A stretch of DNA of 39,372 nt from an uncultured Campylobacterales bacterium (GTDB lineage: Bacteria; Campylobacterota; Campylobacteria; Campylobacterales; Arcobacteraceae), in the NCBI GenBank assembly GCA_938084175.1, contig CALKDR010000073.1, forward strand, positions 1 to 39,372, read 5' to 3'. Both the position numbers and the translations under genes were made by a program. Below, one piece after another: positions 1 through 39,372 of the stretch (within the stretch, counting starts at the first letter, position 1; the number at the start of each line of letters is the position of its first letter). The notes beneath the pieces were generated by a model, which had not been told where the DNA came from, made no database searches, and saw only the letters and a program-made list of their open reading frames with translations.

Positions 1-2
1 CT

Positions 3-485
3 GCTTTTGAGAGATTTAAATTATTAGCTGATAAGAAAAAAGATATTGGTGATGATGATATTAGAATGTTAATTACTGATGAAGCATTAAATCAAGATAA
101 AACTTATGAGTTAGATGCATTACAAATTTCTGATTGTTCAAATGGAGTTCCAACTGCTGCAGTTGCTATTAAATTCCAAGATCAAATTATGAGAGATGCC
201 GCTATTGGTGATGGTACTATGGATGCAATCTTTAAAACTATTGATAGATTAACAGGTTACAATGGAGAGCTTAAAGATTATAAAGTTACTTCAGTATCTG
301 AAGGTAAAGATGCATTAGCTAAAGTTACAACTAGAGTTTCTTTTGATGATGAATCACCTGCATTTGTTGGACATGGTTTAAGTATTGATACTATGTTAGC
401 AACTGCAAAAGCATATTTAAGTGCTTTAAATTCTTATCTTTCTCAAAAAGAAAGATTATCTAAACAAACTTCTCACCAAATATAA
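3..485 (+). CDS. leuA: 2-isopropylmalate synthase, C-terminal part (partial)
   Basis: This is the 3' end of a gene that enters the window already open. The frame runs from base 3 ([15 protein letters not shown]...) to TAA at 483-485, and the first in-window ATG at 66 is internal. The visible ~160 residues match the C-terminal regulatory (leucine-binding LeuA dimer) domain: a helical linker, then a beta-rich stretch with the end [20 protein letters not shown], typical of LeuA. LeuA condenses acetyl-CoA and 2-oxoisovalerate in the first committed step of leucine synthesis and is normally inhibited by leucine through this domain. The catalytic TIM barrel is outside the window. A hairpin follows 4 bases after the stop. 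The family call rests on the C-terminal pattern alone. Confidence 0.85.
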
Positions 486-489
486 AATC

Positions 490-514
490 GTAAAGCAGAT
501 AAGTTCTGCTTTAC
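490..514 (+). terminator. hairpin after leuA
   Basis: A perfect 10-bp stem (490-499 with 505-514) closes a 5-base loop directly after the leuA stop. There is no long T-run after it, so termination is likely but may be leaky. Confidence 0.6.
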
Positions 515-557
515 ATATAATAACTTGACATAAATCAACTTCTTATCTAAAAAACAC

Positions 558-563
558 TATAAT
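558..563 (+). promoter_or_regulatory. putative -10 (TATAAT) for the DUF1538 operon
   Basis: A consensus TATAAT lies 57 bases before the ATG at 621, and GGAGGA at 604-609 serves as ribosome binding site. No -35 is found at normal spacing; the TTGACA at 525-530 is 27 bases away, too far for a standard sigma-70 pair. Campylobacterota promoters often lack a clear -35. Confidence 0.5.
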
Positions 564-620
564 TAGCCTATTTAGTTAAATAAATAATAATTTAACATAA
601 CATGGAGGACATATAGTTAT

Positions 621-2621
621 ATGATGCAATTCAACTTCTTTTTAAAACTTTTAAAAGAATCTTTTAGGGATTTAATACCAATTATTGTTGTGATTTTATT
701 TTTCCAACTAGCAATTATCCAAGTTGTTCCAGATGGCTGGGTTAATACTGCAATTGGACTTGCTATTGTAGGTGTTGGTTTAGCAATATTTTTACAAGGT
801 TTGGAAATTGGAGTTTTTCCTGTGGGAGAAGGATTAGCAAGAGATTTTGCAAAATCTGGATGGACTACCTGGATTTTAATTTTTGGTTTTTTAATAGGTT
901 TTGGTACAACTATAGCAGAACCCGCCCTTGCTGTAATTGCAGATAAAGCAGCTTCCATTTCAAGTGGTAGAATTGATGCAACAACCCTTAGGTTTGTAGT
1001 AGCAGGTTCTGTTGGTTTTGCTATTTTATTGGGTGTATTTAGAATTATAAAAGGTCATGCTATTCACTATTATATTATTAGTGGATATTTAATTGTTGTA
1101 ACAATTACTTTTTTTGCACCTCCTGAAATTATTGGACTATCATATGATTTAGGTGGAGTTACAACCTCTACAGTAACAGTGCCTTTAGTTGCAGCTCTTG
1201 GTATTGGACTAGCATCAAATATTAAGGGTAGAAATCCTGTAATTGATGGTTTTGGTCTTATTGCTTTTGCTTCTTTAACTCCAATGATTTTTGTTCAAAT
1301 TTATGGAATTGCAGTTTATAACTTAGTTGATGCAAAAGATGTTGCTAGTGTAATTGTTCAAGCTACAGTTTCTTCTCCTACTGATATAACTTTTCAATCA
1401 GTTTTATATGGAATATTAGCTGTAATTAAAGATGTTATTCCTATTATGGCAATTATTCTTTTCTTCCAATACGTAGTATTAAAAAAACCTATTCAAAACC
1501 TTAAAACAGTTATTTTAGGTTTTGGTCTTGTAATTATTGGTTTATATGCATTTATTCTTGGACTTGAAATGGGTCTATTCTCACTTGGTGAGACAATGGC
1601 TTATCAGTTAACTAAAAGAGATTCTGTTTTTGTTATTTATGCCTTTGCTTTTGCAATTGGATTTTCAACTACAATGGCAGAACCTGCACTTATGGCAATT
1701 GCTAAAAAAGCAAAAGATATTTCTGATGGTAAAATCAATGACTTTGCATTAAGATTATTTGTGGCTGTTGGTGTTGCTATTGGTATTGCTTTAGGAGCTT
1801 TTAGAATTATTGATGGTGGACATATTCACTATTATATTATTGTGGGATACTTAGTTGTAATTATTCTTACATTTATCGCTCCAAAATATATTATTCCAAT
1901 TGCATATGATTCAGGTGGAGTTACAACTTCAACTGTAACGGTTCCTTTAGTAGCAGCTCTTGGTATTGGACTTGCAACTAATATTGAAGGTAGGTCTCCT
2001 TTAATTGATGGTTTTGGTCTTATTGCTTTTGCATCACTTTTCCCAATGATAACTGTAATGTTATATGGAATTTTAACTGAGAAGTTTGGAGTTAAATCAG
2101 ATACTCAAATTGAAGAAGAAGATTTACTTCATGATAATTTAGCTGATGCAGAAAATATGGAGTTAGCAACTGTTAATATTGATGGCTCAAGTACTAGACA
2201 CTCTTTATCTTTAGAATTTTCAGCTGTTGTTGTTATTGTTCCTGTTGATAAAAAACTTGATGCAATCCAAGCTGCTCATAAAGCAGGAGCTTCTGGAGTT
2301 ACTGTTTTAAGAGCTGATGGAATAGGACTTGAAGAAATGGCTAATTTTTATAGAACATCATTTGAGGCTAATGATACTTTATTATTATTCTTACTTCCAA
2401 AATATTTAGTGAATGATGTTGTAAAACAAATAATTCATTCTTTACATATTACAACAAGTGGTAAAGGAATTGCTTTTGCTTTCCCATTAACACATATGAA
2501 AGGTGTATCTTTATCAAAAGAAGATGTTTTTAAAGAACAGTCTTATCAAGTAAATTTAAATAAAGAAGAAAAAGTAGATAAAAATGAAACAAATACAAAA
2601 CCTTCAAGAAGCACTAAATAG
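621..2621 (+). CDS. DUF1538 double-repeat membrane protein with PII-like C-terminal domain
   Basis: An integral membrane protein of 666 residues built from two homologous DUF1538 halves (about 1-240 and 260-480). Each half repeats the same landmarks: a GLEIGVFPVGE/GLEMGLFSLGE helix, FGTTIAEPAL/FSTTMAEPAL, a HYYII segment, GGVTTSTVTVPLVAALGIGLA, and a DGFGLIAFASL end. A charged linker follows (about 490-530), then a ferredoxin-like PII/GlnB-type domain (about 530-625; AVVVIVPVDKKLDAIQAAHK onward). DUF1538 pairs (UmpAB of Halomonas) have been reported as monovalent cation/proton antiporters; here both halves sit in one chain with an added PII-like sensor, so regulated ion transport is a reasonable inference, not a demonstrated role. 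ATG 621 is followed by ATG 624; GGAGGA upstream supports either. It opens a tight four-gene run. Confidence 0.8.
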   Translation: MMQFNFFLKLLKESFRDLIPIIVVILFFQLAIIQVVPDGWVNTAIGLAIVGVGLAIFLQGLEIGVFPVGEGLARDFAKSGWTTWILIFGFLIGFGTTIAEPALAVIADKAASISSGRIDATTLRFVVAGSVGFAILLGVFRIIKGHAIHYYIISGYLIVVTITFFAPPEIIGLSYDLGGVTTSTVTVPLVAALGIGLASNIKGRNPVIDGFGLIAFASLTPMIFVQIYGIAVYNLVDAKDVASVIVQATVSSPTDITFQSVLYGILAVIKDVIPIMAIILFFQYVVLKKPIQNLKTVILGFGLVIIGLYAFILGLEMGLFSLGETMAYQLTKRDSVFVIYAFAFAIGFSTTMAEPALMAIAKKAKDISDGKINDFALRLFVAVGVAIGIALGAFRIIDGGHIHYYIIVGYLVVIILTFIAPKYIIPIAYDSGGVTTSTVTVPLVAALGIGLATNIEGRSPLIDGFGLIAFASLFPMITVMLYGILTEKFGVKSDTQIEEEDLLHDNLADAENMELATVNIDGSSTRHSLSLEFSAVVVIVPVDKKLDAIQAAHKAGASGVTVLRADGIGLEEMANFYRTSFEANDTLLLFLLPKYLVNDVVKQIIHSLHITTSGKGIAFAFPLTHMKGVSLSKEDVFKEQSYQVNLNKEEKVDKNETNTKPSRSTK

Positions 2622-2913
2622 TATTAATACAGGTAATCCTGTATTAATATATTTCTCAGGAGAAAATTGTTCTGTATGTAAAGTACTTAAACCTAAAATT
2701 GAAGAAGGAATTAAAAACAATTTTCCTTTATTTGAAACTTACGAGGTACAAACTGATATACATAAAGAAATCACAAGTCATTTTACGGTATTTTCTATAC
2801 CTACAATGTTGGTTTTTTTTGATAAAAAAGAGTTCTTTAGAAAAGGACGAAATATTTCTGTTTCTATGTTTATAGAAGAGTTAAAAAGACCGTATAATTT
2901 AATGACAAAGTAA
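2584..2913 (+). CDS. thioredoxin-family protein
   Basis: A 109-residue thioredoxin-fold protein. The redox motif is Cys29-Ser-Val-Cys32 in the expected place after the first beta strand (VLIYFSGENCSVCK), and FSIPT supplies the conserved cis-proline. No signal peptide is visible, so it should act in the cytoplasm as a disulfide reductase or redox carrier. CSVC differs from the CGPC of housekeeping thioredoxin, suggesting a dedicated partner. It overlaps the 3' end of the DUF1538 gene by 38 bases in another frame, so translation is probably coupled. It is followed without a gap by a haem-binding protein gene; a link between the two is suggested by position only. Confidence 0.8.
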   Translation: MKQIQNLQEALNSINTGNPVLIYFSGENCSVCKVLKPKIEEGIKNNFPLFETYEVQTDIHKEITSHFTVFSIPTMLVFFDKKEFFRKGRNISVSMFIEELKRPYNLMTK

Positions 2914-2919
2914 GTGAAA

Positions 2920-3339
2920 ATGAAAAGAACATTATTAATTTTTTTAATTGTATTTTTATTAATGCAGTTTATTAGGTTTGAACAAAATAATTTTGCTGTT
3001 GAAATAAAAGACGAAATAAAAGCACCATTAGAAGTGATGAATATTTTGAAAAAATCATGTTATGATTGCCATTCAAATGAAGTTAAATGGCCTTGGTACT
3101 CTCAAATAGCTCCAATGTCTTGGACAATTAATTCACATGTTAAAAATGGAAGAAAATGGCTAAATTTTTCAACATGGGAAAATTATACAGAAGAAGAAAA
3201 AGCTAAAAAGTTAAAAGGTATATATAGAACTGCATATGCAATAATGCCACTACCTACATATATTTGGTTACATAAAGAAGCTGATTTAACAAGAGAAGAA
3301 AGAAGTTTACTAAGAGAATGGACTGGAGTTAGAAAGTAA
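2920..3339 (+). CDS. exported haem-binding domain protein (CxxCH)
   Basis: A small protein with an N-terminal hydrophobic signal/anchor (residues about 4-18) and a c-type haem motif C47-Y-D-C50-H51, followed by SNEVKWPWYSQIAPMSW. This matches the Haem_bd family of periplasmic proteins. A downstream Met in AIMPLPTYIWLH is a candidate second axial ligand. It would carry one covalent haem in the periplasm; the partner is unknown. The start is uncertain: GTG at 2914 directly abuts the previous stop and is in frame, while ATG at 2920 gives a more usual signal peptide beginning MKRTLL. Neither has a strong ribosome binding site, as expected for coupled translation. The MutS gene begins two bases after its stop. 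Confidence 0.75.
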   Translation: MKRTLLIFLIVFLLMQFIRFEQNNFAVEIKDEIKAPLEVMNILKKSCYDCHSNEVKWPWYSQIAPMSWTINSHVKNGRKWLNFSTWENYTEEEKAKKLKGIYRTAYAIMPLPTYIWLHKEADLTREERSLLREWTGVRK

Positions 3340-3340
3340 A

Positions 3341-6301
3341 GTGAGAGAAGAAGTAGCTGAAATTTTAAGTGATAAAAAAACACTTTTAACAATTACATAT
3401 TTTAAATTACAAAGATTATTTGAAAAAAAGTATGGGAAAAATACGGTAGTTCTTATGGAAATAGGAACATTTTTTGAAGTTTATGAAGTTAATAATGATG
3501 AAGAACAAATAGGAAAAGCAAAAGAAATTGCTGAACTTTTAAATATTCAATTAACTAGAAAAAATAAAACCATTTTAGAAAATTCACCTACAAATCCTAT
3601 TATGGCAGGTGTTCCTGCAATTTCTTTAGAAAAGCACTTAGCAAGAATAATTTCTGAACAAAAATACACAGTAGTTTTAATAAAACAAAAAGGTGTTCCA
3701 CCTAATGTCTCTAGATATTTAGACACAGTTGTAAGTCCTGGTACAAATTTTGATTTTGTTTTAAATCAAGACGAAAATAATATCACTTCTATTTTGATAG
3801 ATCAAATAAGAGGTATTTATTTATTAGGTTATTCGGCTATTGATGTAACAACTGGAAAGTGTTATTATAATGAAGTTCACGGAACTAGTGAAGATAAGTT
3901 TTTTGCATTAGATGAGGTATTCAATTATATGAATATGCATAAAACAAATGAAGTTGTAATTACCTTTGCTGATAAAAATATAAATCAAAAAGAGGTAATT
4001 GATTACTTAGAATTATCTCTAAAAACTTTTCATATAGCTTCTTTTAGACCAAAAATTTCTTATCAAAATGAACTATTTAAAAATGTATTTAATATTCAAT
4101 CTTTATTAACTGCAATTGAACATTTAGATATGGAAAGAGTTCCTTTAAGTACTGAATCACTTTGTGTTTTAATAGATTTTGTAATAGGTCATGACTCAAA
4201 TATTATCCAAAAACTTTCACTTCCTTCAAAACTTGATATTAGTAAGTATATTTACTTAGGAAATAATGCAATTGAGCAATTAAATATAATTGAAACCTCG
4301 CATAATCCAAGTTTGATTAAACTAATAAATAATACTTCAACTGCAATGGGAAAAAGACTTTTAAAAGAGAGACTAACACATCCTGTTAAAGATCCAAAAG
4401 AGTTATTAAGAAGATATGCATTATCAAAAGAATTATTTGATTATCATGCACCTATTGAGCATGAGTTAGCAAATATTTATGATATTGAAAGATTAACAAG
4501 AAGAATTAAATTAAACAGATTACATCCTTTTGAGTTAAATTATTTATATGATTCACTACTTAGTATCAAAGAAGTTGTAAGTTTTATGGAAAATTACAAG
4601 TTTATTAAAGCTCCTTGTTCAAGTAGTGAATTAGAACAATTTATTCAATCAATTGATTCAACATTTAATTTATCAATTTGCGGTAAATATATGCTAAAAG
4701 ATGTTGAAGGAAATATGGTTAATGATGGAATTAATACTCAAATTGATGACTTAAATATTCAAAATGATATTTTATACTCAAAGCTAGAGCTTTTAAGAAC
4801 ACATATTTTAGGTTTTTTAAATGCAAGTGAAGATTCTAATTATGTTGGAGTTAATAGACTTGATAAAGAAGGTTTCTTTTTAAGTCTAACAAAAAATAGA
4901 TTTAATTTAATAAAAGAAAAACTACTTAATTCTCATATAATAATGGATGATGAATTATTATTATTTAAAGATTTTAATATAAAAATACAAACTACATCTG
5001 TAAAAATATCTTGTAATTTTACAGAAAAAATATCAGATAAATATGTGCATAATTTAAGAAAAATCATTGAACTAAACAAATTAGTATTTAAAGAAAAAAT
5101 ATCTGAGTTTGAAAAGAAATTTGCATTTTTATTAGAAGAATTAGTTCAATTTATAGCTGAAGTTGACTTAACAGTATCAAACATTAAAACAGCTAAGAAA
5201 TACAACTATGTTTGCCCTAAAATTGTAAAAACAAAAGATGATGAGAACTTTATAGAACTTATTGATTTAAGACATCCTATAATTGAAGCAAACGAAGAGC
5301 AGGGTATTTATGTACCAAATGATATTATTTTAGGTGAACTTAGTCTGGCATCTAAAGAGTACAAAAATAATGTGATTATTAAAAACTCAAATCCTATAAA
5401 TATGAACAATAATAAAATGCATGGTGTTTTATTATACGGAATTAACTCATCAGGAAAATCCTCGCTTATGAAAGCAATTGGAATTGCTGTAATCCTTGCT
5501 CAGGCAGGTTTTTATGTACCTGCTAAATCTATGAGATTTTCAATTTTTGATGCTGTTTATACAAGAATTTCTGGGGCTGATAATATTGCAAAAGGTTTAT
5601 CATCTTTTGCAGTTGAAATGCTTGAGCTTAAAAATATATTCAATCGTGCAACAAAAAAATCTCTAATATTAGGAGATGAAATATCTCATAGTACTGAAAC
5701 AATGAGTGGTTTATCAATAGTAGCAAGCTCAATTTTAAAGCTTTCAAAACTTGAGTCAATTTTTGTTTTTGCAACTCACTTACACCAATTACCAGAAATT
5801 GAAGACATTGAAAAACTTAAAAATATTATTGCACTTCATTTATCTGTTATGTACAATACAGATGATGATAAACTTATCTTTGATAGAAAGCTAGCTTACG
5901 GTAGTGGTTCTTCTATGTATGGATTAGAGTATGCAAAATCACTTCATATGGATAAAGAGTTTTTATCTGTTGCAAATGATATTAGAAAAAAACTTACTGA
6001 TGATTATGATTCTATTGAAAGATTAAGTATGCGTAAAACTTCTAAGTATAATAAAAATGTTTATGCTTCTTCTTGTGTTATATGTGGACGTGCTTGTGAT
6101 GATGTACACCATATAAAAGAACAAGCAAGAGCTAATAAAGATGGCTTTATAGAGCATATAAATGCCAACCATAAATATAATCTAATTCCCTTATGTAAAG
6201 AGCATCACAAGCAAGTACACGATGGAACAATTAATGTTAATGGTTTTGTATCAACTTCAAAAGGTTTAGAACTTCATTATACTAATTCAGAAATGAAATA
6301 G
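3341..6301 (+). CDS. MutS7-type mismatch-recognition ATPase with C-terminal HNH nuclease domain
   Basis: A 986-residue MutS homologue. The N-terminal mismatch-binding domain is present with the Phe-x-Glu reading motif (F44-F-E46 in IGTFFEVYEV). Connector, lever and clamp domains follow (about 130-640). The ATPase has Walker A GINSSGKSS (near 700) and Walker B ILGDE (near 776), then the STETMSG region and a conserved ATHLHQLPE. The last ~75 residues are an HNH-type zinc nuclease: CVIC...DVHHIKEQ...NLIPLCKEHHKQVH (about 912-955). This MutS+HNH design is the MutS7 lineage known from some Campylobacterota, giant viruses and octocoral mitochondria, proposed to be a self-contained repair enzyme that needs no MutL/MutH. 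The start is GTG at 3341, two bases after the haem protein gene. All key motifs are intact. Confidence 0.92.
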   Translation: MREEVAEILSDKKTLLTITYFKLQRLFEKKYGKNTVVLMEIGTFFEVYEVNNDEEQIGKAKEIAELLNIQLTRKNKTILENSPTNPIMAGVPAISLEKHLARIISEQKYTVVLIKQKGVPPNVSRYLDTVVSPGTNFDFVLNQDENNITSILIDQIRGIYLLGYSAIDVTTGKCYYNEVHGTSEDKFFALDEVFNYMNMHKTNEVVITFADKNINQKEVIDYLELSLKTFHIASFRPKISYQNELFKNVFNIQSLLTAIEHLDMERVPLSTESLCVLIDFVIGHDSNIIQKLSLPSKLDISKYIYLGNNAIEQLNIIETSHNPSLIKLINNTSTAMGKRLLKERLTHPVKDPKELLRRYALSKELFDYHAPIEHELANIYDIERLTRRIKLNRLHPFELNYLYDSLLSIKEVVSFMENYKFIKAPCSSSELEQFIQSIDSTFNLSICGKYMLKDVEGNMVNDGINTQIDDLNIQNDILYSKLELLRTHILGFLNASEDSNYVGVNRLDKEGFFLSLTKNRFNLIKEKLLNSHIIMDDELLLFKDFNIKIQTTSVKISCNFTEKISDKYVHNLRKIIELNKLVFKEKISEFEKKFAFLLEELVQFIAEVDLTVSNIKTAKKYNYVCPKIVKTKDDENFIELIDLRHPIIEANEEQGIYVPNDIILGELSLASKEYKNNVIIKNSNPINMNNNKMHGVLLYGINSSGKSSLMKAIGIAVILAQAGFYVPAKSMRFSIFDAVYTRISGADNIAKGLSSFAVEMLELKNIFNRATKKSLILGDEISHSTETMSGLSIVASSILKLSKLESIFVFATHLHQLPEIEDIEKLKNIIALHLSVMYNTDDDKLIFDRKLAYGSGSSMYGLEYAKSLHMDKEFLSVANDIRKKLTDDYDSIERLSMRKTSKYNKNVYASSCVICGRACDDVHHIKEQARANKDGFIEHINANHKYNLIPLCKEHHKQVHDGTINVNGFVSTSKGLELHYTNSEMK

Positions 6302-6329
6302 TATTTGAAGTTTTTTTAATTTCGCTTTT

Positions 6330-7014
6330 TTACTCTTTCATTTCTACATCAAAGTATTTAACTAAAACCTGATTCATTTCAGCATATACAATAGGTTTTG
6401 CAATATGCATATCCATTCCTGCTTCTATAGATTTATCTATATCTTTTGCCATAACTCCAGCACTTAGAGCGATAATTGGTGTTTTATTATTTACTTGTCT
6501 TATCTGTCTTGTTGCTTCATACCCATCCATTACAGGCATTTGTATATCCATGAAAATAATATCATATTCATTTGTTTTTGTTTTATCTACAGCTTCTTTT
6601 CCATTATTTGCATGTTCAGTTTCAAAACCAATTTGTTTTAATATTTGAGATATAACCATTGTATTTATTTCATCATCTTCTACAAAAAGTGCTTTTTTCT
6701 TTTTAATTAAATTATTGACTGTAAAGAAAATTCTTCTTCAAATAATTTTATATTTCCTGTTGAAAAAGCTGAATAATCAAGTATATCATTCACGACATTA
6801 CTAAGAATAGAAGAAGATTATTTTGTAACATTTAATTGTTCTTTTTGTTTTTCACTTACATTAGTAAAAGCCACTTTAATAATAGGATTTTTCTTTAAGT
6901 ATTCTTTTTCTTTTAAAGTAAGATTCAAGTCTTCATAAGTATTGAGGTAGGTCTTTTATTTTCACTTGCGAAACATAAAAAGATAAATATAGATAGTATT
7001 AATAAGTGTTTCAT
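6330..7014 (-). pseudogene. decayed BvgS-like hybrid sensor histidine kinase
   Basis: Reading from 7014 downward: an AAGGA site, ATG and a good signal peptide (MKHLLILSIFIFLCFA) end at TGA after 29 codons. In another frame the text continues as KEKEYLKKNPIIKVAF, the usual entry of an SBP_bac_3 sensor domain in BvgS-like kinases. The rest of that domain is missing and the sequence jumps to SEKQKEQLNVTK, a TAA stop, then SSSILSNVVNDILDYS, the end of a HisKA domain. After EEEFSLQSII another stop and frame change occur, and the whole HATPase is absent. The gene ends with an almost complete receiver domain (ALFVEDDEIN...IIFMDIQMPVMDGYEAT...KP; open from ATG 6659). So at least two large deletions, one in-frame stop and frameshifts are visible. 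The receiver alone might be expressed, but it has no start with a clear ribosome site. Confidence 0.85.
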
Positions 7015-7039
7015 TGTAATTCCTTATAAGAATTTAAAA

Positions 7040-7207
7040 CTAGTTATTTTTCTCATTTCTTCTTCTTTTTTCTTTTAATATATTTCTAATCATTAAAGAG
7101 ATGAAAAATAAAGTAATAAATATATTAATATAAAAACCTTGCATATTTCCATCTTGAAAAAATGTATACGCAAGGCCTGCAAATATTATTGAAATAATAG
7201 GGCACAT
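7040..7207 (-). CDS. small membrane protein, 55 aa, overlapping the hisA stop
   Basis: A 55-codon frame whose ATG overlaps the hisA stop codon (TAATG), ending in TAG at 7040-7042. It encodes a hydrophobic protein with two possible membrane segments (about 3-17 and 26-42) and a very basic tail with KEKRRR. The overlap implies translational coupling with hisA. I do not recognise a family. Its length and composition look like a real small membrane protein, but a chance frame cannot be excluded. Confidence 0.5.
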   Translation of the reverse strand: MCPIISIIFAGLAYTFFQDGNMQGFYINIFITLFFISLMIRNILKEKRRRNEKNN

Positions 7208-7914
7208 TAAAGAGCCTTAAATCCTTCTTCTAAATCAAGTGAACCTTCATAAAATGCTTTTCCAACAATTACTCCAGCTATATTTCCATTTGCCTTACAG
7301 TTAATAATATCATTGATATCTTTGACTCCACCAGATGCAATAGTATCAACACCAGATGCTTTTGCAATTGATTCTGTAAATTCAACATTAACCCCACATA
7401 ACATTCCATCTTTTGAAATATCTGTACAAATAATAGCTTCAACACCTGCATTTGCAAATTCACGAGCAAGAGTTGTAGCTTCCATAGTTGAAACTTCAGC
7501 CCAACCTTCAACAGCAACCATTCCATTCATTGCATCAATTCCAACAGCAATTGGGTATTTACTCGCCATATCTTTTACAAACTGAGGATTTTTAACTGCA
7601 ATTGAACCAAGGATTAATCTATCAACTCCAAGTTCCATATACATTTTGATAGTTTCTTCATCTCTAATTCCACCACCAAGTTCTATTTTTAAATTACAAT
7701 TTTCTCTAATTTTTCTAATTTGTTCTAGGTTTGCTGGTTCCCCTGCAAAAGCACCATTTAAATCCACTATATGAAGCCACTTAGATCCTAACTCTTCAAA
7801 TCTTTTTGCAACCATCCAAGGCTCATCTGAATAGATTTTTGCACTTTCCATTAAACCTTTACTAAGTCTTACTGCTTTTCCATCTTTTAAATCAATCGCT
7901 GGTAAAATATCCAT
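7207..7914 (-). CDS. hisA: phosphoribosylformimino-5-aminoimidazole carboxamide ribotide isomerase
   Basis: A 235-residue (beta/alpha)8 barrel that catalyses the fourth step of histidine synthesis, opening the ProFAR ribose to PRFAR. Diagnostic features are the N-terminal [13 protein letters not shown] with catalytic Asp8, the first phosphate site ELGGGIRD, a mid-barrel VGIDAMNG with the second catalytic Asp, and C-terminal ASGGVKDI and [10 protein letters not shown] phosphate loops. Length is normal. It lies 18 bases after hisH, whose complex with HisF uses its product. hisF is not in the window. Confidence 0.95.
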
Positions 7915-7932
7915 TATCTGTTATTCCTCTTT

Positions 7933-8538
7933 TTATATCTTCATAAAGTTTTGTAAAATTTTTAGTCCATTATCATGTGACTTTTCAGGATGTGGTTGAA
8001 AACCGTAAATATTATCTTTGTTAACAGCACTTACAAAATCGTATCCATAAGAAGTTTTTCCAATAATATTTTCTTCTTTTGTAATTGCATGGTATGAGTG
8101 TACAAAATAAAGGTAAGGATTTTCTAAACCTTCAAAAAGTGCATGATCCTTGTTTTGGATTGTATTCCATCCCATATGAGGAATTTTAATATCTTCATGC
8201 ATTTTTGTTTTATCAAATTTAATAACTTCACCATCAATTAGACCAAGACCATCCGTATGTCCAAACTCTTGCGAACTTTCAAATAAAAGTTGCATTCCTA
8301 AACAAATACCAATCATTGGTTTTCCACTTTTTGAAAACTCATGAATTGCGCTGTTCATTCCTGTATCATTTAAATGTTGCATAGCATCTTTATATGCTCC
8401 AACACCTGGCAGTATTATTCTGTCAAAGTTTTTTAAATCATTTGGATCTTTAATAATTGTAGCTTTCGCATCTAATAAATGACAAGCATTGTAAACACTT
8501 GCTAAGTTTCCCATATTATAATCAATAATTCCTATCAC
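7933..8538 (-). CDS. hisH: imidazole glycerol phosphate synthase, glutaminase subunit
   Basis: A class I glutamine amidotransferase that supplies ammonia to HisF. The catalytic triad is visible: Cys79 in GICLGMQ and His183/Glu185 in FQPHPEKS. The N-terminus VIGIIDYNMGNL is typical. An open frame extends to an ATG at 8562, but the GTG at 8538 is preferred: it has AAAGGG at the right distance and gives the standard start (M)IGIIDYNMGN. The preferred product has 201 residues, the usual HisH length. It is followed by hisA and preceded by the comF-like gene, all in one direction. Confidence 0.92.
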   Translation of the reverse strand: MIGIIDYNMGNLASVYNACHLLDAKATIIKDPNDLKNFDRIILPGVGAYKDAMQHLNDTGMNSAIHEFSKSGKPMIGICLGMQLLFESSQEFGHTDGLGLIDGEVIKFDKTKMHEDIKIPHMGWNTIQNKDHALFEGLENPYLYFVHSYHAITKEENIIGKTSYGYDFVSAVNKDNIYGFQPHPEKSHDNGLKILQNFMKI

Positions 8539-8567
8539 ATTAATCCCTTTATTAAAACGCAATTATA

Positions 8568-9140
8568 CTAAAGTTTAGCATCTGCTAAGGTTAAAGAAAA
8601 GAGGATTTTATTGTTTTTTTTCTCTAAAGCTTTTTTAGCTTCTAGTATTGTTGTACCTGTGGTGATTAAATCATCACAAAGTATTAGAGTTTGATTACAA
8701 ATATTATTAATTTTAAACTTTCTGGGATTGTTTTTTCTAAACTCCTGATCTTTCCCTGCATATTTGACTATATTTGTGGCTTTTAATGCATTATATTTTG
8801 CTTTTATTTTTTTTGATGATAAATGATGGGCTAAAATAGCTGTGTGTGAGAAATCATGTCTAGTGTGGTCATCAATAGGAATTGCAATAATATTTTCTTT
8901 ATAATTAAAATTTTTTGAAAACTTATGAAAAGATAGTTTTGCTAATAAATTAAAAACTCTATCTCCATGAAAATAATATTTCGAAGAAATTAAATCTTCT
9001 ATTTCACTAAAAGCATAAAAAGAGTAATTAAAAAAGTTTTTTGAAATTTCTCTTTTGTGAAAAGAGGGTGTTAGTAGGTTTTTTTGACAGCTTTTACAAA
9101 TTATAGAAAAAGATATTGACTCACAAGTTAAACATTTCAT
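8568..9140 (-). CDS. comF: ComF-family phosphoribosyltransferase-like protein
   Basis: A 190-residue protein with an N-terminal four-cysteine zinc-ribbon-like segment (CLTC...CKSC in the first 20 residues) and a C-terminal type I phosphoribosyltransferase fold with the PRPP-binding loop LILCDDLITTGTT (about 153-165). This is the ComF/GntX layout. ComF proteins are linked to natural transformation in several bacteria, but the biochemical role is unsettled; the name is by family. It sits between lepA and hisH with short gaps. Confidence 0.85.
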   Translation of the reverse strand: MKCLTCESISFSIICKSCQKNLLTPSFHKREISKNFFNYSFYAFSEIEDLISSKYYFHGDRVFNLLAKLSFHKFSKNFNYKENIIAIPIDDHTRHDFSHTAILAHHLSSKKIKAKYNALKATNIVKYAGKDQEFRKNNPRKFKINNICNQTLILCDDLITTGTTILEAKKALEKKNNKILFSLTLADAKL

Positions 9141-9187
9141 AAATAATAATACTATATATTATTTAGAAAGTAAAGAGTATTAAAGAA

Positions 9188-10975
9188 TTAAATCTTTAAT
9201 ACTGCCATAAATGCTTCTTGTGGTACATTTACCTTACCAATAGATTTCATTCTTTTTTTACCAGCTTTTTGCTTATCTAATAATTTTCTTTTTCTTGTAA
9301 TATCTCCACCATAACATTTTGCTGTTACGTTTTTACCTGTTGATTTTACAGTTTCACGTGCAATAATATTAGAACCAATACTAGCTTGTATTGCAACTTC
9401 AAACAGTTGTCTAGGAATTAATTCTTTTAATGCTTTAATAAACTCTCGCCCTTTTGATAATGCTTTATTTTCAGGAACAATAATAGATAAAGCATCTACA
9501 ACATCTCCTGCAACTTTAATATCAAGTTTTTGTAATACACCTTCTCTAAAACCAATTGGTTCATAATCAAAAGATGCATAACCTTTAGTTGTAGATTTTA
9601 ATCTATCATAAAAGTCCATTACAATTTCATTCATTGGAATATCGTAATCTAATAAAACACGAGTACCAATATAATCCATTTTATTTTGAATACCTCTTTT
9701 ATCATTTAGAAGTTTAATTACATTTCCTAAAAACTCATCAGGTACTAAAATAGTAGCTTTTACATAAGGTTCAAAAATTTTATCTATATGATTTGGCATT
9801 GGAAGTTCACTTGGATTTTGAATAAAAATTCTTTCTCCATCATTTTTTAATACTTCATATACAACAGTTGGTGCAGTTGCAATTAAATCAAGATTAAATT
9901 CTCTCTCTAATCTTTCTTTTATAACTTCCATATGTAGCATTCCTAAGAATCCTGTTCTAAAACCACTTCCAAGTGCTGCTGAAGATTCTGGTTCATAAGA
10001 AATTGAAGAATCATTTAGTCTAAGTTTATCTAAGGCATCTCTTAAGTCTTCAAATTTATCTGTATCTATTGGATAGATTCCCGCAAATACAAAAGGTTTA
10101 GCAGGTTCAAAACCATCAACTGCTTCGGCTGTTCTATTTTTAGCATCAGTAATTGTATCACCAACTGCAATAATATCTACAGTTTTAATACCAAGAACTA
10201 CAATACCTATTTCACCTGTTTTAATTTCATCAGTTTGTTGTTTTTTTAAAGGATGAGGATACATTAAAGATAATACTTGTTGTTCATGTTCTGTATTCAT
10301 CATACGTACAACTTGACCTTTTTTGATACTTCCTTCATATACTCGTACAAGTGCTAATGCACCTAAATAACTATCAAACCATGAATCATAGATAAGTGCT
10401 TTTGTAGGAGCATTAGTATCACCTTTAGGAGCTGGAACTCTATCTACAATTGAGTCAATTAAGTCTCTTACTCCTAAACCTGTTTTTGCAGAAATTAGAT
10501 TGTGTTCTGTACAATCAAGTCCAATTGCATCTTCAACTTCTTCTAATACTCTAAGAGGATCAGCAGATGGTAAATCAATTTTATTTACAACAGGAAGTAA
10601 TTCTAAATCATTATCCATTGCAATATATACATTTGCAATAGTCTGTGCTTCAACACCCTGTGTTGAATCTACAATTAACAGTGCACCATCTGAAGAAGCA
10701 AGTGATCTTGAAACTTCATATGAAAAGTCAACATGACCTGGAGTATCTATTAGGTTTAGAACATAATTCTGTCCATCTTTAACATAATCAAGTCTAACAC
10801 TTTGTGCTTTGATTGTAATTCCACGCTCTTTTTCAATATCCATAGTATCCATTACTTGTGCTGACATATCTCTGTCTGCTACTGAACCACACTCTTGAAT
10901 AATTCTATCAGCTAGTGTTGATTTTCCATGGTCTATGTGAGCAATGATACTAAAGTTTCTAATATTTTCTTGCAA
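9188..10975 (-). CDS. lepA: elongation factor 4 (LepA), ribosome back-translocating GTPase
   Basis: A 595-residue translational GTPase of normal length. G1 is AHIDHGKST (about 12-20), G3 DTPGHVD, G4 NKIDLPSA, followed by EF-G-like domains II, III and V and the LepA-specific C-terminal domain with [22 protein letters not shown], which separates it from EF-G. LepA acts on stalled or initiating ribosomes. The start codon is TTG at 10975-10973 with AAGGA eight bases upstream. A -10 lies at 11009-11014. It probably leads a transcript running into comF, hisH and hisA (gap to comF 47 bases). Confidence 0.96.
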
Positions 10976-11008
10976 GGTTATTGTCCTTAATGTACATTAT
11001 TTAACGCG

Positions 11009-11014
11009 ATTATA
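11009..11014 (-). promoter_or_regulatory. putative -10 for lepA
   Basis: The minus strand reads GATATAATCG, a perfect TATAAT with an extended context, 33 bases before the TTG start of lepA. Confidence 0.5.
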
Positions 11015-11072
11015 TCTAAAGTTTTGTAAGTTTATAGTTAAATTAAAAAAGTAGTGGTTTTTGTATAAGAAT

Positions 11073-11100
11073 AAAGACTTAGATATAAATCTAAGTCTTT
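11073..11100. terminator. hairpin between the OmpA remnant and lepA
   Basis: A perfect 12-bp stem (11073-11084 with 11089-11100) with a 4-base loop. It is flanked by A on one side and T on the other and could act on both strands; on the minus strand it closes the OmpA remnant transcript. Confidence 0.65.
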
Positions 11101-11112
11101 TTATTTAAAAGA

Positions 11113-11385
11113 TTATTGGTTAATTAATCCTGTAACTCTTCTGTTTCCTGCTCTTTCTTCTTTTGTATCATCATCTCCATCTACAACAGGAACAAGTGCA
11201 ACAACAGGTTCTTTTGCTACAATTTTTTCTGTATATTTCTTTCCTAAAGGCATTGCTAAACCTAATGTATACATAACATCATTTGATTTATCATTGATTC
11301 CAAAAAGATGACTTACATCACCTTTTAAAGCTATCCCATAACATGGAATATCATAATCTTTAGGAATTTGATTTTTTGGGAACAT
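11113..11385 (-). pseudogene. collapsed tandem paralogue of the OmpA-family gene
   Basis: An open frame of 90 codons that is not a complete protein. Residues ~17-50 (ALKGDVSHLFG...MYTLGLAMPLGK) align with the last barrel strands of the neighbouring OmpA-family protein (ALKFDVRHLIE...LLYNLGFSVPFGK). A proline/valine linker follows (PVVALVPVV), then DGDDD jumps straight to TKEERAGNRRV, the very end of an OmpA domain (TKDGRAQNRRV in the neighbour). The thrombospondin-3-like repeat and most of the OmpA domain are missing, as is the signal peptide and N-terminal barrel. The ATG comes directly after a terminator hairpin. I read this as the remains of a tandem duplication with internal deletion. Confidence 0.75.
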
Positions 11386-11389
11386 AAGA

Positions 11390-11419
11390 AATAAGATTAG
11401 AATAAATTCTAATCTTATT
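11390..11419 (-). terminator. terminator of the OmpA-family gene
   Basis: A perfect 13-bp stem (11390-11402 with 11407-11419) and a TAAA loop. It includes the last bases of the OmpA-family stop codon. Confidence 0.7.
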
Positions 11420-12432
11420 TAAAAAAGAGGTGAATTATTTGTAATTACAGTATGAACTCTTCTATTTTGAGCTCTTCCATCTTTTGTCATATTAGACACA
11501 GCTGGTTTAGTTTCACCATAACCAACAGCAGTTAATCTTGAATCATCAATATTAAGAGATTTTAAAACTTCAACAGTTGAAGCTGCTCTTTTTTCCGATA
11601 ATGCTTTATTATATTTAGCAGAACCGATTGAATCAGTATGTGCTTCGATTGTAGCTTTTAATTTAGTATTGTTTTTCATTGCATTTGCAAAATTAACAAT
11701 TCTTTCATTGTATTGTTCTTTAATTACAGCTGAGTTAGTATCAAAGTTAATGTTTAAATTAACTAATGTCATACAACCAACAGTATCAACTTTTACACCA
11801 GCAATTGTATTTGGACAATTGTCTTTAGCATCAATAACACCATCATTGTCAGAATCTCTTGGAACAACTACAGGAGCAGTTACTACAACAGGAGCTGCTT
11901 TTGCTACTTTTCCAAATGGAACAGAGAAACCTAAGTTATATAATAAAGTATTATCTCCATTATCTGTTTCAATTAAATGTCTTACATCAAATTTCAATGC
12001 AAATTGCTCTGCTAATTTATATTTAACACCAGCACCGTAATTACCTACTAAACCATTTTTAGTCTCATTTGATTCATCATCAAAAAATTCAACACCAGCA
12101 CCAGCTAATGCATATAAAGATACATTTGTAGTTAATGGATAATCTTTGATAAAGTTAACAAAAACTCTTGTTACTCCAGTATCTTTGTTTGCAATATCTG
12201 CATAATCAACATCTTCAACAGATCTAAATGCAGCAATTTCAACTTGGTCAATCATTGAATCACTTTGATTAAATCCCAGTGCTAAACCACCACTGATATA
12301 ATCTCTTTCTAAATCCATATTCGCTTCAGTGTAAGCTCCACCGATCATTGGCGTGATTTCATACTTATATTCGCTGTTTGCTGCTAACATTATTGTTGTA
12401 CAAGCTACAGTTGATAAAATAATTTTTTTCAT
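11419..12432 (-). CDS. OmpA-family outer membrane protein
   Basis: A 337-residue outer membrane protein. Residues 1-19 are a signal peptide (MKKIILSTVACTTIMLAAN). Residues about 20-175 form a small beta-barrel of the OmpA/OprF kind ending NLGFSVPFGK. A proline/valine linker leads to a calcium-binding thrombospondin type-3-like repeat (DSDNDGVIDAKDNCPNT, ~193-209) and then an OmpA peptidoglycan-binding domain (LNINFDTNSAVI ... IEAHTDSIGSAKYN ... LSEKRA ... GYGETKP ... NRRVH). It would tie the outer membrane to the cell wall. A degraded copy lies just downstream. Its promoter region carries the same 11-bp-period direct repeat as the acetate operons. Confidence 0.88.
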   Translation of the reverse strand: MKKIILSTVACTTIMLAANSEYKYEITPMIGGAYTEANMDLERDYISGGLALGFNQSDSMIDQVEIAAFRSVEDVDYADIANKDTGVTRVFVNFIKDYPLTTNVSLYALAGAGVEFFDDESNETKNGLVGNYGAGVKYKLAEQFALKFDVRHLIETDNGDNTLLYNLGFSVPFGKVAKAAPVVVTAPVVVPRDSDNDGVIDAKDNCPNTIAGVKVDTVGCMTLVNLNINFDTNSAVIKEQYNERIVNFANAMKNNTKLKATIEAHTDSIGSAKYNKALSEKRAASTVEVLKSLNIDDSRLTAVGYGETKPAVSNMTKDGRAQNRRVHTVITNNSPLF

Positions 12433-12466
12433 ATAATTTTCTTCTTTTATAATAATTTTTTGTATT

Positions 12467-12483
12467 ATAGCAAAAAAATAGCA
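12467..12483 (-). promoter_or_regulatory. TGCTAT-N5-TGCTAT direct repeat upstream of the OmpA-family gene
   Basis: Two perfect TGCTAT half-sites (minus strand) with 11-bp period, N5 all T. The start codon is 34 bases away. The half-site nearest the gene runs into TATAAT (TGCTATAAT), so binding could overlap the promoter; an alternative TATTAT lies 12 bases downstream of the element. Same element as at 24135, 29109, 31418 and 36358. Confidence 0.55.
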
Positions 12484-12492
12484 ATTCCCAAA

Positions 12493-13425
12493 TTAATCAA
12501 TAAATATAGAATTTACTGATTCGTTATTTTGAATTCTTCTAATAGTTTCACCAATAATAACAGATGCTGTTAATACAGTTATCTTTTTAGCATCTTTTTG
12601 TGTAGGAATAGTATCTGAAACGATTAATTCATCTAATACGCCATTAGCAATTCTCTCATAAGCAGGACCAGAAAGTACAGCATGAGTACAACATGCCATT
12701 ACAGATGTTGCTCCTCTTTTCTTTAATACTTCAGCAGCTTTAACAAGTGTTCCAGCAGTATCTACCATATCATCAACTAAGATTACGTCTTTACCTTCAA
12801 CATCTCCAATGATATTCATTACTTCAGATTCATTTGCTTTTTCTCTTTTTTTATCAACAATAACTAAATCGTATCCTAATTTATCAGCATAAGATCTAGC
12901 ACGCGCAACTCCACCAATATCTGGACTTGCAATAATAGGATTTGCTAAGTTTTTACTTTTAATATAATCAACAAATAAAATTGAACCAAATAAATTATCT
13001 GCTGGAATATTGAAGAAACCTTGAATTTGGGCAGCATGTAAATCAATAGTTACAACTCTAGTTATTCCTGCAGCTTCAAGTAAATCAGCAACTAGTTTTG
13101 CTGTAATTGGAACTCTAGGGGCTGCTTTCCTATCTTGTCTTGCATATCCATAGTATGGAATTACTGCTGAGATTGATTTAGCACTTGATCTTTTTAATGC
13201 ATCTACCATAATTAGTAGTTCCATTAAGTTATCGTTTGTTGGCGCACATGTAGGTTGGATAATAAATACATCTTGTCCTCTTACACTTTCTGTAATTTGA
13301 ACAGACATTTCTCCATCACTAAATGAGTTACATTTGGCATTTGATACAGGAACACCTAAATACTTACCAACTTTTGCTGCAAATTCAGGGTTTGCTGAAC
13401 CACTAAAAATTTTATACGATGACAT
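12493..13425 (-). CDS. prs: ribose-phosphate pyrophosphokinase (PRPP synthetase)
   Basis: A 310-residue cytoplasmic enzyme making PRPP from ribose 5-phosphate and ATP, the precursor of nucleotides, histidine and tryptophan. Visible signatures are the N-terminal KIFSGSANPEFA, the ATP-binding loop YYGYARQDRK, the signature DLHAAQIQGFF (~130) and the PRPP loop ILVDDMVDTAGTL (~217-229). Length is normal for class I Prs. It is divergent from the porin gene; the 218 bases between carry two palindromes. Confidence 0.96.
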   Translation of the reverse strand: MSSYKIFSGSANPEFAAKVGKYLGVPVSNAKCNSFSDGEMSVQITESVRGQDVFIIQPTCAPTNDNLMELLIMVDALKRSSAKSISAVIPYYGYARQDRKAAPRVPITAKLVADLLEAAGITRVVTIDLHAAQIQGFFNIPADNLFGSILFVDYIKSKNLANPIIASPDIGGVARARSYADKLGYDLVIVDKKREKANESEVMNIIGDVEGKDVILVDDMVDTAGTLVKAAEVLKKRGATSVMACCTHAVLSGPAYERIANGVLDELIVSDTIPTQKDAKKITVLTASVIIGETIRRIQNNESVNSIFID

Positions 13426-13519
13426 GAAAAATTCCTTAATTGAATGTTTATAATTGCGATTTTATCTAAATAGTACTTAATGAATAGAAAAAAGTTTTTT
13501 TCTTGAAATTATCATTTAA

Positions 13520-13536
13520 TGTATAAATTTTATACA
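13520..13536. promoter_or_regulatory. 17-bp palindrome in the prs/porin intergenic region
   Basis: TGTATAAA-T-TTTATACA, a perfect inverted repeat around one central base, between the divergent prs and porin genes. Its size and symmetry suit a dimeric regulator. An AT-rich palindrome can also arise by chance. Confidence 0.4.
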
Positions 13537-13594
13537 CTAAATATGTATATTTATATTCAAAAAAAGATAATATTTGTATGTTCTTTTAAAAAAT

Positions 13595-13615
13595 AATATG
13601 TAGCGCGTACATATT
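13595..13615. promoter_or_regulatory. 21-bp inverted repeat just upstream of the porin
   Basis: AATATGTA-GCGCG-TACATATT: perfect 8-bp arms around a GCGCG spacer that stands out in AT-rich DNA. It ends 28 bases before the porin ATG, so it lies in the leader or near the transcription start; it could be an operator or a 5' mRNA hairpin. Confidence 0.45.
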
Positions 13616-13643
13616 GAAAAATAATTAAAACAAAGGAAATTAT

Positions 13644-14708
13644 ATGAATAAAAAAATTAGTTTAGTAACATGTGGGTTATTATTAAGTACGAGTATGGCA
13701 TTTGCTGCCGATTCAATTGATGAGGCATTCAAAAGTGGAAGTGTGTCAGGTGATGTTACATTATATGGTACAAAAGTAGATAACAAAGGTGGAACTGCTA
13801 ATACTGATGATGCTTATGCAACTACTGGTATAGCTTATGAAACTGCATCTTACATGGGATTAAGTGCAAAAGCTGGTTTTAGAGCAGGACATGCATTTGA
13901 TGATTCAACATTAGCTAATGATTCATTAATGACTGAAGCTTATGTAAAATATACTAACGATATGTTCTCTTTAACTGTAGGTAGACAAGCTATTGGTTTA
14001 GAATGGTTAGGTGATTATAATGAAGCTGTTGTTGCTGGAATTACAGCAGTTCCTGACACAACTATTGTTTTAGGTTATGTTAATCAACAAGCAGCAGCAG
14101 ATGAAGATCAAATCGATGATTTTAGTGAAGTTACTCCAGATGGTGCATACGTACTTGATGTAAAATATACTGGTTTAGCAGGTGTTGAATTAAATCCTTA
14201 TTTTTATAGTGCACCAGATGTTGCAGAATTTTATGGTTTAAAAGCTTCTTATTCAGCTGACACATTTGGAGCAGTTGCTCAATATGCAGCATCAAGTGAA
14301 GATGTTGGGTCTGATGGTTCTATTGCTCATGTAGAAGCTAGTACATCAATTGCTGGTGTTTCTGCTGCGCTTGGATATATTAAAACGGATAAAACTGCAG
14401 GTGTTGCAAGTATTTCTGCATATGGTGATAGTATCTCTCCTTTTGATAATGGTATAAATACTTATGCAATTGATGCAAAAACTGTATATGGTTCTTTAGG
14501 ATACTCAGTTGCGGGTATTGATTTAGGTTTACTTTATGGTGAAACTGATTTTACTGCAAATGGAGAAGAAAAAGAATTAAATTTAACTGCAGGATATAGT
14601 ATTACTGATAGTTTAGGACTGTCTTTAGTATTTGTTAAATATGATGAAGTAGGTTCTTCTTCAAGTGATAGTGATTATGCAAGTGCTACTTTAGCATACT
14701 CATTTTAA
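13644..14708 (+). CDS. outer membrane porin (Campylobacterota Opr-type beta-barrel)
   Basis: A 354-residue exported protein with a clear signal peptide (residues 1-21, ending MAFAAD). The rest is alternating beta-barrel sequence rich in Ala, Gly, Ser, Tyr and Asp, with KAGFRAGHAF and SLTVGRQAIGLEWLG strands, and it ends in a terminal Phe (TLAYSF), the usual outer-membrane assembly signal. Size and style fit the porins of Arcobacter/Sulfurimonas-like genomes. Substrate cannot be read from sequence. AAAGGA stands at a good distance before ATG 13644. Highly acidic loops suggest cation preference (inference). Strong regulation is likely given the two palindromes upstream. Confidence 0.82.
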   Translation: MNKKISLVTCGLLLSTSMAFAADSIDEAFKSGSVSGDVTLYGTKVDNKGGTANTDDAYATTGIAYETASYMGLSAKAGFRAGHAFDDSTLANDSLMTEAYVKYTNDMFSLTVGRQAIGLEWLGDYNEAVVAGITAVPDTTIVLGYVNQQAAADEDQIDDFSEVTPDGAYVLDVKYTGLAGVELNPYFYSAPDVAEFYGLKASYSADTFGAVAQYAASSEDVGSDGSIAHVEASTSIAGVSAALGYIKTDKTAGVASISAYGDSISPFDNGINTYAIDAKTVYGSLGYSVAGIDLGLLYGETDFTANGEEKELNLTAGYSITDSLGLSLVFVKYDEVGSSSSDSDYASATLAYSF

Positions 14709-14715
14709 TCTAAAA

Positions 14716-14744
14716 ATAATTTAGGAGTTTAACTCCTAAATTAT
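14716..14744 (+). terminator. terminator after the porin
   Basis: A 12-bp stem (14716-14727 with 14733-14744) with a five-base loop, 7 bases after the porin stop. It may also serve the convergent mnmA transcript. Confidence 0.7.
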
Positions 14745-14764
14745 AAATCAAAATACTTATTTAA

Positions 14765-15799
14765 CTACTTAGTACTTTCAATCCAAGCACTTCCTATAAC
14801 TTTTTGTCTATCATAAAAAGCTGCTAACTGTCCAGAAGCAACTCCAAAGGCAGGTTCTTTTAATCTAATATAAGCTTTGCCCTCTTTAATATTTACTTCA
14901 CAAGGAGTTGAGTTTGATCTGTATCTTAATTTTACACTTGCAGTGAAACTTGTATCATCAATGAACATGTTAAGCCCAATTCCTACAACTTCATTTACTT
15001 CTAAAACTTCTTTTTTACCTACAACTATTGTATTTGTTTTAGGGTTTAATTCTTTTACAAAATGTGGATCTTGAGCACCTTTTACTGTAAAGCCTCTTCT
15101 TTTTCCTATTGTATAGTGCATATAACCTTTATGCTCTCCTACAACTTTTCCCTTTTCATCTAAAACATCACCAGGCATATCAATATTTGCGTGTTTTTTT
15201 ATAACATCGGTATAAATTGTTTCAACAAAACATATTTCTTGTGATTCGTTTTTTTCTGTAATTTCTTTATAAACACTTGAAAGATTTACTGCAAATTTTA
15301 CAATATCTTCTTTTTTGTATGTACTTAAGGGAAAGATCATATAAGGAAGTGCTTCTTTATCAACTTGTGATAGAAAATAGCTTTGATCTTTTGTTTTATC
15401 ATCAGCTTCGTAGAAAAATTTACCATCTGTTTTTGCATAATGTCCTGTTGCTAAAAAATTGCAGCCCTTTTCTTGTGCAAATTTTAACATTGAACCAAAT
15501 TTGATTTGTTTATTACATTTTACACATGGGTTTGGAGTTGTACCTTCTAAATAAGATTGCACAAAATAATCATAGATTTCTTCTGTAAACTTAGTACTTA
15601 AATCTAATATATAATATTTAATAATTAAAAAATCTGCTACATCTTTTATGTATTTTAAGTTTTTTTCATGATAGCCATCATCTCTACTATGAAGTTTTAG
15701 GTAAACACCTTCAACTTCGTAGCCTTCTTTTTGTAGCATATAAGCTGTAACTGAAGAATCAATTCCCCCACTCATTCCTACCATTACTTTTTTTTGCAA
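14765..15799 (-). CDS. mnmA: tRNA-specific 2-thiouridylase, Campylobacter-type
   Basis: A 344-residue enzyme that adds sulfur to U34 of tRNA-Lys, -Glu and -Gln. It has the PP-loop GMSGGIDSS (8-16), the first catalytic cysteine C95 in NPCVKCNKQIKF and the second, C190, in SQEICFVE. The C-terminal beta-barrel region has YTIGKRRGF and ASGQLAAFYD. The style (VYLKLHSRDDGYHEKNL, CFVET) matches the MnmA normally found in Campylobacterota. It directly follows a second, quite different MnmA; both keep all catalytic residues. Confidence 0.9.
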   Translation of the reverse strand: MQKKVMVGMSGGIDSSVTAYMLQKEGYEVEGVYLKLHSRDDGYHEKNLKYIKDVADFLIIKYYILDLSTKFTEEIYDYFVQSYLEGTTPNPCVKCNKQIKFGSMLKFAQEKGCNFLATGHYAKTDGKFFYEADDKTKDQSYFLSQVDKEALPYMIFPLSTYKKEDIVKFAVNLSSVYKEITEKNESQEICFVETIYTDVIKKHANIDMPGDVLDEKGKVVGEHKGYMHYTIGKRRGFTVKGAQDPHFVKELNPKTNTIVVGKKEVLEVNEVVGIGLNMFIDDTSFTASVKLRYRSNSTPCEVNIKEGKAYIRLKEPAFGVASGQLAAFYDRQKVIGSAWIESTK

Positions 15800-15818
15800 T
15801 TGTTATCCTAAATAAAGA

Positions 15819-16919
15819 TTAATTATAATCACTTATAAATCCGCCACCTAAACAATATTCACCATCATATAAAACTAGACTTTGTCCTAAAGTTACAGCT
15901 CGTTGTGGTTTATCAAATTTAACTAGAACTTTTCCGTCATTAGTTGAGGTAACTGTACAAGCTTGTTTTTGTTGACGGTAACGTACTTGTGCCATTAACT
16001 TATCACCAATTTTAGGTGGATGTTCTAAGACCCAGTGCATATGACTTGCTTCAACATTTTCATTCATTAGTAAAGCATGATTTGTATCTTGTACAATTGT
16101 TAAAGTATTATTTTCCATATCTTTTTTTGCTGCATACCATGGATTATGTATATGGTTTGCTGATTCTGTTTCTTTAACACCACCAAGACCAATACCTTTT
16201 CTTTGACCTAATGTGTAACAAATAAGACCTTTGTGTTTTCCTAATACTTTTCCATTTTCATCTATAATATCACCAGGAATTGCTTTTAAATGTTGAGTAA
16301 TAAATTCATCAAATTTTTGTTTACCAATAAAGCAAATTCCAGTACTATCTTTTTTATCACTTACACTTAGATTATGTTGTGTAGCTATTTCTCGCACTTC
16401 TTTTTTTGTTAAATCTGCTAAAGGAAATAAAGATTGTGATAATTGTTCACTTGTTAGAGCATGTAAGAAGTAAGTTTGATCTTTGCTATCATCTTTTGGA
16501 GTTGCTAAAACATGATGATTTCCATATGTATCTATTTTTGCATAATGTCCAGTTGCTATCATATCAGCACCCATTTTTTTTGCTTCATTTAAAAATACAG
16601 TAAATTTAATCTCACGATTACATAAAATATCAGGATTAGGTGTAAGTCCTTTTTTTAAACCTTCTAAAAATACATCAAAAACTTTCGTTCTGTATTCTTC
16701 TACAAAGTCTATACCTTTTACTTCAATTCCTAGTAGCTTCCCTACTTTTTTTGCATCTTCAAACTCAATACGGTTAGGACATTGACTACCTTCAATACCA
16801 TATTCCCAGTTTCGCATAAAAAGTCCTGTAACTTCGTAGCCTTGTTGTTTTAACAGTAAAGCAGTAACTGAAGAATCAACTCCTCCAGACATTCCTACTA
16901 CAACTTTCTTTTTGCTCAT
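15819..16919 (-). CDS. mnmA: second tRNA-specific 2-thiouridylase, enterobacterial-type
   Basis: A 366-residue MnmA with PP-loop GMSGGVDSS, catalytic C100 in NPDILCNREIKF and C196 in STGICFIG, followed by YTLGQRKGIGLGG and QSLVLYDGEYCLGGGFI. These motifs are much closer to the E. coli type than to its tandem neighbour at 14765-15799. It also keeps the LFMRNWE insertion typical of that group. It overlaps folK by 4 bases and lies 19 bases before the other mnmA, so all are probably in one transcript. Lateral acquisition is likely; which copy does the housekeeping job cannot be decided here. Confidence 0.9.
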   Translation of the reverse strand: MSKKKVVVGMSGGVDSSVTALLLKQQGYEVTGLFMRNWEYGIEGSQCPNRIEFEDAKKVGKLLGIEVKGIDFVEEYRTKVFDVFLEGLKKGLTPNPDILCNREIKFTVFLNEAKKMGADMIATGHYAKIDTYGNHHVLATPKDDSKDQTYFLHALTSEQLSQSLFPLADLTKKEVREIATQHNLSVSDKKDSTGICFIGKQKFDEFITQHLKAIPGDIIDENGKVLGKHKGLICYTLGQRKGIGLGGVKETESANHIHNPWYAAKKDMENNTLTIVQDTNHALLMNENVEASHMHWVLEHPPKIGDKLMAQVRYRQQKQACTVTSTNDGKVLVKFDKPQRAVTLGQSLVLYDGEYCLGGGFISDYN

Positions 16920-17407
16920 TTTCTACCTTTAAGTATGTGTTTTAAAGGAATAATAACTGATTCTCTATTTGCCCAATCTTTATGAGGGATAATTAAATTT
17001 TTTGTATTAATTTTTTTATTATCAAAAAATATTATATCAATATCTAAGGTTCTAGGCGCATCTTGAAAGGATCGCTTTCTTCCAAATTTGTTTTCATATC
17101 TTTGCATTGCTTTTAATAGTGCATTAGGACAAAGATTAGTTTTGAACGTGATTATACCATTTAAAAAGTCATTTTGTTCTAAGAATCCAAAAGGAGGATT
17201 TCTTAACAATGGTGAAGTTTTAAGTAAAGTAAATCTTGCATCTTGTTTTAAACATAAGAGTAATTTATCAAATGTTTTTTTCATATTCCCAATATTTCCC
17301 CCAATACCAATTGTTACATAGTATTTTTTATTCGATGTTATATTAAACATTTTAGGAAAATTAGGAGTATAAAAAAGTGTTAATTCTTTAGATAATTTTT
17401 TTTTCAA
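16916..17407 (-). CDS. folK: 6-hydroxymethyl-7,8-dihydropterin pyrophosphokinase
   Basis: A 163-residue HPPK of the folate pathway, transferring pyrophosphate from ATP to hydroxymethyl-dihydropterin. Motifs: VTIGIGGNIGN near residue 32, SPLLRNPPFGFLEQNDFLNG, and the magnesium/ATP site RTLDIDIIFFD (Asp-x-Asp) followed by IPHKDWANRESVIIPL. An extra ~25 residues precede the usual start, as in other Campylobacterota. It lies 11 bases after the M24 peptidase gene and overlaps mnmA by 4 bases. Confidence 0.92.
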   Translation of the reverse strand: MKKKLSKELTLFYTPNFPKMFNITSNKKYYVTIGIGGNIGNMKKTFDKLLLCLKQDARFTLLKTSPLLRNPPFGFLEQNDFLNGIITFKTNLCPNALLKAMQRYENKFGRKRSFQDAPRTLDIDIIFFDNKKINTKNLIIPHKDWANRESVIIPLKHILKGRK

Positions 17408-17418
17408 ATTTCTTCTTC

Positions 17419-18444
17419 TTAAAGTATTACAGCTTTACCGTTTTTCATTACAACTGTATCTTCTATTCTTACACCAAATTCTTTTGGTAAATAAATTCCA
17501 GGTTCAATAGTAAAAACCATATTGTCTTCAATAATTACATCAGATTTTGAGTTAATATTTGGAAACTCGTGAATATCAAGTCCAACACCATGCCCAGTAC
17601 TATGGATAAATCTATCACCATATCCTGCTTTTTCAATAACTGTACGAGTAAGTGCATCAATTTGTGAGGCTTTCATTCCTACTCTTGCATTTTCAATTGC
17701 ATTTAATTGAGATTTATAAACTAAATCATAAATTTTTTGATGTTTTTTATTTTTAAACTTTTGCTCTCTTTTAAAAGATAATTTCTCAAAATTTGCAGAT
17801 GTAACGCAAGTTCTATCTGAACAATATCTTTTATATTTTACTCCAGCGTCAACTAAAATCAAATCATTTAATTTTAATTTTTTTGTAGTTGGCAAGGCAT
17901 GAGGTTTTGCTGCATTTTCATTTATAGCAATAATTGGATCAAAACTAAGATCTAGTTTTCCACTTTGACTCATTTTTTCAATACCTTTAAAAAAAAGATA
18001 TTGTTCACTTTGTTTAAAACCATTTTTTCTAATAAATTTAGCTAAATCTTTAAAACCTTCACGTCCAAGTTTTGCTGCTTTTTTTAATATTTTAACTTCT
18101 TCATCTGTTTTAATTATTCTTTTTAATTTTGAAAAGTTTTCTTTTGCTACAAATTTTGTTTTTATGTTTTGTGTTAATTTTGTATAAGTAGAATATTTAA
18201 AATCATTTGGATCAAATACTATTTTTTTTATTTTGTTTTTAACTAAAATCTCTTGTGCTGTTTGTATTAGGTTTGATGATTCAATAACTTCACAGTTTTT
18301 TGTAAGCTCTTTGGCTTCTGTTGTATATCTAGCATCAGTTATAAAATAATTATTGCCTTCAAGTGATATAAAAAGTACATTATCACAAGAAAAAGAAGCT
18401 TCAAAATAAACAGCATTCTCATTTAATAAAATAAAATTTTTCAT
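17419..18444 (-). CDS. M24-family Xaa-Pro aminopeptidase-like metallopeptidase
   Basis: A 341-residue protein with a short N-terminal creatinase-like domain (about 1-115) and a C-terminal pita-bread peptidase domain. The five metal ligands can be placed: Asp in LVDAGVKY, Asp in CSDRTCV, His in HSTGHGVGLDIHEFP, Glu in FTIEPGIYLP and Glu in GVRIEDTVV. It should cleave N-terminal residues before proline in the cytoplasm. It is shorter than E. coli PepP (about 440) and closer to PepQ/YpdF-size enzymes, so PepP versus PepQ is not settled. It is the first gene of the folK-mnmA-mnmA run and is divergent from aroQ. Confidence 0.87.
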   Translation of the reverse strand: MKNFILLNENAVYFEASFSCDNVLFISLEGNNYFITDARYTTEAKELTKNCEVIESSNLIQTAQEILVKNKIKKIVFDPNDFKYSTYTKLTQNIKTKFVAKENFSKLKRIIKTDEEVKILKKAAKLGREGFKDLAKFIRKNGFKQSEQYLFFKGIEKMSQSGKLDLSFDPIIAINENAAKPHALPTTKKLKLNDLILVDAGVKYKRYCSDRTCVTSANFEKLSFKREQKFKNKKHQKIYDLVYKSQLNAIENARVGMKASQIDALTRTVIEKAGYGDRFIHSTGHGVGLDIHEFPNINSKSDVIIEDNMVFTIEPGIYLPKEFGVRIEDTVVMKNGKAVIL

Positions 18445-18484
18445 AAAATCTCTTTCCTTTGGTATGGTTTAACGTTAATTTTAA

Positions 18485-18490
18485 TATAAT
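18485..18490 (+). promoter_or_regulatory. putative -10 for aroQ
   Basis: Perfect TATAAT, 30 bases before the aroQ ATG, which has AAAGGAA as ribosome site. No clear -35. Confidence 0.5.
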
Positions 18491-18520
18491 CTTACCTAAA
18501 TTTTATAAAAGGAATATAAT

Positions 18521-18997
18521 ATGAAAATAGCCGTAATTCAAGGACCAAACTTAAATATGTTAGGTATTAGAGAGCAACACATCTATGGTCCAATGAACTT
18601 AGAACAAATTCACGAACAATTAAAAAATGCAGCTGCACAAAATGGAGTTGAATTAGAATTTTTCCAATCAAACTTAGAGGGTGAATTAGTTGATAGAGTT
18701 CAAGAGTGTTTAGGAACAGTTGATGGTATTTTAATAAATCCTGCAGCTTATTCTCACTCATCTATTGCTATTAAAGATGCATTAAGTGCAGTTGAACTTC
18801 CAACAGTTGAAGTACATATTTCAAATATCTATAAAAGAGAAGAGTTCAGACAAAAATCTGTAACTGCGTCTGCAACTACTGGCGTTATTTCAGGATTTGG
18901 ACCATTTGGTTATCATATGGGATTAATTGCATTAATGCAAATCATTTCTGAAATTAAAGCTGTTGAAGAAGCTCAACAACAAGAAGTAACTGAATAA
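18521..18997 (+). CDS. aroQ: 3-dehydroquinate dehydratase, type II
   Basis: A 158-residue enzyme of the shikimate pathway, dehydrating 3-dehydroquinate. Motifs of type II enzymes: [12 protein letters not shown] with the catalytic Tyr22 in [16 protein letters not shown] with the substrate-binding Asn, VEVHISN with the catalytic His, and [11 protein letters not shown]. Length is normal. It leads an operon with the mqnX-like gene (10-base gap) and sppA. Confidence 0.95.
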
Positions 18998-19007
18998 TTC
19001 AAAATAT

Positions 19008-20231
19008 ATGAATATATTAAGTGCTAAGTGGGTTATTACCTGCGATGAAAATTTTAGCATCATCAAAGATGGTGCTATTGTTTTTTCCGATAAAATAATT
19101 GATATTGATACAATCGAAAATATCCAAAAAAAATATCCAGAAGAAATTGTTGAAGATGCTGTTGATAACTCAGTTTTAATGCCTGGACTTATAAACTCTC
19201 ACGTACATTTAGAATTTTGTGCAAATACTACAACATTAAAATATGGTAATTTTTTAGCTTGGCTAAACTCTGTTATTAAAAATAGAGATACTTTAATAGA
19301 AAAAGCTACACAAAAACTAATATCTACAAAACTTGATAGAATGAAAAAAACTGGTACTACAACTATAGGTGCAATTTCATCTTATTCATTTGATATGGAA
19401 CCTTGTGTAAAGTCTCCAATTAACACGGTATTTTTTTGTGAAGTAATTGGTAGTAAAGCTGATATGGCTGATACTTTATTTGCTGATTTTAAATCTAGAT
19501 TAAATGGTGCAAAGCAATTTACTTCAAAGAATTTTATTCCTGCTGTTGCTATTCATTCACCTTATTCTGTACATCCTTTTTTAGTAAGAGAAAGTTTAGC
19601 ATTAGCAAAAGAGCAAGAATTTGCTGTTTCTACTCATTTTTTAGAATCAAGAGAAGAGTTTGAATGGTTACATAAAGATGAAGGTTTATTTATAGACTTC
19701 TTTAAAAACTTTTTAAATCAAAGTAGGGCAGTTACAAAACCTATGGAGTTCTTAACACACTTTTCAAATGTTAAAAAACTTTCTTTTACACACTGTGTGG
19801 AAGCTAGTGCTGATGACTTTGAAAAGATTAAATCTTTAGATGCAGTTGTTAATCACTGTCCTACATCAAATAGAGTATTAAATAATACGAAGTTAGATAT
19901 ATCAAAATTAAAAGATATTAAGTTTTCTATTGGAACTGATGGTTTAAGCTCAAATAATTCATTATCAATGTTTGATGAGTTAAGAACTGCTTTAATGATT
20001 CACGTAGATGAAAACATAATAGATTTTTCTAAAACTCTTTTAAAAGCAGCAACGTTAAATGGTAGTGTTGCTTTAGGATTAAATAAAGGAAGTTTAGAGA
20101 AACAAAAAGATGCAGATATCATATCTTTTAAATTACCAGATAATGTGGAAGATATAGAAGATGTAGCAATGCAAATTATTTTACATACTAAATCTGTAAA
20201 CAAAACTATAATAGGAGGAGAATTTGTTTAA
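19008..20231 (+). CDS. mqnX: aminofutalosine deaminase-like amidohydrolase
   Basis: A 407-residue metal-dependent hydrolase of the amidohydrolase superfamily. Metal ligands: HVHLEF (His-x-His, ~63-65), a His in SPYSVHPF / STHFLES, a later His in NHCPTSNR and Asp in SIGTDGLSSNNSL. The LMPGLINSHVHLEF start and FLAWLNSVIKNR segment resemble the Campylobacter and Helicobacter enzymes that deaminate 6-amino-6-deoxyfutalosine for menaquinone synthesis. That function is the most likely; other deaminases of the SsnA/MtaD group share the fold. It lies between aroQ and sppA and overlaps sppA by 8 bases. Confidence 0.78.
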   Translation: MNILSAKWVITCDENFSIIKDGAIVFSDKIIDIDTIENIQKKYPEEIVEDAVDNSVLMPGLINSHVHLEFCANTTTLKYGNFLAWLNSVIKNRDTLIEKATQKLISTKLDRMKKTGTTTIGAISSYSFDMEPCVKSPINTVFFCEVIGSKADMADTLFADFKSRLNGAKQFTSKNFIPAVAIHSPYSVHPFLVRESLALAKEQEFAVSTHFLESREEFEWLHKDEGLFIDFFKNFLNQSRAVTKPMEFLTHFSNVKKLSFTHCVEASADDFEKIKSLDAVVNHCPTSNRVLNNTKLDISKLKDIKFSIGTDGLSSNNSLSMFDELRTALMIHVDENIIDFSKTLLKAATLNGSVALGLNKGSLEKQKDADIISFKLPDNVEDIEDVAMQIILHTKSVNKTIIGGEFV

Positions 20232-21114
20232 TTTTTTTAAAAAACTATTTTCACCAATAATCGCAATATTAGATTTTATTACAAAATATTTTAAAACAAT
20301 AGTATTTTTAACAATTATGTATTTTATTGTTTATTCACCAAGTGATAAAATGAATGAAAATGGAACTTTTGAACTTGCTAATTTACAAAAAATTGAACTT
20401 TTTGGACCAATTTTAGATGTTAGTAAAACAATGAGCGAGATTCAAAAAGCAAAACAAAATGAAAATATAAAAGGTGTATTACTTGTAGTAAACTCTCCAG
20501 GAGGAGCAGTTGCTCCTTCTGTTGAACTAGCTTATGCTATTAAAGAGTTAAAAGCTGTTAAACCTGTAGTTGTATATGCTAGTGGAATAATTGCTAGTGG
20601 TTCTTATTATGCATCAATTTGGAGTGATAAAATCATTGCAAATCCAGGAGCTATGGTGGGTTCAATTGGTGTTATTATGCAAGGCGTTAATACAGAAGAG
20701 TTAATGGCTAAAATTGGAATCTCAACTCAAACTGTAAAGGCTGGAAAATATAAAGAATCAGGAACACCTACAAGAAAATGGTTCGATTATGAAAAAAAGC
20801 AGTTACAAAGTATAATTGATGATACTTATAATATGTTTATAACAGACGTTGCAAATGCTAGAAATCTTGATGTTAAAAATCACACACAATTTGCTGATGC
20901 TAGAGTATTTACAGCTTCACAAGCAAAAGATGTTGGTTTAGTTGATGAGGTTGCTACTATTTCAAAAGCTGAAAAAAGTTTAGCCACATTATCAGAAGTT
21001 GATATTGCTGTTTGGCAAAAACAAGATAAATTTGATAAGTTTATTGATAAGTTTATTAGTGAAACTGTTTCATCTATTTCGATGAATTTTGTTAGTGGTT
21101 TAAAAGCTTATTAA
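20224..21114 (+). CDS. sppA: signal peptide peptidase SppA, short form
   Basis: A 296-residue membrane-anchored serine protease of the S49 family. A transmembrane segment (about 23-38) anchors it; the protease domain faces the periplasm. The catalytic Ser is S125 in IIASGSYYAS and the Lys is K177 in GKYKESGTP, the Ser/Lys dyad of the short SppA group. It degrades signal peptide remnants in the membrane. The start is TTG at 20224, inside the end of the mqnX-like gene, with a strong GGAGGAG just before it; no ATG fits better. Confidence 0.9.
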   Translation: MFNFFKKLFSPIIAILDFITKYFKTIVFLTIMYFIVYSPSDKMNENGTFELANLQKIELFGPILDVSKTMSEIQKAKQNENIKGVLLVVNSPGGAVAPSVELAYAIKELKAVKPVVVYASGIIASGSYYASIWSDKIIANPGAMVGSIGVIMQGVNTEELMAKIGISTQTVKAGKYKESGTPTRKWFDYEKKQLQSIIDDTYNMFITDVANARNLDVKNHTQFADARVFTASQAKDVGLVDEVATISKAEKSLATLSEVDIAVWQKQDKFDKFIDKFISETVSSISMNFVSGLKAY

Positions 21115-21130
21115 CTTTTTCTCTATTTTA

Positions 21131-21177
21131 TAATAAATGCTCTTCTCAAGTTTTTACTTAAGAAGAAGCATTTATTA
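21131..21177. terminator. convergent hairpin between sppA and the SH3 protein
   Basis: A long imperfect stem-loop: TAATAAATGC at 21131-21140 pairs with GCATTTATTA at 21168-21177, and TCTTCTCAAG pairs largely with CTTAAGAAGA. It overlaps the stop codon of the minus-strand gene and can stop both transcripts. Confidence 0.65.
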
Positions 21178-21747
21178 CCATCTTTTTTTATTACGACGAC
21201 TTGGAATTAATAGTGGAATTATTAAACCTAGAAAAAGTCCAACTCCTCCTACAATACCACCATAAGTAAACCAACGCATTAATAAGTCATTTTGTTTCGT
21301 ATCTAGTTTTGAATTTAAATCATTGTTTAATGCTTGTATTTGTTTTAACTCTTCTTTTAATGTCAAATTAGTATTTTGTAATTTTTCAAGTTCATTTGTA
21401 CTAGATTTTATATTCTGTTTTGAAGTATTTAATTGAATATTTAATTTTTCTAATTTACTTTCTAGTTTAGGCAATCGTTCTTTTAAACCAGCTTTTTGGG
21501 ATACATATTTTGAGTTAATCCAACCCTTACGACCTTTTAAATCTCTTATTAAAGTAAAACCTGCAGCTTTATTTGTTTGAAGTATCTCAATTTTATCACC
21601 AGCATTAACACTACCTATAATTTTATATTTTGTACCTGCCCCTGAATGAATAAAAGTATGAAGATTTTCTGAAACATAACGAGTTGCACCATTGGCTGAT
21701 ATACATAGAAAGGTTAAAGTGATTAATAATAGAGTTTTTTTTCTCAT
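21175..21747 (-). CDS. SH3-domain, coiled-coil and membrane-anchor protein (YgiM/TIGR04211-like)
   Basis: A 190-residue exported protein: signal peptide (1-20), a bacterial SH3 domain (about 22-85; RYVSENLHTFIHSG, VNAGDKIEIL, GRKGWINSKYVS), a long coiled coil (about 88-158) and a C-terminal transmembrane helix (about 162-182) with a basic RRNKKRW tail. This matches the SH3-and-anchor family that includes E. coli YgiM. The SH3 part should sit in the periplasm, perhaps contacting peptidoglycan. Function unknown. It stands alone, convergent with sppA. Confidence 0.8.
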   Translation of the reverse strand: MRKKTLLLITLTFLCISANGATRYVSENLHTFIHSGAGTKYKIIGSVNAGDKIEILQTNKAAGFTLIRDLKGRKGWINSKYVSQKAGLKERLPKLESKLEKLNIQLNTSKQNIKSSTNELEKLQNTNLTLKEELKQIQALNNDLNSKLDTKQNDLLMRWFTYGGIVGGVGLFLGLIIPLLIPSRRNKKRW

Positions 21748-21828
21748 GGTTAATTAAATCCTTATTTTAAATATTTATTTATTATAACGAATAAATTTAT
21801 ATAAAAATGATTAATACTAGAATAAATA

Positions 21829-21856
21829 AGAAGATGAAGCAAAAGCTTCATCTTTT
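21829..21856 (-). terminator. terminator after ackA
   Basis: A 10-bp perfect core stem (21831-21840 with 21845-21854), extended by weaker pairs, around an AAAA/TTTT loop, ten bases beyond the ackA stop; followed on the minus strand by a T-rich tail. Confidence 0.75.
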
Positions 21857-21865
21857 ATAAAAGAA

Positions 21866-23068
21866 TTATTTTTCAAGTCCTGAAACGATTTTATATGTAT
21901 CGTTTGCAATAACATACTCTTCATTTGTAGGAATAACAAAGATTCTACCAGCTGAACCATTTGTTGCAATATCTCTAGCTTCACCAGATCTTTTATTATT
22001 TTTAACTGGATCTACTACTAGTCCCATTCCATCAAGACCAGCACAAACTTTTTCTCTAATTAAAGCAGCATTTTCACCAATCCCACCTGTGAAACATAAT
22101 GCATCAACACCATCAAGAGCTGCCGCATAAGCACCAACATATTTTTTGATATTATAAGCAACCATATTTACAGCTAAATCACATCTTTTATCACCATTAG
22201 CTTGACCTTCTAATACTTCTCTAAGATCAGATGATTTTCCAGAAATACCTAAGATTCCTGATTTTTTATTCATGATATTTAAGGCTTCATCAATTGTAAT
22301 ATTTTCTTGACTCATCATATATTGTATTGCACCAGCACCAACATCACCAGCACGAGTTCCCATCATAAGACCTTGAACAGGAGTAAGTCCCATTGAAGTA
22401 TCAATACATTTACCATCTAATACAGCAGAAACAGAAGAACCATTTCCTAAGTGACATACAATAACTCTTGTATTATGTTTTTTATCTAACATATTTCTAG
22501 CTTCATTTGATACGAAATAATGAGATGTACCATGGAAACCATATTTTCTAATTCCATGCTTAGTATATTGTTCATGTGGTAATGCATACATATATGCATA
22601 ATCAGGCATAGTTTGGTGGAATGCTGTATCAAATACAGCAACATTTGGTTTACCAGGCATTAAATCTTGACAAATTTCCATCCCCATAATATTTGCAGGG
22701 TTATGTAATGGAGCTAATGGAATTAACTCTTTCATTTTATTAATTACTGCATCTGTAACAATAACAGAACCAGCAAAATCTTCACCACCATGAACAGCTC
22801 TATGTCCAATAGCATCAATAGCATCAATAGAATCGATAACTTTACCTTCACCTTCACATAATGTTTTTAAAACTAATTCAATTGCTTCTTTATGCGTTGG
22901 CATTGAAACTTCTAATTTAAGTTTTTGATCATTACCAAATTCGTGTTTAATAACTCCATCAATTCCAATTCTTTCACAAAGTCCTACAGCTAAAGTTTCT
23001 TGAGAAACTGGGTTCATTAACTGATACTTTAAAGATGAACTTCCTGCGTTTAAAATAAATACTAACAT
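21866..23068 (-). CDS. ackA: acetate kinase
   Basis: A 400-residue ASKHA-fold kinase that interconverts acetate + ATP and acetyl phosphate + ADP. Signatures: LVFILNAGSSSLKYQL at the N-terminus (phosphate-1 region), GHRAVHGGE with the active-site region His/Arg, HLGNGSSVSAV, GTRAGDVG (catalytic Arg) and CFTGGIGENAALIRE near the C-terminus. Length is normal. It is 16 bases after pta, forming the pta-ackA operon. With several acetate symporters next door and no acs in view, it may work in the acetate-activating direction as well as in overflow (inference). Confidence 0.97.
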   Translation of the reverse strand: MLVFILNAGSSSLKYQLMNPVSQETLAVGLCERIGIDGVIKHEFGNDQKLKLEVSMPTHKEAIELVLKTLCEGEGKVIDSIDAIDAIGHRAVHGGEDFAGSVIVTDAVINKMKELIPLAPLHNPANIMGMEICQDLMPGKPNVAVFDTAFHQTMPDYAYMYALPHEQYTKHGIRKYGFHGTSHYFVSNEARNMLDKKHNTRVIVCHLGNGSSVSAVLDGKCIDTSMGLTPVQGLMMGTRAGDVGAGAIQYMMSQENITIDEALNIMNKKSGILGISGKSSDLREVLEGQANGDKRCDLAVNMVAYNIKKYVGAYAAALDGVDALCFTGGIGENAALIREKVCAGLDGMGLVVDPVKNNKRSGEARDIATNGSAGRIFVIPTNEEYVIANDTYKIVSGLEK

Positions 23069-23084
23069 ATATTAATTCCTTAAA

Positions 23085-24080
23085 TTATTTAATTTGTGTT
23101 GCTGTAATAGCTACTAAGTTTGCGATGTCTTCTACTGAACAACCTCTTGAAAGATCATTTACAGGTTTTGCTAAACCTTGAACTACTGGTCCATGAGCTG
23201 CTGCTCCTGCAAATCTTTGAACAAGTTTATATCCAATATTTCCAGATTGTAAATCAGGGAATACTAATACATTAGCACGTCCAGCTACTTCAGAACCTGG
23301 TGCTTTTTTAGCTCCAATTGCTTCAACAATTGCAGCATCTGCTTGCATTTCACCATCAAATGAGAAATCAACATTTCTATCTTCTAATAAGTCAACTGCA
23401 TATTGAACTTTATCAACTAATGGATGCTTCGCACTTCCTTTTGTTGAGAATGATAACATTGCAACTCTAGGATCTAGTCCTACAACAGATGCAGCAGTTG
23501 CTGCAGTTGCACATGCAATATCAGCTAATTGCTCAGCATTTGGTTCAGGAATTACTGCACAATCTGCAAATAAAATTAAACCATTATCACCAAATTTACC
23601 ATCAGCTGTTTCCATAATAAATGCAGATGATACAGTGTTAATACCAGGTGCTGTTTTTATTACATGAATAGCTGCTTTTAATACATCAGCAGTTGGAGAG
23701 TTTGAACCTGCAACTAAACCATCGGCATGACCTAGTCTAACCATCATACAACCAAAAAATCTTGGCTCTGTAGTCATAATTTCTCTAGCTTCTTCTACAG
23801 TTAAACCTTTTTTCTTTCTAAGTTCAACTAACTCATTAACATAAGTGTCAATATCATCGAATTTTTTAGGATCAATTATTGTTGCCCCTTCAATGTTCGC
23901 ACCACATGCAATTGCATCTGCTTTAATTGTCTCTTCATTTCCAATTAAAACAACTTTCGCAGTTTTTTCTTCTAAAACTTGCTGTGTAGCTTGTAATACT
24001 CTTTCGTCTTCAGACTCAGGAAGAACGATAGTTCTAAGTTGTACTTTCGCTTTTTCTTTAATATTCTCAATTAAACCCAT
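23085..24080 (-). CDS. pta: phosphate acetyltransferase, short form
   Basis: A 331-residue Pta consisting of the catalytic PTA_PTB domain only, without the DRTGG/P-loop N-terminal regulatory half of E. coli Pta. It interconverts acetyl-CoA and acetyl phosphate. Motifs: IVLPESEDERVLQA at the start, GLVAGSNSPTADVLKAA in the middle and SGNIGYKLVQRF toward the end. AAAGGAT precedes the ATG. The promoter has a perfect -10 and a direct repeat shared with the symporter operons. Confidence 0.96.
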   Translation of the reverse strand: MGLIENIKEKAKVQLRTIVLPESEDERVLQATQQVLEEKTAKVVLIGNEETIKADAIACGANIEGATIIDPKKFDDIDTYVNELVELRKKKGLTVEEAREIMTTEPRFFGCMMVRLGHADGLVAGSNSPTADVLKAAIHVIKTAPGINTVSSAFIMETADGKFGDNGLILFADCAVIPEPNAEQLADIACATAATAASVVGLDPRVAMLSFSTKGSAKHPLVDKVQYAVDLLEDRNVDFSFDGEMQADAAIVEAIGAKKAPGSEVAGRANVLVFPDLQSGNIGYKLVQRFAGAAAHGPVVQGLAKPVNDLSRGCSVEDIANLVAITATQIK

Positions 24081-24118
24081 GTTAAGTTATCCTTTCTACT
24101 TATAGCTTATTTTTGAAG

Positions 24119-24151
24119 ATTATAGTAAAAAAACATAGCATAAAAATAGCA
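24119..24151 (-). promoter_or_regulatory. pta-ackA promoter with TGCTAT-N5-TGCTAT direct repeat
   Basis: The repeat occupies 24135-24151 (both half-sites perfect, 11-bp period). Exactly 10 bases downstream is TATAAT (24119-24124). The repeat takes the place of a -35 box, which is how PhoB-type activators sit at their promoters. Confidence 0.6.
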
Positions 24152-24300
24152 ATGCATTTAAATCTTCTTCATATATATTGTATATTTATTTTTTTAAAAA
24201 GTACATAATATATACACTTTATTTCTAAAATATTAAAGATGTGTCTTTTTGTAATAAAATATGGATTTAAAGGCTTTTAAAGAGTTTTTTGATTGGTTAA

Positions 24301-24330
24301 ATGTATAAAAGTTGTACATAATGTATAAAA
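24301..24330. repeat. 10-base direct repeat, 20-base period
   Basis: ATGTATAAAA occurs at 24301-24310 and 24321-24330, separated by GTTGTACATA. Two helical turns apart, upstream of pta and downstream of the exonuclease gene. Possible protein-binding pair; AT-rich, so chance is possible. Confidence 0.45.
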
Positions 24331-24391
24331 ATAAATAACAATTTTTTTCCTTAAGAAAAAGTAAAAAGCTTTAGATTGATTATATGTATAA

Positions 24392-25012
24392 TTAGTTGAT
24401 TTTTACTTTTGGAAAATTTGTTAGTTTTATAAATATTAGTGCGGTCATTATTGCATCATTATAAGCATCATGTTTTCCCATAACAGGAATTTGCAAGTCA
24501 TTCATAATTGTGTCAAATCTCAAATCTATGTTTGCTTGAGGAATTCTTTCTATTTTATAATCATAATATATAGCTGAAACTTCATGTTTTTTATTCGGCA
24601 AATGTATTCCAATTTTTGGTTTCAAATATTTATTAATCATTGCCATATCAAATTCTAAAAAATATCCCACTAGAGTTCTATTTCCAATAAAGTTTACAAA
24701 CTCATCTATTACTTCATTTATATCTTCTGCTTCTTCTAAATCACACTCTCTTATATGATGTATTTTTATAGCATCAGCTTGTAACTTTGTTTTGGGTTTT
24801 ACAAATTTTACAAATTTCTTACTTGAAATAATTGTGTTGTTTTTAATAATTACAGCACCTATAGAGATAATATCATCTATTTTTGTATCAAGTCCTGTTG
24901 TTTCACAATCAAAACAAACATATTCATCTTTATGCGGTTTATCAAAAAGAAAAGAATATCTTTCATCTTTTAAATTTTTTTTATTAAAATAGTTTGAAAT
25001 ACTTTTAAACAT
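24392..25012 (-). CDS. DEDDh-family 3'-5' exonuclease (DnaQ-like), copy 1
   Basis: A 206-residue exonuclease of the PolC/DnaQ epsilon-like family. ExoI is FDCETTGLD (~34-42; Asp and Glu metal ligands), ExoII FLEFDMAMI, and ExoIII HDAYNDAIMTA with the His-x4-Asp spacing of the DEDDh group. The N-terminal ~30 residues (NKKNLKDERYSFLFDKP) are a conserved leader shared with copy 2. It overlaps the DUF294 gene by 8 bases and is co-transcribed with it. Pairing of this exonuclease with a DUF294 protein near acetate symporters is known from other proteobacteria; the substrate (DNA, RNA or a small nucleotide) is not known. Confidence 0.85.
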   Translation of the reverse strand: MFKSISNYFNKKNLKDERYSFLFDKPHKDEYVCFDCETTGLDTKIDDIISIGAVIIKNNTIISSKKFVKFVKPKTKLQADAIKIHHIRECDLEEAEDINEVIDEFVNFIGNRTLVGYFLEFDMAMINKYLKPKIGIHLPNKKHEVSAIYYDYKIERIPQANIDLRFDTIMNDLQIPVMGKHDAYNDAIMTALIFIKLTNFPKVKIN

Positions 25013-26846
25013 AAGATAACTTAAAATGGTATTCTAATTTCTTTTTTAATTTATTGATAATTTTAAATGAATCTTTTAATAAATCTTTTTCCATTGTATT
25101 TAAATTTTCCGGATTAATATAATTATCAAGCTCTTCATTTTTATCAAGTTTTTCTAAATTTGATTTTAATTTTAAATTAGATAAAAAATTAAAAGCCATT
25201 ATCAACTCTTGAGCTGTTTCTTCTTCAAATACACCTTTTTTAGTTAATAACAAGATTCTTTTTGAAGTATTAGTCTTTAATATATGATGTTCTAAACATA
25301 AGGCCCTAATACTTTGTACAATTAAAAATATTCCACCTTTTTTAATATCAAGTTCATTTTTATGTTCACTATTCTTTGAATCAACAACAAATCCATCAAA
25401 GAATCCTAATGGAACATCAAAATTTGTAATTACTTTTGCAAAATTCGCATTAAATGTTTGTGAATTAGCACCAACTCTAAATAAGTACTCTTTTAAGTCA
25501 ATCAATAAATCCTTATTTCCTGAAACACAAGCTGCATCATAAAAAATTGCAGTATTCATTAAGTTTTCAGGGTTTGGCTCATTTACCCAAGAATATATCA
25601 AGTCTTTAAAATCTTTTGAACTTTTACACCAATAAGGATTAGAAAGCATAATATTTCCTTGACACCTTGGAAATCCAAAATCTACAAGTATTTTTGTAAA
25701 TTTCTTTGTAAAATCATGAATAATTTTAATATCTAAAGTACATTCATCAGAAATAATTAGTGCATTATCTTGGTCTGTTCTAAGTATTTGTTCTGATCTT
25801 CCCTCACTTCCCATAACAAGTAAACATGAATTTTCTAATAATTCTTTAGGTGCGAGAAGTTTGTACAATTTATCTAATAATTTTTTATTTAATTGGTTTA
25901 TTAATTTAGAAATAAACTCTATTTTTACGCCTTTTGCATTTAAAGATTTGATTATTTTTATAAAAGAATGAGATGCAACTTTTAACTCTTCAACTGTTTC
26001 AGCTTGAATTATCTCATTTGAAACAGAAAAAGTATTCGTTGCAAAAAATGATGAGAGTGAAATTTGATCTAAAATGCCTATAATTTCATTTTCATCATTT
26101 TTAACTACAACTCTTTTCATTCCAAATTTCGCCATTATTAGTTGTGCATTAAATAAGAAGTCGTTTTCATTAACATAAATCAGTCCTTTTGATGCAATCT
26201 TAATAACCTTATCATCAAAATCCATTCTATTTAAAATCACTTTTTCTCTAAAATCAGAATCTGTAACTATAAACATTTCGCCTAAGTTATCTTTTAAAAG
26301 TATTGTAGGAACTTTTTCTTTTTTTATAATATTAGCAGCTTCAAAAATTGATTTTTCTGAATCAATTATTACGGCTTTATGTATTTTTGCATCTTTTACT
26401 TTGGCAATCATTATATTTGCCATTTCTTTGTTTTTTTCATTATGAATATTTTTATTTAATTTTTGAGAAATAGTTTGAAAAAAGTAACTCTCTAATTCAA
26501 CATTTTGATGTAATGTTTTAATAAATAGTTCTTTTGGTAATGAATAGCATATAGTTTCTTGAGCAGTTTTAAAAGTGTTTTTTGAATAGTTTTCTATTAA
26601 AGATACAGGATCAAATATTTCATTTTTTGTAAAAACTGAAAATACTTCATCATCATTTCTTTCTTGTATAATTCCTTTTATAATAAAATAAAGATGACTA
26701 GGTTCTTTACCTTGTTTTTGAATAACTTCATCTTTTTTAAAATAGACAATATCAATATTTTCTGCAAATTTTCCTAATTGAACTTTATTTAAATGTTCAA
26801 ATGGATGTATTGATGTTAAGAATGTTTTTTGCTCTAATATACTCAT
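25005..26846 (-). CDS. cNMP-binding/CBS/DUF294 putative nucleotidyltransferase, copy 1
   Basis: A 613-residue soluble protein. Residues about 10-130: cyclic-nucleotide-binding-type domain (FAENIDIVYFKKDEVIQKQG, HLYFIIKG). About 150-275: two CBS motifs. About 300-470: DUF294 nucleotidyltransferase with GSEGRSEQ and TDQDNALI (near 340-355), the same metal-binding pattern as the GlnD uridylyltransferase. About 480-610: helical DUF294_C. Such proteins may modify a partner with a nucleotide; the target is unknown. Location beside acetate symporters and upstream of pta-ackA suggests control of acetate uptake or activation (inference). Confidence 0.88.
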   Translation of the reverse strand: MSILEQKTFLTSIHPFEHLNKVQLGKFAENIDIVYFKKDEVIQKQGKEPSHLYFIIKGIIQERNDDEVFSVFTKNEIFDPVSLIENYSKNTFKTAQETICYSLPKELFIKTLHQNVELESYFFQTISQKLNKNIHNEKNKEMANIMIAKVKDAKIHKAVIIDSEKSIFEAANIIKKEKVPTILLKDNLGEMFIVTDSDFREKVILNRMDFDDKVIKIASKGLIYVNENDFLFNAQLIMAKFGMKRVVVKNDENEIIGILDQISLSSFFATNTFSVSNEIIQAETVEELKVASHSFIKIIKSLNAKGVKIEFISKLINQLNKKLLDKLYKLLAPKELLENSCLLVMGSEGRSEQILRTDQDNALIISDECTLDIKIIHDFTKKFTKILVDFGFPRCQGNIMLSNPYWCKSSKDFKDLIYSWVNEPNPENLMNTAIFYDAACVSGNKDLLIDLKEYLFRVGANSQTFNANFAKVITNFDVPLGFFDGFVVDSKNSEHKNELDIKKGGIFLIVQSIRALCLEHHILKTNTSKRILLLTKKGVFEEETAQELIMAFNFLSNLKLKSNLEKLDKNEELDNYINPENLNTMEKDLLKDSFKIINKLKKKLEYHFKLSYV

Positions 26847-27022
26847 TAATTACTTCCCTTGATATTTGTATAAATACTTAATCTTATTATTATATTTTAT
26901 CAAAATAATAATAAAGAATTATTTGTAAATAAGCTTTATTTTTGTGAATTAATTAATATGTTTTTTTGTGCCAATTATCTTGAAAGGGATTTGAAAATTT
27001 ATAGAGTATGTTGTAAATAAGA

Positions 27023-27051
27023 AAAACTAAAGAGAAAATCTCTTTAGTTTT
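27023..27051 (-). terminator. terminator after actP copy 1
   Basis: A perfect 13-bp stem (27023-27035 with 27039-27051), a three-base loop and a T-rich continuation on the minus strand. Confidence 0.8.
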
Positions 27052-27057
27052 AAGATA

Positions 27058-28707
27058 CTAGTGATCAACAGCTCCTGCTGAACCAATACCTGTGTTTGCT
27101 CTAACATTTTGAGCTCTAAACATTTCTTTTTCATCTTTCCCTCTTTGAGAGTTATCTGTTTTAGAGAAGAACCAAATTGAAACGAATGCCAAAGTTACAG
27201 AGAACAATGCTGGATGTTTATAAGGGAAAATAGCTTCCGCATTTCCTAAAATAGAAACCCAAACAATTGGCCCAATGATTACAAGAGTTACTGCCGTAAT
27301 TAGTCCAATAAATCCACCAATAAATGCACCTCTAGTTGTTAATCCTCTCCAGTAAATAGATAGGAATAAAATTGGGAAGTTAGCAGATGCAGCAATACCA
27401 AATGCTAAACCAACCATATAAGCAATATTTTGTTCCTCAAATGCAATACCAAGTGTAACACCAACAATTCCTACGATTACAACTGTAACTTTAGAAATTT
27501 TAACAACTTTTTCGTCTGTTGCATTTGGGTTGATAACATTTGCATAGATATCATGAGAAATTGCAGATGCACCTGCCAGTGTAAGTCCTGAAACAACAGC
27601 TAAAATAGTTGCAAATGCAACAGCTGAAATAAATCCTAAGAATGCATTTCCACCTAACATATGTGATAAGTGAATAGAAGCCATATTATTTCCACCAAAT
27701 AATTTGCCATCAACAAAGTACTGAGAACCTTCTGGTGAGTTTAAGAATGCAATTGCACCAAAACCAACAATTGTAATAATAATCCAAAAATAACCTACAA
27801 AACCAGTTGCATAAACAACAGATTTTCTTGCTTCCTTAGCATTACCAACAGTAAAGAATCTCATAAGAACATGAGGTAAACCAGCTGTTCCTAACATTAA
27901 AGCCATACCTAAAGAAATAGCAGAAATAGGGTCAGAAATAAATCCACCTGGTGCTAGAATTGATTCACCTGCACTATGATTCTCAACTGCTTTAACAGCT
28001 AAAGATTCAAAAGAAAAATCAAAGTGATATAAAACCATAACAGCCATGAAAGATACACCTGTTAAAAGTAAACAAGCTTTAATAATTTGTACCCAAGTAG
28101 TTGCAAGCATACCACCAAATGTAACATATACAATCATTAATGCACCAACCATAAATACAGCATATTCATATTCCATACCAAATAAAACTTGGATTAGTTT
28201 ACCTGCTCCAACCATTTGAGCAATTAAATATAAAATAACAACAGCAATAGAACCAAATGCAGCAAGTGTTCTAATCTCTTTTTGACCAAGTCTATAAGCA
28301 GCAATATCAGCAAAAGTAAATTTACCTAAGTTTCTTAATTTTTCAGCCATAAAGAATAAAATAATTGGCCAACCAACTAAGAATGAAACAGCATAGATAA
28401 CTCCATCATAACCTTTTAAGTAAATAAGACCAGATACACCAAGAAAAGCAGCAGCTGACATATAATCTCCAGCAATTGCTAAACCATTTTGAAAACCAGT
28501 AATTCCCCCACCAGCAGTATAGAAATCACTTGCTGATTTAGTTTTACTAGCAGCCCAGTAGGTAATACCAAGTGTACCAGCAATAAAAATTAAGAACATA
28601 ATAATCGCAGGAATATTAAGGTCTCTTTGAACCGCTTCAAATTCAGCATCACCTGCAGCAAACCCTGTTAGTGCAAAAATTGTAATAAGTGTTAATATTT
28701 TAAACAT
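27058..28707 (-). CDS. actP: cation/acetate symporter ActP, copy 1
   Basis: A 549-residue sodium:solute symporter (SSS) with a leader-like first helix ([19 protein letters not shown]) and about 13 transmembrane segments, including [31 protein letters not shown] (sodium-site helix), [15 protein letters not shown] and [16 protein letters not shown]. These are hallmarks of the acetate permease ActP/YjcG. The start overlaps the stop of the DUF485 gene by one base, the usual yjcH-actP pairing. The protein ends in AVDH, the same tail as the other two symporters here. By eye about four of five residues agree with copy 2. Confidence 0.93.
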
Positions 28708-29021
28708 TAAATTAAATCCTTTACATCTTCTTTAATTTCATTAGTTAAGTCTTCATACTCACCATTTGCTCTTTTTACATAAATAAGAGTTGTAATAAAA
28801 CTAATAACTAAGATTGCTAAAGCAATTGGAAAAGCTATTGTAGTAACTCCGTCACCAATTTTTGTTGCTAATACTTCTTTGTTAAATGCAATTACCATAA
28901 TAAATGTATAAAACATTACTAATACAAAAACACCTAATTTAATACTAAAACTATTTCTTTTAGATACTAGTTCTTGATACTTTGGATTAGATTCAATTCT
29001 GTCAACTAATTCCTTGTTCAT
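28707..29021 (-). CDS. DUF485 small inner membrane protein (YjcH-like), copy 1
   Basis: A 104-residue protein with two transmembrane helices (about 28-48 and 60-83) and charged ends, matching DUF485/YjcH, the small companion of ActP. Start RBS AAAGGA is good. It overlaps actP by one base (coupled translation). Its exact role in transport is not established. Closely similar to copy 2 at 31042-31356. Confidence 0.9.
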
Positions 29022-29093
29022 TCTGCTTCCTTTGTAATATAATAAAAACTAATATAAGCTTGTATTATATATTTTTTTGATTCTACATAAGCT

Positions 29094-29125
29094 ATCTTAA
29101 TGATTTTAATAGCATTAAAATAGCA
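29094..29125 (-). promoter_or_regulatory. TGCTAT-N5-TGCTAT direct repeat and putative -10, DUF485-actP operon 1
   Basis: The repeat occupies 29109-29125 (both half-sites perfect, 11-bp period). A weak -10-like TAAGAT (29094-29099) lies nine bases downstream. The gene starts 87 bases below the repeat. Confidence 0.5.
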
Positions 29126-29347
29126 AATTAGAAAAATCATGAAGTATTATACATAGAAAAAATAATAAAATGAGACAAAAACTAATTCAAATATGTAAAG
29201 ATTATGTCAAGAATGTAGATTAGTAACATAAAATAACATTATTAATTAGATTTTTTAGTTATTAAATTTTATTTTTATTTAAGATTACTATAGTTTTATG
29301 AATATAAAAGATTTATGAGTAGAAAAGTAATGATGTTTTATTTAAAT

Positions 29348-29375
29348 GTTACTAAAGAGTAGACTCTTTAGTAAC
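29348..29375 (-). terminator. terminator after actP copy 2
   Basis: GTTACTAAAGAGT (29348-29360) is exactly complementary to ACTCTTTAGTAAC (29363-29375); in practice a 12-bp stem with a small loop. Confidence 0.7.
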
Positions 29376-29389
29376 TAATTATTGTTGAT

Positions 29390-31042
29390 CTAGTGATCAA
29401 CTGCACCATCAGCACCGAAACCAGTTTCAGCTCTAACTTTTTGTGCTTCAAAAGCATGGATTTCATCTTTTGCTCTTTGAGATTTATCAGTAATTGAGAA
29501 GAACCAAATACTAACAAATGCTACAGTAACAGAGAATAGGGCAGGATGTTTATATGGGAATATAGGAGATTCATTTCCTAAAACAGAAACCCAAACAACA
29601 GGACCTAAAACAACAAGAACAACAGCTGTTAATAAACCTAAGAATCCACCAATAAATGCACCTCTTGTCGTTAATTTTGACCAATAAATTGATAAAAATA
29701 AAATAGGGAAGTTAGCAGATGCAGCAATGGCAAAAGCAAGTCCAACCATAAATGCGATATTTTGATGTTCAAAAGCAATACCTAAAGCAACACCAACAAT
29801 ACCAATAATTATTACTGATCTTTTAGAAACTTTCATTTCCATTTCTTCATTAGCTTTTCCTTTACAAATAACATTTGCATAAATATCGTGAGATATCGCT
29901 GAAGCACCTGCAAGTGTCAATCCAGAAACAACAGCTAAAATAGTAGCAAATGCAACAGCTGAAATAAATCCTAAGAAAATATCTCCACCAACATAGTGAG
30001 ATAAGTGAATAGCTGCCATGTTATTTCCACCAAAAAGTTTTCCATCTACAAAGTACTGAGAACCTTCTGGTGAATTTAAGAAAACAATTGCACCAAGACC
30101 AATAACAGCAATTACCAAATAGAAGTAACCAATAAAACCAGTTGCATAAACAACAGATTTTCTAGCTTCTTTAGCATTACCAACTGTAAAGAATCTCATA
30201 AGAACGTGAGGTAATCCTGCCGTTCCTAACATTAATGCAAGTCCTAATGAAATTGCAGAAATAGGATCAGAAATAAATCCACCTGGAGCCATAATATCTT
30301 GACCTAAAGTATGCGTTTCAACAGCTTTACTTGCAAGTGATGCAAAATTAAAATCAAAATGTTGTAATATTAAGAATGCCATAAATGTAACACCAGATAA
30401 TAATAAAACAGCTTTAATAATTTGTACCCAAGTAGTTGCAAGCATACCACCAAAAGTAACGTAAATAATCATCATAACACCAACAAGCATTACAGCATAT
30501 TCATATTCTAAACCAAATAATACTTGAATTAGTTTTCCAGAACCAACCATTTGAGCAATTAAATATAAAGTAACAACTGATAAAGAACCAAATGCTGCTA
30601 ATACTCTAATTTCTTTTTGCCCTAATCTAAATGCAGCAATATCGGCAAAAGTAAATTTACCTAAGTTTCTTAATTTTTCAGCCATCAAGAATAAAATTAC
30701 AGGCCAACCAACTAAAAAACCAACTGCATAAACAAGTCCATCATAACCTTTTAAATAAACTAATCCAGAAAGACCTAAGAAAGAAGCTGCTGACATATAA
30801 TCACCAGCAATTGCCATACCATTTTGGAAACCAGTTATTCCACCACCTGCTGTATAAAAATCACTTGCAGATTTTGTTTTACTAGCTGCCCAATAAGTAA
30901 CACCAAGTGTTGCGCCAATAAAAATAAAGAACATTACAATTGCTGAAATGTTAATATCTCTTTGTACTGCTTCAAAAGTTGCATCACCAGCAGCAAAAGC
31001 AGTAATAACAAAAGTTGAAATAAGTGCTAAAATTCTAAACAT
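29390..31042 (-). CDS. actP: cation/acetate symporter ActP, copy 2
   Basis: A 550-residue SSS-family symporter closely similar to copy 1 along its whole length, with the same [26 protein letters not shown] and [18 protein letters not shown] segments. The differences cluster in the region about 228-255 and in the loop about 405-412 ([11 protein letters not shown] versus NPNATDEKV). It ends in AVDH. One-base overlap with its DUF485 partner. The two copies look like a tandem duplication of the two-gene operon with its promoter element; they may differ in affinity or expression. Confidence 0.93.
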
Positions 31043-31356
31043 TATAATGCATCCTTTATATCTTCTTTTATTTCATTTGTTAAATCTTCAAACTCACCAT
31101 TTGCTCGTCTTACATAAATTAGTGTTGTAATAAAACTAATAATAATGATAGCTGCTGCTATTGGGAAAGCTACAGTCATAACTCCATCACCTAATTTTGT
31201 AGCTAATAATGTAGGTTCAAATGCAATAGTTAAAATATATGCATAAAACATAACTAATACAAAAATTGCAAGTTTAATTGAAAAACTTGATCTTTTTTTA
31301 ATTAGCTTTTGATATTTTGGGTTGTCTTTGATTCGTTGTACTAACTCATCGTTCAT
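31042..31356 (-). CDS. DUF485 small inner membrane protein (YjcH-like), copy 2
   Basis: A 104-residue, two-helix membrane protein, equal in length to copy 1 and largely the same in sequence (shared [32 protein letters not shown]). AGGAGG precedes the ATG. One-base overlap with actP copy 2. Confidence 0.9.
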
Positions 31357-31417
31357 TTTTGCCTCCTAAAACTTTTTTAATACAGATTAATAGTATATTT
31401 GCTTAAATAATACAAAC

Positions 31418-31434
31418 ATAGCAATAGTCTAGCA
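31418..31434 (-). promoter_or_regulatory. TGCTAG-N5-TGCTAT direct repeat, DUF485-actP operon 2
   Basis: Same 11-bp-period element with one mismatch in the distal half-site. A TATACT (31392-31397) lies 20 bases downstream; a TATTAT lies only five bases away. The promoter geometry is therefore less clear than for pta or the third symporter. Confidence 0.45.
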
Positions 31435-31547
31435 TTTTTTTAAAAATGAGAGTAATTATACTTGTATAAAATTATGTAAAAGATGTATTTAATTATTTTA
31501 AGTAAAATTTAAGTTTAAATGATTAACTATGTAACTTTTAGAAGCGA

Positions 31548-31584
31548 TATAAATACGAATTATTTTGAATAATTCGTATTTATA
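31548..31584 (-). terminator. terminator after exonuclease copy 2
   Basis: A perfect 17-bp stem (31548-31564 with 31568-31584) and a three-base loop, six bases after the gene. Confidence 0.8.
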
Positions 31585-31589
31585 ATAAA

Positions 31590-32222
31590 TTAGCTTGTAT
31601 AGAATGTTGTTTTTGCAGGTGTTAACTTTCTTAGTTTTAAAAACATCATAGATGTCATAATGGCATCATTTAGTGCATCATGTTTTCCTAATCTTGGTAT
31701 ATCTAATTCTTTCATTATCGTATCAAATTTTAAATCAATAAATTCATATTCACTTGTTTTCTTTTTTGATTTAAAAAACATAGATGAAACTTCAATACTT
31801 TCATTAGGGAGTTTTATTCCAATAAACTTTTTTGTATATTTAGAAATCATTGCAATATCAAATTTTATATAATATCCAACAATTGGACGAGATCCTATGA
31901 AGTCTAATAATTTAAATATAGCTTCTTTTGAAGAAACTGCATTTTCCAAGTCAATAGGACGAATATGATGAATTTTAATTGATTCTGCACTAATATTTAT
32001 AGAAGGTTTTACAAAAATATTAAATGTTTCCCTCATTATTACTTTATTATCTTGAATATGAACAGCACCAATTGAAAGTATTTCATCTTTTCTTGGACTT
32101 AATCCTGTAGTTTCACAATCCAAACAGATATATTCATTTGGTTTTGGTTCATCAAATAAAAATTCATATTTTTTATTTGTTAATTTTTTTTTATTCCAAT
32201 TTTTAAAAAAATCATCAAACAT
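31590..32222 (-). CDS. DEDDh-family 3'-5' exonuclease (DnaQ-like), copy 2
   Basis: A 210-residue paralogue of the exonuclease at 24392-25012. ExoI LDCETTGLSP, ExoII YIKFDIAMIS, ExoIII HDALNDAIMTS (His-x4-Asp) are intact, as is the leader NKKKLTNKKYEFLFDEP. Its start overlaps the stop of the DUF294 gene by one base. Clearly more diverged from its paralogue than the two ActP copies are from each other, pointing to an older duplication. Confidence 0.85.
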   Translation of the reverse strand: MFDDFFKNWNKKKLTNKKYEFLFDEPKPNEYICLDCETTGLSPRKDEILSIGAVHIQDNKVIMRETFNIFVKPSINISAESIKIHHIRPIDLENAVSSKEAIFKLLDFIGSRPIVGYYIKFDIAMISKYTKKFIGIKLPNESIEVSSMFFKSKKKTSEYEFIDLKFDTIMKELDIPRLGKHDALNDAIMTSMMFLKLRKLTPAKTTFYTS

Positions 32223-34039
32223 TACGATATCTTGTCTGTTTTAAATGAATAAGCTATAAACTTTTTAAAATCTATAACAATTTTAAAAGAATCTTTTAGT
32301 AAGTCTCTTTCTATTTTTCCTAAATTATGAGTATCAATTTCATTATTTATTTCTTTATTCTCAAGAAGTTTATTAAGTTGAGATTTAAGTCTTAAAGTAT
32401 TTACAACATCAAATGCTTCAAGTAATTCAGCAGCTTTTTCTTTTTCTAAAATTTTTCTTTGTTCTAAAATTTTTATTCTTTTTACTGTTGTTGTTTCTCT
32501 GATTTTTTCTCTTAATGCTAAAGATCTGATTCCTTGAACAATTGGAAAAACAGCAGTTTTTTTAATATCAATATAATGAACTTTTGTCATAAAATTTGCA
32601 ACAGTACTTGGTGTATCAAAAGCTAGTGTAGCTTTTGCAAAATATGCCATAAACACATCTTTATCATGAAGTTTATTAAATAGATCATCTTTTAGATTAA
32701 TCAAAAGTTCTTTATCCCCTGCAACTGCAAAAGAATCAAAAAATATTGCTAAATCCATATAGTTTTGCATATCAGGAGCATCAATCCATCTTTTTGTTTC
32801 TTCTTTATATTCACTTACTGTTTTACACCAAAAAGGATTTGAAACCATTATATTACCTTGGCAAGGTGGGTAGCCAAAATCAATAAGGTGTTCAGTTAAT
32901 TTTTGCATATAAGGTCTGTATAAATTAACATCAATGCCATCTTTTATAACTAATGCATTATCTTGATCTGTTTTAATAATTTGTTCATTTCTTCCTTCAC
33001 TTCCCATAACTATTAAACAAGAATTTTTTCTAAGCTCTTTTGGAACAACAAGTTGAAAAAGTTTTTTATATACTTTTGTATTCAATTCTCCAATTAAATT
33101 TGAAATATGGTTTACTTTTACACCTTTTGCTTGTAAACTTTTTATAATATTAATTAAATCATTACTTGAACTTTTTAATTCTTCAATTGTTTTTGATTTT
33201 TTGATTTTTGTGTCAACTACATAAGTATTATTTGCAAAATGAGATAAAACATCAATTTGTTCTAATACTCCAATCATTTCACCTTGATTATTAGTAACAC
33301 CAATTCTTTTTATATTCCTTTTAATTAAAAGAGTTAATGCCTCAAATAAATAATCATCATTACATACAGTCATTAATGGAAAAATTGCAATATCTCCTAC
33401 TGGAATATCCAAGTTTCTACCTTCAAGTAGTACTTTTACTTTTAATAGTGAATCTGTAATAATTCCATAAGTATTATCTTCTTTTTTTACAATAATCGAA
33501 GATGTTTTATAGGTCATAGATTTTTCTATTGCATAAATTAATTTTGCATCTTCATCAACTATACATGCTTCATGAATAATTGTATCATCAACCTTTGCAA
33601 TCATAAAAGATGATAGTTCTGATGTATATTCTTTATCTTTTAATGTTTGAATTTTATTTACAAGATTTTTTAAGAAGAAATCTTTAAATTTTTCATTCTC
33701 TTCTATTAATTTTAAAAATGTTTTCTTTTCTAATTCGTAACAAATTAAATCTTCATGTACTCTAAAAGTATTTTTTGTTTTATTATAAATTAGTGAATTT
33801 GCGTCAAATGAATCTTCTTGATGATAATCCATAACAACTTCATCATCATGATATTCATATACCGAACCTTTTATAATAATAAAGAAATGATCAGATATTT
33901 TACTAGGACAGATTAATGTAGAGTCTTTTGGATAATAAGCTATATCCATATGTTTGATACAATTGTTAATTTGATTTTCAGTTAAAACTTCGAAGGGGTG
34001 TATATTTGAAAGAAAGTCTTCTTGATCTCGTAGGCTCAT
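32222..34039 (-). CDS. cNMP-binding/CBS/DUF294 putative nucleotidyltransferase, copy 2
   Basis: A 605-residue paralogue of the protein at 25005-26846 with the same order: N-terminal cNMP-binding-like domain (MDIAYYPKDSTL, HFFIIIKGSVYEY), paired CBS motifs (~150-275), nucleotidyltransferase core GSEGRNEQ and TDQDNALV (near 340-360), and a helical C-terminal domain. Catalytic-type residues are kept. Overall similarity to copy 1 is moderate. It follows the DUF4212-symporter operon behind a terminator, so it probably has its own promoter in the 96-base gap. Confidence 0.87.
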   Translation of the reverse strand: MSLRDQEDFLSNIHPFEVLTENQINNCIKHMDIAYYPKDSTLICPSKISDHFFIIIKGSVYEYHDDEVVMDYHQEDSFDANSLIYNKTKNTFRVHEDLICYELEKKTFLKLIEENEKFKDFFLKNLVNKIQTLKDKEYTSELSSFMIAKVDDTIIHEACIVDEDAKLIYAIEKSMTYKTSSIIVKKEDNTYGIITDSLLKVKVLLEGRNLDIPVGDIAIFPLMTVCNDDYLFEALTLLIKRNIKRIGVTNNQGEMIGVLEQIDVLSHFANNTYVVDTKIKKSKTIEELKSSSNDLINIIKSLQAKGVKVNHISNLIGELNTKVYKKLFQLVVPKELRKNSCLIVMGSEGRNEQIIKTDQDNALVIKDGIDVNLYRPYMQKLTEHLIDFGYPPCQGNIMVSNPFWCKTVSEYKEETKRWIDAPDMQNYMDLAIFFDSFAVAGDKELLINLKDDLFNKLHDKDVFMAYFAKATLAFDTPSTVANFMTKVHYIDIKKTAVFPIVQGIRSLALREKIRETTTVKRIKILEQRKILEKEKAAELLEAFDVVNTLRLKSQLNKLLENKEINNEIDTHNLGKIERDLLKDSFKIVIDFKKFIAYSFKTDKIS

Positions 34040-34097
34040 TAAGTTTCCTTTTATTAGTATTTTTATATATTATTAGATTTTAACATAAAAAAATACT

Positions 34098-34123
34098 AAA
34101 AGTATACCCGAAGGTATACTTTT
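34098..34123. terminator. strong bidirectional-type terminator after the third symporter
   Basis: An 11-bp stem AAAAGTATACC/GGTATACTTTT closed by a CGAA tetraloop, with A- and T-runs on the sides; partial pairing extends further with one bulge. Confidence 0.8.
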
Positions 34124-34135
34124 TAGTAAGTCTAA

Positions 34136-36016
34136 CTAGTGATCAACAGCCTCACCAGCTCCAGAAGGAATTCTGATTGACTCTACAAGATCTTGAATCT
34201 CTTGTGGAGGCTCAGGAGTCATTCTAGAAACAATGAATGCAACAACTAAGTGAAGTATAGTACCAATAGTACCGAAACTCGCTGGTGCAATTCCTAAGAA
34301 GTAATCCTCAGGTTTTCCGCCACCCCAGATGAAGTAGAACGCATAACCAACAGTTGCGATAAGACCAGTTAAGATACCAGCAATAGCACCCTCTTTGTTC
34401 ATTCTCTTATCAAATACACCAAGGATAATTGTTGGGAAGAATGCAGCTGCAGCAATACCAAATGCTAAAGCAACAACTTGTGCAACGAATCCAGGAGGGT
34501 TAATCCCTAAGTAACCAGCAACACAAATAGCAGCTACTGCTGAGATTCTTGCATAAGTTAACTCTGTTTTTTCATTTAATGTTGATTTACCAGTTTCTTT
34601 GTCTTTGTAAACAACTTGTCCCATAAGGTCATGTGAAATTGCTGATGCAATAACAAGTAATAACCCTGCCGCTGTAGATAATGCTGCTGCTAATCCACCA
34701 GCTGCAATAAACGCAATTACCCAGTTAGGTAAATTTGCAATTTCAGGATTTGCAAGTACCATGATATCTCTATCAACGTATAACTCATTTGCAATACCGT
34801 TACCTTTAGCAAGTTCTGCAGCATTCGCAGCAGCTTTACCATTAGTTACAAGTCTATGTCCATCTTCGCCTCTTTTATCTCCATCAAATGCAGGTTTCCC
34901 TTTAGCACCTTCGAAAGCTTTACCAGTAGCATATTGAATTTTTCCATCGCCATTTCTATCATGCCATGCAATTAATCCACCATTTTCCCAAGTTTTAAAC
35001 CAGTTCCCATTGTTACCTTCAATCTCACCATTTACAAACGCTTTATATTCAGTGTTTTGTAAATTTTTAATTAAGTTAATTCTTGAGAATGCAGCAACTG
35101 AAGAAATAGTTGTATACATAATAGCAATAAAAATTAAAGCCCATCCAGCAGATATTCTAGCATCTTTAACAGTTGGAACTGTAAAGAATCTAACAATAAC
35201 GTGAGGAAGTCCAGCAGTACCAAGCATTAATGCTGTAGTAAGCATAAATAAGTTCCATAAGTTACCTGGTTGAGTATAGTTATTAAACCCAAGATCAGAA
35301 ATAGATTGATCAAGTGCATGTAACAGATACGTTCCTTCAGGAATTACAGAAACTCCAGAATCAAATGCAAATGTAGTTGTACCAAAAATACCTAATTGAG
35401 GTATAAATGTATCAGTAACTTGTAATGATAAGAAGATTGCAGGAATCATGTATGCAAAAATCATAACAACATATTGAGCAACTTGTGTATAAGTAATACC
35501 TTTCATTCCACCTAAAACAGAATAGAAGAATACAACACCCATACCAATTAATACACCAGTATTAACATCAACTTGTAAGAATCTAGAGAAAACAATTCCA
35601 ACACCTCTCATTTGTCCAGCAACATATGTGAACGAAACGAAAATAACTGAAACAACTGCAACTAATCTAGCAGTATCAGAATAATATCTGTCACCAACAA
35701 AATCAGGAACTGTAAACTTACCAAACTTTCTTAAGTAAGGAGCAAGTAACATAGCAAGTAGAACATATCCACCAGTCCAACCCATTAAGAATGCACCACC
35801 ATCAGAACCCTTAAACGAAATAAGACCTGCTAATGAAATAAATGAAGCTGCTGACATCCAGTCTGCTGCTGTTGCCATACCATTTGCAACTGGATGAACT
35901 CCACCACCTGCAACATAGAAATCTTTAGTTGAACCAGCTTTTGCCCATAAAGCAATACCGATATAAATTGCGAATGAAACACCTACAAATAGGTAAATTA
36001 ATGATTGTAATTCCAT
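34136..36016 (-). CDS. sodium:solute symporter, VC_2705-like, with EF-hand-like insert
   Basis: A 626-residue SSS-family protein related to but distinct from ActP. The core helices are present ([51 protein letters not shown]). A hydrophilic insert of roughly 110 residues (about 312-428) lies between two membrane helices and contains DRNGDGKIQY near 350, a good EF-hand/calcium-loop pattern. The pairing with a DUF4212 small subunit 12 bases upstream assigns it to the VC_2705-type symporters, generally annotated as acetate or organic acid carriers. The C-terminus ends AVDH as in both ActP proteins. Substrate is inferred from context. Confidence 0.85.
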   Translation of the reverse strand: MELQSLIYLFVGVSFAIYIGIALWAKAGSTKDFYVAGGGVHPVANGMATAADWMSAASFISLAGLISFKGSDGGAFLMGWTGGYVLLAMLLAPYLRKFGKFTVPDFVGDRYYSDTARLVAVVSVIFVSFTYVAGQMRGVGIVFSRFLQVDVNTGVLIGMGVVFFYSVLGGMKGITYTQVAQYVVMIFAYMIPAIFLSLQVTDTFIPQLGIFGTTTFAFDSGVSVIPEGTYLLHALDQSISDLGFNNYTQPGNLWNLFMLTTALMLGTAGLPHVIVRFFTVPTVKDARISAGWALIFIAIMYTTISSVAAFSRINLIKNLQNTEYKAFVNGEIEGNNGNWFKTWENGGLIAWHDRNGDGKIQYATGKAFEGAKGKPAFDGDKRGEDGHRLVTNGKAAANAAELAKGNGIANELYVDRDIMVLANPEIANLPNWVIAFIAAGGLAAALSTAAGLLLVIASAISHDLMGQVVYKDKETGKSTLNEKTELTYARISAVAAICVAGYLGINPPGFVAQVVALAFGIAAAAFFPTIILGVFDKRMNKEGAIAGILTGLIATVGYAFYFIWGGGKPEDYFLGIAPASFGTIGTILHLVVAFIVSRMTPEPPQEIQDLVESIRIPSGAGEAVDH

Positions 36017-36028
36017 ATTCTCTTTCTC

Positions 36029-36322
36029 CTATTCGTGAACGCCGTATTTCTCGTCAATTCCTGTCATTACTTTTACGTAAACAAAAATTAATACTACAAA
36101 TACATAAATTGCACCTTGTTGTGCAAACCAAAACCCTAATTTAACACCACTAATCTCAATAGCGTTAAGTTCGTTAATAAATAAAATCCCACATCCGAAA
36201 GAAACAACGAACCAAACTACTAAAAGTTTAAGAATCATTGAAATATTTTCTTTCCAGTATGCTTGTGCTTTTTCTGGACTCATCCTGCTCTCCTTATTAT
36301 TTTTATTAAATAAATTATTCAT
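36029..36322 (-). CDS. DUF4212 symporter small subunit
   Basis: A 97-residue protein with two transmembrane helices (about 30-53 and 64-86), and the KAQAYWKENISMILKLLVVWFV start with FGCGIL and FWFAQQGAIYVFVVLIFVYV that define the DUF4212 (sodium/substrate symporter small subunit) family. It is the expected partner of the symporter gene 12 bases downstream. Inferred start ATG 36322; an in-frame ATG about 13 codons further in (MSPEKAQ) has AGGAGAGCAGG before it and is an attractive alternative. Confidence 0.85.
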   Translation of the reverse strand: MNNLFNKNNKESRMSPEKAQAYWKENISMILKLLVVWFVVSFGCGILFINELNAIEISGVKLGFWFAQQGAIYVFVVLIFVYVKVMTGIDEKYGVHE

Positions 36323-36341
36323 TTAATAATTTAACATTGAA

Positions 36342-36374
36342 AGTATAATAAGTATAGATAGCAAAAAGATAGCA
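36342..36374 (-). promoter_or_regulatory. DUF4212-symporter promoter with TGCTAT-N5-TGCTAT direct repeat
   Basis: The repeat is at 36358-36374 (both half-sites perfect, 11-bp period). Exactly 10 bases downstream is TATACT (36342-36347), the same geometry as at pta. Confidence 0.6.
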
Positions 36375-36437
36375 ATTGAAGTTTTTTTTGAAAAGTTTTT
36401 TTTGAATCTAGCATTAACATAGTAAATAATCTATGCA

Positions 36438-36456
36438 AAGCCTACTAAATAGGCTT
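36438..36456 (-). terminator. hairpin after the response regulator
   Basis: AAGCCTA/TAGGCTT, 7-bp stem with a five-base loop, two bases beyond the response regulator stop. Confidence 0.55.
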
Positions 36457-36458
36457 AT

Positions 36459-37121
36459 TTAAACAGAATAATATCTATCAATTTTATAACCTAAACCTCT
36501 AATATTTTTGATAAAATCTTCTTTTAATGCTTTTTTCAATCGTGAGATCTCAGCTCTTATAGTTGGGTTGTCAATATTCTCTCCATCCCAGATGTCAATT
36601 CTAAATCTTTCGAAGTCTACTATCATATTAATGTTAAGGGCTAATATATGAATAATCTCTAATTGTTTCTTTGTTAGGTTTTGTGGTTCACTATTAAAAT
36701 ACAAAGTTTTGGTATCTTTAGCATAAGAATAATTTTCAGAAAATCTTATATGAGAAGTGTTACTTTGATCTTTTTTTAGTAATAGATTTATTTTTATTCC
36801 TAGTTCTTCTAAATGAAATGGTTTTTTAATATACTCTCTACAACCAAGGTCGTAAGCTTTACTAATATCTTCTATATCAATTAAAGCTGAAATGTATATA
36901 GTTGGTATATACATTTTTTTTGTATTTAGCTCAGCTAAAATTTCAAAACCATCTTTAGTAGGAACATTTATATCCATTATTAATAGATCAAATGATGTAT
37001 TAACGCTGTCAATAACTTCTTGTCCATCTGTAAAACTTTCAACCATATGTCCAATACCTCTTAAATACTCACATATCGAGTTATTTAACATTAATTCATC
37101 TTCAAGCAGTAATATTTTCAT
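36459..37121 (-). CDS. OmpR/PhoB-family response regulator
   Basis: A 220-residue two-domain regulator. The receiver (1-120) has the acidic pocket E7-D8, phospho-acceptor D50 in LIMDINVP, the switch Ser in YISAL and Lys in YIKKPF. The C-terminal winged helix (about 130-218; FNSEPQNLTKKQLEIIHILA, IRAEISRLKKAL, RGLGYKI) is of the OmpR/PhoB type that binds direct repeats in one-turn phase. It overlaps the histidine kinase gene by 20 bases. It lies just upstream of the DUF4212-symporter operon and is the best local candidate to bind the TGCTAT repeats; this is inference. Confidence 0.9.
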   Translation of the reverse strand: MKILLLEDELMLNNSICEYLRGIGHMVESFTDGQEVIDSVNTSFDLLIMDINVPTKDGFEILAELNTKKMYIPTIYISALIDIEDISKAYDLGCREYIKKPFHLEELGIKINLLLKKDQSNTSHIRFSENYSYAKDTKTLYFNSEPQNLTKKQLEIIHILALNINMIVDFERFRIDIWDGENIDNPTIRAEISRLKKALKEDFIKNIRGLGYKIDRYYSV

Positions 37122-38685
37122 TTATTTTAAACCTATAAGTAAATTTTGTTTCTTTTTCATTTGATTCCAATTTTATTATAACTGAATTCTTGTCACAAAT
37201 TTCTTTTACAATTCTCAATCCAAGACCAAATCCACCTCTTGCAGAATCTTCTCTATAAAAATCATCGAATATTTTATTCTGATATTCAATTCTTTTTGAA
37301 TGAGTAGTAACTGAGAATTCAACTTCATCATCATTAATATAATCAAGTCTTACAAAAATTGGTGATTTTGCATATGAGTATTTTATTGCATTTGATAAGT
37401 TATTATCAATTACTCTTTGAAATTCTGTTAAATTGAATTTTATATAAATATCTTCTTGGATATTAGAAACAAAATATAAAGAGTTAGATTTTGCAATTTC
37501 AGCAAAAAAATCTAATCTATGAAAAAGTATAGTAGATAAATTTAAATACTCTTTTTTATACACAACTCTATCTTTTTTTATAAGATATGATAAGTCATCA
37601 TATATATATTGAATTATTTTTGCACCTGATTCTATATGCGTAATATATTTATTCTCAGGTACTTTCATTTTTAATAAATCAATATTTGTTTGTATTATAG
37701 ATAAAGGAGTATTGATTTCATGTACAGAATTTTTTATAAATGTTTTTTGTGATTCAATTAGTTTCGTAAGTTCTTTTGTCTTTTCATCCACTTTATATTC
37801 TAGATTTTTATTCAAATCTTCTAACATATGTGATTTTAGCTTTATATTATTCATGGCATCTGTTGCATAATTTGCAATAACTTTAAATTCCCCAAATATA
37901 ATTCTATTTTGGTTTAGTGGTTCATCATTCTTTTGTGATTCTTTAAAGTATCTTCCAATCTCTTTAACATCATTTAGTATAAGAATAGTTGCATTTTTAT
38001 AAATAAATATAGAATAAAGTACTAGCATAATAGTTAGTGATATGATTTGTAGTGTGAAGTCTGATATTTTTTGATTATATTCATCTTTTTTTGTAAGTAC
38101 AAGTTTGTTGATTTTATCTAAATATACTCCTTTACCAATTGACCAGTTCCATTGATCATATGAATTTGAATATGAAGTTTTCTTTGCATTTTCACTGATA
38201 TCAGGTTTATACCAAACATAATCAACATAGCCACCATTACTTTCTTTTGATATTATAATTAGCTCTTCTATGACTTTTTTTCCATTAACATCTTTTAAAG
38301 CTATTAGATTTTCTCCAACTTTTGTTTTTTCTATTGGATGATAGACAGATTTTCCATTAAAATCATAAATAAATAGATATTCATTAATATTATCATTTAC
38401 TCTTAGTTTTTCTAAAGCCAGAAGAATTTCTTCTTGTATTCGCTTTGTAGGTTTAATATCTTTATATTTTTCATGGTAATAAGAAATAAATTTGATTGCG
38501 GAATTTACATCATTTTTTATTAAGTCTTTTTGATTATTTGTATAATCAGTTTTAAGTGTAAAAATTTTCTCTTGTAATTCATCATGTGCATTGTTTATTA
38601 TTATAAAAGTAAAAAATGATATTAATACTATAATAAATAAAATACTGTAGAGAACTAAATGGTATAGACTTTTTGCTTTTATCAT
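37102..38685 (-). CDS. membrane histidine kinase with Cache sensor domain
   Basis: A 527-residue sensor kinase: transmembrane helix 1 (about 11-31), a periplasmic Cache-type domain (about 35-205; FIYDFNGKSVYHPIEKTKVG and NWSIGKGVYLDKI are typical of calcium-channel/chemotaxis Cache modules), helix 2 (about 208-230), a coiled linker, HisKA with H322 in NSVHEINTPLS, and a HATPase with N-box DNNLSNAIKY and G-box GGFGLGLRIV. The H-box has Glu-Ile-Asn-Thr-Pro after His, as usual. Cache domains bind small organic acids and amino acids; acetate or another short carboxylate would fit the neighbourhood but is not shown. First gene of the HK-RR operon. Confidence 0.9.
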   Translation of the reverse strand: MIKAKSLYHLVLYSILFIIVLISFFTFIIINNAHDELQEKIFTLKTDYTNNQKDLIKNDVNSAIKFISYYHEKYKDIKPTKRIQEEILLALEKLRVNDNINEYLFIYDFNGKSVYHPIEKTKVGENLIALKDVNGKKVIEELIIISKESNGGYVDYVWYKPDISENAKKTSYSNSYDQWNWSIGKGVYLDKINKLVLTKKDEYNQKISDFTLQIISLTIMLVLYSIFIYKNATILILNDVKEIGRYFKESQKNDEPLNQNRIIFGEFKVIANYATDAMNNIKLKSHMLEDLNKNLEYKVDEKTKELTKLIESQKTFIKNSVHEINTPLSIIQTNIDLLKMKVPENKYITHIESGAKIIQYIYDDLSYLIKKDRVVYKKEYLNLSTILFHRLDFFAEIAKSNSLYFVSNIQEDIYIKFNLTEFQRVIDNNLSNAIKYSYAKSPIFVRLDYINDDEVEFSVTTHSKRIEYQNKIFDDFYREDSARGGFGLGLRIVKEICDKNSVIIKLESNEKETKFTYRFKINENITA

Positions 38686-38797
38686 TGAAATAATCCTAGG
38701 GGTTTAAGATGATAGTTATAAATGAAGAATAGCTTTTTTTTAATAAAAAGTTACTTTGAGATATAAATTATTATGTTTTGATTATATAAAGTAAGTT

Positions 38798-38873
38798 TGG
38801 TGACCCGTGATGGATTCGAACCATCGGCCACCTCCTTAAAAGGGAGATGCTCTACCAGCTGAGCTAACGGGTC
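38798..38873 (-). tRNA. tRNA-Lys (UUU)
   Basis: A complete 76-base cloverleaf with encoded CCA: acceptor GACCCGT/ACGGGTC, anticodon loop CTTTTAA, T-loop TTCGAAT. Identical to the tRNA-Lys at 39245-39320. Confidence 0.95.
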
Positions 38874-38887
38874 ACATAAATAAAAAG

Positions 38888-38964
38888 TGGCGCGGTAGAA
38901 GGGACTCGAACCCTCGACCTCCTACGTGACAGGCAGGCGTTCTAACCAACTAAACTACTACCGC
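38888..38964 (-). tRNA. tRNA-Asp (GUC)
   Basis: A 77-base cloverleaf with encoded CCA and discriminator G: acceptor GCGGTAG/CTACCGC, anticodon loop CTGTCAC, T-loop TTCGAGT. Confidence 0.95.
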
Positions 38965-39027
38965 GCTTAAAAATACTATAAAGATAAAATCTAAATAGAT
39001 GTCACAAATAAATAAGATTTAAAAATC

Positions 39028-39041
39028 AATGCCACTGCATT
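39028..39041 (-). terminator. small hairpin in the tRNA-Val/tRNA-Asp gap
   Basis: A 5-bp AATGC/GCATT stem with a four-base loop, followed on the minus strand by GATTTTT. It sits in the only long spacer (94 bases) of the cluster and could end a tRNA-Val transcript; the stem is short. Confidence 0.3.
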
Positions 39042-39058
39042 TTGTGATTTTTTAAAAA

Positions 39059-39134
39059 TGGTGGTCGATGCAAGACTCGAACTTGCGACGTCTACCTTGT
39101 AAGGGTAGCGCTCTACCAACTGAGCTAATCGACC
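39059..39134 (-). tRNA. tRNA-Val (UAC)
   Basis: A 76-base cloverleaf with encoded CCA: acceptor GGTCGAT/ATCGACC, anticodon loop CTTACAA, T-loop TTCGAGT. Confidence 0.95.
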
Positions 39135-39147
39135 AAATAAATGTTAA

Positions 39148-39222
39148 TGGTGATCCCTAGGGGATTCGAACCCCTATGGTTGGAATGAAAATCCAAAATC
39201 CTAACCATTAGATGAAGGGACC
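39148..39222 (-). tRNA. tRNA-Glu (UUC)
   Basis: A 75-base cloverleaf with encoded CCA: acceptor GGTCCCT/AGGGATC (one G-T pair), anticodon stem TTGGA/TCCAA around TTTTCAT, T-loop TTCGAAT. A target of MnmA, two of which are encoded in this window. Confidence 0.95.
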
Positions 39223-39244
39223 ATAATCAAATAACATTTATAAA

Positions 39245-39320
39245 TGGTGACCCGTGATGGATTCGAACCATCGGCCACCTCCTTAAAAGGGAGATGCTCT
39301 ACCAGCTGAGCTAACGGGTC
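39245..39320 (-). tRNA. tRNA-Lys (UUU), second copy
   Basis: A 76-base tRNA with encoded CCA, identical base for base to the copy at 38798-38873. It is the first gene of the cluster in the direction of transcription. Confidence 0.95.
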
Positions 39321-39358
39321 ACTATTATCTTAAGAATATTTTCTTAAAATGGAGTGGA

Positions 39359-39364
39359 ATTATA
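39359..39364 (-). promoter_or_regulatory. putative -10 for the tRNA cluster
   Basis: TATAAT on the minus strand, 38 bases before the 5' end of the first tRNA-Lys. Between them a perfect 7-bp AT hairpin (39330-39347) lies in the leader. The -35 region is outside the window. Confidence 0.4.
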
Positions 39365-39372
39365 ATAGATTT

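Follow-up and report, generated by a model that had tools for sequence, protein, structure and literature searches.

In an uncultured member of the Arcobacteraceae, a single conserved direct repeat with an 11-bp period precedes the acetate operons, and it is probably the operator of a two-component system for acetate (C2/C3 carboxylates), HK1-RR1. The window referred to here is the whole of contig CALKDR010000073.1 (39,372 nt, GC 29%) from assembly GCA_938084175.1 of an uncultured Campylobacterales bacterium. A motif scan of the window returned four exact copies of TGCTAT-N5-TGCTAT on the minus strand, at 12467-12483, 24135-24151, 29109-29125 and 36358-36374, and one copy with a single mismatch on the same strand at 31418-31434. 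These are the positions reported by a first-pass annotation of this DNA, and all five copies lie, as it had stated, upstream of a gene and on the strand of that gene. The direct repeat and its 11-bp period stand, while the half-site was refined from TGCTAT to TGCTAY, giving the site TGCTAY-N5-TGCTAY. From base composition alone, 0.009 exact copies would be expected in the window and 0.38 genome-wide. The host genome (1.74 Mb, 85% complete) contains seven exact TGCTAT copies, of which four are inside the 39-kb window (binomial, 9e-6). Matches with at most two mismatches number eight in the window against a shuffle mean of 6.84, and 31 of 100 shuffles reach eight. Only the exact and near-exact copies therefore carry signal, and the two-mismatch matches were dropped as evidence.

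All target genes are encoded on the minus strand. The DUF4212-symporter operon codes for a DUF4212 small subunit (36029-36322, domain and family profile matches) and a VC_2705-family sodium/solute symporter (34136-36016, TIGR03648 above cut-off). Its site at 36358-36374 is followed exactly 10 bp downstream by the -10 hexamer TATACT (36342-36347). A second, weaker site with two mismatches, TACTAT-N5-TGCTAG, was found by the window scan 50 bp upstream of the first (36408-36424), and a weaker site (one or two mismatches) occurs at the same distance in 9 of the 29 other loci. The genes for phosphate acetyltransferase (pta, 23085-24080) and acetate kinase (ackA, 21866-23068), both recognized by profile matches, are preceded by the exact site at 24135-24151 and, exactly 10 bp further, by TATAAT (24119-24124). 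At promoters of PhoB-type activators, an 11-bp-period direct repeat takes the place of the -35 element and the -10 lies about 10 bp downstream. The 10-bp spacing, which the earlier claim restricted to pta and the third symporter, was recovered as described, and the PhoB-like layout is supported at these two promoters. A preferred -10 offset was looked for at the two DUF485-actP promoters and none was found. The single-mismatch site (31418-31434) stands before pair 2, which consists of a DUF485 protein (31042-31356, Pfam) and an ActP-type symporter (29390-31042, profile matches); a possible third half-site, TATTAT, follows there at 11 bp (31407-31412), within an overlapping two-mismatch match at 31407-31423. 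The exact site at 29109-29125 precedes pair 1, a DUF485-type protein (28707-29021), assigned from its position and order relative to DUF485 queries in related loci, and an ActP-type symporter (27058-28707, profile match).

The arrangement is conserved among relatives. At the DUF4212 symporter, TGCTAY-N5-TGCTAY is found in 30/30 loci, window included, with TATACT, TATAAT or TACAAT exactly 10 bp downstream in every one, and all 30 retain the G and the C in each half-site. The site is present less regularly at the DUF485-actP and pta promoters. Of the two DUF485 promoters in a block, the first has it exactly in 12/30 cases and within one mismatch in 25/30, the second in 12/22 and 17/22, and no site within two mismatches was found in 5/30 first and 4/22 second promoters. 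Four of five pta promoters (named loci plus window) carry it with at most one mismatch; in locus L115, which has HK1-RR1 and pta, no site was found. A spacing of exactly 5 was observed in 57/87 target upstream regions versus 1/276 regions upstream of ten further genes from these loci. Between 0 and 19, the remaining 19 spacings gave nothing in the target regions save one case at 16, and 100 shuffles gave no spacing-5 site. Such tandem direct half-sites at 11 bp are as expected for an OmpR/PhoB-type operator. Absence from orthologous promoters had been named beforehand as refuting the motif, which survived this comparison.

Placement within genomes points the same way. In ten genomes the site precedes pta in 10/10, DUF4212 in 10/10 and DUF485 on its own strand in 7/10, with one more pointing away. 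Outside ORFs of at least 80 aa lie 98 of the 104 exact sites, so that the motif is not as frequent inside genes as in promoters, the second outcome that had been named as refuting it; the 50 N5 sites of genomes G022, G058 and G086 were left without annotation. Control patterns in the same ten genomes gave 86 matches for N6, 4 for N4 and 4 for reversed N5, against 122 for N5. Twenty of the 86 N6 matches were sampled (10 of 11 from G034 and 10 of 16 from G011), and 20/20 fell inside ORFs. Since N6 corresponds to a codon-compatible 12-bp period and its sample lies entirely in ORFs, placement rather than count is the argument, and raw genome counts were discarded as evidence, the N6 control being abundant as well. 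Exact TGCTAT sites average 4.43 per genome in 67 genomes of the family with an RR1 match of at least 70% identity, 2.08 in 24 family genomes without such a match and 0.56 in 59 genomes from outside the family (reversed control, 0.49), averages that ignore kinship and genome size.

The candidate binder is RR1 (36459-37121, minus strand), an OmpR/PhoB-type response regulator with Response_reg and Trans_reg_C domains above Pfam cut-offs. This neighbouring regulator, already proposed in the first-pass annotation, is still the best candidate and probably binds the site; its identity is probable rather than proven because a paralogous regulator family has the same GCTAT core. Gene order links the two: HK1-RR1-site-DUF485-actP in L126, HK1-RR1-site-DUF485 in L256, where the contig stops short of actP, and HK-RR1-site-acs in L139. 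In L124, site-acs lies about 5 kb before HK1-RR1. In more distant Campylobacterota the site occurs before acs, DUF485 and acetate-transporter genes, and several of these cases adjoin a regulator of the same set. No exact site was found in the locus DNA examined around the RR1-like regulators of L127 and L138 (55-56% identity) or of L122 and L123 (70-72%). A co-occurrence test on loss of RR1 was set aside, since G083, which keeps its sites, still has a short RR1 ORF (148 aa) and in G007 the operon is cut off by the contig end. Autoregulation of HK1-RR1 was also considered and is unsupported, the site occurring in 1/38 HK1 and 0/40 RR1 upstream regions.

HK1 (37102-38685, minus strand) is a Cache-domain sensor histidine kinase (dCache_2/sCache_2, HisKA and HATPase_c; Pfam). 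Its sensor part matches structure 5g4y (E 6.4e-18), which we take to be that of the PscD sensor, a C2/C3-carboxylate sensor. The PscD sensor binds acetate with a KD of 31 uM, according to the excerpted text of its description (PMC5062169). Of the seven ligand-contact residues drawn from the same excerpts, five are kept in the window HK1, including the four carboxylate contacts. Among 46 HK1-like sequences (PscD numbering), the residue is unchanged at Tyr90 in 41, at Tyr143 in 43, at Trp145 in 42 and at Lys156 in 41; His103 is His in only 6, Trp92 is replaced by Phe in 42 and Phe126 by Ile in 32. The Cache-domain homology of HK1 and the nature of the target genes suggest an acetate signal. Weighing against the proposed system are the rarity of His103 and two reports by which Arcobacter butzleri does not use acetate, or mostly does not (PMC2147049, PMC9927503).

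A molecular model can be proposed. A small carboxylate would be sensed by the periplasmic Cache domain of HK1, which would then phosphorylate RR1. RR1 would occupy a pair of TGCTAY half-sites, spaced at 11 bp, as head-to-tail dimers, recruit RNA polymerase and activate rather than repress transcription. At the DUF4212-symporter and pta promoters it would act from the -35 place, with the -10 element 10 bp downstream of the site, and at the actP promoters from a variable distance. Predicted targets for uptake are actP, probably the DUF4212 symporter, and other acetate transporters elsewhere; those for activation are pta-ackA and, elsewhere, acs. Lactate, amino-acid and respiratory genes may be looser targets.

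The repeat had been claimed to define an acetate regulon. The acetate operons do share it, but the exact sites are far from confined to acetate genes: only 32/104 precede pta, DUF4212 or DUF485, and for 28/104 no gene on the same strand starts in the 500 bases downstream. This suggests a regulon wider than acetate, or a shared one. The main alternative, which we consider unlikely though worth weighing, is that the principal binder is a paralogue, RR2 or RR3 (which go with FIST-domain kinases), or that several paralogues of overlapping specificity share the sites, the acetate genes integrating several signals. The recognition helices of RR2 and RR3 are nearly the same as that of RR1. In 12/12 loci the divergent aldehyde-dehydrogenase promoter of RR2 contains four GCTATA-type repeats at 11 bp, in register with a -10-like hexamer, and exact TGCTAY sites occur in that promoter in 3/10 genomes; some sites may therefore not be those of RR1. 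The acs-linked regulator of L148, a Nautiliaceae locus, is closest to RR2 (204 bits versus 177 for RR1) and branches outside RR1, RR2 and RR3 in a tree. This resemblance, together with the 32/104 count, weakens the HK1-RR1 reading and strengthens that of the paralogues. Against the latter, A at +5 is found in 48/48 RR2-type half-sites (T at -1 in 35%) and in 16% of 118 RR1-type half-sites, a set chosen for T at -1. Moreover, targets in syntenic loci adjoin RR1 and not RR2, and G034, assembled in one contig, keeps sites at pta and just after RR1 while lacking RR2, or any paralogue above about 214 bits, among the matches listed. Tentatively, RR1, RR2 and RR3 may form a paralogue set using a common 11-bp GCTAT code, each member being told apart by a single adjacent base, a T preceding the core for RR1 and an A following it for RR2. 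Such a set would connect the oxidation of aldehydes, the uptake and activation of acetate, the uptake of lactate and amino acids and parts of respiration in one C2/energy network across the Arcobacteraceae, and its code would extend back to acs and an acetate transporter in Nautiliaceae.

It is very unlikely that an unrelated DNA-binding protein uses the site as a repressor operator: the site is close to the -10, where a repressor could also act, but its -35 position, the direct 11-bp repeats and the linkage to OmpR-type genes seen in several lineages favour an activator of the OmpR type. The exact copy before the OmpA-family gene (12467-12483, minus strand), counted earlier as a fifth member, was judged to be outside the regulon: its second half overlaps an extended -10, TGCTATAAT, and the repeat, sought in nine other OmpA promoters from seven genomes of the same genus, was absent. 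Those nine promoters keep instead a TATAAT-like hexamer after a T-rich run (G005 and G006 were left out, the right start not being readable from the stretch). This copy would be accounted for if the motif were a sigma-70 promoter feature of Campylobacterota, a T-rich signal plus extended -10, as would fit the C. jejuni promoters without conserved -35 described in the extracts of PMC4456614, but as a general explanation this is scarcely credible, given that a genome has just 6 to 22 exact TGCTAY sites, that the G and C are invariant in DUF4212 promoters despite the low GC of the window, and that these promoters have a separate -10 lying 10 bp further.

The HK1-RR1 system can be compared with several known ones, here from partial texts of the sources. 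Full-text literature searches returned neither the motif nor the system as a subject in the titles and abstract openings of the best matches listed. Like CrbS/CrbR (MxtR/ErdR), the acetate switch of Vibrio and Pseudomonas, it would be a two-component system over acs and actP (PMC5715377). However, CrbS is an SLC5-STAC hybrid kinase, whereas HK1 has Cache, HisKA and HATPase_c domains and no SSF domain in a Pfam scan; CrbR is LuxR-type, whereas RR1 is OmpR-type, with only Response_reg and Trans_reg_C in Pfam; and the CrbR site is an imperfect inverted repeat (ACTU motif) instead of a direct one (PMC5715377). PceS/PceP of Sulfurospirillum, likened by description, also involves a Campylobacterota OmpR-type regulator and a CTATA motif recurring at gaps of six, which overlaps the -35 or sits about 50 bp beyond it in the upstream direction, but differs by its consensus CTATW-N17-CTATW, its tetrachloroethene regulon and a kinase with seven transmembrane helices (PMC7755780). 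MctS/MctR of Rhizobium shares a Cache2-domain kinase, controlling the monocarboxylate permease MctP, and differs in targets and host bacteria (PMC9100948); HK1 scores 107.6 bits against the MctS equivalog model (cut-off 700), over the sensor part only. From PhoB-type systems, it differs in half-site, regulon and probable signal. If the proposed model is correct, RR1 and RR2 would exemplify target separation between paralogous response regulators whose recognition helices hardly differ, and Campylobacterota would possess an acetate control system whose parts are unlike those of CrbS/R and for which operator, regulator, kinase and targets are predicted.

The repeat TGCTAT-N5-TGCTAT, with its 11-bp period, occurs exactly on the minus strand at 12467 (before an OmpA-family gene), 24135 (pta-ackA), 29109 (first DUF485-actP pair) and 36358 (DUF4212-symporter), and with one mismatch at 31418 (second DUF485-actP pair), as the first-pass annotation had placed it. 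Allowing up to two mismatches gives 8 hits in the window, no excess over shuffles (mean 6.84), so only exact and near-exact copies count. The 1.74-Mb genome contains 7 exact copies, 4 of them in the window; for the whole genome, base composition predicts 0.38.

The repeat is a real, family-wide DNA element. The form TGCTAY-N5-TGCTAY was sought within 250 bases upstream of genes in the window and in 39 loci encoding RR1, the OmpR/PhoB-type response regulator at 36459-37121. Its expected recurrence in orthologous promoters was borne out by exact sites before DUF4212 in 30/30 cases, the first DUF485 in 12/30, the second in 12/22 and pta in 3/5, rising with one mismatch allowed to 25/30, 17/22 and 4/5 for the last three (DUF4212 again 30/30). 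Upstream regions of ten other genes, many of them coding, gave a site in 1 of 276, and 100 shuffles gave none. Among half-site spacings from 0 to 19, only 5 occurs, save one case at 16. The HK1-RR1-DUF4212-symporter-DUF294-exonuclease-DUF485-actP block, in which HK1 is the Cache-domain sensor histidine kinase at 37102-38685, is syntenic across many RR1 loci; L122-L124 encode RR1 without it, and the DUF4212 query found no match in L111-L113, L119 and L121, where the symporter is just 41-43% identical. The window's actP genes are flanked by two gene pairs (24392-26846 and 31590-34039), each coding for a DUF294 (cNMP/CBS) protein and an exonuclease of the RNase T type; this layout is kept in many relatives. 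In some relatives, pta is preceded by an additional ackA-like gene that has diverged (57-60% identical; L225:5550-6743, L254:7230-8426).

Genome-wide placement was surveyed in G000, G001, G003, G009, G011, G020, G033, G034, G076 and G087. The sites proved far from evenly spread inside and outside genes: of the 104 exact sites, 98 fall outside our own ORF calls (80 aa or longer), the yardstick being the ~10% intergenic share of window DNA, against 0/20 for the same half-sites spaced by 6. A gene starts within 500 bases downstream on the same strand at 76 sites, only a divergent gene adjoins 20 and neither applies to 8. The core targets account for 32 sites (pta 11, DUF4212 10, DUF485 11). Recurrent neighbours are an amino-acid ABC binding protein and a lactate permease family (5/10 genomes each, both names below curated cut-off), soxC (4/10, one on the other strand), aldehyde dehydrogenase (3/10) and fumarate reductase cytochrome b (2/10); in G009, a site also accompanies an acetate transporter of the AceTr type. 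Many remaining sites precede genes met in a single genome only. Sites also point away from nuoA (3/10), oorD (2/10) and a small unknown protein (5/10, including L174 and L175) of ~79-101 aa with no Pfam match. One exact site with no same-strand gene start downstream is kept in G000 and same-genus G003 (L216:4765, L219:5405).

At DUF4212 promoters, the hexamer at +10 from the site is TATACT (20), TATAAT (9) or TACAAT (1) in all 30 cases. Taking the 104 sites together, 33% have a strong -10 at +10, compared with 0-13% for the other offsets in the 0-21 range; DUF485 promoters show no favoured offset. In the window and in 9 of 29 other loci (L093-L099, L103, L125), the DUF4212 site is preceded at a distance of exactly 50 bp by a weaker second site (1-2 mismatches).

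RR1 (REC and Trans_reg_C domains) is likely the regulator, as proposed, its binding being predicted. Its closest named relatives come from Poseidonibacter, Arcobacter, Halarcobacter, Malaciobacter and Aliarcobacter, besides uncultured Campylobacterota, which suggests an Arcobacteraceae origin for the window. More distant genomes encode regulators 50-52% identical, with RR1 the best match among the three paralogues; there the site adjoins HK1-RR1 ahead of DUF485 (G055) or acs (L139). Of the same group, G019 has sites ahead of DUF485-actP and of acs at a distance of about 20 kb from RR1, and G014 and G021 have them ahead of DUF485 on contigs other than RR1's. L127 and L138 encode RR1-like regulators and have no exact site in the locus DNA scanned. 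The RR1 ORF of G083 (L244:8851-9297) has just 148 aa, which reflects either a disrupted gene or an error in the sequence, and the target sites are kept.

The paralogues RR2 and RR3 (56% and 50% identical to RR1) are accompanied by FIST-domain kinases. Kinase and RR2 are divergent from aldehyde dehydrogenase-DUF779 at L217:9274-14033, L221:7898-12625 and L215 (G000 contig C25), and the promoter towards the latter genes carries four GCTAT repeats at 11 bp in 12/12 loci, where the best offset matches 18 to 20 of the 20 core letters; in every locus a TA-three-T hexamer follows in the DUF4212 register. An A follows the core in 48/48 RR2-type half-sites against 16% of 118 RR1-type; a T precedes it in 35% of RR2-type half-sites, the RR1-type ones having been selected for that T. 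The RR2 loci are predicted to form a second regulon of their own. In a Nautiliaceae MAG (L148:7950-11628), acs, an RR2/RR1-like regulator and an AceTr acetate transporter stand in series, with exact sites before acs and after the transporter and a one-mismatch site before the latter; the regulator is closest to RR2 (49%, 204 bits, against 177 for RR1) and branches outside the RR1-RR3 set.

The sensor part of HK1 resembles Cache domains of known structure; the top match, 5g4y (E 6.4e-18), we take to be PscD. Ligands of the PscD sensor are glycolate, acetate, propionate and pyruvate according to PMC5062169, whose residue numbering agrees with the alignment. All four carboxylate-contact residues are present in the window's HK1; the contact His is retained in just 6 of 46 HK1-like sequences. 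The proposed acetate signal is plausible, and the element probably belongs to an acetate-centred two-component regulon. The proposed mode of action, with its predicted binding, is like that of PhoB-type activators; the system would do the same job as CrbS/R without belonging to it.
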